Part shown: positions 1 to 64,000 of the stretch, piece after piece
Position numbering within the stretch: the first letter of the stretch is position 1
How the letters are laid out: every line of letters starts with the position of its first letter
Origin: Treponema primitia ZAS-2
GTDB taxonomy: Bacteria; Spirochaetota; Spirochaetia; Treponematales; Breznakiellaceae
Assembly (NCBI RefSeq): GCF_000214375.1
Contig: NC_015578.1
Location: 1,798,001-1,862,000, forward strand
DNA: 64,000 bases
Reading direction: 5' to 3'
Position numbers and translations under genes: made by a program
The notes under the pieces: model-generated
The model's input: only the letters and a program-made list of their open reading frames with translations
The model's database searches: none
What the model was told of the DNA's origin: nothing

Positions 1-400
1 TAAAGGGATATTCCGTGGGATTCCCGACCTCTACCCAACCGACTCCATACACCTTGGTATTCGTACCGGAACCGGTAAAAGACAGGGCATACAGGGTGTC
101 ATCAGTGCCTTCTTTGGTAACAGCCAGATCAGTCACAAATTTACCAGGATTACTGTACCATAGCCAGCGGCTCCCTGCATATCTGTAAATAGCGTTACCG
201 TTAGCTATATATAGATCCTTGTTCGAACCCTTGACAACCATTTTAGAAGGGGTTCCGCGAATAAAAGGCTTCGTAGGGATCACTTCATTGGAAATATAAT
301 CAAAGATCGAATCCTGCTGGCACCCTGAGATTCCCGAAAGCAGGGAAATAAGCAGAATAATTAATAGAGAAACCCTGATACGCAAGGGTACTATTTTCAT
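1..400 (-). CDS. Exported lipoprotein, 3' part beyond window
   Basis: The minus-strand frame is open from an ATG at 398-400 to the window edge, so only about 133 N-terminal residues are visible. The N terminus has basic residues, a hydrophobic stretch and the lipobox ISGC near residue 27, so it should be exported and lipid-anchored. ATGs at 404-409 are also in frame, but the GAGG at 410-413 is best spaced (9 nt) from the ATG at 400. The visible part after the Cys repeatedly resembles a blade-type sequence (DLYIANGNAIYRY, TLYALSF), which may indicate a propeller, though this is only an impression. It lies 14 bases after the preceding barrel gene and is probably co-transcribed. No specific function is recognised. 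Confidence 0.75.
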   Translation of the reverse strand, partial: MKIVPLRIRVSLLIILLISLLSGISGCQQDSIFDYISNEVIPTKPFIRGTPSKMVVKGSNKDLYIANGNAIYRYAGSRWLWYSNPGKFVTDLAVTKEGTDDTLYALSFTGSGTNTKVYGVGWVEVGNPTEYPF

Positions 401-414
401 CTTCATCATCCTCA

Positions 415-1047
415 TTAAAAATGATACCGCGCCGAAACGGTCAGTTCCAGAAAATTCCCATAAGATGTTTTGTCCGCCCATTGTGGGACCCACCAATAAG
501 CAGCATTGATCCCGAAGGACCAGTCAGGGTTAAAACGCCAGAAAACGGATGCCTGGGGCTTCATAAAAAATCCGAAGTAATCATAGTCCTGATACTTCTC
601 CGGCGCAAAACCCACCATAAGGGAAAGGGGAAACTCAAATCGCCAAACTATGAATTGATACCCGACCCTCAAGCCAATGGGTACCAGGAAAAGAGTACCT
701 TCGCTTATGGTTGGGGCGAACATCCCCCCCAGCTCCCCGCCGAAAAATATGTGGCTGGTAAAGAAATAGTTATAGGACAGGGAACCGGCGCCGCCGACCC
801 CCACATTATTGGCATTCCCGGTTACCCCGGCAAAAAACAGGGGGAGTATGGTCCCCAGGGTAATGGTAAAGGTTTTATCCCCTCGGGAGTAAAGTTCCGG
901 CGCTACCCCCGACCAGTCGGACTCCAAGGGAAGCTCATTATCCCCTTCGTCATCATTGTCATCATCAAAATCCTGCGCCGCCAGGGGAAACGACAACACC
1001 CCAAGAAGCATCAAAAAACACAGGAACCAGCCCTTAGCTGCGGCCAT
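415..1047 (-). CDS. Predicted outer-membrane beta-barrel protein
   Basis: 210 residues. A Sec signal peptide ends around LAAQD (residue 24), followed by a very acidic Asp/Glu stretch and then alternating hydrophobic/polar segments rich in Gly and aromatic residues. The chain ends in RYHF, with the terminal Phe typical of outer-membrane barrels. The size suits a small 8-stranded barrel (OmpW/OmpX-like or a spirochaete-specific family). The ATG at 1045-1047 is preceded by GAGGGG with 7 nt spacing, which supports this start. The long plus-strand frame opposite is a shadow. The barrel call is inferred from composition; no named family was recognised with certainty. Confidence 0.7.
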   Translation of the reverse strand: MAAAKGWFLCFLMLLGVLSFPLAAQDFDDDNDDEGDNELPLESDWSGVAPELYSRGDKTFTITLGTILPLFFAGVTGNANNVGVGGAGSLSYNYFFTSHIFFGGELGGMFAPTISEGTLFLVPIGLRVGYQFIVWRFEFPLSLMVGFAPEKYQDYDYFGFFMKPQASVFWRFNPDWSFGINAAYWWVPQWADKTSYGNFLELTVSARYHF

Positions 1048-1147
1048 GCACTAACCCCTCACTGAAAACATACTTAAGTCATAATATACTATTATAATCA
1101 TTAATTACAACAACCCAGATGCCGGATGGGTTACCCTTCTTTAAACA

Positions 1148-1939
1148 CTAAGGCTTGGGCATAGCCAGGTATTGGAGCAGTACCGGATACCTGGTCAGCA
1201 GCTCACCGTACTTTTCAAGCTCATCAAAACGGAACAGGGAGTTGATATTCCGTTCCGCCTGGCCGGCGATTTCGGTTTTCAACAGTTCCTGCTGGGAATT
1301 CAGATACTCTTTATAGACCGAGCGGGCCATGGAGTAAAGGGCCAAATCGGGAAGTCGGGCCCGGGTAATTACACAGGAGAGGTTTTCAATATCCGGAAAT
1401 TCCCGGAGTATTTCCCCCTCCAGCCGGGATGCGGCAGGGCTTTTCAGGATCCCCTCCAGGGCGTTTTCCTCGGCAGAATAAGCTTCAAGCCGCTGCATGG
1501 CAAAGGCTTCAATATTCCGGCCCAGTTCCTTTTCATAGACTTCCAGAGACTCCTGGTCCGTGAGTCCCCGTTCCTGCACCAGGGATGGCAGGGAAGCGGC
1601 CTTAATGGTAAAGGAAAGGGTCCCACTAATCTCATAGGAAAAATCAGCCCCAAGCCCCGCCGCTGCCGCATAGGTTTCCCCCTGAGGGAGGCTCCCGGTC
1701 AGAGCCAGTTCCCGGGTAACCGGAGCTGGCTTAAAAACCAGGGTTACCGCATTAGTGGGGATGAGCTTATACCATATCCACCGGAATTCCCCTTCCCGGA
1801 TCGGAGCAGCGTCTACCCCGTGGGTTTTCGAACGCAAAACCCCGTAGGAACCGGGAGCCACAGGAAGCTGAGCCCATCCGAAAAAAAAGGCCGCCCCCGC
1901 AAGAATCAATAGTAAAAAAAAGCCAATTATTTTCTTCAT
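1148..1939 (-). CDS. Membrane-anchored SPFH/band-7-like protein
   Basis: 263 residues. An N-terminal hydrophobic anchor (about residues 4-24, FFLLLILAGAAFFFGW) precedes a soluble domain beginning GSYGVLRSKTHG, then GEFRWIWYKLIPTNA. This resembles the start of SPFH/band-7 domains (a Gly-rich turn, G-x-x-W and a proline before the core strands). The C-terminal half is helical and charged, as in stomatin/HflK-type proteins, but much shorter than usual. A weak hairpin (AACCCA/TGGGTT at 1112-1117 and 1127-1132) follows the stop and might end this transcript before the barrel gene downstream. The gene is divergent from the small membrane protein at 2027. The family call is tentative. Confidence 0.5.
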   Translation of the reverse strand: MKKIIGFFLLLILAGAAFFFGWAQLPVAPGSYGVLRSKTHGVDAAPIREGEFRWIWYKLIPTNAVTLVFKPAPVTRELALTGSLPQGETYAAAAGLGADFSYEISGTLSFTIKAASLPSLVQERGLTDQESLEVYEKELGRNIEAFAMQRLEAYSAEENALEGILKSPAASRLEGEILREFPDIENLSCVITRARLPDLALYSMARSVYKEYLNSQQELLKTEIAGQAERNINSLFRFDELEKYGELLTRYPVLLQYLAMPKP

Positions 1940-2026
1940 GGCGCCATCCTGATCTATATATTAATATAGTAATATGATAAGCTGAAAACAAGCTTTCTAG
2001 CAATCCATCGGAGGAGCCTAAAAGGG

Positions 2027-2380
2027 ATGCCCCCTTCCCGACCTTCAAAAAAAACCATCATCGCCATACTGGTAAAACGGACGACCCTTTTTTTCTTTCT
2101 GCTCTGCATATTGGCGGTGTACCTTTATGTAATCGGAACGGCCCAAGAATTTATGGATGGGACCCAGCTATTACTCCTCCGGGCTTCGGTGATCCTGGGC
2201 CTATCCCTGGGGATGGCTTCAATTTATGGCATTGCTCTGAATATCTGGCTTATTTTCCACCACAAAAAATACCGTTTTTTAGGGAGTACAGGGCTGTATA
2301 TAGCCCTTGCGCTATTTGGCCTTGCTGCGGCGACCGCCGCAGCCTTCATCATCGTATTATCAGGCGGAAACAGGGTATGA
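2027..2380 (+). CDS. Small three-helix membrane protein, unknown function
   Basis: 117 residues with three predicted membrane helices (roughly residues 18-38, 47-72 and 84-108) separated by short charged turns. No family is recognised. GGAGG lies at 2010-2014, rather far (12 nt) from the ATG, and AAGGG directly precedes it, so the start is not firmly fixed. Its stop overlaps the start of the downstream chorismate mutase in an ATGA arrangement (2377-2380), so the two are probably translated together. Confidence 0.6.
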   Translation: MPPSRPSKKTIIAILVKRTTLFFFLLCILAVYLYVIGTAQEFMDGTQLLLLRASVILGLSLGMASIYGIALNIWLIFHHKKYRFLGSTGLYIALALFGLAAATAAAFIIVLSGGNRV

Positions 2381-2748
2381 GCAGGGAAAAACGACTTTTC
2401 GCACTTAGGGGGGCGACCCAATGTGTTAACCAAGGGGATGATATTGTCGCCCAGGTCGGGGCTCTTTATGAAGGACTGCTTTCGGAGAACAAGTTACAGG
2501 AACAGGACATCGTTTCCATCATTTTTTCCGTAACCCCGGATTTGGACGCCAAAAACCCGGCGGCAGCCCTGCGCCAGGGTGGCAGGGCAGGGGATCTTGC
2601 CCTTTTTGCCCTCCAGGAAGCCGCTGCCCTAAACAGCCTGGAAAGAACTATTCGGGTTATGATCCACTGCTACCTGGATGAGGGTTCCACCCCCCGGCAT
2701 GTTTACCGAAACGGCGCGGAAGCCCTGAGACCGGATAGGATAAAGTAA
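2377..2748 (+). CDS. aroH: Monofunctional chorismate mutase, AroH type
   Basis: 123 residues, matching the usual length of the Bacillus AroH class (about 120-127). It converts chorismate to prephenate, the entry to Phe and Tyr synthesis, in the cytoplasm. The family landmarks occur in order: RGAT near residue 11 (active-site Arg), the VTPDLDA segment near 52, IRVM near 92 (second catalytic Arg), HVY near 108 and LRPD at the C terminus. The start overlaps the preceding membrane-protein stop by 4 bases. No other shikimate gene is adjacent. The assignment rests on motif order and length. Confidence 0.9.
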   Translation: MSREKRLFALRGATQCVNQGDDIVAQVGALYEGLLSENKLQEQDIVSIIFSVTPDLDAKNPAAALRQGGRAGDLALFALQEAAALNSLERTIRVMIHCYLDEGSTPRHVYRNGAEALRPDRIK

Positions 2749-2754
2749 ATTCTA

Positions 2755-2783
2755 TTGACAAGATTCTGAGATTTATATATATT
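2755..2783 (+). promoter_or_regulatory. Sigma-70-type promoter of tRNA-Glu
   Basis: A consensus -35 TTGACA (2755-2760) and a TATATT -10 (2778-2783) are separated by 17 bases. Transcription would start about 2790, some 19 bases before the tRNA. The -35 box begins only seven bases after the chorismate mutase stop. Confidence 0.8.
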
Positions 2784-2808
2784 TTTTTAACCCATTAGGG
2801 TAATATCT

Positions 2809-2880
2809 GTCTCCTTCGTCTAGTGGTTAGGACATCGGGTTTTCATCCCGACAACGGGGGTTCAATTCCCCCAGGAGATG
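2809..2880 (+). tRNA. tRNA-Glu (anticodon UUC)
   Basis: Complete cloverleaf of 72 nt. The acceptor stem GTCTCCT pairs with AGGAGAT (one G-U), the D arm starts TCTAGTGGTTAGGA, the anticodon stem TCGGG/CCCGA encloses loop TTTTCAT with anticodon TTC, and the T stem GGGGG/CCCCC encloses TTCAATT. G is the discriminator. CCA is not encoded. Confidence 0.96.
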
Positions 2881-2884
2881 TATT

Positions 2885-2910
2885 AAAAAGCAGCCATTAG
2901 GCTGCTTTTT
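2885..2910 (+). terminator. Intrinsic terminator after tRNA-Glu
   Basis: A perfect 11-bp stem (AAAAAGCAGCC / GGCTGCTTTTT) with a four-base ATTA loop ends in a T run, five bases after the tRNA. Confidence 0.9.
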
Positions 2911-2928
2911 AAGTTTACAAGGAATGTA

Positions 2929-2984
2929 CTGGGGGGAATTGAAGGGTTCAAGAGGCCATGGAGGGCCCTGTCAGGGCTGAACCC
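2929..2984. repeat. Inverted copy of tRNA T-arm plus palindromic spacer
   Basis: CTGGGGGGAATTGAA (2929-2943) is the reverse complement of the T-arm part of the adjacent tRNA-Glu (TTCAATTCCCCCAG), with one extra G. It runs into an inverted repeat, GGGTTCA (2944-2950) with TGAACCC (2978-2984), enclosing the palindrome AGGGCCCT. It lies in a spacer with no gene. It might be a remnant of tRNA-associated integration or an extragenic palindromic element; nothing more can be said from one copy. Confidence 0.4.
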
Positions 2985-3015
2985 AGGGTATGTCGCCTTG
3001 CTACAAAAAAATTGC

Positions 3016-3047
3016 TTGACATGATATATAGAAATAACGAATATAAA
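3016..3047 (+). promoter_or_regulatory. Possible promoter of the DUF3298 lipoprotein gene
   Basis: A perfect TTGACA (3016-3021) is followed by AT-rich sequence with AATATA at 3040-3045 (18-base spacing) or TATAAA at 3042-3047 (20-base spacing). The ATG at 3053 is so close that the leader would be nearly absent, and no clear ribosome-binding site is seen. The -35 is convincing; the -10 is not unique. Confidence 0.4.
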
Positions 3048-3052
3048 AGATA

Positions 3053-3901
3053 ATGAAAAGCAAATTTTATAAAAAAAGTAATAAAGCCGCCCTTTGGGGG
3101 TTCTTATTTCTTCTCCTGTTTTTCCCCTTAGCATGTAAAAGTGCTCCCCCAGCAGTCTCCGGAAGCCGTTCCGTCACCGGGGCCTTGCGGGGTTATGAAA
3201 CCATCGTTGCAGAAAATACCCTGTCCCTTTACCCTGAAATGGTGGGGAAAAGTCCCGGCATGGTGATCCGGCTCTCCATGCTGGATGTTCCGGAACAGGA
3301 AAGCGTTAACAAGTTCATCCCCGATGCCCTTTACCAGGGGAAAAGCCTAATTGAATATGCCGACGAGAAAATACATTCCTACGATACCAAGTATATTGCA
3401 ATGCGCGATGTGGCCGCGAAATTTCCTGATATGTCCAATGATGTTCTGAACTGGCATTACAGCGAGGTCTACACCTTGGATGCGGGAACCCCGAAACTGG
3501 CGGTGGTAAGCCTGGATAAGGAATACTATACCGGCGGTGCCCACGGCATGAAGCAGAAAGATTATTTTGTCTTTGATCTGGAAGAAAAACGGCAGCTTGC
3601 GCTGAAGGATGTCATCAGGGGAGAAACCTTTGACCAACTGGACGATCATGTAGAGGCCGCCCTCCGGACGCTTATGGAAATACCTGACTGGATACCCCTT
3701 ACCGAACGGGGATTCTTCGATAATTCGATAGAAAAGATGGAAGACTTTTTTCTGAATCCCCAGGGCCTGGGTTTTCAATGGGACCCCTACGAAATTGCCC
3801 CCTACGTGATGGGTACCCTGGAGGTAGTAATTCCCTACAAGGATATAGAAGAGCTCTTTACCCCCCGGGGCCTGGTCCTGGTGGCGGAACTCCGCCGTTA
3901 A
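3053..3901 (+). CDS. Lipoprotein with DUF4163/DUF3298-type domain
   Basis: 282 residues. A lipoprotein signal peptide is followed by FPLACKS (Cys near residue 25), so it should be anchored on the periplasmic side. The body matches the RsiV-like DUF4163/DUF3298 layout: a strand-rich first half, then YYTGGAHG near residue 161, a KDVIRG segment and the late PYVMGTLEVVIPYKDI segment, in which the Tyr/Pro pattern before the final strand is typical. In Bacillus RsiV this fold senses lysozyme, but here there is no anti-sigma region and no adjacent sigma factor, so a regulatory role is not supported. Confidence 0.75.
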   Translation: MKSKFYKKSNKAALWGFLFLLLFFPLACKSAPPAVSGSRSVTGALRGYETIVAENTLSLYPEMVGKSPGMVIRLSMLDVPEQESVNKFIPDALYQGKSLIEYADEKIHSYDTKYIAMRDVAAKFPDMSNDVLNWHYSEVYTLDAGTPKLAVVSLDKEYYTGGAHGMKQKDYFVFDLEEKRQLALKDVIRGETFDQLDDHVEAALRTLMEIPDWIPLTERGFFDNSIEKMEDFFLNPQGLGFQWDPYEIAPYVMGTLEVVIPYKDIEELFTPRGLVLVAELRR

Positions 3902-3908
3902 ATAAGCC

Positions 3909-4742
3909 ATGACGCCTTCAACCTGGTTCCCTGAAGCCCCGGCGGTGCTGGCGGAAACCAGGTCATTTATTGTTATCTGTAAACCCCCGTTCATGCACTC
4001 GGCGCCCCTGAAAGACAGCCCCGGGAATACCCTCTTGGACTGGTGCGCCGGCCTCTACCCGGAGGTCCGCCTTCCCGGAAAACCCGGCGAAGTTACCTGG
4101 GAGGGGGGGCTGCTCCACCGGCTTGACTTTGAAACCCATGGTCTGGTCCTCATTGCCCGGACCGCGGAAGCCCTGGCAGCCCTGAAGGAACAGCAGGCGA
4201 GGGGAACTTTTGCCAAAGAATACGGCGCCCTGAGCGCCCCTTTTCCCCCGCCTCCCTTGCCGGGCTTTCCTGAACGGCCGGAAATACCCACGCCCCCTTT
4301 CGCCGTGGAAAGCGCCTTCCGCCCCTATGGCCCGGGAAGAGCCGCCGTACGGCCTATCGTGTCCGGCGGCGGCATAACCCGTCAAAAGCCGCGCCCCAAG
4401 CCTGCCCTGGACCAGGGCGCCCCCTACAGGACCGAGGTCCTGGAAATGAATGAAACAAGCTGCCTGGTCGGGGAAGTCGGGGCCGGGAAAAGGGCCCTGT
4501 ACTTCAGGCTGCGTATAACCAGGGGTTTCCGCCATCAGATACGCTGCCACCTTGCCTGGCTAGGCTATCCCATTCTCAATGATCGGCTTTACGGCTCCTT
4601 GCCCGCCAAGGGGGTTGAAACTGGCGTCGGCCAGGCCGGCCCGGAAGGCTATTTAGCCCTGAGGGCCCAGGGCATTAGCTTTCTGGACCCCCTTTCCGGG
4701 GAACCCTGCTCCTACACTTTACCGCCCCTTTACCAGACTTAA
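3909..4742 (+). CDS. RluA-family RNA pseudouridine synthase
   Basis: 277 residues. It should isomerise uridine to pseudouridine in rRNA or tRNA. The catalytic motif HRLDFETHGLVL carries the expected Asp in R-L-D-x-x-T-x-G-L near residue 73. A late RGFRHQIRCHLAWLGYPI segment matches the conserved C-terminal part (RxHQIRxHL) of the RluA/RluC/RluD group. There is no N-terminal S4 domain, and a Pro-rich insertion lies between the two motifs. The gene starts 7 bases after the preceding stop. The modified RNA position cannot be inferred. Confidence 0.88.
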   Translation: MTPSTWFPEAPAVLAETRSFIVICKPPFMHSAPLKDSPGNTLLDWCAGLYPEVRLPGKPGEVTWEGGLLHRLDFETHGLVLIARTAEALAALKEQQARGTFAKEYGALSAPFPPPPLPGFPERPEIPTPPFAVESAFRPYGPGRAAVRPIVSGGGITRQKPRPKPALDQGAPYRTEVLEMNETSCLVGEVGAGKRALYFRLRITRGFRHQIRCHLAWLGYPILNDRLYGSLPAKGVETGVGQAGPEGYLALRAQGISFLDPLSGEPCSYTLPPLYQT

Positions 4743-4779
4743 TATTGAAAAAAGAAACTCCATAGGCTACCATGGACCC

Positions 4780-6234
4780 ATGAATGTTGAGAAACTCCTA
4801 TCATGGAAGGGCGCCGGGCCTGGGCCGCTTATTTATTTCATCGGCATCAAGGGTACGGGTATGTGCGCCCTGGCTGAACTGCTCCATAATTCCGGATTCT
4901 CTATTTCCGGTTCGGACCGGGACGAGGTTTTCTACACCGACGGTATCCTTAAAGAACTGGGCATACCCTATGTTGAATCCTTTGCCCCGGAGCATGTACC
5001 CGCCAAGGCGGATCTGGTAATCTATTCCGCCGCCTATTCAGCGGAGACTAACAGTGAAATTGCGGAGGCGAAAAAGCAGGGCCTCCCGGTGTTGAAATAC
5101 ACCGACGCCCTGGGGGTCTATTCGGCGGGCTTTGATTCCGCAGGCATAGCCGGGGTCCACGGAAAGACCACTACCACCGCCATGGCAGGTACCCTGATCC
5201 GGGGTGCGGGGCTTCCTGCGCGGATCCTGGCAGGCAGCGCCGTAGCCGGTTTTGGCGGGCGTTCCACCCTCATCCTGGGGGACAAGTACTTTGTGGCGGA
5301 AACCTGCGAATACCGCCGGCACTTCCTGTCCTTCCACCCCCACCGTATCATCCTGACCAGCGTGGAAAGCGACCATCAGGATTACTACCCCACCTATGAA
5401 TCTATCCGAGACGCTTTTATTGAATACGCCAAACTGCTTCCGGTTAACGGTGAATTGATTTACTGCGCCGACGATCCAGGAGCCTGTGAAGTTGCAAACT
5501 CGATTAACAAGGGAAGAGTAAAACTAATCCCCTACGGATTCACCGCTTCGGGGAATTTCAAAATAGTTTCGTACAAGGCCGAAGCGGAACGTTCGGTGAT
5601 GCGGATCGCCGCTTTCCCCGGGGAACTGCGGCTGCGGGTCCCGGGGCGGCACTGCGCCCTGGACGCCGCAGCCGCCCTGGCCCTGACAGATTCCCTGGTA
5701 AGGGCCGAGTCCGGTTCCTGGACCGCGGAAGCCCAGGAAGGGGTGCGAAAAGCCCTGGAGGATTTTCGCGGAAGCCGGCGGCGCTCGGAAGTAATCGGAG
5801 AAGCTGGAGGCATACTCTTCATGGACGACTACGGCCATCACCCCACAGCTATAAAGACCACTCTGGAAGGGCTCAGGGAATTTTATCCCCGCCGCCGTCT
5901 TGTCCTCAGTTTTATGTCCCACACCTATACCAGAACTGCCGCCCTGCTGGATGAATTCGCCGCTTCCCTTGAAAAGGCGGATCTTGTGGTGCTGCACAAA
6001 ATCTACGGCTCCGCAAGGGAAGCCTACCAGGGTGGGGTTAATGGCAAAACCCTCTACGAAAAAACTAAGGCCCTGAGGAAGGGCGTATATTATGAAGAGG
6101 AACCCCTGGGCGCAGTAGAATTGCTGAAGGGTTTACTCAAGCCAGGTGATCTTCTCCTCACCATGGGCGCCGGGGATAACTGGAAATTGGGCAAAGCCCT
6201 GTTTGATCACTACAGCCAAGAGGCGCCCCGGTGA
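4780..6234 (+). CDS. murC: UDP-N-acetylmuramate--L-alanine ligase
   Basis: 484 residues, the usual MurC length. It adds L-Ala to UDP-MurNAc with ATP in cytoplasmic peptidoglycan precursor synthesis. The N-terminal dinucleotide-like turn reads IGIKGTGM, then SGSDR; the ATP-binding loop is GVHGKTTTT (near residue 130). The central ligase region has the MurC-type DDYGHHPTAI and HTYTRT segments, and the tail has GAGDNWKL. Mpl (muropeptide ligase) shares this architecture and cannot be excluded by eye, but no other murC is visible and the order murC-yicC-cmk-mutY fits an essential housekeeping block. The stop overlaps the GTG start of yicC. Confidence 0.88.
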   Translation: MNVEKLLSWKGAGPGPLIYFIGIKGTGMCALAELLHNSGFSISGSDRDEVFYTDGILKELGIPYVESFAPEHVPAKADLVIYSAAYSAETNSEIAEAKKQGLPVLKYTDALGVYSAGFDSAGIAGVHGKTTTTAMAGTLIRGAGLPARILAGSAVAGFGGRSTLILGDKYFVAETCEYRRHFLSFHPHRIILTSVESDHQDYYPTYESIRDAFIEYAKLLPVNGELIYCADDPGACEVANSINKGRVKLIPYGFTASGNFKIVSYKAEAERSVMRIAAFPGELRLRVPGRHCALDAAAALALTDSLVRAESGSWTAEAQEGVRKALEDFRGSRRRSEVIGEAGGILFMDDYGHHPTAIKTTLEGLREFYPRRRLVLSFMSHTYTRTAALLDEFAASLEKADLVVLHKIYGSAREAYQGGVNGKTLYEKTKALRKGVYYEEEPLGAVELLKGLLKPGDLLLTMGAGDNWKLGKALFDHYSQEAPR

Positions 6235-7097
6235 AAAGTATGACCGGCTATGCATACGAAGAACTGCGGGATGAAGAGATCTCCCTTTCCGTGGAGATCA
6301 AGGGGTATAACAGCCGCTATCTGGATCTTTTTGTTTACCTTCCCCCCTTCCTCTCCTCCCTGGAACCGGAGATTCGCGACTACCTGAGTTCCCGTTTCAG
6401 CCGTGGAAAGGTGGAGGCAGGCATACGGGTCAAGGAACGGAATTCGGACATTTACCTATCGGTAAACCAAAAAGCCGCCAAGGTTTACTATGAAGCGGTA
6501 GCCGGCTTGGCTAAAGAACTGGGCATCCGGGAAACCCCTTCACTTTCCCTGCTCCTGGGCATGGAAGGGGTGCTGGAAATTGAAAAAAACCGGGACGACA
6601 ACCGCTACCGGAAACTCATTGAGCCACTGCTGAAAAACGCAGCGGACAAATTTGAGGCGGAACGTATCAGGGAGGGTAAACACACCGAGGATGATATACT
6701 CTCCCACATCACGGTCCTGGAAGAGGCGGCCAAGACCGTAGCTTCCCATGCCCCGGCCATGGAAGCGTCGATTCAGAAAAACCTTAAGGATCGTTTTGCC
6801 GAACTTTTGGGAGACCGTATCGACGAAAACCGCATCCTCGCAGAAACCGCAGTATTACTGATGAAGTACACTATTTCTGAGGAACTCTCCCGGCTATCCT
6901 CCCACCTGGCAGAATTCCGGGCGGAAACAAAACGCAACCCCAGCCCGGGAAAAAAGCTCGACTTCCTCTGTCAGGAGATAAACCGTGAAATTAATACCAT
7001 AGGTTCCAAGACCCCCCTGCTGGAGGTAAGCCGGGCGGTGGTGGAGATGAAAGATACCCTGGAAAATATCAGGGAGCAGTTAAGGAATATTGAATGA
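6231..7097 (+). CDS. yicC: YicC-family endoribonuclease
   Basis: 288 residues, the usual YicC length. It opens with the family signature MKSMTGYAYEE from a GTG start at 6231 and closes with the conserved GKKLDFLCQEINREINT segment and a helical tail (MKDTLENIREQLRNIE). YicC proteins form oligomeric endoribonucleases acting on RNA; the in vivo substrate here is unknown. The GTG overlaps the murC stop (GTGA), which supports this start over the ATG three codons later; its own stop overlaps the next ATG, so murC, yicC and cmk are likely coupled. Confidence 0.92.
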   Translation: MKSMTGYAYEELRDEEISLSVEIKGYNSRYLDLFVYLPPFLSSLEPEIRDYLSSRFSRGKVEAGIRVKERNSDIYLSVNQKAAKVYYEAVAGLAKELGIRETPSLSLLLGMEGVLEIEKNRDDNRYRKLIEPLLKNAADKFEAERIREGKHTEDDILSHITVLEEAAKTVASHAPAMEASIQKNLKDRFAELLGDRIDENRILAETAVLLMKYTISEELSRLSSHLAEFRAETKRNPSPGKKLDFLCQEINREINTIGSKTPLLEVSRAVVEMKDTLENIREQLRNIE

Positions 7098-7627
7098 AAA
7101 AAGACATACGTATCGCCATTTCAGGAAAAAGCGGCTGCGGGAATACCACTATCAGCAGAATGGTTTCAGACACTCTGGGCCTCAGGTTCATCAATTTTAC
7201 CTTCCGCAGCCTGGCTGAAGAAAAGGGCATGAGCCTGAAGGAAGTGCTCGATCAGGCGGCAAAGGACGATTCCTGGGACAGGGAGGTTGACAGCCGCCAG
7301 CTAAGCCTGGCAAGGGGGGAGGGCGGCTGCGTGCTCGGTTCCCGGCTTGCGATCTGGATGCTCAAAGAAGCAGACCTCATGGTATACCTTAAGGCCAAGC
7401 CTGAAACACGGGCCAGCCGTATCGTGAAGCGCGAAGGAGGCTCTATAGAATCAGTGGCGGCCTTTACTGCGGAACGGGACAGGCAGGACCGGGAGCGGTA
7501 TATCAGAATTTATAACATCGATAATGATGATTACAGCTTTGCTGATCTTATTATCGATACGGATACTGTGGATCCCCGGACAATTGCGGACCTGATTGTC
7601 TCCAAGGTAACAGAAAAATTATCCTGA
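7094..7627 (+). CDS. cmk: Short-type cytidylate kinase
   Basis: 177 residues. Walker A is SGKSGCGNTT near residue 10, followed by the segment where CMP kinases bind substrate, a Lys/Arg-rich lid (ETRASRIVKREGG) and RDRQDRERY near residue 132. Phosphorylating CMP/dCMP with ATP is the expected role. The length and the Asn-Thr-Thr after GCG match the compact cytidylate-kinase-like family of archaea and spirochaetes rather than the roughly 225-residue E. coli enzyme. It overlaps the yicC stop by 4 bases. Confidence 0.85.
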   Translation: MKKDIRIAISGKSGCGNTTISRMVSDTLGLRFINFTFRSLAEEKGMSLKEVLDQAAKDDSWDREVDSRQLSLARGEGGCVLGSRLAIWMLKEADLMVYLKAKPETRASRIVKREGGSIESVAAFTAERDRQDRERYIRIYNIDNDDYSFADLIIDTDTVDPRTIADLIVSKVTEKLS

Positions 7628-7628
7628 T

Positions 7629-8438
7629 ATGGATACCGGGGAATTCAGGGCCATTATCTATGACAACTACGAAAAGTCGGGAAGATCTTTCCCCTGGCGG
7701 AAGAAAACCGGTCCCTGGGGGGTGCTGGTTTCGGAGTTCATGCTTCAGCAGACCCAAACCGAACGGGTTATCCCCTACTGGAACCGGTGGATGCAGCTCT
7801 GGCCCAAGCCTGCAGACCTGGCCAAGGCGACCCTGGAAGAAGTTCTCCGTGAATGGAGCGGCCTGGGCTACAACCGCCGGGCCCGGTTCCTGAAAGAATG
7901 CGGCAGGGTCATCGCTGAGGAGCACAATGGCAGGGTGCCAAAGACCCCGGAAAAACTCCTCCCTCTGCCTGGCATAGGTGCCTACACCGCCGGGGCCATT
8001 GCATGTTTTGCCTATAATTACCCTGCGGTCTTTATCGAAACCAATATCCGCGCCTCGGTGCTTCACTTTTATTTCCAGGACCGCCGTGACGTAAAAGACG
8101 CGGAAATTTTTCCCATTCTCGACGAAGCCATGGACCGGGAAAACCCCCGGAAATGGTACTATGCCCTGATGGACTACGGCGCGGCCCTGAAAAAAATCAC
8201 CCCCAATCCGAACCGCCGCAGCGCCCACTATACCAAGCAAAGCCCCTTTGAAGGATCCTTCCGGCAAATTCGCGGCCGGATTATTCGCTCCCTGGTTTCA
8301 AAAGGCCCGGCATCGGCGGAGGAACTGGCCTCCCGGACCGGGACAGAAACCCCGGATATCTACAAGGCCCTGGAGGCGCTCAAAAACGAGTCCATGGTAG
8401 CTGAAGCGGAAGGTGTTTACCGGATTGGCAATGTGTAA
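7629..8438 (+). CDS. mutY: MutY-like DNA glycosylase without iron-sulfur cluster
   Basis: 269 residues, helix-hairpin-helix GPD superfamily. The catalytic Glu lies in VSEFMLQQTQT (E36) and the hairpin is LPGIGAYTAGA (residues 112-122), as in adenine glycosylase MutY. Two things differ from classical MutY. The expected Asp after the hairpin is Glu in IETNIR (E137). There is also no C-x6-C-x2-C-x5-C cluster: only two Cys occur in the whole protein, and the region instead reads SAHYTKQSPFEGSFRQIRG. The C terminus (about 215-269) looks like a winged helix rather than the NUDIX-like 8-oxoG-recognition domain. It may remove A opposite 8-oxoG, but the specificity is uncertain. Confidence 0.75.
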   Translation: MDTGEFRAIIYDNYEKSGRSFPWRKKTGPWGVLVSEFMLQQTQTERVIPYWNRWMQLWPKPADLAKATLEEVLREWSGLGYNRRARFLKECGRVIAEEHNGRVPKTPEKLLPLPGIGAYTAGAIACFAYNYPAVFIETNIRASVLHFYFQDRRDVKDAEIFPILDEAMDRENPRKWYYALMDYGAALKKITPNPNRRSAHYTKQSPFEGSFRQIRGRIIRSLVSKGPASAEELASRTGTETPDIYKALEALKNESMVAEAEGVYRIGNV

Positions 8439-8482
8439 GCGGAGCCGGGTATGTAGATAGCGGGGTTTAGAAAATCCGTAGC

Positions 8483-8512
8483 TTGACAGGGAATGTGGCT
8501 TTTCAGTAAAAT
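8483..8512 (+). promoter_or_regulatory. Sigma-70-type promoter of tRNA-Gly
   Basis: TTGACA at 8483-8488 and TAAAAT at 8507-8512 with an 18-base spacer; the predicted start (about 8519) is some 17 bases before the tRNA. Confidence 0.75.
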
Positions 8513-8535
8513 AACTGCAGTTGATATATTTATTT

Positions 8536-8607
8536 GCGGATGTCGTATAACGGCTATTACCCTAGCCTTCCAAGCTCGAGACGAGGGTTCGACTCCCTTC
8601 ATCCGCT
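8536..8607 (+). tRNA. tRNA-Gly (anticodon UCC)
   Basis: 72 nt cloverleaf. The acceptor GCGGATG pairs fully with CATCCGC, the discriminator is T, and the anticodon loop CTTCCAA carries TCC. The T arm GAGGG-TTCGACT-CCCTT is regular with one G-U. The anticodon stem CTAGC/GCTCG contains one T-C mismatch at the second pair, which is unusual but tolerable. CCA is not encoded. Confidence 0.93.
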
Positions 8608-8616
8608 TTTGCAGTC

Positions 8617-8644
8617 AAAAAGGCCAGGATTTCCTGGCCTTTTT
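8617..8644. terminator. Bidirectional intrinsic terminator
   Basis: A 12-bp stem AAAAAGGCCAGG / CCTGGCCTTTTT with an ATTT loop lies between the tRNA-Gly and the converging minus-strand gene. The A and T runs on both sides let it act in both directions. Confidence 0.9.
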
Positions 8645-8647
8645 GTT

Positions 8648-9427
8648 TTAGCTTCCTGCAATATTATCAATAAGCCAGCCTAAAATGACCTCGATTCGCT
8701 TCCGAATCGCCGATGGTATGTTTATCCTGCCTGCGATAAAATCGGAAACCTCAGCCACGGCCACGCTGTAAACCAGCACTCCCTCGGTAAGAGGTTCAAC
8801 GTAGAACTGGGCGTTGAATTTTTTTTCCTTAATAACCGGGATAATTCCGTATGAAAGGGATTTGAAATTTGAAAGGCCGTAAAGCAGCCCGTATTCTTCG
8901 ACGCTAATATCCGCCTGGTAATAGGAATTACCGAAATTAATATCCTTAAGGCATACATATATCCTGTCCGACCGGGGCAGGGTATATGTGGCGGCGGGGT
9001 CAGGTATGGCCCTGGTTCTTTTGGGGCTTTCCACACGGGTGGAATCCTCAAAAAGGGGAACATTTTCATCCCGTGTGAAAGAATGATACAGCCGGCCCTT
9101 CAAATCCCGCACCTTACCCATGGCATTGTATATGTCTAGCAGTTCCACCGGCTTATCCAGATAGGGTATCACTGTCAGGGATTCCACCAGACAGCTGGGA
9201 CGCAGATCCGCCGTCATCAGGCCGGATACTTTAATGCCTATTTCCCCGGCGGGCTGCATATACAAATTAGAATCTTTTTCCCGGGCCTCGGTTAGCACCC
9301 CGGTTAAAATCTGCTCCCTTCTCTCCTGGTTCATGTGGGGAAAAAGATCCTCCAGGGAGCGGCCTTGGGCAAATACAATCGACCCTGCAAAGAACAGGAG
9401 AAGTGCTGTTACTTTTATTCTCACCAC
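8648..9427 (-). CDS. Exported protein of unknown function
   Basis: 259 residues from a GTG start directly after the upstream stop (TAAGTG). A signal peptide ends at FAQG (about residue 21). The mature part is a mixed alpha/beta protein without membrane helices; recognisable segments include SLEDLFPHMNQERR and a C-terminal helix-rich stretch. It resembles a conserved treponemal exported family with no assigned role; no catalytic motif is seen. Its place directly behind the initiating sugar-phosphate transferase suggests co-expression, but not a function. Confidence 0.65.
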   Translation of the reverse strand: MVRIKVTALLLFFAGSIVFAQGRSLEDLFPHMNQERREQILTGVLTEAREKDSNLYMQPAGEIGIKVSGLMTADLRPSCLVESLTVIPYLDKPVELLDIYNAMGKVRDLKGRLYHSFTRDENVPLFEDSTRVESPKRTRAIPDPAATYTLPRSDRIYVCLKDINFGNSYYQADISVEEYGLLYGLSNFKSLSYGIIPVIKEKKFNAQFYVEPLTEGVLVYSVAVAEVSDFIAGRINIPSAIRKRIEVILGWLIDNIAGS

Positions 9428-10867
9428 TTAATAAGCTCCCTTGCCCTTCAGAACAACCCCGACAGTTTTATAGAGTATCCAAAGATCGAGCCACACGGAC
9501 CAGCTTTGCAAATAATAGGTATCAAAAGCTACCCGCTCGCCATAATTTGTATCCGAACGGCCTGAAACCTGCCAAAGTCCGGTAAGTCCCGGTTTTACAG
9601 AAAAAATACGGTTATAATCCTCTCCGTATCTTTCAACCTCATCATCCACCACCGGCCGGGGCCCTACCAGGCTCATTTCTCCCCTGAGGATATTGATAAT
9701 CTGGGGGAATTCGTCAAAGCTGGTACGCCGTAAAAATCTTCCGATACCGGTAACCCGGGGATCGTCCTTTAGTTTATGATTCGCTTCCCACTCCTCCCGT
9801 ATCCTTGGATTGGATTCCAGCATGAGTTCCAGCTGTTCCTTAGCATCCACCACCATGGACCGGAATTTATAGGCCTTAAAATGCTTACCGTTCCGCCCAA
9901 GCCTGGTATGCCCGTACAGAACCGGACCCGGAGAAGTAAGCTTTATCAGTAACGCAATGAAGAGCAGGAAGGGCAGGATAATAATTCCGCCGATGATGAC
10001 AATACCCAGATCAATTAACCGTTTTATTCCTAAGTTCCAGAACATTTTCAGCCGTTGGCTGGAGGCGAAGCCCAGGATACCGTCAAAATCACGAACAGCC
10101 ATCCATATATTGGTAACCCCAAAAAAATCGGGGATCAGTACATTGTACCGGAATGCGGAGATGGAATAATTCAGAAGATGGGCCAGTCTGTCACGATCCG
10201 CTTTTGGCATGGCCACTATGGCCATTTTGATATTATACCGTTTTACCAATTCAGCCCCGATACTGGTATCGTGAATAATGGGAACACCTTGGTAATCATT
10301 CCCTGTGGAGGGATCGTCATCCAGAATCAGCACCGGCAGATACCCTATCCGGTGCTTCAGGCAGCGGTCCACAACCATCTGTCCAGTATCCTCCCCACCG
10401 AAAACCACTGCCGGTATGCCCCCTAGGTTTGTTTTCTGCAAAAAAACGCGCATACCCGAGCGGCATATCAGAAGAATAATGGTAGAAAAAACAAAACTGA
10501 CAATGAAGGCCACGGAAATAGCGTCAAATTCCTGATCTTCTATGTACCGAGAAAAAATAATGCCCCCATGGGCCATAAGCGAGCTAATGGTAAAATTTTT
10601 CAGCTCCTCCGCAGGGGCCAGGAAAACCCCGGGATACAACTGGGATACATAAAAAATTATGATAAACACCGGAAGGTAAGGCCAATAGGTGATAAAGGAT
10701 TTGAAGTTTATGGCACTCATATTGTAGAGGTTGACCATAAAAAAGCCTGCCCCAAAGGAGAGCATGACCCCGAAAAGATCCGCGATAATCATCATAGTAG
10801 TGGTAAGGGCGGAACTGGTGCGCCGGTATCTAGTTCGGTACCAGACATCGAAATCATTTAAGGTCAT
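9428..10867 (-). CDS. wbaP: WbaP-type polyprenyl-phosphate sugar phosphotransferase
   Basis: About 479 residues from the ATG at 10865-10867; the frame stays open upstream to an ATG at 10969, but the shorter start leaves a normal divergent spacer. An N-terminal block of membrane helices and a central nucleotide-binding-like region (VVFGGEDTGQMV) precede the conserved catalytic domain: KRLIDL, SPGPVLYGHTRLG, FKAYKFRSM, DPRVTGIGRFLRRTSFDEFPQ and LVGPRPV, ending KPGLTGLWQVSGRS. It should load a sugar-1-phosphate (galactose in WbaP itself) onto undecaprenyl phosphate at the inner membrane, starting the repeat unit or a primer for the glycan made by the neighbouring locus. Confidence 0.92.
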   Translation of the reverse strand: MTLNDFDVWYRTRYRRTSSALTTTMMIIADLFGVMLSFGAGFFMVNLYNMSAINFKSFITYWPYLPVFIIIFYVSQLYPGVFLAPAEELKNFTISSLMAHGGIIFSRYIEDQEFDAISVAFIVSFVFSTIILLICRSGMRVFLQKTNLGGIPAVVFGGEDTGQMVVDRCLKHRIGYLPVLILDDDPSTGNDYQGVPIIHDTSIGAELVKRYNIKMAIVAMPKADRDRLAHLLNYSISAFRYNVLIPDFFGVTNIWMAVRDFDGILGFASSQRLKMFWNLGIKRLIDLGIVIIGGIIILPFLLFIALLIKLTSPGPVLYGHTRLGRNGKHFKAYKFRSMVVDAKEQLELMLESNPRIREEWEANHKLKDDPRVTGIGRFLRRTSFDEFPQIINILRGEMSLVGPRPVVDDEVERYGEDYNRIFSVKPGLTGLWQVSGRSDTNYGERVAFDTYYLQSWSVWLDLWILYKTVGVVLKGKGAY

Positions 10868-10922
10868 GGTTATAGCATGGGGGATTATTGAATATTTTTC
10901 AAGATTCAAAAAACCGCCTAAG

Positions 10923-10952
10923 TTGACAAAAACCATCTTTTTATGTGATACT
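10923..10952 (+). promoter_or_regulatory. Possible promoter of the Wzi-like gene pair
   Basis: TTGACA (10923-10928) is followed, after 17 to 18 bases, by TGATAC/GATACT within TGTGATACT, an extended -10-like sequence. The ATG at 10960 is very close downstream, so either the leader is very short or the start codon is further in. It reads opposite to the WbaP gene. Confidence 0.45.
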
Positions 10953-10959
10953 TTTTTGA

Positions 10960-12663
10960 ATGGCAGCACCGGGGTACAGATTCAGGATTTACCGTGTCTT
11001 CCTCATTTGCGCTTTTTTTATCGGTTTTTTCCGCTTGGAAGCCCTTCCTTTTACGGTAATTTCCCCGGGGGATCCGGTGCTGGAGGATCTGCGCTTCCTG
11101 GTCCGGGAATCGGGCCTGAGTTTCCGCTCCTTTACCCCCCCCCTGTCCCGGGACGAGGTACAGCAAATACTGGAAGATATTGATGAAGGCGCCCTTTCGG
11201 ACGCCTCCAGGGAAGCCTGGCGGAGGGTACAGGACGCATTGGCTCCCCCTCTGCTGTATCAAAATGGGGTTTTCGGCTTGTCGGCTCATATCCGGGCAAA
11301 CCCTGAGATCCATATACGGACCAATAACGACATCCCCTTTTCCCGGGGTGACACCGAAGCCCCGCAATTTTTAGTCCTGCCTCTGAATTTTTACTTTGCC
11401 GATACGGTTCAGCTTGTGGTGGAACCCCTGATCACCGCCGACCCTACCTATTACACTGAAAAAGACGCCTACTGGGGCAGCAATGTGGTCTATGATCCGG
11501 ACCGTTTCGATATGAATATGCCCCTGCGGGCTTTTATCGCCGCCGGAGGCCCCTGGTGGAATTTCCAGCTTGGCCGGGACCGGGTTTCCTATGGGGTAGG
11601 GCATACGGGCAACCTGGCCATCTCGGATAACCCGGATTACTACGATTTTGCACGGCTCTCCTTTTTTTCAAAGAATTTCAAATACTCCCTGTTCATGAGC
11701 CAGCTCCCCATGAATATTACGGAACTCATAGGCCCGGCCAGAACAAGCCCCCCGTTTTATGACCCTGACACGGATCTTCAAAGAACTACGAATCGGTACA
11801 TGTACATGCACCGGGTGGACGCCCGGCTTTTTAAGCGGCTTTCCATAGGGTTAAGTGAGGGTATCATGGCCGGTGACGGCCCCCCGGAAATACGTTTTAT
11901 GAATCCCTTTGTGTTGTTCCATTCACTGTTTGCCTGGAACGATTATGACCAGTGGGGGGATAAATATGCAAAAAATGCTATTCCTGATGGTGAAACAAAC
12001 GAAAAATTCGGTGATATGGTGGGTTCCATCATGTCCCTGGATATCGAATGGGCCATCATCCCCTCCCTGGCCCTGTACGGGCAGTTCGTGATGAACGAAT
12101 TCGCCAGTTCCTTTGAAACGGGACACCAAAACCCTCCGGACGGACTGGGTTTCCTTGCAGGAGTGGAGCATGCCCGCTCTTTCAAAGGCTGGAGAGCCCT
12201 TATATATGGGGAATTTGTGTATACCGAACCCTATGTCTATACCTTGTCCACCCCTTTTTCCAGTTTTATCTGGATGCGGAAGCTTTCGGATAACACAGAA
12301 ACCAAAAAACTACGCTACCTTTGGATAGGCCACCCCGAAGGCCGGGATGCCATACTCTTTGCTCTGGGCGCAGGCCTGTCCAGGGGGAATCTGGGCTTCT
12401 CCCTGGATCTATCCTTTATCAATAAGGGCGAACATGGTATACTCTGGGACTGGGTAAAAACCCAGGAAGCCCGGGAAGAAGGCGTCCTCTCCGGCAGAGT
12501 GGAGCATAAACTTGCCGGAGGCTTTGAAACGGTATGGAAACCTATTTCCCTGCTTACCCTGTCGGGGTATATTGGAGGGGCCGTGGTTCTTGACGCGGAT
12601 CATGTTAAGGGGCGGGATGAGTATGGCTTGGAATTTATCTTTTCCGCCGCCTTTAGTTATTAA
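10960..12663 (+). CDS. Wzi-like outer-membrane capsule-assembly protein
   Basis: 567 residues. A signal peptide (FRIYRVFLICAFFIGFF) is followed by a periplasmic start ISPGDPVLEDLRFL and a helical turn, then a long beta-rich region. FQLGRDRVSYGVGHTGNLAIS (near residue 205) matches the GR-x-x-x-x-G-x-G-x-x-G-x-L-x-x-S strand signature of the Caps_assemb_Wzi family, whose members are 18-stranded outer-membrane barrels that hold group 1 capsule at the surface. It ends in FSAAFSY, with the aromatic terminus of a barrel. It lies 23 bases before a second protein of the same type and next to the initiating transferase. Confidence 0.75.
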   Translation: MAAPGYRFRIYRVFLICAFFIGFFRLEALPFTVISPGDPVLEDLRFLVRESGLSFRSFTPPLSRDEVQQILEDIDEGALSDASREAWRRVQDALAPPLLYQNGVFGLSAHIRANPEIHIRTNNDIPFSRGDTEAPQFLVLPLNFYFADTVQLVVEPLITADPTYYTEKDAYWGSNVVYDPDRFDMNMPLRAFIAAGGPWWNFQLGRDRVSYGVGHTGNLAISDNPDYYDFARLSFFSKNFKYSLFMSQLPMNITELIGPARTSPPFYDPDTDLQRTTNRYMYMHRVDARLFKRLSIGLSEGIMAGDGPPEIRFMNPFVLFHSLFAWNDYDQWGDKYAKNAIPDGETNEKFGDMVGSIMSLDIEWAIIPSLALYGQFVMNEFASSFETGHQNPPDGLGFLAGVEHARSFKGWRALIYGEFVYTEPYVYTLSTPFSSFIWMRKLSDNTETKKLRYLWIGHPEGRDAILFALGAGLSRGNLGFSLDLSFINKGEHGILWDWVKTQEAREEGVLSGRVEHKLAGGFETVWKPISLLTLSGYIGGAVVLDADHVKGRDEYGLEFIFSAAFSY

Positions 12664-12686
12664 ATTTTCCCCTGGAAGGATGTGAT

Positions 12687-14552
12687 ATGAGCAGACGCGT
12701 ACAGCTTGTTTTGGTTTGTTTTACCCTGGTATTGACCATGCCCCTTATGGCCCAGACCCACGTGTCACTGCCCCTGGGGGATCCGGTATATCATATTCTT
12801 GAAGTAGCTGAACTACGGGGGCTCTGCGATCCCCTGCCGAAGGCAAAACCCTATTCCCGCTCTGTGGCGATTTCTGCGGCGGAAAAAATTTTGAGTTCCC
12901 GCTCCAGCCTCCGTTTCGGCGGGTTGAGCGACAAGGAATATCAGCTGCTGGAGAAATTTCTGGAACCCTACGGGAAAGCAGATGCGGGATTTGACAGGTG
13001 GAAGGGGACTTATCGTTTTGAGAATGCAGCGGAGGGCAAAATACACCTTTCGGCAGAAATGGGGGCGAAAAACGAGACCTCCGTTTCAGGGGCCTACTAT
13101 TTTCAACAAGACGAGGCGGTTTTTGGGGAAGAGTGGTGGTTTACCCCTTATGTTGTAGGGGATTTAGGCAATTTTTTCTCATGGGGATTTATTCTTAACG
13201 GGGGGATCCTGTATTCTCCCCGGGAACAGGTTGGTATTTTTCAAACCTATCATTCTGAATTTGGCGAAGGGCATGATAATTATATTAACCGGGAAATGAT
13301 CGCCTACAGCCAGCCCCTGGCTCACTTCCCCTACAGCTATCAGAAACGCTGGGACGGATTTGTCTGGAACTACAGGGACATTTCCAATAGCGGGCAGCTG
13401 GGATGGCCCGAGGGTCTCTGCATTGGATACTCCATGCTGCCTGAAATAGGAGGCTCCCTCTTTGATGGTATTTTTACCATGCGGGGAGGGCGTATGTTCC
13501 GTGAATGGGGCGCCATGAGCGAAGGCAGCAGCCTGATATTAAACCAGTCCGCCCAGCCATTCCTCGGGCTGGAAGCGACAGTAAGCCCCTTTAAATGGCT
13601 TGGCTTCTCAACCATTACCGGGATTCTGGAATATTATGATGAAGCGGGCATTATCGATTCCCCATCCACCAATCAAAACGCCTTTTCTCTCTCTATGGTG
13701 GAAATAAATTATAAAAACTATTTCCACTTTGATTTTGGCAGCGCCGCTGTATGGCCCAAACGTTTTGAGCTGGGCTATATATTCCCCTTGACCAGTAACT
13801 TTTTTTACCAGAATAATATCGGTGATTTTGATAATATGTCACTGTTCTTTGATATTAAGGGACAATACCCAGGACTTGCCAACCTTTGGCTTTCCTTCTA
13901 CCTGGATGAAATAAACCCGGAACTTGATATATTCGAAATGGACCGGTCTATGTTTGCTTTCCAGGTAGGTTCAACCGCACAGATACCCTTGTTGCCTTTC
14001 GCTTCCATAACCCTCAGTTATACTAAGGTCGAACCCTATTGCTATACCCATACAAGGCAGATACTCCCCTGGTATGGTGAAAATTTAATGGAACAGGCCT
14101 ACACCAACAACGGGGAGGGGCTTGGTTACTATTTACCCCCTAACTCTGATGAAATCCTAGTCCGCTTTAAAACTCTGTTAAGCGCTTATACTACTGCGCA
14201 TTTCCAGTACCAGATGATTCGCCACGGGGCTGAATACGGAAGCGCCGCTGTGGACGGCAGCTCTTACCTGTCTGAACTGGATCCCAGCGGCCGGAGTACC
14301 AAAGCCATACTCAGAAAAGATTTTCTGCATGATGGCGCATATCAGTGGATGCACATCATCAAGGCAGGCGCAGAACATTCTATATCCAGCGATGACGGTA
14401 AAAGAACCCCCTTACAGGTTTTCTTTGAAGCCGGTGTCGTACTCTCTTACTTCACCAAGGGGAATGGCAATTCTCTTTCAATAATAGATACCGATGAGTA
14501 CCCAAAATCAAACGGGCTTCTTCTCACGGTGGGATTCAAAATATACCCCTAG
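12687..14552 (+). CDS. Second Wzi-like outer-membrane protein
   Basis: 621 residues, ATG preceded by GGAAGGA with a good spacing of about 7 nt. A signal peptide ends at LMAQT (residue 23). The mature N terminus HVSLPLGDPVYHILEVAELRG followed by PYSRSVA is the typical opening of Wzi-family proteins and related spirochaete barrels; the remainder alternates amphipathic strands rich in Tyr and Trp. Its stop is 1 base from the stop of the convergent glycosyltransferase gene, so the two transcripts converge without a visible terminator. Probable role: outer-membrane retention or display of the glycan. Confidence 0.65.
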   Translation: MSRRVQLVLVCFTLVLTMPLMAQTHVSLPLGDPVYHILEVAELRGLCDPLPKAKPYSRSVAISAAEKILSSRSSLRFGGLSDKEYQLLEKFLEPYGKADAGFDRWKGTYRFENAAEGKIHLSAEMGAKNETSVSGAYYFQQDEAVFGEEWWFTPYVVGDLGNFFSWGFILNGGILYSPREQVGIFQTYHSEFGEGHDNYINREMIAYSQPLAHFPYSYQKRWDGFVWNYRDISNSGQLGWPEGLCIGYSMLPEIGGSLFDGIFTMRGGRMFREWGAMSEGSSLILNQSAQPFLGLEATVSPFKWLGFSTITGILEYYDEAGIIDSPSTNQNAFSLSMVEINYKNYFHFDFGSAAVWPKRFELGYIFPLTSNFFYQNNIGDFDNMSLFFDIKGQYPGLANLWLSFYLDEINPELDIFEMDRSMFAFQVGSTAQIPLLPFASITLSYTKVEPYCYTHTRQILPWYGENLMEQAYTNNGEGLGYYLPPNSDEILVRFKTLLSAYTTAHFQYQMIRHGAEYGSAAVDGSSYLSELDPSGRSTKAILRKDFLHDGAYQWMHIIKAGAEHSISSDDGKRTPLQVFFEAGVVLSYFTKGNGNSLSIIDTDEYPKSNGLLLTVGFKIYP

Positions 14553-14553
14553 A

Positions 14554-15651
14554 CTATACCCGTTCTTGTTCTTCGATAATTTTTCTGATCCCGGAAACAA
14601 ACGCTTCCCGGGAAAAACGCTGCACATGTTCGGTAAACACCTTCCGGTCAGAGAAGTACTCTTCGCAGGATTCAAACCTGTCCATTGCTTCTATCAGGGA
14701 ATCGGTACTCTGTTCATCAAAAAAAAGCCCTGTCCCGTTTTCCTTTACCGTATCCAGAACTCCCCCCTTGCGGAAGGCAATTACCGGGCACCCTGCGGCG
14801 TTTGCCTCCACAGGAACAATGCCAAAATCTTCGATACCCGGAAAAAGCAGAGCCTTAGCCCGGGAGTAGAGCCCCCTAATTTCTTCATCAGAAACCCTCC
14901 CGGTAAAAGTGACAAGCTTTGACTTTTTATATTTCCCTGTATCCCGGCTCTTTGCACCTGCCCCTGCCACCACGAGCTTTCTCCCTGACCGTACACAAGC
15001 CTCAATGGCAATATCCGCCCGTTTATACCCCGTAAGCTGACCAAAAAAAAGGTAGAAATCCTCCGGTTTCCGTTCCAGGGTAAGATATTTTTCAATAGCC
15101 ACCGGCGGGTAGACCACCGCAGCTTTCCTGTTATAGTAACGTTCAATACGTTTTGCTACATAGGATGAATTGGCAATAAAGCGGTCAACCAGATTGGCAG
15201 AACTTACATCCCAGAGGCGCAGGGCCGGTATAAGTTTGCTCATAAAAAATCTGACCAAAGGGTTCGCCCCACGAAAATATCCGTGGTACATATCCCAGAG
15301 GTACCGCATGGGGCTGTGGCAGTAACAGATATGATAGGCGTCTGGATTCGGAACCACCCCCTTTGCAGGTCCCGATTCACTTGAAATAATCAAATCATAA
15401 TCCTGAAGATCAAATTCCATAAGAGCTTTAGGCATCAGGGGCATATATTTCTGGTACAGTTTCTTTGCAAAGGGCAGTTTATTTATGGAGGAAGTGTACA
15501 CCGGATGGGAATTAATGACGTCCGATACAGTGGCCCGGTCATAGACGTGGGTAAAAATATCCGCCTGAGGAAACATCTCCAGGAGGACTTCCAGTACTTT
15601 CTCGCCTCCGCGCATATTAACAAGCCAGTAGTGTACAATGGCAACTTTCAT
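14554..15651 (-). CDS. GT4 glycosyltransferase (WbaZ-like)
   Basis: 365 residues, GT-B fold. The N-terminal half begins MKVAIVHYWLVNMRGGEK, with the Gly-Gly-Glu acceptor-side loop. CYCHSPMRYLWD is typical of mannosyl/rhamnosyl-type GT4 enzymes of O-antigen loci. The C-terminal half has the donor-binding FPGIEDFGIVPVEANAAGCPVIA, in which E-x7-E (EDFGIVPVE) is the GT4 signature. The nucleotide-sugar donor cannot be read from sequence. It is the last gene of the minus-strand locus, nine bases after the first YidC-sulfatase paralogue. Confidence 0.88.
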   Translation of the reverse strand: MKVAIVHYWLVNMRGGEKVLEVLLEMFPQADIFTHVYDRATVSDVINSHPVYTSSINKLPFAKKLYQKYMPLMPKALMEFDLQDYDLIISSESGPAKGVVPNPDAYHICYCHSPMRYLWDMYHGYFRGANPLVRFFMSKLIPALRLWDVSSANLVDRFIANSSYVAKRIERYYNRKAAVVYPPVAIEKYLTLERKPEDFYLFFGQLTGYKRADIAIEACVRSGRKLVVAGAGAKSRDTGKYKKSKLVTFTGRVSDEEIRGLYSRAKALLFPGIEDFGIVPVEANAAGCPVIAFRKGGVLDTVKENGTGLFFDEQSTDSLIEAMDRFESCEEYFSDRKVFTEHVQRFSREAFVSGIRKIIEEQERV

Positions 15652-15660
15652 GGGTTATCC

Positions 15661-18354
15661 TTAAGGCTGTATCTGAACGGCGGCCCAGTTTTTTGAGTCA
15701 AAAATATTGTCATGAACATAGAGCCATTCATCTTTTTTTATATTAAATTTATATTTTCCATGATTGCCGATATTAAACAGCCCCGACGTGGAAATAAATG
15801 CTCCATCAGCTTTATTACTTTTCAGCGGAACTAAAGTAAACGGATTAACAGGCGAATCTATAATTCCATTGATTGCCAACAATCCAGAATCCGCATTGGT
15901 CATAAAAGAATTATCGATTGTAATATCTTCCCCGGTGGAATCAAAATCCTTGACTAATAATAACGGATTATAAAGTTGAACGCAATCCCCATTCGGCAAT
16001 GTAATATTATTTGGAAATTTACTAAATATACCATATCCATGATCTGAAACAATAATTATCCTGGTATTATTATAAATTTTATTTTCCTGTAAAAAATCAA
16101 ACCATTTACCCAAGGCAATAACAGAAGAGGCATTAACATGATAATCGTCTTCTTCTGCAAATGGACCGGTGCCCAAGGTGCTTATAAATGTTGATGGCTT
16201 ATAATCAGGTAGTTGTAAAAAACTTGGGTAATGGGTAGTATCATTTATCATCATGTTGAAATAATTTTTGCTATCGTTGATTGAAGTAAGTTCAGGTAAA
16301 ATATCTAAAGCAGAATAATTATCAATTAATGAATTACTCATATAAATTGTTTCAGAGTTAGCCAGCCATTTTCCATGATCGTATATAAATATTCTGAAAA
16401 AGAGCGGTGAAATTTTAAAAAACGAAAAACGGATTAAGTTTTTTTTAAGTACAGCAGCGACAGAAATCGTTTCTTTGTTTTCATTCTTGCTTTTCCAATA
16501 ATCAGAATATTTACCAATAATGTTTTCTGCATGAATATCTGGATATTTATCAAAAATACTCAAATCCGGAGTCCAACTATAATTTGCAAAGGAAGGATCG
16601 GTTACGGTAACCTTAAAATTTTTTTCAGAAAATATTTTGGGCAATAAAAGAATCGCTTGATTATGTTTTTCAACCAATGATTCTGTATTTCTTTTCTGCA
16701 TTTCAAGTGGTGTATATTCATACCCGCCAAAAACAGGAGGAGAGCCAAAAAGTGTAATCGAGCCGAAGGAAACACAATTAGGATACCAAGTAAACCCGCT
16801 GAAAGATTTTTTAAGTTCCGGTTTTTCCTGAAAAATATAAGGCAAATAACCGCTTATAGCTCTGTCAAGCATAATTAGCAGTACATTTTTACCTTCCTGT
16901 GAAAATTGGTATACAGGAACAACCTCATTATTTATAGGTACAATAGTTCTATGGTTTGAAAAATCCATATAATCGGAATAAATCCTGAATATATTGATAA
17001 TTCCAAAGCCAATTAGGGAAATAAGAAATACTGCTTGTATTGAATAGATAATCTTTTTATTATTATAAATAAGCAATAATAATATTATTAAGGAAACAAA
17101 TAGTATTACCGCAGCATTAATTATACTGCTTATGAGGCTTATTTCAAATGTCATAAAAAATATCACCATATTATTCATAGCGCCATAATTTCCGGGAAAA
17201 ATAAATGTATTGATTACAGCGATGATGCATGCTATTAATAATAAAGATGTTAATATAATTTTACTCTTTTTGTTGGATAAATAATAAATACATATAGGCC
17301 AAAAAAGGAATATTCCCGCCGATTGTGTCATGGTGGTTAATAAAAAAGGGAGAGGGGAATTGTAGGATTCTAGAAAACAAAATTCCTGAACTGAGGAAAT
17401 AATGAGTAGGCTGGGAATTACCAGCCCGGCAAGAAGAAAAAGAATCGTACATGTTAAAATGAAGGTAATATCGTTATATACGGAAGAGGTGTTTTTTATT
17501 TGAACAGATTCTATGTTTTTTTTAATATATTCCAATATTTTTAATATTGAAGGTATAAAATAAAAAACAGAACATAATAATGCAGAAAATATGCGTTTAT
17601 GCAGAAGGCCCGTATGAAAAAATAGAATATAAATAATTAATGGAACTATACATAAACAGATAAAACGATATATAAGTAATTTTATATTTTTTTTATGGCT
17701 AAGACAGTGTTTTAACAAGGAAAAAATATTGTTCATAGTCCAATAGAGAACCAGCCCTGCGGGAGAATTATATAGTAAAAAAAGAAAAATGAGAGACATG
17801 GCATAAAGCTGAATTCTTTCATTTTTTGCCGATCTTTTGGCATATACCGTGCCAGATATGCAATTTATAATAGTCATGATAATCGGCATTATATTTATTG
17901 CAATTCCGGAAACAGTGATAATATTATCCGGTTTACCCAAATCCTTGATAAATAAAAATGAAACATTCTGTATGTATGCCAGATGAGATATATATGAATA
18001 TGCTGCAATAAAAAAAGGAATCTGTATAAGTAATCCAAAAACATTGCGCATTGAGTATACCGGGTGATAATGGTTTTGCCTGTAATATGTTGACAATACC
18101 ATAAATCTTTCATCACCCTTAAATACCTTTTTTATTTTATCTATCTTGGGTTTCATCCGTTTTTGTATTTCAGATTCGGCATGTTGATGTTTTTCAGCAA
18201 TCAAGTACAAAGGCAGGGTACATATACTTACCGTAAGGCTTACTCCCAGAAGGGATATTCCATGATTATCAAATATTCTATATACAAAAAGATAACATAA
18301 TTCAATAAGCTGAATAATAGGGAAAATAATAATGGTATACAGAATGTTTAACAT
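15661..18354 (-). CDS. YidC-like/LtaS-like fusion protein, paralogue A
   Basis: 897 residues from the ATG at 18352-18354, chosen because all paralogues start MLxxxYxxII there; an ATG at 18390 lies inside the upstream gene. Residues 1-215 are a YidC/Oxa1 fold: LLIQIPFFIAAYSY, the FIKDLG loop and YNSPAGLVLYWTMNN match the insertase core, but the groove Arg is Ser43. About residues 225-460 hold further membrane helices. Residues 485-897 form an alkaline-phosphatase-superfamily domain: D497 in IMLD, the probable nucleophile T534 before GSPPVFGGYEYTP, H708, H739 and D771-H772 in VSDHG. Expected role: transfer of a phospho-group onto a surface glycan. This copy lacks the His found before the Thr in the other three. 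Confidence 0.8.
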   Translation of the reverse strand: MLNILYTIIIFPIIQLIELCYLFVYRIFDNHGISLLGVSLTVSICTLPLYLIAEKHQHAESEIQKRMKPKIDKIKKVFKGDERFMVLSTYYRQNHYHPVYSMRNVFGLLIQIPFFIAAYSYISHLAYIQNVSFLFIKDLGKPDNIITVSGIAINIMPIIMTIINCISGTVYAKRSAKNERIQLYAMSLIFLFLLYNSPAGLVLYWTMNNIFSLLKHCLSHKKNIKLLIYRFICLCIVPLIIYILFFHTGLLHKRIFSALLCSVFYFIPSILKILEYIKKNIESVQIKNTSSVYNDITFILTCTILFLLAGLVIPSLLIISSVQEFCFLESYNSPLPFLLTTMTQSAGIFLFWPICIYYLSNKKSKIILTSLLLIACIIAVINTFIFPGNYGAMNNMVIFFMTFEISLISSIINAAVILFVSLIILLLLIYNNKKIIYSIQAVFLISLIGFGIINIFRIYSDYMDFSNHRTIVPINNEVVPVYQFSQEGKNVLLIMLDRAISGYLPYIFQEKPELKKSFSGFTWYPNCVSFGSITLFGSPPVFGGYEYTPLEMQKRNTESLVEKHNQAILLLPKIFSEKNFKVTVTDPSFANYSWTPDLSIFDKYPDIHAENIIGKYSDYWKSKNENKETISVAAVLKKNLIRFSFFKISPLFFRIFIYDHGKWLANSETIYMSNSLIDNYSALDILPELTSINDSKNYFNMMINDTTHYPSFLQLPDYKPSTFISTLGTGPFAEEDDYHVNASSVIALGKWFDFLQENKIYNNTRIIIVSDHGYGIFSKFPNNITLPNGDCVQLYNPLLLVKDFDSTGEDITIDNSFMTNADSGLLAINGIIDSPVNPFTLVPLKSNKADGAFISTSGLFNIGNHGKYKFNIKKDEWLYVHDNIFDSKNWAAVQIQP

Positions 18355-18365
18355 ATTTTCATCAT

Positions 18366-21089
18366 CTATGGAAGTGTAAGAGCTTCCCAATTTTCGGGAA
18401 CAAAGATATTATCCTTAATGTGCATCCATTGGTTATTGGCAATTTTAAGTTTATTTTTATAATGATTACGGCTACTCAGAGCCGGGATGGTTGTAATAAC
18501 TACGCCATCCTCTTTATTGCTTTTTAAAGGAAGGCCTGTATAAATATTAACTGGATTATCAAAAAGATTATTCATGAGAAGTAAAGGAACGTCAGCGTTA
18601 GTCATAAAAGTATTATCAATAGTAAGTTCCTGTTCCTCGGAATTCTGGTGAAAATCCTTATAAAGCAGCAGGGCATTATAGCTTTCAATATTTCTTCCAT
18701 CAGGAAGTATAAAACTCCCGGGTAAATTGACGGCAAGATTCGATCCGTGATCCGAAACTATTATTATTCTAGTATTATCATAAACATCATTATCTTTTAA
18801 ATATTTAAACCATTTATCAAGAAGTATAAACGAGGCAATATTAGCATGATATTTTTCATCCTCTGCAAAAGGGCCTGAGCCCCGGTTGATAACATTATTG
18901 GCCGGAATATATTCCGGAGGCTGCAAAAATGCAGGATCATGTGGTAATTGGCAAAGAATCTCATTTAATGTTGGAGTGTCATTATCATTAATATTGGTAA
19001 GATATGATAAATAATCCAAAAAAGCATAATTATTAATTGTATCTATATTTAGGGCACCCCTTACTTTTGAAGTACCATCAAATTGGTTGGTAGTAAGCCA
19101 TTCGCCGTCATCATAAATAAACAATCGGAAGAAAAGAGGAGATTCTTTAAAAAATGAAAACCGAATTAGGTTATTATTTAATAATTTCGTAAATGATAGT
19201 ATAGTAACTTTTGGGTGTTTCTGAAGCCATTGGTTAGTATATTTGCTAATTATATTTTCAGCGTTAATTTTAGGGTAATTGGCAAATACACTAAGATTAG
19301 ACTGAAGATAGTTGTCAAAAGGCGGATCATTTAAAGAAACCTGATATCCTGATTCCGAAAAAACACGGGGCAGCAACAGATAAGCTTCCTTTTGTTTTTC
19401 TACCAGAGTAATTGAATCCTTGTTATTTATTTCAATCGGTGTATATTCATAGCCACCGTATAATGGCGGTGCTCCAACCATGGTATGGTCAGCATAGGAA
19501 ACACAATTTGGATACCATGTAAAATCTTTAAGAAATTGATAGAGTTCCGGTTTTTCGTCTAAAATATATGGAATATAACCGGAAACTGCCTTGTCAAGCA
19601 TTATCAAAAGAACATTGTTACTATTTCTAGATAAGGAAAAGAGGGGCTGTATCATATTTGAGTCATTGTCTGCAAAATCCCGTTCCTTCAGAATGCTTGA
19701 AAAATCATTATTAATTCTAATAAAACTAAACAGGCTTAGCCCAAAAAGGGCCATTAAAACAACGATTTGTGCAGAAAGGAGAATAAATTTCTTCTTTGAT
19801 TTAAATAAATAAATAACTATAATTGGTACAGCAATCAAAAGCAAGCCATTTATTATTGATAATTTATAATCAGAGTAAAAAGGTTTTGGATCTGAAAACA
19901 ACATAGATACGGTAATAAAACCAAAATTTTCCTGAATAAGAAATGCATTTATCAAAGAACAAAAAGACAGACAAGTGAAAATAATTATAAACGGAGCGTT
20001 CGATTTTTTCCCAAAAAAGAAATAAAGGATGAGAGGCCATAATAAAAATAATCCGGCAGCTTGAATAGTTGTTTGTAAAATAAATGGAAACGGTGTTGTA
20101 TAATTTTCAATAAAAGAAAAATCCTGTACGGAAGAAGCAATAAGCATTCCGGGTATGATAATACCAGTTAGGAAAAATAAAATAATAAGGGGCATTAGGA
20201 TATAAACAATTGGATAATCATTGACATATTTTTCTTTATGTCTTATTTTTAGAATGTATTTGTCAAAAAGAGGCAAAAATAATATAAATGATAAAGCGAT
20301 GCAAGCTAATCCCTTCTTTAAAATATTGCTGCTAACCTTAATAAATATAATGTATATGTCAATAAATATCGTAAAAATTATTAAAATGGCATATATAATT
20401 TTTCTTTTATTTTTTAATTTTTGAAAAATATTTTTTATTAATGAAAATATATTATTCAATGTCCAGTAAAGTACCAGAGCGGATGGTGAATTATACAATA
20501 AAACGAGAAAAATAAGCGCCATTACATAAAGCTGTATTTTTTCATTGTTTGAAAACCCTTTTGTATAAATTGCACCGGCAATACAATTTATAAGAGTCAT
20601 AATAATGGGAAGCACATTTATGTATATAAATGTTGAGTTTACCATAAATTGTAACAGCCTGTCTGGTTTTCCTAAGTCTTTAATTAATAAGAATGAAATA
20701 CCCTGGATGGCTGATAAATTGGAAAGATACGAATAGGCAGCGATAAAAAAAGGTATCTGGATCAGTAGGCTAAAGGTAGTCCGTAGTGCGAATACCGGAT
20801 GGTAATTATTCTGCCGATAATAAGTTGAAAGAATTAGATACTGCTCATCTCCCTTATATACTGCCTTAATTCTGTCTATTTTTGGTTTAAGTTGTTTTTG
20901 AATGGTCCGTTCAGCCTGCTGGTGTTTTTCTGCAATAAAATACAGCGGTAGAGTACATATGCTTACAGCAAGGCTTACCCCCAAAATAGCTGTAACGTGA
21001 TTATCAAAAACACGATAAGCAAATAGATAAACTAATTCAATAATTTGTATCAGTGGATATATTATAAGAGTATATAAAATAGTAAGCAT
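18366..21089 (-). CDS. YidC-like/LtaS-like fusion protein, paralogue B
   Basis: 907 residues with the same three-part layout. The insertase-like core occupies residues 1-220, with LLIQIPFFIAAYSYL and SPSALVLYWTLNN; Ser43 stands where YidC has the groove arginine. A middle membrane block follows (about 230-460), including the shared IASSVQDFSFIENY loop. The catalytic domain has D499 (IMLDKA), T536 in the HTMVGAPP motif, PHDPAFLQPPEY, YHANIAS and IIIVSDHG. The final segment QWMHIKDNIF matches the other copies. By family knowledge such domains (LtaS, EptA) move phosphoglycerol or phosphoethanolamine from a lipid to an acceptor outside the inner membrane; the donor here is unknown. Confidence 0.8.
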   Translation of the reverse strand: MLTILYTLIIYPLIQIIELVYLFAYRVFDNHVTAILGVSLAVSICTLPLYFIAEKHQQAERTIQKQLKPKIDRIKAVYKGDEQYLILSTYYRQNNYHPVFALRTTFSLLIQIPFFIAAYSYLSNLSAIQGISFLLIKDLGKPDRLLQFMVNSTFIYINVLPIIMTLINCIAGAIYTKGFSNNEKIQLYVMALIFLVLLYNSPSALVLYWTLNNIFSLIKNIFQKLKNKRKIIYAILIIFTIFIDIYIIFIKVSSNILKKGLACIALSFILFLPLFDKYILKIRHKEKYVNDYPIVYILMPLIILFFLTGIIIPGMLIASSVQDFSFIENYTTPFPFILQTTIQAAGLFLLWPLILYFFFGKKSNAPFIIIFTCLSFCSLINAFLIQENFGFITVSMLFSDPKPFYSDYKLSIINGLLLIAVPIIVIYLFKSKKKFILLSAQIVVLMALFGLSLFSFIRINNDFSSILKERDFADNDSNMIQPLFSLSRNSNNVLLIMLDKAVSGYIPYILDEKPELYQFLKDFTWYPNCVSYADHTMVGAPPLYGGYEYTPIEINNKDSITLVEKQKEAYLLLPRVFSESGYQVSLNDPPFDNYLQSNLSVFANYPKINAENIISKYTNQWLQKHPKVTILSFTKLLNNNLIRFSFFKESPLFFRLFIYDDGEWLTTNQFDGTSKVRGALNIDTINNYAFLDYLSYLTNINDNDTPTLNEILCQLPHDPAFLQPPEYIPANNVINRGSGPFAEDEKYHANIASFILLDKWFKYLKDNDVYDNTRIIIVSDHGSNLAVNLPGSFILPDGRNIESYNALLLYKDFHQNSEEQELTIDNTFMTNADVPLLLMNNLFDNPVNIYTGLPLKSNKEDGVVITTIPALSSRNHYKNKLKIANNQWMHIKDNIFVPENWEALTLP

Positions 21090-21104
21090 TATTTCTCCGG
21101 AATA

Positions 21105-23828
21105 TTATGGGACTGTAACAGCTTTCCAGTTTTTTGGATCAAATATATTATCCTGGACAAAAAGCCATTGATTATCCCTGATTTTATATTTATATTTTGA
21201 GTGATCCCTGCTGCTCAGGGAGTCTATTGTTGTAATGGTTACTCCGTTTTCTTTATTAGTTTTTAAAGGAATATTGGTAAAAGGATTTACCGGATTTGTT
21301 ATTATATCTTTTGTCGCCAAGAGCGGGACATCTGCATTTATCATAAAGGAGTTATCAACTTGTAATGCCGTTCCCGTTCCTTTTGAATTAAAGTCTTTCA
21401 CCATCAATAATGCCGTATATGATTCAAGGCATTTTCCATCCGGAAGAACGATATTATTTTCAAAATCATCAAAAATATTGCCCCCATGATCAGAAACTAT
21501 AATGATCCTTGTATTATCATAAACTCCATTTTCTTTCAGATAAGTAAACCATTTTTCTAATAAAATAAAACTGGCAATATTACCATGATAAGTAACAGAA
21601 TTGTTAAAATGACCATTGCCCTTATTTGTAACTCTTTGAGCAAGCTTATAGTCAGGGGCTTGTAAAAATGACGGATCATGAGTCAGCCCATTATAGATTA
21701 TATTAAGGTTGTTTTCCTTTTTATTATTCAGTATTGTAAGTTCCTTTAAAAAATTAAGGCAGGCATAATAATCTATAGTAAAATCCGTTAAACTTCCGTT
21801 AAGCTTACTAAATTTATCCAATGATGTTGTAAGCCATTCTCCATCATCGTAAACAAAATATCTAAATATAAATGGGGTTATTTTAAAAAAAGAAAACCGT
21901 ATGAGATTATTTTGTAAAACATTTGATATGGATAATCCGGTTACACCGGGATTCATCTGAAGTAGTGGTGTTGAGTATTTACCAATTATATTTTCAGCAT
22001 GAACTTGAGGGAAATCCCTGAAAATGCTTAAATTTGATACTTGATTATTGTCAAAAGGAGGATCGGTTACTACTGTGGAGTAACCTAAATTTGCAAAAAT
22101 AATAGGAAGTAATAAAAAGGCCTCCTTATGTTTTTCAATAATTGATACAGTGTCACGTTTGTTTATTTCCAGAGGCGCATATTCATAACCTCCGTATATG
22201 GGAGGAGCTCCTGCCAAGGTATGCCCGGCGAAGGAAATGCAGTTTGGATACCATGTGAAATCTGAAAATATTCCGAGCAAATTCGGATTTTCATCAAAAA
22301 TATAGGGTATATATCCTGGTATAGCTTTATCAAGCATAATAAGAACCACATTTTTTCCGTTTTGGGAAAAAGAATATATTGGCTGGAATAATTCGAAGTC
22401 GCTATTTTGAGTGCTTTTTAGCTTTTGAAACTGGGAAAAATTATTTGATATGGTAATAATATTAAAAATGCTGAATATACTAAGCGCTAAAAGTGTTATA
22501 TAATTAAATGATTTAATGACAGCCTTTTTTCTTGTGAATAGCATGGCAAAGGTTAATATAAGAATTAAAATAAGGATACCTATATTCCCCAAAAGAATTT
22601 TATAATTTGATGTAAATGGTTGAGGCTCGGAAAAAATAAGGGTAATTGTAAGAAATCCGAAATTATCCGGAATCAGGAAGGTATTAACTAAGGATGAGGC
22701 AAGGAAAAGTGTAATAAAAAAAGATAAAAAAATTCGGACTTTCCTGGAAAAAAGGAAATAAAGGCATATTGGCCAGAAAAGAAATATACCCGCAGCTTGA
22801 ACTGTTGTATAAAATAAAAAAGGGAATGGGGTCGTACGGGATTCAATAAATGAAAATTCACCTACGGCAGATGCAATAAGTGAACCCGGTATAACTACCC
22901 CGGAAAGTAAAAAAAGAGAGATCGCGGAAATAAAGAAAGTTTGGCTCCAGGGGTTTTCTATTTCCGCAGAAATAAAAAAAGGTTTTATTTTTTGTTTGAA
23001 ATAATTATATAACTTTGTCAAATAGGGAATAAAGAAAACCATAGAAAACACAACGCAAAGCATGAGCCGTTTTATAATATATCCTGAATGTAAAATTAAT
23101 AAATACGCATCAAGCAAGGAAACAAGAAAGCATAAACCTATATACACAACTTTTTTTTGATTTTCAGTCCTTTGTAAGATGTTTTTAACTAAAGAAAATA
23201 AATTGTTCATTGTCCAGTACAGAACCAGTCCTGCAGGTGAGTTATAGAGAAGCAAAAGAAACACAAAGGCCATACTATAAAGTTGGACTTTATCTTTTAT
23301 CTCAAGCCCCTTCGTGTATATAGCACCTGCAATACAGTTTATTGCGGTCATAAGTATTGGAAGAAGATTCAATCTGAAGTTTCCGATTAAAAGAAACTCG
23401 TCGGGGGAACTTAAATCCTTAATAAAGGCAAGTGGAACACCCTTGAGGCTCGAAAGTTGGGATAAATACGTATAGGCAGCTATAAAAAAGGGGATTTGAA
23501 TTAGTAGGCCAAAGGTGTTACGCAATGCGTATACAGGGTGGTAATGATTTTGCCGATAGTAAGTCGAAAGCAACATATACTGTTCATCACCCTTAAAAAC
23601 AGCCTTAATCATGTTAATTTTAGGTTTAAGCCGTTTTTGTATATCCCGTTCAGCCTGCTGATGTTTTTCTGCAATAAAATACAAAGGCATGGTACTTACA
23701 CTGACTGCGGCGCTTACCCCTAAAAGGGCAATGCCATGGTTTTCAAAAACACGATAAACAAATAAATATACCAGTTCAATAAGTTGAACCAGAGGAAAAA
23801 TAATGATGTTATAGAAAAAAGATATCAC
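21105..23828 (-). CDS. YidC-like/LtaS-like fusion protein, paralogue C
   Basis: 907 residues. The start is a GTG whose first bases overlap the preceding glycosyltransferase stop (GTGA), and it aligns with the starts of the other paralogues (MISFFYNIIIFPL). The YidC core covers residues 1-215, with Ser43 in place of the arginine. Middle helices run to about 460. The phosphotransferase domain has D500 (IMLDKA), T537 in HTLAGAPP, THDPSFLQAPDY, YHGNIAS and IIIVSDHG. It is the closest relative of paralogue B by eye. The translational coupling to the GT4 gene upstream suggests a shared pathway step. Confidence 0.8.
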   Translation of the reverse strand: MISFFYNIIIFPLVQLIELVYLFVYRVFENHGIALLGVSAAVSVSTMPLYFIAEKHQQAERDIQKRLKPKINMIKAVFKGDEQYMLLSTYYRQNHYHPVYALRNTFGLLIQIPFFIAAYTYLSQLSSLKGVPLAFIKDLSSPDEFLLIGNFRLNLLPILMTAINCIAGAIYTKGLEIKDKVQLYSMAFVFLLLLYNSPAGLVLYWTMNNLFSLVKNILQRTENQKKVVYIGLCFLVSLLDAYLLILHSGYIIKRLMLCVVFSMVFFIPYLTKLYNYFKQKIKPFFISAEIENPWSQTFFISAISLFLLSGVVIPGSLIASAVGEFSFIESRTTPFPFLFYTTVQAAGIFLFWPICLYFLFSRKVRIFLSFFITLFLASSLVNTFLIPDNFGFLTITLIFSEPQPFTSNYKILLGNIGILILILILTFAMLFTRKKAVIKSFNYITLLALSIFSIFNIITISNNFSQFQKLKSTQNSDFELFQPIYSFSQNGKNVVLIMLDKAIPGYIPYIFDENPNLLGIFSDFTWYPNCISFAGHTLAGAPPIYGGYEYAPLEINKRDTVSIIEKHKEAFLLLPIIFANLGYSTVVTDPPFDNNQVSNLSIFRDFPQVHAENIIGKYSTPLLQMNPGVTGLSISNVLQNNLIRFSFFKITPFIFRYFVYDDGEWLTTSLDKFSKLNGSLTDFTIDYYACLNFLKELTILNNKKENNLNIIYNGLTHDPSFLQAPDYKLAQRVTNKGNGHFNNSVTYHGNIASFILLEKWFTYLKENGVYDNTRIIIVSDHGGNIFDDFENNIVLPDGKCLESYTALLMVKDFNSKGTGTALQVDNSFMINADVPLLATKDIITNPVNPFTNIPLKTNKENGVTITTIDSLSSRDHSKYKYKIRDNQWLFVQDNIFDPKNWKAVTVP

Positions 23829-24892
23829 TTAAGGATCTCCTGCAAAACAATTGCTGCAGTTTTTTTAAAAGAATATTTATCGTATAAATCAGGAGAAAGA
23901 TTTAAATATTCCACCTGTCTGTTATACAAAAGAAACATAAGTTTATCCTTTAAGTTCTCGCTGTCACCGGCACAAAAATATTCTACTGGAAATTCAGAAT
24001 ATATTTCCTTAAAAACAGGGATATCAGAAAGTAGTACCTTTGTACCGGATATTATTGCTTCAATAGGAGGGCTCCCAAAACCCTCATAGAGAGATGGCTG
24101 TACAAGTAATGAAGCTTCGGATAGTAGTTGTGCAAGTTTTTCATTGTCAATAAATCCGGTAAATTCAATTATGGAAGAATCGACATTATCTATTATTTTT
24201 ATTATCTGTGAATCCGCAGATCTGAAATTATCCTTACTTCCAACAATAACAAGTTTATGTTTTAACCCCGCTTCTTTAGCCTTAAGAAATGCGTCAATAA
24301 GGCACCATAACCCTTTATGCCTTTTTATGTTTCCGATAAACAGTATAAAGTCTTTTTTATTAGTCTTCCGGTGGTCAGCATCAAATAAAAAGGATTGCAC
24401 ACCGCTGTAAGTAACAGTAATTGGCGTTTTAGTACCCAGATAGAATTCTATCCGGGATTTGGAAAATTCAGATACTGTAAATATTTTTCGGGAATGTTTG
24501 GCTGCCCTTCTAAAAAACCACATGCGTACCGCCAAACCTGTTTTTGAAACAAGCTCGGGCATATCGGCAAAAACAATATCATGTATTGTTGTAAATATCG
24601 GAATAGTTATACCTGAGGGAATATTAAAAAAGGGGGAATAATAAATAGTAGTTTTATTGATCTCATGCCTTATTTTTGCTGGAAAAAATAAATACTCTGT
24701 AACAGAAAATGGTTTGGCATCGCAATTTAAAATTGCAACATTACTATAACCTTTGGTAACTTGCAGCAATCTTTTTTGATTGCCAATAAGCAAGAAATCA
24801 TTTTTGGAATCAAGTAGAAATGGAATGCAACCGCGTAGATAAGTACCAATCCCGCTGGAATCAACCATCCGGCAGTCGATAGTTATCTTCAT
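23825..24892 (-). CDS. GT4 glycosyltransferase
   Basis: 355 residues, GT-B fold. SSGIGTYLRGCIPFLL at the N terminus gives the Gly-rich acceptor loop; TVSEFSKSRI and FIGNIKRHKG are typical of the interdomain and donor regions; LVQPSLYEGFGSPPIEAI carries the GT4 E-x7-E (EGFGSPPIE). Both ends overlap neighbouring genes by four bases (ATGA at 24889, GTGA at 23825), placing it firmly in the same operon as the TagB/F-like gene and the YidC-sulfatase paralogues. The sugar donor is not predictable. Confidence 0.9.
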   Translation of the reverse strand: MKITIDCRMVDSSGIGTYLRGCIPFLLDSKNDFLLIGNQKRLLQVTKGYSNVAILNCDAKPFSVTEYLFFPAKIRHEINKTTIYYSPFFNIPSGITIPIFTTIHDIVFADMPELVSKTGLAVRMWFFRRAAKHSRKIFTVSEFSKSRIEFYLGTKTPITVTYSGVQSFLFDADHRKTNKKDFILFIGNIKRHKGLWCLIDAFLKAKEAGLKHKLVIVGSKDNFRSADSQIIKIIDNVDSSIIEFTGFIDNEKLAQLLSEASLLVQPSLYEGFGSPPIEAIISGTKVLLSDIPVFKEIYSEFPVEYFCAGDSENLKDKLMFLLYNRQVEYLNLSPDLYDKYSFKKTAAIVLQEILK

Positions 24893-26115
24893 TTTACCGT
24901 TTTTGTCATAAAATCGGCAATACGCTTACCAGCCTCTCCCCGATACTGCCAGGCGGTATTTTTCGCATCCAGCCGCGCATTTTGCAGTAGGGTACTTTTT
25001 GATGCATTTTTTATCACTTCCGCCATGGTTTTAAATTGTTCCTCTTTCAGTTCAATGCCGATTTCCCGAAGTATCCTGAACTGCCATAACTCATCGGGAA
25101 CATCATCGGCATCATAGGGGCGCAGATCCATATCCTGGCTTACATAAATTACCGGTTTATCACAGAGGAACATAAAATCGAAGATGATACCTGAAAAATC
25201 AGAAATCATGATATCCGCCCGGGAAAGGGAGTAAATATTCTCCCGTTCATAGTCCCACTGTACATTCGGATTTGTGCTGTACCGTTTAGCCAGGGTTTCA
25301 AGCATATCAGCTTCTGATTTTTTAGACTGGGGATGGGGCCGTACAATAATCCGCCATCCTGATTCAGCCAGGGGATCAAGGAGTCTTTCCCCATAATGCT
25401 TCAACAGGCCGGAAGCGCCCCAGGAAGGGGAAACCAATACCGTAAAGGGATGGGTATCTTCAATAGGTAACTGCTTAATCTTTTCAGCGTATACATCCAG
25501 GTAAGTACAGCCAACGGTAATGAGCTGTTTTTCAGGCAGACTGCGCTGTTTTTCCAGAATGCGGATATCCTTAGCCTGATAATCCCCGGTTAATAACACT
25601 GAATCAAAATAATCCAGGCCGAACAGGCGGTAGGTAGTTGCGTCGCTTGGCATGTGGAGTACATGGGAATAATGATTTACCGATTTGGAACGTTTAAGCT
25701 GATAAACATTCAGGCTCGGGGTGGTCATAAGGACAAAATTTGCGGAAATAATGTTTAATCTTGCGTATGCCTTATTGCCTTCACCGATGAACTCAGATTT
25801 TATAAAATGGTACGTATTTTCAAAAACAGGATCATCTTCTGAAGATGTTAGGTATAACAACTCCTGCTGCCTGGTTTCAAATTCTTCAACTACTGGTTTG
25901 AAAACATTCCAGTATTGCTTTCCCTCGGAATAAATCACATAGGGATAAAGGGTGTTTGAAACAGCGGCACGGCCCCCAGAAAAGAAGACCTTAACTTTGA
26001 TAATAACCGCCCTTAAAAGGAAATACAGAGTTGCCGCTGCTCCAATTAATATTGAAAAGAGCATACTTCCCGTTCCGGGATCAATATACAGGGGGTTGAA
26101 ATGCAAGTGTATCAT
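24889..26115 (-). CDS. CDP-glycerol glycerophosphotransferase family (TagB/TagF-like)
   Basis: 408 residues. An N-terminal membrane segment is introduced by the motif YIDPGTGSM (about residues 10-45). The rest matches the poly(glycerol phosphate) transferase family: GDYQAKDI, SPSWGASGLLKHYGE, IIVRPHPQSKK with the catalytic-type His, and MISDFSGIIFDFMFLCDKPVIYV, where TagF binds the CDP-alcohol. In Gram-positive bacteria these enzymes add glycerol- or ribitol-phosphate to wall teichoic acid on the cytoplasmic face. It overlaps both neighbours by four bases and sits between two YidC-sulfatase genes. No CDP-glycerol or CDP-ribitol synthase is in the window, so the donor must come from elsewhere. 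Confidence 0.87.
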   Translation of the reverse strand: MIHLHFNPLYIDPGTGSMLFSILIGAAATLYFLLRAVIIKVKVFFSGGRAAVSNTLYPYVIYSEGKQYWNVFKPVVEEFETRQQELLYLTSSEDDPVFENTYHFIKSEFIGEGNKAYARLNIISANFVLMTTPSLNVYQLKRSKSVNHYSHVLHMPSDATTYRLFGLDYFDSVLLTGDYQAKDIRILEKQRSLPEKQLITVGCTYLDVYAEKIKQLPIEDTHPFTVLVSPSWGASGLLKHYGERLLDPLAESGWRIIVRPHPQSKKSEADMLETLAKRYSTNPNVQWDYERENIYSLSRADIMISDFSGIIFDFMFLCDKPVIYVSQDMDLRPYDADDVPDELWQFRILREIGIELKEEQFKTMAEVIKNASKSTLLQNARLDAKNTAWQYRGEAGKRIADFMTKTVK

Positions 26116-28802
26116 TTTTCTACAAGCCTCCAGTTTTCTTCATTAAAAATGTTGTCCTGAACATGTATCCATTGGTTTTTCCGTATCTTATAGGTAGTTT
26201 TATTGTGCTGGTAGGCCATGGATATATGGTTAGTAGTAATAAGGGCGCCTTCTTTTTTTGGATTCGTATTTATAGGTTTCGCGGTAAAGGGATTTGCAGG
26301 ATCCTTTATAATCCCTGCGCTCGCCAGAGTGGGAACATCGGCTTGGGTCATAAAATCCATATTGATTTCTAATTCACCGTGTTCATTAAAGTCTTTCATC
26401 AGCAAAACCGGATTATATTTTCCCCGGCCTTCTCCGGGAATAGGAATTTCTTTTAATTCTGGATAGGGGTTTACTCCGGCGCCGTGATCCGATACAATAA
26501 TAATACGGGTATTGTCATAAACACCGTTTTTCTTTAATTCATCCAGCCATTCCCCAAATCGCAAATAAAAAGCATTGTTTATATGATAATACTCATTATT
26601 CGAAAATACGCCTCCACCGCGATCCGTTACGATCTGTTGGGGAATATAATCAGGGTATTGCAGATATAACAGTTCATGGGTTACTTCATTTGAAATAAAC
26701 AATGCAGAAGGTTTCTCCGCATCATAGCTGGTGAGTTCTGGTAAAAAATCAAGCACCGCATAGGAATTTATAAAATCAGTGATGGAATAACCGATGTCAT
26801 CAGTACTCCAGTACCAACCATCATCATAAATAAGAAAACGTATCATCGGTGGAACAATTTTTAAAAATGAAAACCAGAGCACATTTCTTTTGATATGGTT
26901 ACCGGTAATATCCCCATTTCCATAGTTGTTCCGTAAATACCATACACTGTTATACCGCCCCTTGGTATTGAAGGCGGTGATATGATCATATTTGTCATAT
27001 ATTCTGGTATCTGGAACCCATGCATAGTTAGCCCAGGAAGGGTCTGTCACTGTAACTTCGTATCCTTCATCAGCAAAAAGTCTGGGAAGCACCAACAGCG
27101 CCTCATTGTGTTTTTCTACCATGGGAACCGTATCATGGCGGTTCATTTCACTTGGAGTATATTCATATCCCCCCCATATAGGCGGAACTCCCATTAGGGT
27201 ATGCAGAGCAAAGGATACTGTATTCGGATAGAGGGTAAATCCGTCAAACTGTTCTTTTAATTGGGGATGCTCTTCGAATATCGGTTTTACATATCCGTTA
27301 ATAGCAGCATCTGCAAAGAAAATAATTATATTCGGCTCATCTTCTGAAAGGTGAAAAATTGGACTGACCGAATGAACAGCACCCTGAGTGTCATCCCGCC
27401 GGCTGAGTAATTCTTTGTATCCTTTGTTTATGCGAAGCATATTATACCCTGAAAAAAAGAGGGATGACAATAAAAGGATTACCTCAATTGAAGAAATTAT
27501 TTTTATTTTATTGACCCTGAATATCAAAAAAATAAAGCATATAAGAACCAGGAAACAAAAAATATTTAAGAAAACAGAAAGCACAGGAACATCCAGAACT
27601 CCGGTGGTATTAAAAAGGAAAGTATTGGTTATTACCCCGTAATCACCCTGAAATATAACGGTATTAACAAGAGAGAAAATTGCTGTAACGGAGAACAGGG
27701 CCGTCAGTATAGTTTTAATTTGAGCGTTAAACAGGAAATAAATACAGAGTGGCCAGAAAGTAAAAAATCCAATGGTCTGTGAAAATGAGCTAAAAATAAA
27801 AGGGAAGGGTGATTTGTATTGATCTATAAAACTAAATTCTTCCGGAGATGAGGAAATTACTGTAGAAGGAATAAACAAGCCGGTAAGAATCGTGAGGATT
27901 AAACAGCTTAACAGAAAAAGTATATTTCTTTGACTAGTATTGGCAAAGAGTGGGAGAAGAAATTTTCTGTAAATATAAGTAATAGCTCTGATATACAGAG
28001 GAATGAAAAAAAACAGGGTTAAAGCACCTGATAATATCAATCTTTTTCTTAAAGTTCCGTTATTAATAAAAAGAAGATAGGCAATAAAAGCAATAACCCC
28101 AAGGCTGATAATAACATACAGTACCCTTAAAGGGTTTTTTAACCTGTAAAAAATATTTTTAATCAGGGAAAAAACATTATTCATGGTCCAGTACAAAACA
28201 AGGCCGGATGGAGAGTTATACAATAAAACAACAAAAACAGCGGCCATCCCATACACTTGAATCTTATCTCTGGCAGGTAAACCCCGGGTATATATAGCTC
28301 CGGCAATACAGTTAATAAAGGTCATGGCTATGGGTAGGATATTTACCCTGAAATTGCCGATATTGAATATGGAATCCGGGACGCCTAGATCGCGGATAAA
28401 GAAAAATGATTCTCCCCTTAAGGACTCCAGGGTAGACAGATAGGTATAGGCCGCCAGGAAAAAGGGAATTTGAATAAGAATCCCAAAGGAGCTCCGCATA
28501 GCATAAATCGGATGGTAATGGTTCTGTCTGTAATAGGTTGACAGGATCATATATTGTTCATCACCCTTAAACACGGCTTTTATTTTATCAATCCCGGGTT
28601 TAAGCTTTTTAGTTATATCCCGCTCTGTTTTTTGCCATTTTTCTGCTATCACATAAAGTGGAAGGCATAAAATTGTTACTGCAAAACTTACTCCAATAAC
28701 TGAAAAAGCAGCGCTGTCAAAAACCTTGTATACAAGCACATATACTGTTTCAATAATTTGAACTATAGGAAAAATAATAATAGCATAAATGACATTTAAC
28801 AT
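26112..28802 (-). CDS. YidC-like/LtaS-like fusion protein, paralogue D
   Basis: 896 residues, the most diverged copy. The YidC core (1-215) keeps LIQIPFFLAAYTYL and SPSGLVLYWTMNN, with Thr43 at the arginine position. Middle helices follow, with the loop SSSPEEFSFIDQYKSP. In the catalytic domain the first metal Asp lies in FFADAA (D498) rather than IMLD; T535 sits in HTLMGVPP, followed by IWGGYEYTP; THELLYLQYPDY, YYHINNA and IIIVSDHG complete the site. Its start overlaps the HddC-GmhB gene by seven bases and its stop overlaps the CDP-glycerol transferase start (ATGA). It shares with the others the C-terminal QWIHVQDNIF segment. Confidence 0.8.
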   Translation of the reverse strand: MLNVIYAIIIFPIVQIIETVYVLVYKVFDSAAFSVIGVSFAVTILCLPLYVIAEKWQKTERDITKKLKPGIDKIKAVFKGDEQYMILSTYYRQNHYHPIYAMRSSFGILIQIPFFLAAYTYLSTLESLRGESFFFIRDLGVPDSIFNIGNFRVNILPIAMTFINCIAGAIYTRGLPARDKIQVYGMAAVFVVLLYNSPSGLVLYWTMNNVFSLIKNIFYRLKNPLRVLYVIISLGVIAFIAYLLFINNGTLRKRLILSGALTLFFFIPLYIRAITYIYRKFLLPLFANTSQRNILFLLSCLILTILTGLFIPSTVISSSPEEFSFIDQYKSPFPFIFSSFSQTIGFFTFWPLCIYFLFNAQIKTILTALFSVTAIFSLVNTVIFQGDYGVITNTFLFNTTGVLDVPVLSVFLNIFCFLVLICFIFLIFRVNKIKIISSIEVILLLSSLFFSGYNMLRINKGYKELLSRRDDTQGAVHSVSPIFHLSEDEPNIIIFFADAAINGYVKPIFEEHPQLKEQFDGFTLYPNTVSFALHTLMGVPPIWGGYEYTPSEMNRHDTVPMVEKHNEALLVLPRLFADEGYEVTVTDPSWANYAWVPDTRIYDKYDHITAFNTKGRYNSVWYLRNNYGNGDITGNHIKRNVLWFSFLKIVPPMIRFLIYDDGWYWSTDDIGYSITDFINSYAVLDFLPELTSYDAEKPSALFISNEVTHELLYLQYPDYIPQQIVTDRGGGVFSNNEYYHINNAFYLRFGEWLDELKKNGVYDNTRIIIVSDHGAGVNPYPELKEIPIPGEGRGKYNPVLLMKDFNEHGELEINMDFMTQADVPTLASAGIIKDPANPFTAKPINTNPKKEGALITTNHISMAYQHNKTTYKIRKNQWIHVQDNIFNEENWRLVEK

Positions 28803-30103
28803 TTAGTATCCTCTAAAATCATAACATGCTGTATAAAATCATTCAGGTTTGAAAAGATTAAAACTCTTCTGCCGTCAATATTTTCTTCCTTATTATCAGC
28901 GTTAGGCTTCAAAAGTATTGGTTTACATCCTGCGGCAATCCCAGCAAGCACATCTTTTATATCGTCCCCAACCATATATGACTTTGATAAATCAATATTA
29001 TATTTTAGAGCAGCCTGAAACAACATTCCGGGTTTTGGTTTTCTGCATTCGCAATTAATCTTATACTCAGGGCGTTCACCGGGGAAACCTTTGTCGGGGT
29101 GGTGGGGACAAAAAAATATGTCATCAAGATATGCCCCTTTCCTGCCTAGTTCTGTTTCAAGCTTGTGATGAATATTTTCCAGGTCAATCAGTGATGCTTC
29201 CCCCCTTGCTATTACCGGTTGATTGGTAATCACAATAGACAGGTATCCGGAACTATTTATTCTTCGTATAGCCTCCGGCGTGCCATCAATCAGTTCAAGT
29301 TGTTCCGGTTTTGTCACAAATCCATTCAAAGTATTGATAGTCCCATCTCGATCGAGAAACACCGCCTCCTGAGGGCAGGATAAATTACGCTTCCTGACTA
29401 TACCCCGTTCAATATCGGTGGATACCTGCGCATAACGCTCCGGGGTGCCCATGTCTTTAATATATTCAGGGGTATTGTAAGCATAAATGGCGCCACAGGA
29501 TATGAGAGGTTTTAAAATATCGCGGTCAAGGTCTACTTTTTCTTTATGCGGGCCTGCCTTAGCAAGCAGGTTTTTTGACAAAATGTGAATACCCGCATTA
29601 ACCTGGTTTTTATAATACAAACGGCTATCTTCTTTATTGAGCCATTGAATAACACGGTGTTCCTGATCAGTTATAAGCAGTGCGCTATCGAAAGGATGGT
29701 TGTTTGGATGAACAACAAGAGTTGCCAGAGCTTTTTGTGTAGAATGAAACGCTATAAAACGTGAAAAATCAATATCAAAAATGATATCGCCGTTTATCAG
29801 AATAAAATCATCGGAAAGATTGTCTATTATTTTATACAACGCTCCGGCAGTACCCAGGGGTTCTGTTTCTGTGTAATAGGAAATGGTGCAGTCCCATTTA
29901 CTTCCATCGGTAAAATAATCTTTGATTTTTTCACCAAGATGCCCAACAACCATGATAATATCAGTAAAATTATTTCTTGCCAGGCAATCGATCTGATGTT
30001 CTAAAATTGGTTTCCCGGCTATAGGAACCATTGGCTTTGGAATATCCGATGCTATTGCGGCAATACGAGTCCCTTTGCCTCCGGCCATGATTACAACTTT
30101 CAT
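28796..30103 (-). CDS. Bifunctional heptose-1-P guanylyltransferase / heptose bisphosphatase
   Basis: 435 residues, two enzymes in one chain. Residues 1-230 are a sugar-nucleotide transferase (MAGGKGTRIAAI, KPMVPIAGKPIL, LINGDIIFDID), matching HddC, which makes GDP-D-glycero-alpha-D-manno-heptose. Residues 245-425 are a HAD phosphatase of the GmhB type: FLDRDGTIN, VITNQPVIARGE, a zinc-binding FFCPHHPDKGF...CECRKP loop, and MVGDDIKD. GmhB removes the 7-phosphate before HddC acts, so the fusion joins consecutive steps in reverse order. It overlaps GmhA by four bases and paralogue D by seven. Confidence 0.9.
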   Translation of the reverse strand: MKVVIMAGGKGTRIAAIASDIPKPMVPIAGKPILEHQIDCLARNNFTDIIMVVGHLGEKIKDYFTDGSKWDCTISYYTETEPLGTAGALYKIIDNLSDDFILINGDIIFDIDFSRFIAFHSTQKALATLVVHPNNHPFDSALLITDQEHRVIQWLNKEDSRLYYKNQVNAGIHILSKNLLAKAGPHKEKVDLDRDILKPLISCGAIYAYNTPEYIKDMGTPERYAQVSTDIERGIVRKRNLSCPQEAVFLDRDGTINTLNGFVTKPEQLELIDGTPEAIRRINSSGYLSIVITNQPVIARGEASLIDLENIHHKLETELGRKGAYLDDIFFCPHHPDKGFPGERPEYKINCECRKPKPGMLFQAALKYNIDLSKSYMVGDDIKDVLAGIAAGCKPILLKPNADNKEENIDGRRVLIFSNLNDFIQHVMILEDTKC

Positions 30104-30732
30104 GGAAAAAAATGCTCCTCAAGCATAAGGCACAGTGCATGATAAACGGGAAGATGTAATTCCTGTACGCGGTAAGTTTCTGTTTCCGGGACAATCACCG
30201 CAACATCGGCAATTTTCGCAATTTCACCACCGGTCCCGCCTGTTAGGGCTGCAGCCTTGAGGCCCCTTGCCTTAGCAGTAATCATGGCATATAGAACATT
30301 TTTTGCATTGCCTGAAGTTGATATCCCTAAAAATAAATCCCCAGGCTGGCCATAGCCATATACTTGCTGAGCATAAATGATGCTGCCGTCAATGTCATTG
30401 ATACAGGCGGTCGTCAAAGCAGTATGGGCGGATAGCGCTATGGCAGGCAAGCCCTGTTGAATATTCCGCGCAATATAGTTTGAAGTATCTATATCCGTGA
30501 GTTTTTGTAATTTTGCGGTAAAATCAGCAGAGAGTGGGCGCTTTTTTAGGAAACCTTTCATTAGTTCCCCAACAATATGATCTGAGTCCGCAGCGCTCCC
30601 CCCATTACCGGCAATCAGCACCTTCCCTCCAGCTGCGAATGTATCTGCCATAAGCCTGTATGTTGCGGCAATATTATCCTGAATACCGCTTAATACCGGA
30701 TATCGTTCAATTAATTGTTGTAAATAGTCCAT
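30100..30732 (-). CDS. gmhA: Sedoheptulose-7-phosphate isomerase
   Basis: 210 residues, SIS domain. It converts sedoheptulose-7-phosphate to D-glycero-D-manno-heptose-7-phosphate, the first step of heptose activation. AGNGGSAADSDHIVGEL (near residue 42) is the substrate-binding loop, ISTSGNAKNVLYA the second phosphate loop and ALTGGTGGEIAKIADV the third. The C-terminal QELHLPVYHALCLMLEE holds the Glu-x-x-His metal-site helix. It overlaps HddA by 22 bases and HddC-GmhB by four, forming a complete heptose cassette. Confidence 0.94.
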   Translation of the reverse strand: MDYLQQLIERYPVLSGIQDNIAATYRLMADTFAAGGKVLIAGNGGSAADSDHIVGELMKGFLKKRPLSADFTAKLQKLTDIDTSNYIARNIQQGLPAIALSAHTALTTACINDIDGSIIYAQQVYGYGQPGDLFLGISTSGNAKNVLYAMITAKARGLKAAALTGGTGGEIAKIADVAVIVPETETYRVQELHLPVYHALCLMLEEHFFP

Positions 30733-31745
30733 GCCTGGGTTCCAATTTCAGTAAAACTTGCAGGGAAAACAGTCCCTTCTTTTTGCTTTAAAGCTTTTAT
30801 AAGGTTAATACGGTTACAGGGGTTGCAATATAGCATCATAAAACCACCTCCTCCGGCGCCCGAAATTTTCGCTGATTCTGCTCCATTTTCCATGGCGTAC
30901 TGAAACAATCCATCAAGAAAACTATTCGAAATAGAATCCGCTAAATTTTTCTTAGCCAGCCAACCCTGTAGCAAACATTTCGAAAAGCCCCCAAAATCCC
31001 CTTTCAAAAGGAATTCCTTCATAAGAACAGCCTGCTTTTTCATTTCATGCATACCTTCAATACTTTTCATGTTCTTGTTTTGGGTGTTTTCTATTTGCCG
31101 TTTTATGATATTAGCGCTTTCTCTGGAAACACCGGTATAATATAATACCAGTGAGGCTTCAAGTTCATTACGGATCCAGCGTTTCAGCCTCAGGGGATTT
31201 ACGATAACTTTTTCATCCCGGTAAAATTCCATAAAATTAAAGCCCCCAAAGGTAGCCGCATATTGATCCTGTTTTCCCCCGGCCATATGTAAATCTTCCC
31301 GTTCAATTTTATATGCAAGAGAGGCAATATCGTATTCACCTAAAGGCAAATTCAACCATTCAGTGTATGCTTTAAGAATAGCAACAACCAATGTAGAAGA
31401 TGACCCCAATCCGGAGCCTGCAGGAGCATCGGAATAGGTGGTCATTACAAAAGAAAGAGGCTTACCATTATTATAATCCGCTATAATTCGGTTATAAATA
31501 CCGCTATGAAGAGGAAGCGCCTGGGATATATCCAGCACACTTGATGCCTCATACTCTTGCTGCTTTTCAATATCCGTTGCATTAAATATAACTTTATCAT
31601 TATTAGTCGGTTCCAAAATACAATAGGAATACATGTCAATTGTAGCGTTCAGCACATACCCATCGTATATATTATAATAAGTATCAATGTCCGTGCCGCC
31701 CCCGGCAAATCCTAGTCGAAGAGGAGCTTTTGATCGTATCACCAT
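30711..31745 (-). CDS. hddA: D-glycero-D-manno-heptose 7-phosphate kinase
   Basis: 344 residues, GHMP kinase fold. APLRLGFAGGGTDIDTYY at the N terminus and the ATP loop APAGSGLGSSST (near residue 109) are typical of HddA, as is GGKQDQYAATFGGFNF (near 156). The C-terminal KISGAGGGGFMM is GHMP motif 3. It phosphorylates heptose-7-phosphate at C1 in alpha configuration, so the product leads to GDP-heptose, not the ADP-heptose of classical LPS cores. It is followed directly by gmhA and the HddC-GmhB fusion. Confidence 0.92.
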   Translation of the reverse strand: MVIRSKAPLRLGFAGGGTDIDTYYNIYDGYVLNATIDMYSYCILEPTNNDKVIFNATDIEKQQEYEASSVLDISQALPLHSGIYNRIIADYNNGKPLSFVMTTYSDAPAGSGLGSSSTLVVAILKAYTEWLNLPLGEYDIASLAYKIEREDLHMAGGKQDQYAATFGGFNFMEFYRDEKVIVNPLRLKRWIRNELEASLVLYYTGVSRESANIIKRQIENTQNKNMKSIEGMHEMKKQAVLMKEFLLKGDFGGFSKCLLQGWLAKKNLADSISNSFLDGLFQYAMENGAESAKISGAGGGGFMMLYCNPCNRINLIKALKQKEGTVFPASFTEIGTQAWTIYNN

Positions 31746-31780
31746 AAATAAATATCACCTTTTAAAAAATCTTAATAAAC

Positions 31781-32842
31781 TTAACGAAATTCTTTTAGTA
31801 ATTCATAGACTTGTCGTGCAGAATTGTCATAGGAATATTTTGCCAGAAGTGCATCAGGTTTTTCAATTGGGTTTTGCATTAGTTCTTCAAGATCAATATC
31901 GGTATTATATGGATCAATGTAGTGTGCGGTGTTCCCATAAATTTCCGGCAAACTGGCTGCGTTAGAAATGATAATCTCGGCCCCGCAGGAAAGAGCTTCC
32001 AGGGGGGGGATACCGAAGCCTTCGTAATAGGAAGGCATCAGGAAAGCCCGGCATCTTTCCATCAGAGCCTTTACCTTAGAATCACTCAGGTATCCTAAGA
32101 GCAGTATATTTGATGGAGCTGTAGTATCTTCAAGTTCCCGCACCTTGAGTACCGGCAAGCTTGTACCGGAAACCGCGAACATTGTTTGGGGGTGTTTGGA
32201 AGCATATTTTATTATCCAAAGGATGTTTTTTCTCATGGATAAGCTTCCAAGGGTAAAAAAGTATCCCCGGGCTTTAAACTCCGGGTGTTCATTAAAAATG
32301 GAGTAATCAGGAACTATATTCTTAAAATGTTCCCACCCATTATACACCACAGATATATTATGGGAGTCAATATTATAGGCATCCGCAATCTGGCTGCGAC
32401 TGAATTTGGAGACGGTAATTATTCTTTTGGCGTGCTTCGCTATTAGACGGTACTGCCATTTATTGTACAGTCTCACCAGCCAATTTTTCAGCCCCCGGAA
32501 ATCTTCCGGGAAGAATTCGCAATAAATATCATGGAGAAATACGATTCCTGGAAAAAAGGGGAGAATGGTATTGGCAAATTCAAGGATGATATATTCACGG
32601 TGGGTCAAAAGAAAAAGCTGTAGGGTAACCATCTGCCACCAAATATGAGGCTCTTTTTTTTTATGCAGTATTATTCTTAAATTTTTATAGGGCGGCAGTG
32701 TTACAATATCTCCGGGAACAATAATACTAATTTCCTCAAAGGCGCTTAGCTCATCAAGCCTTTTAGTTAGTTCAAATGCAAACCGCTCAATGCCTGTGAG
32801 ATTACGACAGAGAAAATACCCGTTAATCAGGATTTGTGGCAT
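31781..32842 (-). CDS. GT4 glycosyltransferase
   Basis: 353 residues, GT-B fold of GT4. LTGIERFAFELTKRL opens the chain, IVFLHDIYCEFFP and ITVSKFSRSQIAD follow, and LMPSYYEGFGIPPLEALSCGAEIIIS carries the E-x7-E signature. The latter is encoded over a run of eight G on the plus strand (32002-32009), a possible slippage site. The start shares a base with the upstream stop (TAATG). Similar in style to the GT4 at 23825; donor unknown, GDP-heptose being one candidate given the genes downstream. Confidence 0.9.
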   Translation of the reverse strand: MPQILINGYFLCRNLTGIERFAFELTKRLDELSAFEEISIIVPGDIVTLPPYKNLRIILHKKKEPHIWWQMVTLQLFLLTHREYIILEFANTILPFFPGIVFLHDIYCEFFPEDFRGLKNWLVRLYNKWQYRLIAKHAKRIITVSKFSRSQIADAYNIDSHNISVVYNGWEHFKNIVPDYSIFNEHPEFKARGYFFTLGSLSMRKNILWIIKYASKHPQTMFAVSGTSLPVLKVRELEDTTAPSNILLLGYLSDSKVKALMERCRAFLMPSYYEGFGIPPLEALSCGAEIIISNAASLPEIYGNTAHYIDPYNTDIDLEELMQNPIEKPDALLAKYSYDNSARQVYELLKEFR

Positions 32843-33828
32843 TATTTTCGAAACAGTCTTTTAACAGATTTGGTTAGATGATACATAAATGTATTAAGTT
32901 TTTGAAAAAGAATTGGGTGTTTTTTTCTAAGCCATATTATTTTTGAAAACAGGGAGCTATCAAAAGCGTCAATAACACCCCTGTCTGCCACAATCCTGGT
33001 ATATTGCTCAAAGGCCGTTTTAGGATGTTCCAAGAGTTTGATTATTTCGGGTGTAATGACGCCATTTTCCCGGATGGAAGAAAGGGTATTTTCAGATGCA
33101 GGAAGGTAGGGCGGGGTGAAAGAAATCAGAGAGGTAGCATAGTAATGAATAATCTTCGCATTATATAGAAAGGGGAGGCCATTATGACTTATCTGACAGT
33201 TCCATTCACCGCCAAGTTCCGTGATAATGCCGTTAAGTTCATGGTCTGCCTGGTTTAGGGAGGGCATATCCTGGACATTCCCTTTTTCCCTGCCTTTAAG
33301 CCAAAGCTCATGCCATTTTTCAAAAAAAAGATCTCCCTCAACACAGTCCCTGCAGAAGATCAGCCCGCCATTATAGTGATTTTCCTGTTTAAAGGAGGCG
33401 TCAAAACCAATCTGTGAATCCGAACGTTGAAAATAATCTTTCAAATGGTGGTTAGAAAGATTTACATGGGTATCCAGAACGGCTCCAATTTTTATTTCAA
33501 AAGGAAATTCCGGCGCTAACTTTTCTGTAATAACAGTATCACAGTCAATAAATAAAAAATCTTCGGTAATATATTTTCTGATAGAAGTTTTAATCCACCG
33601 GGAAGCTTCTTTTTGGTTATATTCATCAGGAATAGCTATTACTTTTATTTCCGAAATATATTTTTCATATTCGGCTCTTTTACCTGTAAGTCCTTTTTTA
33701 GTCTTTTTATCAAAAAGAACCACTACATCCGCATCCGGATTATACATACGCATAGATACGGTGGAGAGAAAAAACTGTTCGTAATATGTATCAGTCGGAG
33801 ATGAAGTTAAAACGTAGACGTATTTCAT
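32842..33828 (-). CDS. GT-A fold glycosyltransferase (GT8-like)
   Basis: 328 residues. The chain starts KYVYVLTSSPTDTYYEQFFLSTVSMRM and has FLFIDCDTVI near residue 95, the D-x-D metal/nucleotide-sugar site of GT-A enzymes. HYNGGLIFCRDC and the later QADHELNG match the layout of GT8-like or nucleotide-diphospho-sugar transferases. It overlaps the upstream GT4 by four bases (ATGA) and touches the downstream GT4 (TAATG). The donor is not predictable. Confidence 0.78.
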   Translation of the reverse strand: MKYVYVLTSSPTDTYYEQFFLSTVSMRMYNPDADVVVLFDKKTKKGLTGKRAEYEKYISEIKVIAIPDEYNQKEASRWIKTSIRKYITEDFLFIDCDTVITEKLAPEFPFEIKIGAVLDTHVNLSNHHLKDYFQRSDSQIGFDASFKQENHYNGGLIFCRDCVEGDLFFEKWHELWLKGREKGNVQDMPSLNQADHELNGIITELGGEWNCQISHNGLPFLYNAKIIHYYATSLISFTPPYLPASENTLSSIRENGVITPEIIKLLEHPKTAFEQYTRIVADRGVIDAFDSSLFSKIIWLRKKHPILFQKLNTFMYHLTKSVKRLFRK

Positions 33829-35033
33829 GGGTTCCCGGAAATTATTTTCGCTAGTCTGTCTAGATCCCGTTCCTGCCGCAAGCGTACCTGTTCAAGGCGA
33901 GCTTTCATTTTTTCTGTTTTTTCTTTCCGTATTTCAGAATCAAAGCTCTGCAAAACCCGTATGCTGATTTCATCCTCATTATGGGGATTAAAATACAAAA
34001 CAGAATCGGCACAGATCTCCGTAATTGAGGAATTAGCAGAACAGGCACAAAGGGTTCCGTATTTCATTGCTTCCAGAGGAGGGTAACCAAACCCTTCGTT
34101 CATAGTCGGATAGATAAAAAGCAGGGAATATTTATAGAGCATTTCCAAGGTTTGAGAAGGAACATAAGCGGCAAGAACAAAATGGGAAGAATTTTTAATT
34201 AGTTTCCTGTAGGCTTTTTCATAGGAAACCCCAAGGATAAGTACTTTAACATCCGACAAGACCGAATGTTTTTCCTGCGAAAAAAGTTTAACTAGCGCCC
34301 TGCAAGCCCGATAAGCGCCCTTCTCTTCCCGGTCACCGCCGATGAGCAAAATATACTTACCCGGTTCAAGGGAAAAGTCCTTAAGGGTAGAGGTACCTTC
34401 GTCTTGGGGGCTTTGAATAAGTTTCGGGGGAGAATATAGGGTCTCTATCGCTGAAACTGCTATATGAGGGGAAAAATAGTTTATAGAATATTTTGAATGG
34501 CAGGATACTGTTATGATGGTTTGATTTTTAGTACGGTTAAATAATAAATTAAAATTTTTTGTACTTTTGCGTTTCAGGTATTCTATCCACCAGTGAAATA
34601 AAAACAGGCTAACAACATATTTAACATGAGTTCTAAAATTCTGCTTTTTATATTTCAGAATATAGTCATCCCAGGGGTATTCGGTGGAACGGAGCCCATG
34701 AACCGTATAAACAAATTTTGTATTTTTGGGGATGTTCAGATTATAATAAGAGTAAGGCAAGGCAGTAAAAAAAAGGTCGTACTGTTTTTTTATGAGCAGG
34801 GCGCTTATTTCACTATTGGTTTTACAAAGATTTATAGGGACATTATTATTTTGGCATTTGTTAACAAGATCATTATCAATATTTTTTTCCGGATTATAAA
34901 ATATTTCCAGGTTTGTAGTTTCAGAAAGAGTTTCAAATAATTTGTAAAATACTGTTTTTGCGTATTCCGCGGCGCCATGAAAATCACTGCCGATAATAGG
35001 CTGAGCTGCTGATAGGTCAAAAAGTATTGTCAT
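33825..35033 (-). CDS. GT4 glycosyltransferase
   Basis: 402 residues, GT4. An N-terminal acceptor domain (IGSDFHGAAEYAKTVFY) is followed by TVSCHSKYSINYF, ILLIGGDREEKGAY and the donor site FIYPTMNEGFGYPPLEAMKYG with the E-x7-E signature. Its ATG formerly overlapped the stop of the glycosyltransferase gene now at 36294-37361; an IS256-family element inserted 20 bases upstream of the ATG separates them, so translation coupling is lost and expression may now depend on readthrough from the element. Confidence 0.88.
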   Translation of the reverse strand: MTILFDLSAAQPIIGSDFHGAAEYAKTVFYKLFETLSETTNLEIFYNPEKNIDNDLVNKCQNNNVPINLCKTNSEISALLIKKQYDLFFTALPYSYYNLNIPKNTKFVYTVHGLRSTEYPWDDYILKYKKQNFRTHVKYVVSLFLFHWWIEYLKRKSTKNFNLLFNRTKNQTIITVSCHSKYSINYFSPHIAVSAIETLYSPPKLIQSPQDEGTSTLKDFSLEPGKYILLIGGDREEKGAYRACRALVKLFSQEKHSVLSDVKVLILGVSYEKAYRKLIKNSSHFVLAAYVPSQTLEMLYKYSLLFIYPTMNEGFGYPPLEAMKYGTLCACSANSSITEICADSVLYFNPHNEDEISIRVLQSFDSEIRKEKTEKMKARLEQVRLRQERDLDRLAKIISGNP

Positions 35034-35044
35034 GAAGAACTTGT

Positions 35045-35053
35045 AATTTTTTT
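35045..35053. repeat. Target-site duplication, left copy
   Basis: AATTTTTTT, matching the right copy AATTTTGTT at 36318-36326 in eight of nine bases. IS256-family elements usually duplicate 8-9 bp. Confidence 0.65.
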
Positions 35054-36317
35054 AGTGTAAACGGTAATCATAGGGGGACTCTGTCTTCCCCGTAAATGAT
35101 TGCGAATTGATTGAGGGCAGCGCCCCAATCCCGTATAGGCATTGTCCATTTTCTGGAAATGTTTTTCAAGCCCATAAAAATTAATTTCACCGCAGCCTCA
35201 TCGTTTGGGAAAGACTGGCGGTGTTTGATAATTTTTTGAATCGTGTAATTAACCGATTCAATGGCATTGGTAGTATACACCGCCTTCCTGATTTCAGGTG
35301 GGAATTTGAAAAACGGTATGACCTCGTTCCACCGGCTCCGCCAGGACTTTGAAATCATCGGGTATTTTTTATCCCACACTTTTGAGAACTCGTCCAGCGC
35401 TTCGGCGGCAAGTTCCGCTGAAGGAGCCAGGTAAATAGTTTTGAGGCTGGCTGTCACCGCCTTCCGGTCTTTGTAGGGGACAAACCGAACTGAGTTTCGG
35501 ACCATATGGACGATGCAAAGCTGGACCTCGGTTTTGGGGAACACCGCGGCAATGGCGTCGGGAAAACCGGTCAGCCCATCGACGGCGGCGAAGAGGATGT
35601 CCTGTACCCCCCGGTTTTTGAGTTCATTCATAATGCCCATCCAAAACTTGGCCCCTTCGTTCTGCTCAATCCAGAGCCCTAACAGCTCTTTCTGGCCGTC
35701 CAAACGTATCGCCAAGGCCAAATAAACGGATTTCTTGACTACCGCAGCCCCATCGCGGATATTGACCCGCAGCGCATCCAGGAAAACTACCGGGTAAAAG
35801 GGCTCAAGAGCCCGCCCCCGCCATTCGGCTGCCAGTTCCTTAACCTCATCGGTTACCCGGCTGATAAGCTCAGGCGAGACGTCAACCGCGTAGATATCCT
35901 TGAGGTGATCTTGAATCTGGCGGGTAGTAAGCCCAAGGGCGTACATCGAAAGGATTTTGTCATCGAACCCCCGAAACTCCCGCTGGTGTTTGGGAACAAT
36001 TTGAGGCTCGAATGTCCCCTCCCGATCACGTGGGACTTCGACCGGCATCGGCCCGTGGTCGGTCCTCAGCTCTTTGCTGTTTTTGCCATTCCGGCGGTTC
36101 GAGATTTGTTTTTCACCCGGGTCGCTTTTCTCATACCCAAGATGCTCGGTCAGCTCAGCCTCCATCGTCCGCTCCACCAGCGCTTTGGTCAGCTGCTTCA
36201 TGATCCCTTCGGGCCCGTAAAAGTCATCGGGCCCATGGTAGTCCTTCAAAATCTCGTCCAGGACTTCTTTTGAAAAGGCCATACTTGCTCCTTCTAGGTA
36301 GTATAGCCGTTTACACT
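35054..36317 (-). mobile_element. IS256-family insertion sequence, about 1.26 kb
   Basis: The element is bounded by inverted repeats starting AGTGTAAACGG at 35054 and, on the other strand, at 36317; the first 11 bases match exactly, then the match weakens. It contains one intact transposase gene. The flanks are imperfect 9-bp direct repeats. Removing the element and one repeat restores a short ending of the upstream glycosyltransferase and an ATGA junction with the downstream gene, which confirms the boundaries. Confidence 0.88.
35068..36282 (-). CDS. IS256-family transposase (DDE type)
   Basis: 404 residues, full length for the family and without visible frameshifts, so probably active. The DDE triad fits FLDALRVNIRDG (first Asp), FAAVDGLTGFPDA (second Asp) and TTNAIESVN (Glu). 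LCIVHMVRN near residue 257 is a further family landmark. GGAG lies about 7 bases before the ATG. This ribosome-binding site lies immediately behind the stop of the truncated glycosyltransferase, so readthrough translation could reinitiate on the transposase. It is more GC-rich than its flanks, which fits foreign origin. Confidence 0.95.
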   Translation of the reverse strand: MAFSKEVLDEILKDYHGPDDFYGPEGIMKQLTKALVERTMEAELTEHLGYEKSDPGEKQISNRRNGKNSKELRTDHGPMPVEVPRDREGTFEPQIVPKHQREFRGFDDKILSMYALGLTTRQIQDHLKDIYAVDVSPELISRVTDEVKELAAEWRGRALEPFYPVVFLDALRVNIRDGAAVVKKSVYLALAIRLDGQKELLGLWIEQNEGAKFWMGIMNELKNRGVQDILFAAVDGLTGFPDAIAAVFPKTEVQLCIVHMVRNSVRFVPYKDRKAVTASLKTIYLAPSAELAAEALDEFSKVWDKKYPMISKSWRSRWNEVIPFFKFPPEIRKAVYTTNAIESVNYTIQKIIKHRQSFPNDEAAVKLIFMGLKNISRKWTMPIRDWGAALNQFAIIYGEDRVPL

Positions 36318-37361
36318 AATTTTGTTACAGGCTCTGTCATGAATTGTATCTAATTTAAATAACGATTTAATATATAATAAAACCACTTTTAATATTTTCT
36401 TAGTTTTTGATTTGAAAGAACCATTGAAATCAAGATAAGTATTATATTTGTTCGACTTTTGTATTGTTTCTTCAAAATAGTCATATATTACTTCTTTTGA
36501 AAAATAGGATGGTAATATATCGAAAAACTGGAATTTTAATTCTTTTGGGATATCTGATGGAATCCGATTAAACAGAAAATCTTTTAAAAGATATAATTCC
36601 ATGCCTAAACATTTGTCTTTTAGTTCAGGAATGTTTTTAGCTATAAATTCATTTATTTTTACTATAACAGTATGATATGATGTCAGCCATTGTTTATAAA
36701 TTTCTAACGAATATTCTCTTTTTCTGGTCCATCCGGTAGTAACCGAATAATTAATCAATGGTTTTTTTAGATAGCCGAATGTTTTTGCATAAAATGATAT
36801 TACGATGGAAGTATATAAATCCTCTGATCCGGATGCATAAAAATCATCCATAGATTTATAAGCTTCAATAATTACAGAGCGGGCATAGGCTTTAATCCAA
36901 ACTATGGGAGAGCATCTGTTTTCTTTGTCAAGGTAGGCCTCTAAACATGCCTTTGATGTGTTATAAAATGGCAGAAATCTTTTTTTGTTACTGGGTACTT
37001 CCAGGGAATCGAATTGAATTATATCAGGGCTTGTCTTTTGGATTTCATTTTTTAACAGAGCGCAGGCATTAAGGTTAAGATAATCATCACTATCAAGAAA
37101 TAGAATATAATCCCCAATTGAATTTTCAATACCTGTTCGCCGTGCTATAAACTGGCTTTTATTTTTCGAATGAAAAAAACATTTTATCCTTGTGTCATTC
37201 TTTTGAAATTGTTTTAAAATTTCTTTACTATTATCATTTGAATAATCATCAATGCAAATAATTTCTATATTATTATATGTCTGATTAATACAGGAATTAA
37301 TGCATCTATGCAGATATTTAGCCGTGTTGTAAACCGGAATAATAATTGAAAATTTTATCAT
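36294..37361 (-). CDS. GT2 glycosyltransferase with IS-derived C terminus
   Basis: 355 residues. The GT2 start FSIIIPVYNTAKYLHRCINSC, the IDDYSNDNS turn and the LFLDSDDYL metal site are present in the first 100 residues, followed by a longer variable region. The last seven residues (SVNGYTT) and the stop are read from the inverted repeat of the IS element. Without it the chain would end ITSSS with a TGA overlapping the next gene. Since only about four native residues were replaced, the enzyme is probably still active. The gene is AT-rich compared with the IS and with the nucleotide-sugar genes. Confidence 0.88.
   Translation of the reverse strand: MIKFSIIIPVYNTAKYLHRCINSCINQTYNNIEIICIDDYSNDNSKEILKQFQKNDTRIKCFFHSKNKSQFIARRTGIENSIGDYILFLDSDDYLNLNACALLKNEIQKTSPDIIQFDSLEVPSNKKRFLPFYNTSKACLEAYLDKENRCSPIVWIKAYARSVIIEAYKSMDDFYASGSEDLYTSIVISFYAKTFGYLKKPLINYSVTTGWTRKREYSLEIYKQWLTSYHTVIVKINEFIAKNIPELKDKCLGMELYLLKDFLFNRIPSDIPKELKFQFFDILPSYFSKEVIYDYFEETIQKSNKYNTYLDFNGSFKSKTKKILKVVLLYIKSLFKLDTIHDRACNKISVNGYTT
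36318..36326. repeat. Target-site duplication, right copy
   Basis: AATTTTGTT, one base different from the left copy at 35045-35053; the difference suggests some age or a point change after insertion. Confidence 0.65.
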
Positions 37362-37373
37362 AGTTTTATCAAT

Positions 37374-38393
37374 TTATATAAAATGCTTTTTATAGTGAGT
37401 ATAAAGATAATCTTCAATGCAAAGATACTCTTTTACTTTGTTAAAATTATCAATAAGAGCGGGTATCCGTCGTAAATAATCAGTTTCATCACAGGAAGAA
37501 ACTATTTTATCAATAACATTTTCCTGTATAGATTTAACCTGAATAATACCGTTTGGATTGAAAAAATCATTTATTTTTGTGGCTCCTATATATATTGGAA
37601 CAGTGAATGATGCAAAACAATTTAAAATTTTTTCAGTAAAATAATATGGAGAGATATTGTTTTCTATAGCAATATTATACCGATATTGTTCTAAGGGATC
37701 GGATATTTTCTCAAATCCTTCACCACCGTCAAATCTGCCATAAGTATCAACGGGTGAATTTTCTCCAATATACTTAAAATGCTTTGCTGTATTAATTCTA
37801 AAATTATGTAATTCACATTTTAATTTTGCTGAAGATATTATGGATATATTTTTAGTTTTATATTTATATTGATCGGGATTCAAAATCCCGCCGTGTTTTT
37901 TTGTCCCATACCATACTCCGTATGCGGGTATAAAAACGGCATTGGAATATTTATTTAATATATCTTCTGACCAAGTAAAAATCAATTCAAATTCTTTATC
38001 AAGATCTTTATTTAAATCAAAAATCTTATAATCCTCCGGGACAACAGATTCGGATTCTATATAAAAAGCAAATTTTTTTAATGGCTTTCCGATTGTGTTC
38101 AGTATATTCTTGTGAGAATACACATGATTTTTTAATCCATAATTGTATCGATCCCAGTGAATATAAGCAGGAATTTGTCCATCAACAAAACAATAAGGAT
38201 TGTACCAACTTTGATCATCCCGCAAAAAAATTGATTTTAAAAATTCTCCATTTGCGTTAAAAATGGCAGGCTCTTCGGAGCATGGTATACTGGAAAGCTG
38301 CCTTTTGATTTCATTTTTTATTATTATTTGATGGGAAATACCATAAGGAAGAATATTTTTTACAATGTTTTTAACGGAGTTTAAGGTGCTCAT
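37374..38393 (-). CDS. GT10-like (alpha-1,3/4-fucosyltransferase) enzyme
   Basis: 339 residues. The C-terminal half carries the GT10 donor motif in the form YRYNIAIENNISPYYFTEKILN, then FTVPIYIGATKINDFFNPNG, matching F-E-N-S...Y-x-T-E-K-I...V-P-V-Y-x-G of fucosyltransferases. The preceding DGGEGFEKISDP segment also fits. It would transfer L-fucose from GDP-fucose to a GlcNAc- or Glc-type acceptor; Gmd and Fcl, which make that donor, lie just upstream in the operon. The long N-terminal part (about 180 residues) is AT-rich and less conserved. Confidence 0.8.
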   Translation of the reverse strand: MSTLNSVKNIVKNILPYGISHQIIIKNEIKRQLSSIPCSEEPAIFNANGEFLKSIFLRDDQSWYNPYCFVDGQIPAYIHWDRYNYGLKNHVYSHKNILNTIGKPLKKFAFYIESESVVPEDYKIFDLNKDLDKEFELIFTWSEDILNKYSNAVFIPAYGVWYGTKKHGGILNPDQYKYKTKNISIISSAKLKCELHNFRINTAKHFKYIGENSPVDTYGRFDGGEGFEKISDPLEQYRYNIAIENNISPYYFTEKILNCFASFTVPIYIGATKINDFFNPNGIIQVKSIQENVIDKIVSSCDETDYLRRIPALIDNFNKVKEYLCIEDYLYTHYKKHFI

Positions 38394-38404
38394 TTTTAAT
38401 CAGG

Positions 38405-39325
38405 TTAACGCTTTTTCCTTTTATATAAAAATCGCTCAATCGTTCGCTTTCCCGGGTATCCGGATAAGGTTACCCATCGATTTTGATCCTGATCAAAAAC
38501 AAAATGTACAACTTGGCTTATACGCATTTTTAGTTTTCCGACAAATCCGTCTTTTCCATTATATTTCCAAAAAATCCTATCAAAAAAAAGTGTTATTTTA
38601 TCATAAAAAGAAAGCTTGCCAATTACGGTATCTAATTGTTCTGATCTGTAATCCCCGCTCTTTCCTAAATTTTCTTTTCTGTGCCTAAATCCTCCCAGGT
38701 ATGTTTCAACAATATACAGCTGAAAGTGCTTTGCAAATTCGGTCCAAAGATAATAATCTCCAGCAAGTTTAAATTTGGACAATATTTCAAAATTAATATT
38801 CTGATTTAATTCCGCACGCCAAAAAGTTGATTCCTGCTGTATAACCGGCAAAACAGGACCATACAAACCTTGTTTTATAAAATTTTTTCGGTAATAAAAA
38901 GGATTTATCAATGAAATAATTTGACCTGCCTCGTTGTATCCAATCTGCCATCCGGTAAGCCACTTAACATCATTATTCTTCATTATTTCAATAACAATAT
39001 CAAACGCCGTTTGATTATAAAAATCATCCGCATTGATATATGAAAATATATTTCCCTTTGCAATTTTCATTCCCTTTACCAGGGCATCATACATTCCATT
39101 ATCATGTTCGGAAATTATTTTAACATATTTACCTAAGCGATGTGAATTAACAGTTTCTTGTATAACATTAATTGTACTGTCAGTAGAATTCCCATCGACG
39201 ATAATATAATCAAGTTCAGCTCTTCCGGATAAAAAAGCCGTTTGATTTAGCACAGAACCAATAGTAGTATATATATATTTTTCTGCATTATAACATGGAG
39301 TAACAACGGTACATATAATTGCCAT
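38405..39325 (-). CDS. GT2 glycosyltransferase
   Basis: 306 residues. CTVVTPCYNAEKYIYTTIGS, the DYIIVDGNSTDSTINVI turn and FSYINADDFYN (metal site) are the GT2 landmarks in order; KLAGDYYLWTEFAK lies where such enzymes position the acceptor base. The family includes WcaA-like and colanic-acid-type transferases; the sugar is not predictable. Located between GDP-fucose synthase and the GT10-like gene. Confidence 0.87.
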   Translation of the reverse strand: MAIICTVVTPCYNAEKYIYTTIGSVLNQTAFLSGRAELDYIIVDGNSTDSTINVIQETVNSHRLGKYVKIISEHDNGMYDALVKGMKIAKGNIFSYINADDFYNQTAFDIVIEIMKNNDVKWLTGWQIGYNEAGQIISLINPFYYRKNFIKQGLYGPVLPVIQQESTFWRAELNQNINFEILSKFKLAGDYYLWTEFAKHFQLYIVETYLGGFRHRKENLGKSGDYRSEQLDTVIGKLSFYDKITLFFDRIFWKYNGKDGFVGKLKMRISQVVHFVFDQDQNRWVTLSGYPGKRTIERFLYKRKKR

Positions 39326-39330
39326 ATTTT

Positions 39331-40290
39331 CTATTTACTATTTGATAGCAAGAGGAATGAACTATAAGCATTATTAATACCTTCCTTAAGCCCGGTTTTT
39401 GCATTCCAGCCCATGGAGTGTAATTGGGATACATCAAGCAGTTTTCGCGGAGTCCCGTTTGGTTTAGATGTATCCCATTCCATCAAACAGGTTCTGCCGG
39501 GTACATCGGAATAGACAATGTCTTTAATTAAATCCGCTAATTCTTTAACAGAAAGATCCTTTCCGGTTCCGATATTTATAAATTCGCCAATATCAGCGGC
39601 GTTCTTGTTCTGCATAAGAAAAACTACTGCATCAGCAAGGTCTTCGCTGTAAAGAAATTCGCGGTATGGCGAGCCATCACCCCAAAGTGTTACTATATCC
39701 TTCCCCGAAATCTTAGCTTCATGGAATTTAGAAATAAGAGCCGGAAGCACATGGCCATTTTCAATATCGTAGGTATCTTCCGGTCCGTATAGGTTGGTGG
39801 GCATTACAGATAGATAATTGGTTCCATATTGTTTGTTATAGTTGCCGCAAAGTTTTATGACAGATATTTTTGCAATAGCATAGGCGTCATTTGTTGGTTC
39901 CAAGGGGCCGGTCAAAAGGTATTCTTCTTTTAAAGGCTGGGGTGCCATTTTGGGATATATACAGGAAGAACCTAAATTAAGCAGCTTTTTTACCTTACTG
40001 TTATAAGCAGCGTTAACTATATTAAAACCAATCATTATATTCTGATATAAAAACTCAGCGGGGTAATTTGAGTTTGCACCGATACCCCCCACCTTAGCTG
40101 CGGCTAGAAAAACATAATCCGGTTTTTCTTCTGAAAAAAACTTGTTTACCGCAGCTTGATCCAATAAGTCCAGTTCCCTATGGGTACGGGTTATAATGTT
40201 TTCATACCCATCTGACTTAAGACGTTTCAGTATGGCGCTACCAACCAGTCCGCGATGACCGGCGACATAGATCTTGTCCTGCTTATTCAT
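39331..40290 (-). CDS. fcl: GDP-L-fucose synthase
   Basis: About 319 residues from the ATG at 40288-40290, which gives the family start [19 protein letters not shown]; upstream in-frame ATGs at 40308 and 40317 would extend into gmd. It epimerises and reduces GDP-4-keto-6-deoxymannose to GDP-L-fucose with NADPH. Landmarks: the NADP loop [25 protein letters not shown], catalytic Tyr-Lys in NDAYAIAKI, and [13 protein letters not shown]. The preferred start overlaps gmd by eight bases. Confidence 0.95.
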
Positions 40291-41368
40291 AGAAATTTTT
40301 AACCTCATATCCCCCATTTTTAAGATGGAGTTCTTTTTCGGCTAATTCAATATCGTGCTTTACCATCATTTTTACCAATTCCGGTAGCTGTACCTTTGGT
40401 TTCCAGCCTAACTTGGTTGTGGCTTTTGATGGATCACCGATAAGAATATCCACTTCGGCGGGACGGAAGTATTTAGGATCAATTTCTACCACCGTTTTTC
40501 CGCTGCTCGAATCGACAGCTTTTTCATTTACCCCGGAGCCTTCCCATTTAAGAGTTATCCCTGCTTCAGCAAAGGCCATGGTAATAAAATCCCGAACCCT
40601 GGTGGTGACCCCGGTGGCAATAATATAATCATCCGGAACATCCTGTTGGAGCATAAGCCACATGAGTTCCACATAATCTCCGGCGAAACCCCAGTCGCGT
40701 TTGGAGTCAATATTACCCATAAAAAGCTTATCTTGGAGGCCAAGTTTTATACGGGCTGCAGCACGGGTTACCTTACGGGTTACAAATGTTTCTCCCCGAA
40801 GGGGGCTTTCATGATTAAAGAGTATGCCGTTACAGGCATACATTCCATAGGATTCTCGATAGTTTACCACGATCCAATAGGCATACAGTTTTGCTGCGGC
40901 ATAGGGACTACGGGGGTAGAAGGGGGTAGTTTCCTTTTGGGGGATTTCCTGAACTTTCCCAAAAAGTTCGCTGGTGGAAGCCTGATAGAGTCGAACCCTT
41001 TTTTCCATGCCTAGTATACGGATAGCCTCAAGCAATCTGAGTGTTCCTATTCCATCGGCATCAGCGGTATATTCGGGTACCTCAAAGGAAACCTGTACAT
41101 GGCTTTGGGCTCCTAGATTGTAAATCTCGTCTGGTTGTACCTCCTGGATTATCCTGACCAAGTTTGAAGTATCGGTCAGATCTCCGTAATGAAGGAAAAA
41201 CTTTCTGCTTTTATCATGGGGATCCTGGTACAGATGATCTATCCGTTCAGTATTAAAGCTTGAAGCGCGACGTTTAATGCCATGCACTTCATAACCCTTT
41301 CGTAATAAAAATTCGGATAAATAGGCGCCATCCTGACCGGTAACGCCTGATATAAGGGCTTTCTTCAT
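40283..41368 (-). CDS. gmd: GDP-mannose 4,6-dehydratase
   Basis: 361 residues from the ATG at 41366-41368, which has AGGAG a proper distance upstream; an in-frame ATG at 41392 is less likely. [29 protein letters not shown], the catalytic STSELFGK and [12 protein letters not shown] (Tyr-Lys), plus [18 protein letters not shown] are diagnostic of Gmd. It makes GDP-4-keto-6-deoxymannose, used by Fcl next door. No GDP-mannose pyrophosphorylase is present here, so GDP-mannose must come from elsewhere in the genome. Confidence 0.96.
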
Positions 41369-41384
41369 ATAATCTCCTATTGGT

Positions 41385-42347
41385 TTAACCAATTAATTTT
41401 TTAAAATAGGCTATGGTCTCTTTTAGCCCATCTTCAAGGGATACTTTAGGTTTCCAATGCAATTTTTGATCTGCCAGGGTAATATCTGGTTTCCGTTGTT
41501 TCGGATCATCTGAAGGCAGGGGTTTATAAATGATCTTGGAACTGCTCCCGGTAAGTAAAATTATTTTTTCAGCAAGTTCAAGCATTGTAAATTCACCGGG
41601 ATTACCGATATTTACAGGCCCGGTAAAATCCGTTGGTGAATTCATCATCAAAACCATAGCATCTATCAGATCATCCACATAGCAAAAAGACCGGGTTTGT
41701 TGACCATCACCATAGATACTAATATCCTCATTCTGTAATGCCTGCATGATAAAATTACTAACAACCCTGCCGTCATTGGGATGCATATTTGGGCCATAGG
41801 TATTAAAAATCCGGATAACCTTTATTTCAACTTTATGCTGCCTGTAATAATCAAAGAATAAAGTCTCTGCACAGCGTTTGCCCTCATCATAACATGAGCG
41901 TAACCCTATCGGGTTTACATTCCCCCAATAGGATTCAACCTGAGGGTGAACTGCCGGATCTCCGTAAACTTCGCTGGTGGAAGCCTGTAATATACGCGCC
42001 CTGGTACGTTTTGCGAGGCCGAGCATATTGATAGCTCCGTGGACACTTGTTTTTGTGGTCTGAACAGGATCGTACTGATAGTGCGGAGGACTTGCAGGAC
42101 ATGCAAGGTTAAATATCTTATCTACCTCAATATAATAAGGGAAAGTGACATCATGCCGGACCAGCTCAAAATAGGGATTATCAATTAAATGGGCGATATT
42201 CCGTTTTTGACCGGTAAAAAAATTATCCAGACAAATGACATCATTTTTATCCTTGATAAGCCGGTTGCATAAATGGCTTCCTAAAAACCCGGCTCCGCCA
42301 GTTACTAAAGCACGGGGTAATACATAGTAATCATCTCTGTTAGGCAT
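41385..42347 (-). CDS. UDP-glucuronate decarboxylase (UDP-xylose synthase)
   Basis: 320 residues, extended [36 protein letters not shown] and [10 protein letters not shown], followed by [12 protein letters not shown] (catalytic Tyr-Lys), are characteristic of the UXS group, as is [12 protein letters not shown]. It should convert UDP-glucuronate, supplied by Ugd at 61.7 kb, into UDP-xylose. The A-C-P-A-S-P-P segment separates it from RmlB and GalE types. It lies between RmlB and Gmd, 16 bases before the gmd start. Confidence 0.9.
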
Positions 42348-42374
42348 AGTTCTTCCTAATTAAGTATAAATATT

Positions 42375-43463
42375 TTAGCGCTGCCCATAATTTTTTTCTA
42401 TCCATTTAAGATATTCACCACTCAGTATGTTTTTTACCCAAGCATCATTAGTCATATACCAGTTTACAGTTTTATTCAAGCCTTCTTCAAAACTGACATC
42501 CTGTTTCCACCCAAGATCCCGCTTAATCTTGGAACAATCAATCGCATAACGCCGGTCATGTCCGGGCCGATCTTTTACATAGGTGATTTTTTCTCTGACT
42601 TTTACAGGATTTAATTTTGCTTTTTCCGATACCAGATCAATTAATACCTGTAGCAATTTAATATTTTCCCACTCATTTTCACCGCCAATATTATACTTTT
42701 CTCCGGTTAAACCATTCTTCATGATAGTCCAGACAGCTTTATTGTGATCCTCGACATATACCCAATCACGAATATTTTTTCCATCTCCATATACAGGCAA
42801 AGGCTTTCCTTCCAGTATGTTGAGTATCATAAGGGGAATCAATTTTTCAGGGAATTGATATGGACCATAATTATTGGAACAGTTTGACAAGGTAAGCGGC
42901 AGGCCGTAGGTATGGGCATAGGCCATGACAAGATGATCGCTTGCAGCTTTGCTGGCAGAGTAGGGTGACCGGGGATCATAGGGGGTAGTCTCGGTAAAAT
43001 AACCAGTTTCTCCCAGGGAACCATAAACTTCGTCGGTGCTGATGTGATGAAACAATACATCCTGCCGAAACCCGCCTTCGGGTGTTTTCCAAACATTACG
43101 GACAGCATCCAATAAGGTAAAGGTTCCCATCACATTGGTTTTTATAAATGCCTCAGGTCCAAGGATGGATCGATCTACATGGCTTTCTGCAGCAAAATGT
43201 ACAACCGTATCGATATTATATTTTTTTAAGATTGATTCTACGAATGTCCTGTCGCAGATATCTCCCCGTTCAAAAATATAACGTCCCCCGCCAAATTGTT
43301 TCTCAATTTCTTCAAGGCTTGAGATATTTCCTGCATAAGTTAGGAGGTCCAGGTTAATTATACGACCTGTAAAATCAATATTTTGTTCGAGCAAAAAATT
43401 GATAAAATTACAACCAATAAATCCTGCGCCACCGGATACCAGAATATTTTTTAGTTTTCGCAT
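42375..43463 (-). CDS. rmlB: dTDP-glucose 4,6-dehydratase
   Basis: 362 residues from the ATG at 43461-43463 (MRKLKNILVSGGAGFIG); the frame is open to 43496 inside rmlD, but that would give an atypical extension. HFAAESHVDRSI, HISTDEVYGSLG, SPYSASKAASDHLV (Tyr-Lys) and NCSNNYGPYQFPEKLIPL are diagnostic of RmlB. It makes dTDP-4-keto-6-deoxyglucose for rhamnose. Its start lies within the end of rmlD (13-base overlap). Together with rmlA, rmlC and rmlD the set is complete. Confidence 0.95.
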   Translation of the reverse strand: MRKLKNILVSGGAGFIGCNFINFLLEQNIDFTGRIINLDLLTYAGNISSLEEIEKQFGGGRYIFERGDICDRTFVESILKKYNIDTVVHFAAESHVDRSILGPEAFIKTNVMGTFTLLDAVRNVWKTPEGGFRQDVLFHHISTDEVYGSLGETGYFTETTPYDPRSPYSASKAASDHLVMAYAHTYGLPLTLSNCSNNYGPYQFPEKLIPLMILNILEGKPLPVYGDGKNIRDWVYVEDHNKAVWTIMKNGLTGEKYNIGGENEWENIKLLQVLIDLVSEKAKLNPVKVREKITYVKDRPGHDRRYAIDCSKIKRDLGWKQDVSFEEGLNKTVNWYMTNDAWVKNILSGEYLKWIEKNYGQR

Positions 43464-44338
43464 ATTGTCAAAAATTTCCCCAAACTTGTGTTCCATTCAG
43501 GAATTGTTATTCCCAAAGCCGACTTTATCTTACCCTTATCCAGAACCGAATATGATGGCCGGGTTACTTTTGCAGGAAAATCTGCACTGGTGCAGGGTTT
43601 TATTTCGCAGTCCTTTGTCAGGATACCCAGTTTCCGGCCTTGAACATAAATTTCCCGGGCAAATTCAAACCAGGTGATATCTCCCTCATTGGTAAAATGA
43701 TACACTCCAAAGGGCAGCGTTTTGCCGCTGTCTACGGCTATTATCAAATCCGTTATGGTATTAGAGAGATCATTTGCCCAGGTAGGGCTTCCCCGCTGGT
43801 CATTGACAACAGAAACCGTACCTCTATCTTTCATGAGGCGAAGCATGGTATGAACAAAATTGTTCCCATATTTCCCGTAAAGCCATGCGGTACGGATAAT
43901 ATAAGATGCTATATTATTTTCAAAAACTTTTGTTTCACCATCGCGTTTGGTAAGGCCGTATATACCGATAGGGTCAGTAGGGTCATCTTCCCGGTAGGGT
44001 AGGGTCCCTTTTCCGTTAAAAACATAGTCAGTGGAGATATGCAGCAATTTTGCTCCAATATTTTCTGCGGTCTTAGCGACATTCGCTGGGCCATCGGTAT
44101 TGAGCCGCCTGCAAAGATCGAAATCGTCTTCAGCCTTATCAACCGCCGTATAGGCCGCACAATTGATGATCCAGGTAAAGGGCGTTTTATCCGCATGCTG
44201 CACTACAAAAGAAGAAAGGGAAGCGGGATCAGTAATATCAGTATCCCTGTCTGTACCGATATAGGCTAAACCCCGATGTTCAAAGACAAGGGAAAGCTCT
44301 TTTCCCAGCATCCCCCTATTCCCGATTAACCAAATCAT
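43451..44338 (-). CDS. rmlD: dTDP-4-dehydrorhamnose reductase
   Basis: 295 residues. The NADPH loop is unusual in that the chain starts MIWLIGNRGMLGKEL; NCAAYTAVDKAEDD, HISTDYVFNGKG, YGLTKRDGE (Tyr-Lys) and RTAWLYGKYGNNFVHTM are RmlD landmarks. It performs the last step to dTDP-L-rhamnose. Its start overlaps the rmlC stop by four bases. Confidence 0.95.
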   Translation of the reverse strand: MIWLIGNRGMLGKELSLVFEHRGLAYIGTDRDTDITDPASLSSFVVQHADKTPFTWIINCAAYTAVDKAEDDFDLCRRLNTDGPANVAKTAENIGAKLLHISTDYVFNGKGTLPYREDDPTDPIGIYGLTKRDGETKVFENNIASYIIRTAWLYGKYGNNFVHTMLRLMKDRGTVSVVNDQRGSPTWANDLSNTITDLIIAVDSGKTLPFGVYHFTNEGDITWFEFAREIYVQGRKLGILTKDCEIKPCTSADFPAKVTRPSYSVLDKGKIKSALGITIPEWNTSLGKFLTICEN

Positions 44339-44868
44339 AGAAACCTCGGTAATTTTTTATCTTTTTCAGACAGAAGATAGTCCATTCCCAAGTCTGGCCA
44401 AGAAATGCCAATCCCAGGATCATCCCAGATGATTCCCGCCTCATCTTCGGGATGATAAAATTCGGTACACTTATAGGCAAAAACTGCAGTATCGCTCAAT
44501 ACTAAAAAACCGTGGGCAAAACCAGGTGAAACATAGAATTGATTTTGTTTTTCGCTATCCAAAACTACCCCATGCCATTCACCCCTGGTTGGAGAGCCTG
44601 GCCTAATATCTACCGCAACATCAAAGACTTCGCCTTCAATTACCCGGACTAATTTTCCCTGGGGATACTGTTTTTGAAAGTGTAGTCCCCTAAGAACTCC
44701 CTTAAACGACCGGGACTGATTATCCTGTACAAAATTCATAGTTAACCCTGCTTCCCGAAAATCCTTCTGGGAATAGCTTTCAAAGAAGTAACCACGGCTA
44801 TCTCCAAATACTTTAGGCTGTATTTCATATAAGCCTCCAATAGGGCAGGGGGTAACTGTAATTGACAT
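44335..44868 (-). CDS. rmlC: dTDP-4-dehydrorhamnose 3,5-epimerase
   Basis: 177 residues, cupin fold. SRGYFFESYSQKDF, QDNQSRSFKGVLRGLHFQ (with the catalytic His), VAVDIRPGSPTRGEW, FAHGFLVLSD and the late YHPEDEAGIIWDDPGIGI are the standard RmlC order. It epimerises dTDP-4-keto-6-deoxyglucose at C3 and C5. Its start shares a base with the rmlA stop (TAATG). A second, more distant member of the family lies at 52131. Confidence 0.95.
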   Translation of the reverse strand: MSITVTPCPIGGLYEIQPKVFGDSRGYFFESYSQKDFREAGLTMNFVQDNQSRSFKGVLRGLHFQKQYPQGKLVRVIEGEVFDVAVDIRPGSPTRGEWHGVVLDSEKQNQFYVSPGFAHGFLVLSDTAVFAYKCTEFYHPEDEAGIIWDDPGIGISWPDLGMDYLLSEKDKKLPRFL

Positions 44869-45743
44869 TAAAGATTCTCCGCAATATATGTTAAGTAAAC
44901 ACCATATTCAGTTTTATAAACAGTAGCAAGTTTCAGTAGTGCATCTTTGGAAATCCATTTATTGTTATAAGCAATTTCTTCAATACAGGATACATACATA
45001 CCTTGCCGCTTCTGGATAGTCTCTATAAAGTTCGAAGCCTCAAGCAACCCATCATAGGTCCCCGTATCCAGCCAAGCCATCCCCCGGCCAAGAACATCAA
45101 CAGACAAACGGTGTTGTTCAAGATAAGCGTTATTCACCGCAGTAATTTCTATTTCCCCACGGGCAGATGGTTTAATATTTTTGGCAATATTCACAATATC
45201 ATTATCATAAAAATATAAACCTGGAACAGCATAATGGGATTTTGGGTTAGGGGGTTTTTCTTCAATGGAAATCGCTTTTCCCTGACCGTCAAATTCAACT
45301 ACCCCATAGGCGGTAGGATCTTTTACATAATATCCAAATATGGCGCCGCCACCGGATTTTTCCACTTTTAATGCAGCGTTAGAAAGAGTACCGCTGAATC
45401 CCCGGCCATAAAAGACATTGTCACCCAAAACCAGAGCACAGGTATCATTGCCTATGAAATCGGCGCCCAGGATAAAGGCATCCGCTAATCCACGAGGACT
45501 TTCCTGGACCTTGTATTCAAAACGCATACCAAGCCATTCTCCGGTCCCAAAGAGTTCTTTAAAAAAAGGCAAATCCCTGGGTGTGGAAATAATTAACACT
45601 TCCCGAATTCCTGCAAGCATTAAAACCGAAAGAGGATAGTAAATCATCGGCTTATCGTAGAGCGGGAGAATTTGTTTTGAAACGGCTTTTGTTATTGGGT
45701 ACAGCCGTGTACCGGCGCCTCCTGCGAGTATAATTCCTTTCAT
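44868..45743 (-). CDS. rmlA: Glucose-1-phosphate thymidylyltransferase
   Basis: 291 residues, the usual length. [19 protein letters not shown], the [11 protein letters not shown] and [12 protein letters not shown] segments, VLGDNVFYG with the metal Asp, and YGVVEFD...[11 protein letters not shown] are RmlA hallmarks. It activates glucose-1-phosphate with dTTP as the first step of rhamnose synthesis. First of the rmlA-C-D-B run in transcription order. Confidence 0.96.
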
Positions 45744-45750
45744 AGGCTAT

Positions 45751-47331
45751 TTATTCCTTTAAATCTTTACATATTTTAATAAAAGTTTGAATATCAAAAA
45801 AATATTTTTCTACTAATTGTAATTTATCTTCGGGGAAGTCCCACCATTTTATATCAAGTAATTCCTGTATTGTTAATTCATCAAACCTGTATTTAAGTAT
45901 TTTTATTGGGCATCCTACTGCTATTGCATAGGGAGGAATATCTTTTGAAACAACAGCTCCAGCGCCAATCACTGCACCATCATGAATAATTACCCCATCA
46001 AGTACTGTAACATTTGCACCAATAAAAACATCATTACCTATAATTATTCTTTTACGTTCAATTATCTTATTGTATTGAGAAAGAGAAATTATATTAGTTA
46101 ATTGTGTTGAATAAAACATTGGTGATGTACTAATACCAGCAGTGGGATGAATGCCCCATCCACAAAGAAAATTTGGGCCTATAGAACAATATTTTCCTAT
46201 TGTAGTTTTACTAATATTAGAATTTTTTTGAATATATGTATATGCCCCAACTTCGACATCATCTGATATTAAATACGGATAGAAATATTTAATATTCCTC
46301 TGTTTATCAAAAAATGGTTCTCGTGAACTTATGGCAACCTTAAGTTCGGGGAATAAAAACAAAATGCATTTAATTCTTATTTTTTTTAATATTAGCATTA
46401 TTTTTTTAAATACTGTTAAGTCTTTATTTTTAAATATATTTAAAACTCTTTTAAATAATTTGTCAAAATAATTCTCTATAAAAAATCCATATTTAGATAT
46501 TTTTCGAACTAATTTATAATCAACTTTGATAGTTGTTGGATGTCTTATAATATTTAAGTCAAACTTTTTTTGATTAAAAAGCTTTGAATTATTATCAAAA
46601 GTATGAGTTGCATCCTGATTAAAACCCATATTTGAAATTAAATTCTTTTTTGGACTTATATATAAACCATTATTATTAAATATTGTATATATCCATTGGT
46701 AATCCCATGTATCAATTTCATGAGTGCCCATTTTTTTAAAAATATTCAACCAATATAATTGATCATATTTATTTTTAAATATAGTATTTATTTTTTTATC
46801 TCGAATAAAATCATTGAACCCTATTATATCAAAACTGTATTGTTTCCATGCCCTTTTCCAAGTGGCCCAACCCCAGCAATATTGTATTCTGGTAAAAAAA
46901 TAATCAAACCTGCTATTTATGGATACAAGGGGATTATGACCCGAAATTTGGTATATCCTTTCATCGTTTTTATATTTTTCAAGTAACTCTTCACAGAAAG
47001 GGAAGAAACTCAATGAAGGGACGCAATCATCTTCAAGAATAATTCCTTGTTCAACATTATCAAAAAGCCATGTAATTGCACTTGATACAGCCCTGCCGCA
47101 ACCAAAATTTTTATCTCTAAATAATGTTTTTACATCACATTGCCAATTAACATTATCTAAAACCCATTGCCTAACTTCAGCACAAAGTAATTTCTCGCCT
47201 TCAACAGTATGACGTGGTCCATCTGCGGCAACATATAAAAACCTTGGCTTTATTTGTTGTAAGACTGAGAAAACTTGCTTTGTAGTTTCGAGACGTTTAA
47301 AAATGATAAATAATATTGGGGTGTTAAACAT
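45751..47331 (-). CDS. Glycosyltransferase fused to CatB-type acyltransferase
   Basis: 526 residues, two domains. Residues 1-290 are a GT-A fold transferase of the type starting PILFIIFKRLETTKQVF with LYVAADGPR; GIILEDDCVPSLSFF is the metal/nucleotide site and YCWGWATWKRAW a family segment. Residues 345-510 form a left-handed beta-helix acyltransferase: hexapeptide turns such as IGKYCSIG, IIIGNDVFIGANVTVL and GAVIGAGAVVSKDIPPYAIAVG are typical of xenobiotic (CatB-like) acetyltransferases. The fusion suggests a sugar is transferred and O-acetylated by one protein. AT-rich, unlike the flanking rml genes. Confidence 0.85.
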   Translation of the reverse strand: MFNTPILFIIFKRLETTKQVFSVLQQIKPRFLYVAADGPRHTVEGEKLLCAEVRQWVLDNVNWQCDVKTLFRDKNFGCGRAVSSAITWLFDNVEQGIILEDDCVPSLSFFPFCEELLEKYKNDERIYQISGHNPLVSINSRFDYFFTRIQYCWGWATWKRAWKQYSFDIIGFNDFIRDKKINTIFKNKYDQLYWLNIFKKMGTHEIDTWDYQWIYTIFNNNGLYISPKKNLISNMGFNQDATHTFDNNSKLFNQKKFDLNIIRHPTTIKVDYKLVRKISKYGFFIENYFDKLFKRVLNIFKNKDLTVFKKIMLILKKIRIKCILFLFPELKVAISSREPFFDKQRNIKYFYPYLISDDVEVGAYTYIQKNSNISKTTIGKYCSIGPNFLCGWGIHPTAGISTSPMFYSTQLTNIISLSQYNKIIERKRIIIGNDVFIGANVTVLDGVIIHDGAVIGAGAVVSKDIPPYAIAVGCPIKILKYRFDELTIQELLDIKWWDFPEDKLQLVEKYFFDIQTFIKICKDLKE

Positions 47332-47375
47332 AAATAGCCATTAATGCTCTTGATAATAAAACAAATTAAAATTAA

Positions 47376-48272
47376 CTATAACCAAACTAGTTTTCCAATT
47401 TTATTCAACTCTCGACTTTTTTTTATTTTTCTATATAATTTTATATCAGCATAAATATTCAATATTTCTAATAGTTTTAATCTAACTATAGATTTCAAAT
47501 ATTTTTTAATAATATTCTTTTTATAAGATTGCATTATTTCATCATTTAAAATATTTGAATGTACGACTTTGTTCCAAATATCAGATTGCTGATGTATAAA
47601 ATTCTTTGTAAACCCTGTTCTACCATCAGTATTATGACATATGGTTGTTTTTGTTGTTATATATGATTTGAATCCATGAAATATTAATCTTTGACTGTAG
47701 TTAATATCCTCGCCATAATGAAAAAATATATTTGTATCAAAACCACCAACTGTTTCAATGCATCTACGGCTTATTAACCAGGCAGCTGCATTAACAAATT
47801 TTATTTCATAGTAGTTTTTCAAATTATTAAAATATAGATCTGAAATAATTTCATATGAACAATGTTCCCTAATAAAATTTGCAAAACTAGGTTCTAAGTA
47901 TGCACTTGTACCATTTAAATGAATAGGAGAAAGAATGCCAGCATTAGGAAGAGATGGAAATAAATCTATTAACTCTTTTATAGTGTTGGATTTAACTTGA
48001 GCATCCTGATTTAAAAGAAATACATATTCCGTGCCTTTATCCAATGCATATTTTATACCTATGTTATTAGCCTTTGCAAAACCAAGGTTCTGACCAGTTT
48101 CAATCACTTCAACCAAAGGATATTCTTTTCGAATTATATTAAGGGTACCATCTGTAGATCCATTATCAACGACCAAAATATTAGGAACAACGGAAGAATT
48201 GATTAAACTTTCAAAACAGGTTTTGACCCATTTTATTCCATTAAATGTTACAACAATTGCATATATATTCAT
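47376..48272 (-). CDS. GT2 glycosyltransferase (rhamnosyltransferase-like)
   Basis: 298 residues. YAIVVTFNGIKWVKTCFESL, NILVVDNGSTDGTL, LGFAKANNIGIKYA and VFLLNQDAQV are typical of the WbbL/RfbF-like GT2 group that often uses dTDP-rhamnose; the rml genes lie just downstream. VGGFDTNIFFHYGEDINYSQR is the conserved acceptor-site segment. The gene is AT-rich. The rhamnose assignment is inference. Confidence 0.85.
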   Translation of the reverse strand: MNIYAIVVTFNGIKWVKTCFESLINSSVVPNILVVDNGSTDGTLNIIRKEYPLVEVIETGQNLGFAKANNIGIKYALDKGTEYVFLLNQDAQVKSNTIKELIDLFPSLPNAGILSPIHLNGTSAYLEPSFANFIREHCSYEIISDLYFNNLKNYYEIKFVNAAAWLISRRCIETVGGFDTNIFFHYGEDINYSQRLIFHGFKSYITTKTTICHNTDGRTGFTKNFIHQQSDIWNKVVHSNILNDEIMQSYKKNIIKKYLKSIVRLKLLEILNIYADIKLYRKIKKSRELNKIGKLVWL

Positions 48273-48280
48273 TCATATAC

Positions 48281-49135
48281 CTAAAGATTGTTCTTAAAAA
48301 AGACTAATAATACTTTTTTTAATTTTTTAATTTTTTTAATTAAAAAATCATTCGCATTATAATAAAATTCATTTCTATCTATTATTTTATCTTCATAACG
48401 CTTATATATTTTTTTCACTTTTTTGTCTTTACATATAAAAAAATAGGGGTATTGTGCCCCATTAATCCCAGTTCCATGTTGGTCGCTGTCTATTTTAAAA
48501 AATAATATATTCTTATCGTCTTTTATATAGTTATACTGCTCAATATCATCTTTACATTTAATAGGAAAAAAGTATAATATTAATACATGACTATTTTTTA
48601 ATATTTCTCTGAGATTATAATATTTAGATTTAAAAGCTTTATTCTTATATTTATCTAGTAAAGGATATATGTTGACAATAGGCCATAAATTATATTGGCC
48701 TGATACATTTATTATTCTATATGCATTCAGTAATATTCCAATTAATACTGCTGCGTACCCGCCTGCAGAACTGCCAGCTACTATTACTTTAAAGTTTTCG
48801 GTTTCTTTTTTTAAATATTCTACCACTTTATCTATGCAATTTAATTTTGAATTTATTCCTGTTACATACCATTGTTTATATATATCTCGAATAAATATTA
48901 TTTTTGAAAAATTTCTTCTTATTAATTTATTTTTTGCAATATGTTCCCATTCATATCTATCTTGTTTTCTGATTTTATTTGTATATTCTTCATTTGTATT
49001 TGGATAATATAAGCCATTACCAGAACAAAGTAACAAACACTTATATGAATGATTGTTTAAATTAATGATTTTGATATTATCAGCCTGATAATCTTCTGCT
49101 AATAATTTATTATCATCTGTTAATGTGAATAGCAT
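48281..49135 (-). CDS. Putative serine hydrolase in glycan locus
   Basis: 284 residues. No named family is certain. The centre reads VIVAGSSAGGYAAVLIG (near residue 118), a G-x-S-x-G nucleophile elbow of alpha/beta hydrolases, and a candidate catalytic His lies in KIDSDQHGTGI (near 217), so an esterase, deacetylase or acyltransferase acting on the glycan is plausible. There is no signal peptide or membrane segment. Very AT-rich, with a Lys-rich tail. Spaced 8 bases before the GT2 downstream. Confidence 0.55.
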   Translation of the reverse strand: MLFTLTDDNKLLAEDYQADNIKIINLNNHSYKCLLLCSGNGLYYPNTNEEYTNKIRKQDRYEWEHIAKNKLIRRNFSKIIFIRDIYKQWYVTGINSKLNCIDKVVEYLKKETENFKVIVAGSSAGGYAAVLIGILLNAYRIINVSGQYNLWPIVNIYPLLDKYKNKAFKSKYYNLREILKNSHVLILYFFPIKCKDDIEQYNYIKDDKNILFFKIDSDQHGTGINGAQYPYFFICKDKKVKKIYKRYEDKIIDRNEFYYNANDFLIKKIKKLKKVLLVFFKNNL

Positions 49136-49448
49136 TAAAGCATACTCTATTTCATTCTAATTTTTATGGATGTTTTTTACAGCTCTAATATATTATTATA
49201 AACAGTTATTTTTTCTCTATATTTTTTTTATGAAATCGTAGGGAAATATATGAAGAGAATTAAATTTAAGAAAATTAATTATTTTAGAATCATATTATTT
49301 ATCAATTTTTAAATATCTAATAATTTTTTGTCTAAACTTATAGTTCCTATATTGAGATTTAATAGATTTTTTTATTTCGAATAACAACATTATTAGGTAA
49401 TATTTTCTTTAGTAATAGTATGATAATTTTAGTTACATGCATATTAAA
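49136..49448. other. 313-bp AT-rich spacer without a clear gene
   Basis: Very AT-rich, the longest non-coding gap in the locus. A minus-strand frame (49295-49390, 31 codons: ends RYLKIDK) has the composition of a glycosyltransferase C terminus and could be the remnant of a lost gene, but it is too short to call. A TATAAT-like box occurs on the minus strand (49195-49200) without a good -35. No terminator-like hairpin was seen. Confidence 0.5.
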
Positions 49449-51179
49449 TTACTCATTTTTAATAATATCATCAATTATGTCAATAGTTAAAGGTGTATAT
49501 ATTAATTTAATATCTTTTTCAGTAAATTTATCAAATAATTCACATATATTAATTCCCAGCAATTTTTCGCATATAGATTTGTCAAATCTATATTTAATTA
49601 TTTTTGCAGGATTTCCACAAACTATAGCATAAGGTGGAACGTCCTTTGTAACAACTGAACCTGCTCCTACAATAGCTCCTTGACCAATACTTACACCAGA
49701 ACATATTGTGGCATTTATTCCAATCCATACATCGTCATTAACTATAATATCCCCCTTAGATAGTGCTTCTCTATAATATCCAAAAAGACGAACCTTAAAA
49801 GGAAATGTTGAAATATTGTTATTCTGATGTTCGGCTCCAAGTAAAAAAATAACGTCATGTGCTATAGAACAATAATTACCTATTTTTAATATTGTATTAT
49901 CATTGCTCGAATCGAATACATTTAACTCTCCATAGGTTTTTTTCCCAACATGAACTTTTTCAAATCTGAATGGATTTTTAGCGACAGTTCCATTATGATT
50001 ATTTAGCAATCTCCATTTTTCAGAAAAAGATATATTTTTTCTTTTAAATTTCTTTAATATATAACTAACATATCTATATAATATTTTAACTATTTTATTT
50101 CTGTTCGTAATTTCAATGTAAAATGTTTTAAAAATAATAATAATTTTGTCTGAATATTTCATATTATTATTTAAATTCAAAAATGTTTTACAATATTTAT
50201 ATCCAATAAAAATAAAATCAATTGGTTTTATTTTTTTAAATTTTATTGAATAATGTGAAATAACATTATTATCATTCATACAATAATAATAATAATATGT
50301 AGAAAATATAAATCCACATCGAAAAAGATTTTCAATTATCTTATAACGTTCTTTATATTTTAAAGATGATTTTGAAGCATGCATAATATAAATAGAATAT
50401 TCTTGCAATCTTTGTTTTGGAAACCACCACATCGAATTATCTGAATATGTATAAGTCTTATTAATATTTAAATCAATTAATGCTTTCATGTTCAGTAGGG
50501 GCAATTTGAATATTAGGGCATCACCTTTCTCTGCCAATTCGGCAATAATAATATCTTGAAAGAAAGCAAATTTTTTAGGATAAGTAGATATATTATTACT
50601 AAAAAATGCAGAATTTATATATTTTTTTGTTTTAAAAAAATATCCACTAGGGTGCTTTGATAAATAGCCTAAATGAAATGTAGCATCAAAACCACCGTAA
50701 TGGTATTCTATTTCATTAGTATCATCTTTATCAATATCTAATTTACAATAACCAAAATCAACTGACGGGTTTGTTTTTAATGTATAAATAAAACTTTGCA
50801 TATATTCAGCTTCTATCCAATCTTTATCAAGGCAAATCATGGAATAAATACCACGGGCATAAGTTGCAACTTTAATAATATTTAGATTTCCACCAATATT
50901 TTCATTATTTGAATACACTCTCAATCGAGAATCGTTGATTTTTTTTAAACGTATTATTGTGTTATCTGTTGAACAATTATCAAGAATTACAATTTCTAGT
51001 TCTTGAATATTTAATTTTAAAATATTTAATACCAACTTTTCAAGCTCATCTATTCTGTTATATGTTGGTATACATATACTTAAAAATGGGGTATATTCAA
51101 TTGAAAATTGTTCGTCATTTGGTGATTTTCGCAGATATGTATTAATATTTGCGTTTTTTTCATTTAAATCCATAATCAT
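49449..51179 (-). CDS. GT2 glycosyltransferase fused to CatB-type acyltransferase
   Basis: 576 residues, the second such fusion. Residues 25-300 are GT2: LSICIPTYNRIDELEKLV, EIVILDNCSTDNT, and ICLDKDWIEAEY, where the D-x-D-like site is read as LDKD. After a Lys/Ile-rich linker, residues 385-545 are a left-handed beta-helix acyltransferase with LKIGNYCSIAHDVIFLLG, VNDDVWIGINATICSG and GAIVGAGSVVTKDVPPYAIVCG. The domain order equals that of the protein at 45751 but the transferase half is of a different subgroup, so the fusions probably arose separately. The second in-frame ATG (51173) has the better-placed GAAAG. Strongly AT-rich. Confidence 0.85.
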   Translation of the reverse strand: MIMDLNEKNANINTYLRKSPNDEQFSIEYTPFLSICIPTYNRIDELEKLVLNILKLNIQELEIVILDNCSTDNTIIRLKKINDSRLRVYSNNENIGGNLNIIKVATYARGIYSMICLDKDWIEAEYMQSFIYTLKTNPSVDFGYCKLDIDKDDTNEIEYHYGGFDATFHLGYLSKHPSGYFFKTKKYINSAFFSNNISTYPKKFAFFQDIIIAELAEKGDALIFKLPLLNMKALIDLNINKTYTYSDNSMWWFPKQRLQEYSIYIMHASKSSLKYKERYKIIENLFRCGFIFSTYYYYYCMNDNNVISHYSIKFKKIKPIDFIFIGYKYCKTFLNLNNNMKYSDKIIIIFKTFYIEITNRNKIVKILYRYVSYILKKFKRKNISFSEKWRLLNNHNGTVAKNPFRFEKVHVGKKTYGELNVFDSSNDNTILKIGNYCSIAHDVIFLLGAEHQNNNISTFPFKVRLFGYYREALSKGDIIVNDDVWIGINATICSGVSIGQGAIVGAGSVVTKDVPPYAIVCGNPAKIIKYRFDKSICEKLLGINICELFDKFTEKDIKLIYTPLTIDIIDDIIKNE

Positions 51180-51273
51180 TCTTTCTACAATTTTTTCAGA
51201 TTAAAATAGATAATTTTAATAAAAGATTGAATATTTAACTAATATTATAGCATGTCTGATTTTAGAAATATTA

Positions 51274-52128
51274 TTAGAGTCTATTAAGGTATTCTTGCAA
51301 TGAATTTTGATTAAGTACAATTTTTTTATAATAAAGCGGAGGATTCATAACCTCATTGATTCTATATGGTTTAAATCCCCATTTTAATATACCAACTCCG
51401 TCATATTTCTTTTCGATAATTGCCCCAAGATCCCGTAATTTTATAATTGTCCCACTTAATGATATAGTTTTATTATCAAAAAAAACATGCGATACAATAT
51501 TTGTTGAAATAAATGTAGTAATATCCCTAACGTAAGCTAAATCAAGTATTTGCTCTCCCTGGGTTAATTCAAGGATTTCTTTTTTTTGACATGCTGTGAT
51601 AAGAAGATCCATTACTTTTTTCCGTGTATCTTCATTCCCATAAGTATCACATAATTCAATGGTTTTTGATTGAATCCCTTGGGATTCGTAATAGATTAAA
51701 ATGTCTTTAAATGCTTCTTTTGTAGCAGCATACAAATTAGCTGGAAAATAGGGTTTATTCCCTATATGCTGCCAACGAGTTCCAATGTTTAGAATATACT
51801 TAATATTGTTATTTTTCATTGCTTCCAGAACATGAGTTCCAAATGAAATATTTGAAGTAATTAAATCGTCTATATCTTCATCTCTATGATTATTTATATA
51901 TAATGTGGCTAAATGTATTACAATATCAGGTGAAAATATTTTCATTGCTGAGTTTATTGTATTGTCTTTATTTAATTGATATATTTGTATTTTATTAAGA
52001 TATCGAGTTAGATTTTTTAAATCTGTTTTATCTCTTTTTAAAATCGCAATAACATTTTTATTTTCAAGTAAAGAAACAATTAAGTGAGATCCGATAAATC
52101 CTGTGGCCCCAGTAATTAGTATCTTCAT
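51274..52128 (-). CDS. SDR reductase, probable CDP-dideoxyhexose 4-ketoreductase
   Basis: 284 residues, extended SDR. ITGATGFIGSHLIVSLL binds NAD(P); YAATKEAFKDIL gives the Tyr-Lys pair, and DLAYVRDI matches sugar-modifying members. It is close in style to CDP-abequose/paratose synthases (RfbJ, RfbS) and AscF, which reduce C4 of a CDP-3,6-dideoxy-4-hexulose. Position supports this: directly upstream are an RmlC-like epimerase and RfbH, RfbG and RfbF. Start 2 bases after the epimerase stop. Since an epimerase is present, AscF-like (L-sugar) is the preferred reading; the exact stereochemistry is inference. Confidence 0.7.
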   Translation of the reverse strand: MKILITGATGFIGSHLIVSLLENKNVIAILKRDKTDLKNLTRYLNKIQIYQLNKDNTINSAMKIFSPDIVIHLATLYINNHRDEDIDDLITSNISFGTHVLEAMKNNNIKYILNIGTRWQHIGNKPYFPANLYAATKEAFKDILIYYESQGIQSKTIELCDTYGNEDTRKKVMDLLITACQKKEILELTQGEQILDLAYVRDITTFISTNIVSHVFFDNKTISLSGTIIKLRDLGAIIEKKYDGVGILKWGFKPYRINEVMNPPLYYKKIVLNQNSLQEYLNRL

Positions 52129-52130
52129 AG

Positions 52131-52670
52131 TTAAAATACCTTGTCAAAATCTTTGAAATTAGAAAATACTTTATCTCTATCAGAAATAATAGGGTCTTGA
52201 ATATTCCAATTGAATCCAAAAGAATCATATTTAATGCCAAAGTCATGTTCTTTCGAATAACAAGTTGTTTGAGCATAATGCACTATTGTGTTATTCTCAA
52301 GGGAAGCGAATCCGTGGGCTATGCCTTTAGGAATGTATAAATAATCAGCATCGTTACCGGAAAGAGTATAGCTGAAATATTCACCAAAAGTTTTTGAAGT
52401 TTGTCTTAAATCAAGACATACATCTACTATTTTTCCGGTAATAACATATATCATTTTTACATGATCCATTGGCGGTACTTGAAAATGCATCCCTCGTATC
52501 ACATCTTTTTTATTTATAGAATAATACAATTCGGAAAAATTACTTTCAAGTGATAGAGATTTAAAATCAGTTTCAGTAAAAACTTTTTTGAAGCTTCCAC
52601 GCGAATCATAAAATATTTGATTTGTTAAAATATATAACCCCGGCAATGAAGTTGTTTGTTTATTTATCAA
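52131..52670 (-). CDS. RmlC-like sugar epimerase, possibly AscE
   Basis: 179 residues, cupin. SRGSFKKVFTETDF, KKDVIRGMHFQVPPMDH with the catalytic His, VDVCLDLRQTSKTFGEY, and IPKGIAHGFASLE follow the RmlC pattern, but conservation with the locus RmlC at 44335 is moderate, so it is not a simple duplicate. In CDP-ascarylose synthesis, AscE of the same family inverts C5 of the CDP-3,6-dideoxy-4-hexulose. Its place between RfbH and an SDR reductase supports that role; a separate dTDP-sugar epimerase is the alternative. Confidence 0.75.
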   Translation of the reverse strand: MINKQTTSLPGLYILTNQIFYDSRGSFKKVFTETDFKSLSLESNFSELYYSINKKDVIRGMHFQVPPMDHVKMIYVITGKIVDVCLDLRQTSKTFGEYFSYTLSGNDADYLYIPKGIAHGFASLENNTIVHYAQTTCYSKEHDFGIKYDSFGFNWNIQDPIISDRDKVFSNFKDFDKVF

Positions 52671-52747
52671 GCTGCACCTCTCTTGTAGCTTTAATTTTTA
52701 GTATCCGTTCTTATTAAAAATATATTTAACGTCAAATACTGTAATTT

Positions 52748-54085
52748 CTAACGAAATATTGCTATTTTAATTGTTTCTATTAAAATGTCAATTATTACAT
52801 CATCCATCCCGGGATACACGCCGATCCAAAAAGTATCGTTCATTATATGATCGGTGTTATTAAGATTGCCAACAATCCGGTAGCCGTTTCCGGAATTACG
52901 CATTTCATCAAAACATGGATGCTTAACCAGGTTTCCTGCGAAAAGCATTCGTGTTTGAATGTTTTTATTTTCAATATGTTGAACCAGATTGTTTCTATTC
53001 ACTCCATCTTTGCATGTAAGTAAAAACCCAAACCAGCTTGGATTTGAATTAGGCGCTGCTTCCGGAAGAATAAGCTTGTCCTGCAAATTTATAAGCCCCT
53101 CATACAGCCGTTGCCAATTATACCGGCGCTTCTCAACAAATGACGGGAATTTCTCAAGCTGAGCGCAACCGATGGCTGCCTGCATATCGGTAGCCTTGAG
53201 GTTATACCCAAAGTGACTGTACACATATTTATGATCATACCCTTGAGGGAGTTCTCCGTATTGTTTATTAAATCGGTGACCGCAAAGATTGTCCCGCCCG
53301 GAAGGACAAACACAGTCTCGACCCCAATCCCGCAAAGAACGAATAATCTTGTTCAATAAAGGATTCGATGTGTATACCGCCCCACCTTCACCCATAGTCA
53401 TATGGTGAGGCGGGTAAAAACTTGAGGTACCAATATCCCCAATGGTCCCGGTTAACCGATCTTCACCGTTTAGTTTGTAGATCGTTCCCAGAGCATCGCA
53501 GTTATCTTCTACCAGCCACAAATTATGGGCATCGCAAAAATCTTTTACTGCTTTAAGGTCAAATGGGTTCCCCAAGGTATGGGCCAACATTACCGCTTTG
53601 GTTTTGGCTGATAATGCCTTTTCCATTAATGAAACATCAATGTTATATTGAGGGATAGTCACATCCACAAATACTGGAATGGCGCCATATTGGATGATTG
53701 GGGTCACTGTAGTCGGAAATCCCGCTGCAACAGTTATTACTTCATCTCCCCGCTGTATTGCACGTTCTTTCAGGAGAGGGGAGCTTAGGGCCATAAAAGC
53801 TAATAAATTAGCGGAAGAACCGGAGTTAACAAGGGAACAGAAAGGAACCTTGAGAAATTCGGACAGTTGCCTTTCAAACTGTTCCGTATACCGTCCGGAG
53901 GTAAGCCAGAACTCAAGGGCACTGTCCACGAGGTTCATCATTTCATGTTCATCAAAAACTCTGGAAGCGTAGGGGATACGGTCCCCATCTTTGTATGGAG
54001 ATTTTTGCATAAATAATTGATAATAGGCTTTTACACTGTCAAGAATCGATTGGGTAGCAGATTCTTTGGTCATCCCTTCAAACAT
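52748..54085 (-). CDS. rfbH: CDP-6-deoxy-4-hexulose 3-dehydrase (E1)
   Basis: 445 residues from the ATG at 54083-54085, which follows AGAGG with 8 nt spacing. PLP-fold protein (DegT/DnrJ type) in which the usual PLP-lysine is His: the segment SFYPPHHMTMGEGG near residue 219 is diagnostic of RfbH/AscC/DdhC. RDCVCPSGRDNLCGHRF supplies three Cys of the 2Fe-2S cluster. It removes O3 from CDP-4-keto-6-deoxyglucose, with electrons from a reductase (E3, DdhD/AscD) that is not encoded in this window. Overlaps rfbG by eight bases. Confidence 0.95.
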   Translation of the reverse strand: MFEGMTKESATQSILDSVKAYYQLFMQKSPYKDGDRIPYASRVFDEHEMMNLVDSALEFWLTSGRYTEQFERQLSEFLKVPFCSLVNSGSSANLLAFMALSSPLLKERAIQRGDEVITVAAGFPTTVTPIIQYGAIPVFVDVTIPQYNIDVSLMEKALSAKTKAVMLAHTLGNPFDLKAVKDFCDAHNLWLVEDNCDALGTIYKLNGEDRLTGTIGDIGTSSFYPPHHMTMGEGGAVYTSNPLLNKIIRSLRDWGRDCVCPSGRDNLCGHRFNKQYGELPQGYDHKYVYSHFGYNLKATDMQAAIGCAQLEKFPSFVEKRRYNWQRLYEGLINLQDKLILPEAAPNSNPSWFGFLLTCKDGVNRNNLVQHIENKNIQTRMLFAGNLVKHPCFDEMRNSGNGYRIVGNLNNTDHIMNDTFWIGVYPGMDDVIIDILIETIKIAIFR

Positions 54086-55127
54086 CAAAGTAACCTCTTA
54101 TTTGTTGATCAATACAATTCCGGCGTTTTTCATCGTTACCACACTGGGTAAATTCAACAATTTTTTCCACCGCAGTATTTATAGGCCATTTTAATTTCCA
54201 ACCCAATGTGGCCTTTGCTTTTGAGCAGTCAAGCTTAAGGTAATTTGCCTCGTGAGGGCCTCCATCATTTTCAGCATCCCAAGATGCACCCAGTCCCCAA
54301 ACAGCACAAAACAAGTCCGCAAGCTGCCCAGTAGTAACACAGCTTTCATCGTCAGGACCAAAGTTATAGGCGCCCTCTAATGACTTTTCGTGAAATTGCT
54401 TTTCTGCCAGAAGCAGATACCCTGAAAGACATTCCAAAACATGCTGGTAAGGCCGGATAGAATGAGGATTCCGAAGAACTATTTGTTTTTCCGTTTGTAC
54501 AGCCCGAATACAGTCGGGGATAATCCGGTCAATGGCATAATCGCCGCCACCGATTACATTCCCGGAACGGGCGCTTGAAATCGCAGATGTGCTGTTATCG
54601 CCAAAAAATGAATTCCGATAACTTGCAGTTATTAGCTCGCTGCATGATTTACTATTAGAATAGGGGTCATACCCGCAGAGGGTTTCTGATTCCCGGTATC
54701 CCCATAACCATTCCTTATTTTCATAGACCTTATCGGTCGTTACATTAACAAAAGAGCGGATATTGGGGGTCAATCGCAAGGCTTCAAGGATATTCACTGT
54801 CCCCATCACATTTGTTTCATAGGTGGCTGCTGGTTCACGGTAGGATACTCTGACGATGGGTTGGGCAGCCAAATGCAGGAGTATGTCCGGCTTGGCTTTC
54901 CGTACTGCCTTAATTAACATATCCCGGTTCCGGATATCACCGGTAATAGAATGGATATCGGCAGCAGTTTTAGTCTGCATAAAAAGTGATGGGTTAGTAA
55001 GCGGTTCCAGGGCATAGCCAGTTATATCCGCACCGGCATAGAGTAGTGTGCGACAAAGCCAAGTTCCTTTGAATCCCGTATGGCCGGTTAGAAAAACTTT
55101 TTTATCCTTATAAAATTCAATGTTCAT
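54078..55127 (-). CDS. rfbG: CDP-glucose 4,6-dehydratase
   Basis: 349 residues from the ATG at 55125-55127, sharing a base with the rfbF stop (TAATG); the open frame upstream gives an atypical extension. KKVFLTGHTGFKGTWLC, LAAQPIVRVSYREPAATYETN, FVNVTTDKVYENKEW and DPYSNSKSCSELI (Tyr-Lys) are diagnostic of CDP-glucose dehydratase. It produces CDP-4-keto-6-deoxyglucose for RfbH. Confidence 0.95.
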   Translation of the reverse strand: MNIEFYKDKKVFLTGHTGFKGTWLCRTLLYAGADITGYALEPLTNPSLFMQTKTAADIHSITGDIRNRDMLIKAVRKAKPDILLHLAAQPIVRVSYREPAATYETNVMGTVNILEALRLTPNIRSFVNVTTDKVYENKEWLWGYRESETLCGYDPYSNSKSCSELITASYRNSFFGDNSTSAISSARSGNVIGGGDYAIDRIIPDCIRAVQTEKQIVLRNPHSIRPYQHVLECLSGYLLLAEKQFHEKSLEGAYNFGPDDESCVTTGQLADLFCAVWGLGASWDAENDGGPHEANYLKLDCSKAKATLGWKLKWPINTAVEKIVEFTQCGNDEKRRNCIDQQIRGYFDV

Positions 55128-55909
55128 TACTGTTTTAACCAGAGTGCCCAAGGCGCTTTTCCGGTGGTCCAAAGTGATGTTAGATCATTTTTATCTTTAA
55201 GGGTATCCATGGATCTCCAAAACCCATTATGTTTAAAGGCGTTTAATTGTCCTTCAGTTGCAAGCCGTTCCAAGGGTGTTTTTTCCAAGACAGTCATATC
55301 GCCTTCTGTTAAGTAATCAAATATAGCAGATTCCATTACAAAGAAACCGCCATTAATCCAAGAACCATCACCAATAGGTTTTTCCTGAAAAGAAGAAATA
55401 AGACCTTCAGTATTAAAAGATAGAGCGCCAAATCTTCCGGCAGGACGCACAGATGTAAGGGTTACATATTTACCTGTGTTTTTATGATTTTCAATCAATT
55501 CTTTAATATTTACATCACTGACACCATCGCCATAGGTTAGCATAAATCGTTCATTACCTATGAATTTTCGCGCCCGTAAAATTCTACCGCCAGTCATCGT
55601 GTCTGGTCCGGTATAGAGCATGGTAACTTTCCAAGGCTCATTCCGATGATTATGAATTTCAACGCTGTTATTTTCCATATCGACTGTAATATCAGAATAC
55701 CTGGTGTAATAGTTTATAAAATAATCTTTGATAAAATGGGATAGATATCCGGTAAGCACTACAAATTCAGTAAAACCCCAGTAGGCATAAGTTTTCATAA
55801 TATGCCAAAGTATGGGTTTTCCACCAATTTCTACCATAGGCTTAGGACGTAAACTGGTTTCTTCAGAAAGCCTAGTACCAAATCCACCAGCCAATATAAC
55901 TACTTTCAT
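55127..55909 (-). CDS. rfbF: Glucose-1-phosphate cytidylyltransferase
   Basis: 260 residues. LAGGFGTRLSEETSLRPKPM, GGKPILWHIMKTYAYWGF, FVVLTGYLSHFIKDYF, and GDGVSDVNIKELI are the known RfbF/AscA/DdhA order. It activates glucose-1-phosphate with CTP as first step to a CDP-3,6-dideoxyhexose. It starts one base after the GT11-like gene ends. Confidence 0.96.
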   Translation of the reverse strand: MKVVILAGGFGTRLSEETSLRPKPMVEIGGKPILWHIMKTYAYWGFTEFVVLTGYLSHFIKDYFINYYTRYSDITVDMENNSVEIHNHRNEPWKVTMLYTGPDTMTGGRILRARKFIGNERFMLTYGDGVSDVNIKELIENHKNTGKYVTLTSVRPAGRFGALSFNTEGLISSFQEKPIGDGSWINGGFFVMESAIFDYLTEGDMTVLEKTPLERLATEGQLNAFKHNGFWRSMDTLKDKNDLTSLWTTGKAPWALWLKQ

Positions 55910-55910
55910 A

Positions 55911-56726
55911 TCATCCCTTTAGCATATAATGAAATTGATTAAGTTCTATATTACCTGAATCATCATTTATATTATAAATCTTATTTTTACCTATAAAATT
56001 TGCCCACATAGAAAAAGTACTTGGTGGTCCTATCAAAAAATCACACTTGGACATTAAATATTGATCGATAAACCATTCATTATTTGAAATATAAGTATTA
56101 TCATTTTCTTTAAACGTTGTAAGCTCATTGGAAAATATTATAAAAATACATTCTTGATGCAAATATTTTTTTATTTCATTTCTAAGATTATTCATATACT
56201 TTGCATATACGTTATCATCAAAATACCACTTACCATCATTAAATATTTTATAATCACCTCTCCTAATATGAACACCAACAACTATTTGATTAGACTTAAT
56301 CTGGTTTATCCTTTTTAATAATTCATTGTTTTCATAATAATTTCTCTTTAGTGTATATTTATTAATAAAGACATCCTTGAATTTTTTAACCAATGCCGGT
56401 ACATGAAAATACCAACCCCCGACATATACGTTTTTATAAGAGTGTATATAGGCTAAAAGTACATCTATATTATTTGCATCTTCATAATCAAACATTATAA
56501 CATTCTTCAAAATTTTTGCGTTGATTAACATATCGCGCAATCTATTACTTAATATAGAATTGCCCCCCGGTTGTGACGATGTACATGGTGATACATAATA
56601 CTTACATATATCCTGAAATGTTGGATTAGAATACGATATTCCATATTCCATACAAAAACACTCAAAGTTAAGATTTTGAAATAATCTATTGCCATAATCG
56701 CCGTAACTTTTATATAAAATAAGCAT
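55911..56726 (-). CDS. GT11-like (alpha-1,2-fucosyltransferase) enzyme
   Basis: 271 residues. VVGVHIRRGDYKIF (near residue 149) is the H-x-R-R-G-D-Y motif that binds GDP-fucose in alpha-1,2/1,6-fucosyltransferases; FIIFSNE and YLMSKCDFLIGPPSTFSMWA are the following conserved segments of GT11. The N terminus YGDYGNRLFQNLNFECF fits the usual G-N-x-x-F/L-Q opening. It is AT-rich. The GDP-fucose made by Gmd/Fcl is the likely donor; relatives acting on other donors exist. Confidence 0.78.
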   Translation of the reverse strand: MLILYKSYGDYGNRLFQNLNFECFCMEYGISYSNPTFQDICKYYVSPCTSSQPGGNSILSNRLRDMLINAKILKNVIMFDYEDANNIDVLLAYIHSYKNVYVGGWYFHVPALVKKFKDVFINKYTLKRNYYENNELLKRINQIKSNQIVVGVHIRRGDYKIFNDGKWYFDDNVYAKYMNNLRNEIKKYLHQECIFIIFSNELTTFKENDNTYISNNEWFIDQYLMSKCDFLIGPPSTFSMWANFIGKNKIYNINDDSGNIELNQFHYMLKG

Positions 56727-56738
56727 ATTAACGATTAA

Positions 56739-58019
56739 TTATTTCCAGGTAATGATGGGAGCTAACACACCTGGTCTTGCGCTATACCAATAAGGAGAAT
56801 CACTCAACCCACCTTTTATCACTAAGCTTATTTCAGGAGCATTTAAAATTGGCTCAGTTATCCAGAAACGAAAATGCAAGCTACTGATCAACTCTAGTCT
56901 ATACTCACCTTCGTTAAACAAATGTTTGGGGATTGCACTTCTTATTTTACAAATGCCAGATTTTAAATTAGGCCATTTTTCTTGTTCGGTATCCGTTTGA
57001 TAAGACCAATAAAGTATTACTCCATCACTATTGTAAATGGCATAACCGATACAAAGTGCGTTGTCTTGTTCTTTTATTTCACCGGTAATATTTACCCAAC
57101 ATTCATGATTGCTTTCAATGTTTCTGTTGATAATGTTATCATTTGCATCTGTTAAATAAAAAGCTAAAGGTTTAAACCATGGGTTATCAAATTCATTCCC
57201 GCTATTATACCATTCAAATTTTTTTTCATTGTCATCATTACCCAAATATTTTTTTGTCACCTGCTTTATATAATCGGAATTAAAAACGACTTTCCCATTT
57301 TCTAAAATAATCCCGCTATTACACAGTTGTTCCACTGCCCCCATATTATGACTCACAAAAAGCACTGTCCGTCCCTGACCGGTGCTCAAGTCCTGCATCT
57401 TACCTATGGCTTTATTCTGGAACTCTGCATCTCCTACCGCTAATACCTCATCAGCTATCAGTATATCACTATCAAGATGGGCGGCTACTGCAAAGGCTAA
57501 TCGAACATACATCCCACTGGAATAGCGTTTTACAGGCGTGTCAATATGGTTTTCAATACCACTAAAGGCGATAATCTCATCAAGTTTTTGATCAATACGG
57601 CGTTTTTTCATACCAAGAATTGCACCATTAAGGTATATGTTTTCACGACCAGTTAATTCCCCATGGAAGCCAGTACCTACTTCCAGAAGACTAGCAACTT
57701 TGCCCTTGATTTTTATACTGCCTTCGGTAGGGGAGGTAATACGGGACAGGAGTTTGAGTAGGGTGCTCTTTCCTGCGCCGTTCTTCCCTATTATACCAAT
57801 CCGATCTCCTTGTTTTATCTCCAGGCTTATGTCCTTGAGTGCCCAAAAGTAATTTTCCGTATTAGCGTATTTGTTTTCGCCTATTTTAGAGTGGGGATCA
57901 TTTTTTCCCTGTTTTAAAGCTATCCAAGTTTGTATATCTCTAAACAGAGTACCATTATTAATTACCCCAAGGCGGTATTTTTTGGAGATGTGTTCTATAC
58001 GTATAGCTATATCAGACAT
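56739..58019 (-). CDS. wzt: O-polysaccharide ABC exporter, ATP-binding subunit (Wzt)
   Basis: 426 residues. Residues 1-255 are the nucleotide-binding domain: Walker A GKNGAGKSTLLK, signature YSSGMYVRLAFA, Walker B DILIADEVLAVGD and the SHNM switch. Residues 270-426 form an additional beta-rich domain like the Wzt C-terminal carbohydrate-binding domain, which in O9a/O8 systems recognises a modified chain end before export. With Wzm (59784) it should flip the lipid-linked glycan across the inner membrane. The two subunits are separated by a Wzi-like gene, an unusual order. Confidence 0.93.
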   Translation of the reverse strand: MSDIAIRIEHISKKYRLGVINNGTLFRDIQTWIALKQGKNDPHSKIGENKYANTENYFWALKDISLEIKQGDRIGIIGKNGAGKSTLLKLLSRITSPTEGSIKIKGKVASLLEVGTGFHGELTGRENIYLNGAILGMKKRRIDQKLDEIIAFSGIENHIDTPVKRYSSGMYVRLAFAVAAHLDSDILIADEVLAVGDAEFQNKAIGKMQDLSTGQGRTVLFVSHNMGAVEQLCNSGIILENGKVVFNSDYIKQVTKKYLGNDDNEKKFEWYNSGNEFDNPWFKPLAFYLTDANDNIINRNIESNHECWVNITGEIKEQDNALCIGYAIYNSDGVILYWSYQTDTEQEKWPNLKSGICKIRSAIPKHLFNEGEYRLELISSLHFRFWITEPILNAPEISLVIKGGLSDSPYWYSARPGVLAPIITWK

Positions 58020-58109
58020 TTAAGATTCCGTTATTGACATTGTTCATTTTTATCGCAATAATATTTATTCTTTATTTTTCGGAGAAAAGTTGCACGCTAG
58101 TTTCTGTGC

Positions 58110-58132
58110 GTATTTATATCTTAAATAAATAC
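58110..58132 (-). other. AT-rich hairpin between Wzi-like gene and wzt
   Basis: A perfect 8-bp stem (GTATTTAT / ATAAATAC) with a seven-base loop begins directly behind the stop of the Wzi-like gene. The stem is weak and lacks a T run, so it may be an attenuator or RNA-end structure, or simply chance in AT-rich DNA. Confidence 0.3.
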
Positions 58133-59794
58133 TTAAAATGAGTATTTTAAAGATGTTGTTATATAAACATTATATCTGTGTGAAGATGAAAGGAATGAAA
58201 TTGACTTGGATAACGGATTATGTTCGTCACGAAAAACAAGTGAGCTGGAAATGGACATATTATGATTAATATAATATAACCCTGAAATACCAATATCAAG
58301 AAATGCTCTTATATTCCCCAAAGGAATTCCTTCGGCGTTACCGTATGTTCGTGATTCAATAAAATAACTATGATCCAGATCTGGATTTCTTCTTTGAAGA
58401 AAAATATTTCCATATCCTTTAGGATAATATAATTTAAAACCTAAATATTGGCTATTTCCACCCGTACCAATACCAGCCCCTAACCATTGACCTTGATTAG
58501 TATGTCCCTGAGTGATAATATGATGTGCATAAAAAGTTGAATACCAATTAATTAATCTATCATAATCTTGGGAGCATTCCAAATTTGTAATTTCAAGTAA
58601 AATTTCCCCTTTTAGAGTATTCGTAATAGGTACTGATTTTTTTATTCCAACTGTATATCCTTCTGTATGAAAGGGATAGCGTAAAAAATGATCAAAATTC
58701 GGACTAAAATCATTTTTTCCCCATTCAAAGAAAATATCAAGCCCTGCAATTGGTAAAATATAATCGATAATCACTGATGCCCTTTGATCATTTTCATCGT
58801 ATCCTGCATCGATTTCCATGAACGGCCACAATATAGTAGTTATTGCCTCATAGTTCATGGCATTCCATTTGGAAAGCATAATTCGATTAAAGCCAATAGA
58901 GAGTCCGGATAGGAAAGGAACGCCATAAGCTATACTGAACCCGGTGATCAGGTTATGATCGTTGGAACTGTCGTTATCAAACCAATTTGACTCTGAAAGG
59001 TATCCCATCCAGGCTCGAGTTTCTATGTCACCGAGGTACCAGTTGAGCTTTGGAATAACCATACGTTGTTTCCGCAGCCCTATATCTAACTTGGGATAGG
59101 AAGCAGCATTGTTTGAATGGATGATCGGATTAAGTCGCGCCGGACCCAGCCATATCGCCTGGGTTCCGAATCCTATGGTCAGGGTTTTCCAGGTGTAGCG
59201 AACTTCGCTGTCACCCCAATCGTAGATGAAAAACGGATCATCCCCAAAACGCTGGGGGGCGTCAATGCTGGGTACACCGTAATACCCATATTTAGCGGCT
59301 TTGTCTTTATAGTTATCACCTGTATAAGCAGGTGACATATACTCAAACCCAGCGTTCTGGGAAAAGGCTAGTTGGGGCTTGAAGGTCAGCTCAACACCAT
59401 AGGCTTCAAGCCGGGCGCCTCCTGTGAAGCTGCCGTTGTAACCTTTACCCTGCCAGAGGGCACCGTCGTTCTGACCGTAAGGAGTGGCGGTATTGTAGGA
59501 GTTAAACAACTCCGGGCCGAATATTTTGAGGGTAATTTTGTCGGTTAAATTTCGCCTGGTTCCTAGATTGTTATTCTTCCAAGGGTGGTCGGCTTCTTTG
59601 TCAATGATCCAGGACGAATCGGACAGGGTCCTAAAGTTAAGATAAGGGCGTTCGCTTAAACCCTGTAGAGCCAGGAAGTCGTAGTATTGTTCGGTATCCG
59701 AGACCAAAGCTTCCTGGGCAGTTACCAAAACTGTGGTAAGTATAAATAATACTATCAGGGTTTTATGATTTAACAGGTTCAATTTATACCACAT
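58133..59794 (-). CDS. Wzi-like capsule-assembly outer-membrane protein
   Basis: 553 residues from the ATG at 59792-59794, which yields a compact signal peptide ending VTAQEA; ATGs at 59812 and 59830 lie further inside the upstream permease gene. YDFLALQGLSERPYL and the following segment with WGDSEVRYTW, IWLGPARLNPIIHSNNAASYP match the Wzi W/G-P-x-x-x-P...S-N-x-A signature more clearly than the two other copies in the window. It ends SLKYSF, a barrel terminus. It would hold or guide the glycan at the outer membrane. Lies between the two ABC exporter subunits. Confidence 0.82.
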   Translation of the reverse strand: MWYKLNLLNHKTLIVLFILTTVLVTAQEALVSDTEQYYDFLALQGLSERPYLNFRTLSDSSWIIDKEADHPWKNNNLGTRRNLTDKITLKIFGPELFNSYNTATPYGQNDGALWQGKGYNGSFTGGARLEAYGVELTFKPQLAFSQNAGFEYMSPAYTGDNYKDKAAKYGYYGVPSIDAPQRFGDDPFFIYDWGDSEVRYTWKTLTIGFGTQAIWLGPARLNPIIHSNNAASYPKLDIGLRKQRMVIPKLNWYLGDIETRAWMGYLSESNWFDNDSSNDHNLITGFSIAYGVPFLSGLSIGFNRIMLSKWNAMNYEAITTILWPFMEIDAGYDENDQRASVIIDYILPIAGLDIFFEWGKNDFSPNFDHFLRYPFHTEGYTVGIKKSVPITNTLKGEILLEITNLECSQDYDRLINWYSTFYAHHIITQGHTNQGQWLGAGIGTGGNSQYLGFKLYYPKGYGNIFLQRRNPDLDHSYFIESRTYGNAEGIPLGNIRAFLDIGISGLYYINHNMSISSSLVFRDEHNPLSKSISFLSSSHRYNVYITTSLKYSF

Positions 59795-60629
59795 CAATAA
59801 AATTTTGCTCATTCTGGTTAAACAAAACAAGTCCCAGGAAAAGCATAGCTACCGTTATTCCCAGGCTGGTCAGTATCATGGCGGAAGAAACGGAACCGGC
59901 GCCATAAAACCAAATCCGGAACAGTTCAATGGGGGCGCTAACGGGGTTTACAAAGTTGACCCAGCTAAAGCGGCTGGGGATCGATGACATGGGGTAGACT
60001 ACCGGGGTAGCATACATTGCAAGCCCCAGGGCGAAGGTCACCAGCTGCTTGAGATCACGGTATTTTGTTGTAAGGGAGGAGATAATGATACCCACGCCCA
60101 TACCTAAAGCTGCAAGCCAGGCAAAAATGAGGGGAAAGGCGAATATCCAGAGGGAACCCCTGATAGGTGCGCCTGAGATGATATAATATACATAGAATAC
60201 CATGAGCAGCAAAAATTGTATGAATATTTTTGTTACGTTACTGAACACATTGCTGATGGGTACGGTAAGTCGAGGGAAGTACACCTTACCGAAAAGGTTA
60301 GCATTGTTAATGAAGAGGTTGGAAGCATCTGAAAAGCATCCGGCAAAAAAGGTCCAGAGCATAGTTCCTGAATAATAAAAGAGCAAAAATGGGACGCCGT
60401 TGGTACCTATATTGGCGAGATTGCCGAAGACAAAAGAGTACATGATGGTAGAAAACAGGGGCTGAATGACGAGCCACAGGGGACCCAGGATGGTCTGTTT
60501 GTATTGGAGTACAAAATCGCGTTTCACAAAGAGGTAGACCAGATCCCGATAACGGATTACATCCCGTAACTGTAAATCCAGGAGTTTCCGTTTGGGTTTA
60601 ATTGTTAAAGTCCAGTTTTCATCAGCCAT
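59784..60629 (-). CDS. wzm: O-polysaccharide ABC exporter, membrane subunit (Wzm)
   Basis: 281 residues from the ATG at 60627-60629 (MADENW), overlapping the epimerase stop by eight bases; the frame remains open upstream but without family similarity. YRDLVYLFVKRDFVLQYKQTILGPLW is the typical cytoplasmic opening of ABC-2 polysaccharide permeases, followed by six membrane helices and VNPVSAPIELFR near the end. Partner of Wzt. Confidence 0.93.
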   Translation of the reverse strand: MADENWTLTIKPKRKLLDLQLRDVIRYRDLVYLFVKRDFVLQYKQTILGPLWLVIQPLFSTIMYSFVFGNLANIGTNGVPFLLFYYSGTMLWTFFAGCFSDASNLFINNANLFGKVYFPRLTVPISNVFSNVTKIFIQFLLLMVFYVYYIISGAPIRGSLWIFAFPLIFAWLAALGMGVGIIISSLTTKYRDLKQLVTFALGLAMYATPVVYPMSSIPSRFSWVNFVNPVSAPIELFRIWFYGAGSVSSAMILTSLGITVAMLFLGLVLFNQNEQNFIDVV

Positions 60630-61689
60630 TATAATATCCGTTAAACCATTCCGCAAAGGCCTTGAGCCCTGCGTTAATATCTGTGCGAGGTTCCCAATCC
60701 AGGTCCCGCCGGGTATCTTCAATGTCCGCTTCGGTGGCGGCTACATCGCCTTCCTGCATAGGAAGGTAGCGCTTCACCGCTTTTGTGCCTAAGGCAGTTT
60801 CCAGGGTTTCAATAAAATTTTTAAGCTTTTCCGGTCGGTTATTCCCCAGGTTGTACAGCCGGAAGGGGGCGGAGGATTCCGCCGGTCCGCTTTTCAGGGG
60901 ATCAAACCCGGGAGCGGGGGAGGGGAGGCGCTCCGAAGCTTTCAGAACCCCATCGGTAATATCGTCGATATAGGTAAAGTCCCGCAACATTTCCCCATTA
61001 TTGTATACATCTATGGGTTCACCTTTACTGATGGCCAGGGAAAACTTATAGTAGGCCATGTCGGGGCGGCCCCAGGGTCCATACACCGTAAAAAACCTCA
61101 GCCCCGTAACAGGGATGTTGAAGAGGTGGGCGTAGGTATGGGCCATAAGTTCGTTGGACCGTTTGGTGGCGGCATAGAGGCTTACCGGGTGATCCACCTG
61201 ATCTTGTACTGAAAAGGGCCGCTTGCTGTTCATGCCATACACGGATGAACTGGAAGCATACACCAGATGGGGTACCGCTAATGATCTACAGAGCTCAAGA
61301 ATGTTCAGGAAACCTGCGATATTGCTGGTGATATAGGCATCGGGATTTTGAATGCTGTAGCGGACCCCGGCTTGGGCTGCCAAGTGGATGATCCGGTCAA
61401 TAAAGCCGCATTCCTGAATATAATTGTTAACAAGCGAAGCGAGAGCTTCCTTATCCTCAAGTTTCAACTGGACAAATTTGAAGAGTTGAAAACTATGGCT
61501 TCCCAAGGGAACGCCGTAATCCACATCACCGGCAACTATCCCCAGTTCCTTCAAACGGTCATGCTTAAGGAAAACCGGATAGTAATCGTTTAACGAATCA
61601 ATACCCAGCACCTGATGGCCCTGTTCCAGCAGTTTTTTTGTTACATAAAATCCGATAAACCCGGCAGCGCCGGTAACGATATAATTCAC
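60622..61689 (-). CDS. UDP-glucuronate 4-epimerase
   Basis: 355 residues, extended SDR. GAAGFIGFYVTKKLLEQGHQV, NDYYPVFLKHDRL, HLAAQAGVRYSIQNPDAYI and SSSSVYGMNSKRPFS, then SLYAATKRSNELMAH (Tyr-Lys) and RFFTVYGPWGRPDMA are characteristic of the UDP-GlcA/UDP-GalA epimerase group (WbnF, Gla). It would make UDP-galacturonate from the product of the adjacent Ugd. Seven bases separate it from ugd. Confidence 0.92.
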   Translation of the reverse strand: MNYIVTGAAGFIGFYVTKKLLEQGHQVLGIDSLNDYYPVFLKHDRLKELGIVAGDVDYGVPLGSHSFQLFKFVQLKLEDKEALASLVNNYIQECGFIDRIIHLAAQAGVRYSIQNPDAYITSNIAGFLNILELCRSLAVPHLVYASSSSVYGMNSKRPFSVQDQVDHPVSLYAATKRSNELMAHTYAHLFNIPVTGLRFFTVYGPWGRPDMAYYKFSLAISKGEPIDVYNNGEMLRDFTYIDDITDGVLKASERLPSPAPGFDPLKSGPAESSAPFRLYNLGNNRPEKLKNFIETLETALGTKAVKRYLPMQEGDVAATEADIEDTRRDLDWEPRTDINAGLKAFAEWFNGYYNG

Positions 61690-61696
61690 TATGCCC

Positions 61697-63028
61697 TTAT
61701 TTTCCTATTCCAAAATACTTAAGCCCGGCATCTTCGATCTCTTCCCGTTTATACACGTTCCGCAGATCAAAAAAACAGGGGACGGCAAGCAGTTCCTTCA
61801 CCTTACGAAGATCAAGGTTTCTGAGCTGATTCCATTCGGTGAGCAGGGCAAGGACAGTAGAATCCTGAATAGCGTCATATTCGTCTTTTGCAAAATATAC
61901 GGAGTCTTTGATTGATTCCAAGCGCCAGAGCGCTTCTTTCATGGCAGCGGGGTCCCAGGCCCGTAGCTTTGCTCCTCGCTGTACAAGCCCTTCGCAGATG
62001 GCGATGGCCGGGGATTCCCGCATATCATCGGTGTTGGGCTTAAAGGCCAGGCCCAATATGGCGATGGTTTTCCCTTTCAGGGAACCGCTTCCGCCCAGGC
62101 CGGTTTCAATCTTATCAACCATGCGGAGTTTCTGCCGTTCATTAGCCGCTATGGTGGTTTCTACCAAAGAGAGGGGTTCTCCGTAATCCCGGCCTATCCT
62201 GGCCAGGGCCTGGGTGTCTTTGGGGAAACAAGAGCCACCGTAGCCGGGTCCGGGGTGGAGAAATTTTCCACCTATACGGCCGTCCCGGCCTACTGCCTTG
62301 GCCACGTCCTGCACATTCGCCCCGGCCTTTTCGCAGAGGTTGGCTATCTCGTTAATAAAAGTAATTTTTAGGGCTAGAAAAGCGTTGGAGGCGTATTTGA
62401 TCATCTCAGCCGATTCAAGGTTGGTTTCAATACAGGGGGTTTCATTCAGGTAGAGGGCGCGATACACCTCTTTCATGACCTTCCGGGCTTTTTCACTGTC
62501 ACTGCCTATGACTACCCGGTCAGGGTGGGTAAAGTCCAGGACCGCCGAACCTTCCCGGAGGAATTCGGGGTTGGATACTACATCGAAGGGGATCGCCGAG
62601 CCCCGTTTGGCAAGCTCCTCGGCGATCCATTTGGTAACCAGCCGGCCGGTTCCCAGGGGAACGGTACTCTTGTCCACCACCACCGTATAAGATTCCATGG
62701 CCCGGCCTATTTCCCGGGCTGCTGCTTCAACATAACTGAGGTCAGCGCTTCCGTCATCCGCCGGCGGGGTGCCCACGGCGATAAAGACTACGTTGTTTTC
62801 TTTAACAGCAGCATTAAGATCCGTGGTAAACTTCAGCCGACCATCACGGGTGTTGCGCTCCACCACGGTGTCCAGTCCTGGTTCATAGATGGGGATGATG
62901 CCCTTTTTGAGAGATTCTATCTTAGCAGGGTTATTATCCACGCAAGTTACATGGTTACCGAAGTCCGCAAGGCAGGCCCCTGAAACAGAGCCTACATAGC
63001 CGGTGCCGATTACTGCAATATTTACCAT
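61697..63028 (-). CDS. ugd: UDP-glucose 6-dehydrogenase
   Basis: 443 residues, usual length. GTGYVGSVSGACLADFG binds NAD; KSTVPLGTG, NPEFLREGSAVLDFTHPDRVVIG, the catalytic Cys in GPGYGGSCFPKDTQAL (near residue 260) and LAFKPNTDDMRESPAI are all present. It oxidises UDP-glucose to UDP-glucuronate, feeding the epimerase next door and the UDP-xylose synthase at 41.4 kb. Confidence 0.97.
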   Translation of the reverse strand: MVNIAVIGTGYVGSVSGACLADFGNHVTCVDNNPAKIESLKKGIIPIYEPGLDTVVERNTRDGRLKFTTDLNAAVKENNVVFIAVGTPPADDGSADLSYVEAAAREIGRAMESYTVVVDKSTVPLGTGRLVTKWIAEELAKRGSAIPFDVVSNPEFLREGSAVLDFTHPDRVVIGSDSEKARKVMKEVYRALYLNETPCIETNLESAEMIKYASNAFLALKITFINEIANLCEKAGANVQDVAKAVGRDGRIGGKFLHPGPGYGGSCFPKDTQALARIGRDYGEPLSLVETTIAANERQKLRMVDKIETGLGGSGSLKGKTIAILGLAFKPNTDDMRESPAIAICEGLVQRGAKLRAWDPAAMKEALWRLESIKDSVYFAKDEYDAIQDSTVLALLTEWNQLRNLDLRKVKELLAVPCFFDLRNVYKREEIEDAGLKYFGIGK

Positions 63029-63031
63029 TTT

Positions 63032-64000
<969 letters not shown>

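Follow-up and report, generated by a model that had tools for sequence, protein, structure and literature searches.

What does a YidC/Oxa1 fold do when it is joined to a phosphotransferase and placed among glycan genes? The question is raised by a window of the Treponema primitia ZAS-2 genome (a single contig of 4,059,867 bases), the window being the whole stretch of 64,000 nucleotides analysed here (NC_015578.1, positions 1,798,001 to 1,862,000). An initial annotation had proposed that it carries four genes of about 900 codons, each fusing a YidC core to a phosphotransferase domain of the alkaline-phosphatase (AP) superfamily, and four intact, stop-free open frames encoding proteins of 896–909 residues are indeed present, all on the minus strand (Table 1). 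The copies are 44–51% identical to the first of them; the residue numbering of fusion gene 1 (the 26112 copy) is used throughout. Alignment indicates that the true start of fusion gene 4 is probably Met13. The interval first singled out (15661–28802) does contain the four fusion genes, and it also contains a GT4 glycosyltransferase gene and the gene of a TagF-like transferase, here called partner C, the latter of which had been missed.

Table 1. Features of the window discussed in the text (positions are those of the window)
Feature	Positions	Strand	Description
GT4 glycosyltransferase	14554..15651	-	Downstream of fusion genes
Fusion gene 4	15661..18390	-	909 aa counted from TTG; likelier start ~18354
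Fusion gene 3	18366..21089	-	907 aa
Fusion gene 2	21105..23828	-	907 aa
GT4 glycosyltransferase	23825..24892	-	Between fusion gene 2 and partner C
Partner C	24889..26115	-	408 aa; N-terminal YIDPGTGS, membrane helix, TagF-like GT-B transferase
Fusion gene 1	26112..28802	-	896 aa; YidC-like domain, seven membrane helices, AP-type transferase domain
Fusion gene 1, extracytoplasmic AP-superfamily domain	26115..27362	-	Residues 481-896; Asn491, Asp498, Thr535, His709, Asp772 and His773 common to all members
Fusion gene 1, connecting helices	27363..28148	-	Residues 219-480; two linker helices followed by five in the LtaS/EptA/PbgA layout (basis: model secondary structure and PbgA match)
Fusion gene 1, YidC/Oxa1-fold domain	28149..28802	-	Residues 1-218; Thr43 at E. 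coli groove Arg366 site, Ser39 at Thr362 site
GDP-D-glycero-D-manno-heptose supply set (nucleotidyltransferase/HAD, GmhA-like, kinase-like)	28796..31745	-	Pfam for 28796-30103
PntC-type fusion, C-terminal (2-aminoethylphosphonate transaminase) part	63035..63982	-	Cut by the window's right edge; last window frame

Architecture and spread of the fusion family

Several lines of evidence bear out the reading of the N-terminal segment as a YidC/Oxa1 core. Pfam 60KD_IMP matches residues ~33–230 of all four fusion proteins (E 6e-24 to 3e-21), and the scores of 76.7–85.3 bits all lie above the curated cut-off of 35. The N-terminal part retrieves YidC crystal structures with phmmer at E 7e-9, and in the AlphaFold2 model of the 26112 copy (mean pLDDT 89.6, pTM 0.81) it matches Bacillus halodurans YidC (3wo7_A) in Foldseek, with a TM-score of 0.71 on the target, an rmsd of 3.3 and 24% identity. 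Two of the four proteins also exceed the cut-off of TIGR03592, the NCBIfam YidC model; automatic annotation would thus name some fusion proteins "membrane protein insertase YidC", hiding the family.

The E. coli Arg366 site, which we take to be the groove arginine of YidC, is occupied by Ser, Thr or Asn in 117/117 aligned family members (one gap), whereas all 12 of the housekeeping YidCs compared, which belong to the same phylum, have Lys or Arg there; the fusion family also has a conserved Ser one turn before it. The insertase groove has thus lost its positive charge family-wide, as judged from the alignment. The role of that groove is covered in a review (PMC7618853). The host also encodes a separate housekeeping YidC of 613 residues, and such a protein was found in every genome tested. 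A tree built from 42 sequences sets the fusion family, together with two stand-alone relatives, apart from the 12 housekeeping YidCs with a support of 100/100. On the groove site and the tree we reject the reading of the YidC-like part as a bona fide second YidC.

The C-terminal domain had been read as an LtaS/EptA-type AP domain, and structure and conserved residues agree with this even though the standard profile hardly sees it. Pfam Sulfatase matches the fusion C-termini weakly (E 9e-6 to 0.01), its cut-off of 25 bits being reached only by the 26112 copy (25.7 bits) while the other three fall below. The corresponding part of the 26112 model matches PbgA, LtaP, EptA, MCR-1 and LtaS in Foldseek. 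An AP-superfamily fold extends over residues 488–896 of the model (Z about 19–21, Foldseek and VIA-align matches), and the match to PbgA spans residues 286–896, from the membrane helices into the AP domain. The six residues listed for this domain in Table 1 are unchanged in all aligned members and, by their order and spacing, appear to correspond to the catalytic Thr and the metal and substrate residues of LtaS. The middle membrane block of the initial annotation likewise stands: in the 26112 model, the YidC core runs to residue 218 and is followed by two linker helices, five LtaS/EptA-like helices and the AP domain. Because these seven helices come after the C-terminus of the YidC part, which is cytoplasmic in the established topology, the AP domain would lie outside. 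AP enzymes of the LtaS/EptA/PbgA type work on the outer side of the membrane.

A survey for both domains in one chain, a step suggested by the initial annotation, returned full-length members in spirochaetes and Clostridia. Scanning named genomes by pattern turned up 77 loci; most come from Treponema and other spirochaetes, but Brachyspira, Ruminococcaceae, Lachnospiraceae and other Clostridia are represented too, and Treponema and Breznakiella hold the nearest named relatives of the window's fusion genes. When 296 genomes of the phylum were searched with a profile, full-length members emerged in many spirochaete lineages. Together with the window's four, 114 full-length members from spirochaetes and Clostridia make up an alignment of 118, all of which keep the YidC-like part (the search seeds lay within that part). 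The collection scan likewise used motifs inside the YidC-like part, and AP relatives lacking it may exist. Since the same single-frame fusion recurs in 114 further sequences, a frameshift or assembly join of two genes, already deemed unlikely, is ruled out. Mean pairwise identity is highest in the YidC-like part (58%), compared with 38% in the AP domain and 21–28% in the connecting helices. In the third copy of Treponema putidum (L052:14658-17362) an in-frame TAA cuts the gene into a YidC-like part of 221 aa and an AP part of 664 aa, which is either decay or another natural split. The fusion genes that L006 carries on a short contig, assigned to Dysgonomonadaceae (Bacteroidota) by binning, reflect either mis-binning or transfer, as the tree places one of them among spirochaete sequences.

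A TagF-like partner and a predicted supply of activated donors

The gene that lies between the fusion genes in the window encodes partner C, which matches Pfam Glyphos_transf at 36.2 bits against a cut-off of 22.1. A profile built on it retrieves the TagF-like capsule polymerase Cps3D (E 3.8e-7), and the top Foldseek match of its model (pLDDT 87.1) is TagF in complex with CDP-glycerol (3l7k, E 1.8e-11). Its N-terminal YIDPGTGS is invariant in 27 sequences, precedes a single helix and is predicted to be disordered when alone (pLDDT 42–57). Partner C is predicted to be anchored by one N-out helix, with its TagF-like enzyme part in the cytoplasm.

Partner C is a near-obligate companion of the fusion family. 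It was found in 20/20 fusion-bearing and 0/22 fusion-less genomes in a test whose 42 genomes were picked by fusion status. In an even sample of 40 genomes of the family, not picked in that way, the presence of C and of the fusion agree in 35, the five exceptions being incomplete genomes; among the high-quality genomes of this sample agreement is 17/17, with C in 11/11 fusion-bearing and 0/6 fusion-less genomes. It is also present in 15 of the 17 fusion-bearing genomes reached via the named loci. A relative of C directly adjoins a fusion gene on the same strand in 49/91 loci, many of which are short contigs. There is one C per genome for up to four fusions, and in the window genome one serves all four.

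The second set of companions is predicted to make activated donors. Immediately outside the window, next to the PntC-type frame that its right edge truncates, lie Ppd and Ppm, and the host genome encodes Ppm, Ppd, and 2-aminoethylphosphonate (AEP) transaminase with PntC (L138:2533-6785); the Ppm match scores 398 bits against a cut-off of 320. Such a Ppm, Ppd and PntC-AEP-transaminase set makes CMP-2-aminoethylphosphonate (PMC6697681). Of the fusion-bearing genomes 12/20 have Ppm, compared with 2/22 of those without a fusion (p 8e-4), and so do 12 of 17 further fusion-bearing genomes. In one locus (L148), Ppm, Ppd, PntC, C and three fusion genes form a single operon in that order, and L075, L079, L142 and L146 are similar. 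In many Treponema loci, the gene directly after partner C instead encodes a fusion of a cytidylyltransferase-type and a CobD-like domain, a combination that would suit the synthesis of a CDP-aminoalcohol. One genome (G046) has one fusion and C pair beside the CobD-like fusion and another beside Ppm. The CobD-like fusion also occurs in three fusion-less genomes, and one or other donor pathway is present in 16/20 fusion-bearing genomes, against 5/22 of the fusion-less ones. The other 4/20 fusion-bearing genomes (G177, G081, G239 and G149) lack both pathways, so not every family member can be using AEP as its substrate.

A recurrent neighbor of 609 aa was first read as PntC, but NCBIfam places its aminotransferase half nearest CobD and the PntC query missed the protein. 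Among spirochaetes, with one genome carrying both, AEP and CobD-type donor genes seemed to exclude each other, but the two types occur together in several Clostridia. CDP-glycerol is disfavored as the donor for C: the neighbors make CMP-AEP or include the CobD-like/cytidylyltransferase fusion, and no dedicated CDP-glycerol gene was seen among the recurrent neighbors of fusion loci.

In two distant spirochaetes (G092 and G183) the same components occur in split form. The YidC-like protein stands alone (238–286 aa) and is followed by C and then by a separate membrane AP protein in place of the fused AP domain (L100:9611-11434 and L101:8063-9847), beside a complete Ppm-Ppd-PntC-AEP-transaminase set. 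These AP proteins resemble the fused AP domain only distantly, so the YidC-like protein and C form the constant unit; orthology of the standalone and fused AP is unsupported. Neither the near-obligate C, nor the split version, nor the phosphonate operon at the window's right edge had been picked up by the initial annotation.

The surroundings are those of glycan synthesis. Fusion loci are rich in glycosyltransferases, and the heptose supply set is a recurrent upstream neighbor of the fusion genes; we take two of its members to be GmhA-like and kinase-like from sequence similarity. Elsewhere in the window, a frame at 10960-12660, on the strand opposite to the glycan genes, matches the capsule assembly protein Wzi, an intact-looking Mutator-family transposase lies within the glycan locus (35071-36282), and the glycan run includes a protein of 284 residues without Pfam match (48284-49135). 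Another protein without Pfam match, of 572 residues (L036:15970-17685), lies near fusion genes in nine loci, and FtsX-like permeases recur downstream of the fusion and C in several gut and rumen spirochaetes (L038:12679-14133, L017:16047-17333).

A three-part model weighed against its rivals

On balance, and with modest confidence, we favor a three-part system for surface-glycan tailoring with aminoalkyl phospho(no)nyl groups, in which the YidC fold would present or flip a lipid-bound donor to the AP enzyme. The donor genes would make a CMP- or CDP-activated aminoalkyl phospho(no)nyl group in the cytoplasm, Ppm, Ppd and PntC-transaminase yielding CMP-2-aminoethylphosphonate and the cytidylyltransferase/CobD-like fusion probably a CDP-aminoalcohol; in T. 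primitia the group may well be AEP. Partner C would move the activated group, on the cytoplasmic side, onto a membrane lipid or lipid-linked acceptor. Because donor synthesis is cytoplasmic and the AP domain works on the outside, some component has to traverse the membrane. The YidC fold is a natural candidate carrier, in vitro lipid scrambling having been observed for E. coli YidC and other Oxa1 relatives (PMC10491306). The YidC-like domain, without its groove charge, would carry or present the charged lipid at the outer face, where the fused LtaS/EptA-like AP domain would take the group on Thr535 and pass it to the glycan. A single C for four fusions is expected under this model, in which C would produce one donor for all of them and the fusions would differ in the acceptor that they serve; fusion paralogues sharing one C would accordingly modify different acceptor sites. 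The C. difficile flagellin model, itself a proposal, offers a precedent for a TagF-like enzyme that works with a CDP-activated aminoacid phosphate: a cytidylyltransferase and TagF-like pair is suggested there to transfer phosphothreonine (PMC10714395). The initial annotation had suggested that the YidC fold was recruited to present a membrane substrate. The loss of the groove charge, partner C and the genes for CMP-AEP and CDP-aminoalkyl supply all fit and strengthen this idea, whereas we still infer the presentation or translocation step itself. As a point against the three-part model, C could act directly on a cytoplasmic glycan, with the AP domain having a separate job.

In the main rival reading, the YidC-like domain would serve C as a dedicated insertase or receptor: it would insert or permanently hold C's short YIDPGTGS tail and single helix and so bring C near the outside AP enzyme, with no passage of lipid. 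A short N-out tail with one helix is the type of client that YidC handles without Sec (PMC7618853), and a tail that is invariant yet predicted to be disordered alone is what is expected of a binding motif. The YidC-like protein and C also remain together in the split loci, where the AP protein differs, and the similarity of C tracks that of the YidC-like part (0.81) above that of the AP domain (0.70), with partial correlations of 0.63 and 0.29, values that carry no significance test and come from pairs sharing ancestry; this correlated divergence fits both the receptor reading and the three-part model. We nevertheless regard a receptor for C as unlikely, though worth keeping in view: the housekeeping groove charge is gone in every member, one C serves up to four fusions in cells that also have a general YidC, and mere insertion of C needs no copy of the domain in each fusion paralogue.

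Two further explanations were weighed. The fusion could be an ordinary membrane phosphotransferase that, like LtaS and EptA, draws its group from a common phospholipid, the YidC-like part being a structural or folding add-on and the linkage to C and donor genes a consequence of shared glycan loci. The AP residues and five-helix layout of LtaS/EptA/PbgA, as well as the abundance of glycosyltransferases around the fusions, are as this account predicts; we find it improbable given the strict genome-level pairing with C, the position of donor genes as immediate neighbors and the retention of the YidC-like part, the best conserved region, in 118/118 aligned members (from seeds in that part). That the fusions are working membrane-protein insertases that happen to carry an enzyme is very hard to believe: the Pfam and NCBIfam YidC models do match, two of the four proteins exceeding the TIGR03592 cut-off, but the groove Lys/Arg is lost in all members, every genome tested has a separate housekeeping YidC, and the genes lie in glycan loci with a near-obligate TagF-like partner.

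Relation to known systems

Most bacterial phosphonate genes serve surface tailoring, and the steps after AEP were described in 2019 as unknown (PMC6697681). The fusion, C and donor genes are named candidates for these steps and form a gene set that can be tested in culture. Our literature search, from whose coverage many subscription journals fall out, found nothing relevant on YidC-sulfatase fusions or on YidC together with glycerophosphotransferase or polysaccharide, which supports the initial view of an undescribed system as far as the searched literature goes. It is quite possible, although we advance it tentatively, that an Oxa1/YidC fold has given up protein insertion and instead moves a phospho(no)nyl donor, bound to lipid, across the membrane or presents it, and that, with the TagF-like and AP-type enzymes, it forms an undescribed pathway for the last steps of surface phosphonate or aminoalkyl-phosphate tailoring in spirochaetes and Clostridia. 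If true, this would give the YidC/Oxa1 fold a role outside protein insertion, in line with the lipid-scrambling insertases (PMC10491306).

Each component resembles a known system and departs from it. The fusion proteins share the fold, the cytoplasmic hairpin and the IQIPFF and SPxGLVLYW regions with B. halodurans YidC2 and E. coli YidC, but have Ser, Thr or Asn for the groove Lys/Arg and roughly four additional residues past the groove helix, are joined to a transferase, lie in glycan loci and are tied to C. With LtaS/LtaP, EptA/MCR-1 and PbgA (YejM) they have in common five helices and an outside AP domain, with the positions of the Thr nucleophile and metal ligands; they differ in the extra YidC-like domain, the two linker helices, partner C, a donor that probably comes from CMP/CDP precursors, and the fact that the standard Sulfatase profile barely matches them. 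Partner C shares the GT-B fold, Pfam Glyphos_transf and the RPHP and SDxSG motifs with TagF and TagF-like capsule polymerases such as Cps3D, but is a short, single-domain enzyme with an invariant YIDPGTGS helix anchor that co-occurs with the YidC-AP fusion. The C. difficile flagellin type A glycan genes CD0242 and CD0244 likewise combine a cytidylyltransferase and a TagF-like enzyme, which are suggested to transfer a CDP-activated aminoacid phosphate (PMC10714395), and AEP is also reported on this glycan (PMC8861647); that glycan is protein-linked, and the parts of these sources considered describe no YidC-AP protein there. Finally, Ppm, Ppd and PntC-transaminase of the Pnt/Lic pathways (Treponema denticola PntC; LicC/LicD) are present and linked here too, but where LicD-like transferases were noted in the published Pnt clusters, the fusion loci have a TagF-like enzyme and a YidC-AP protein.
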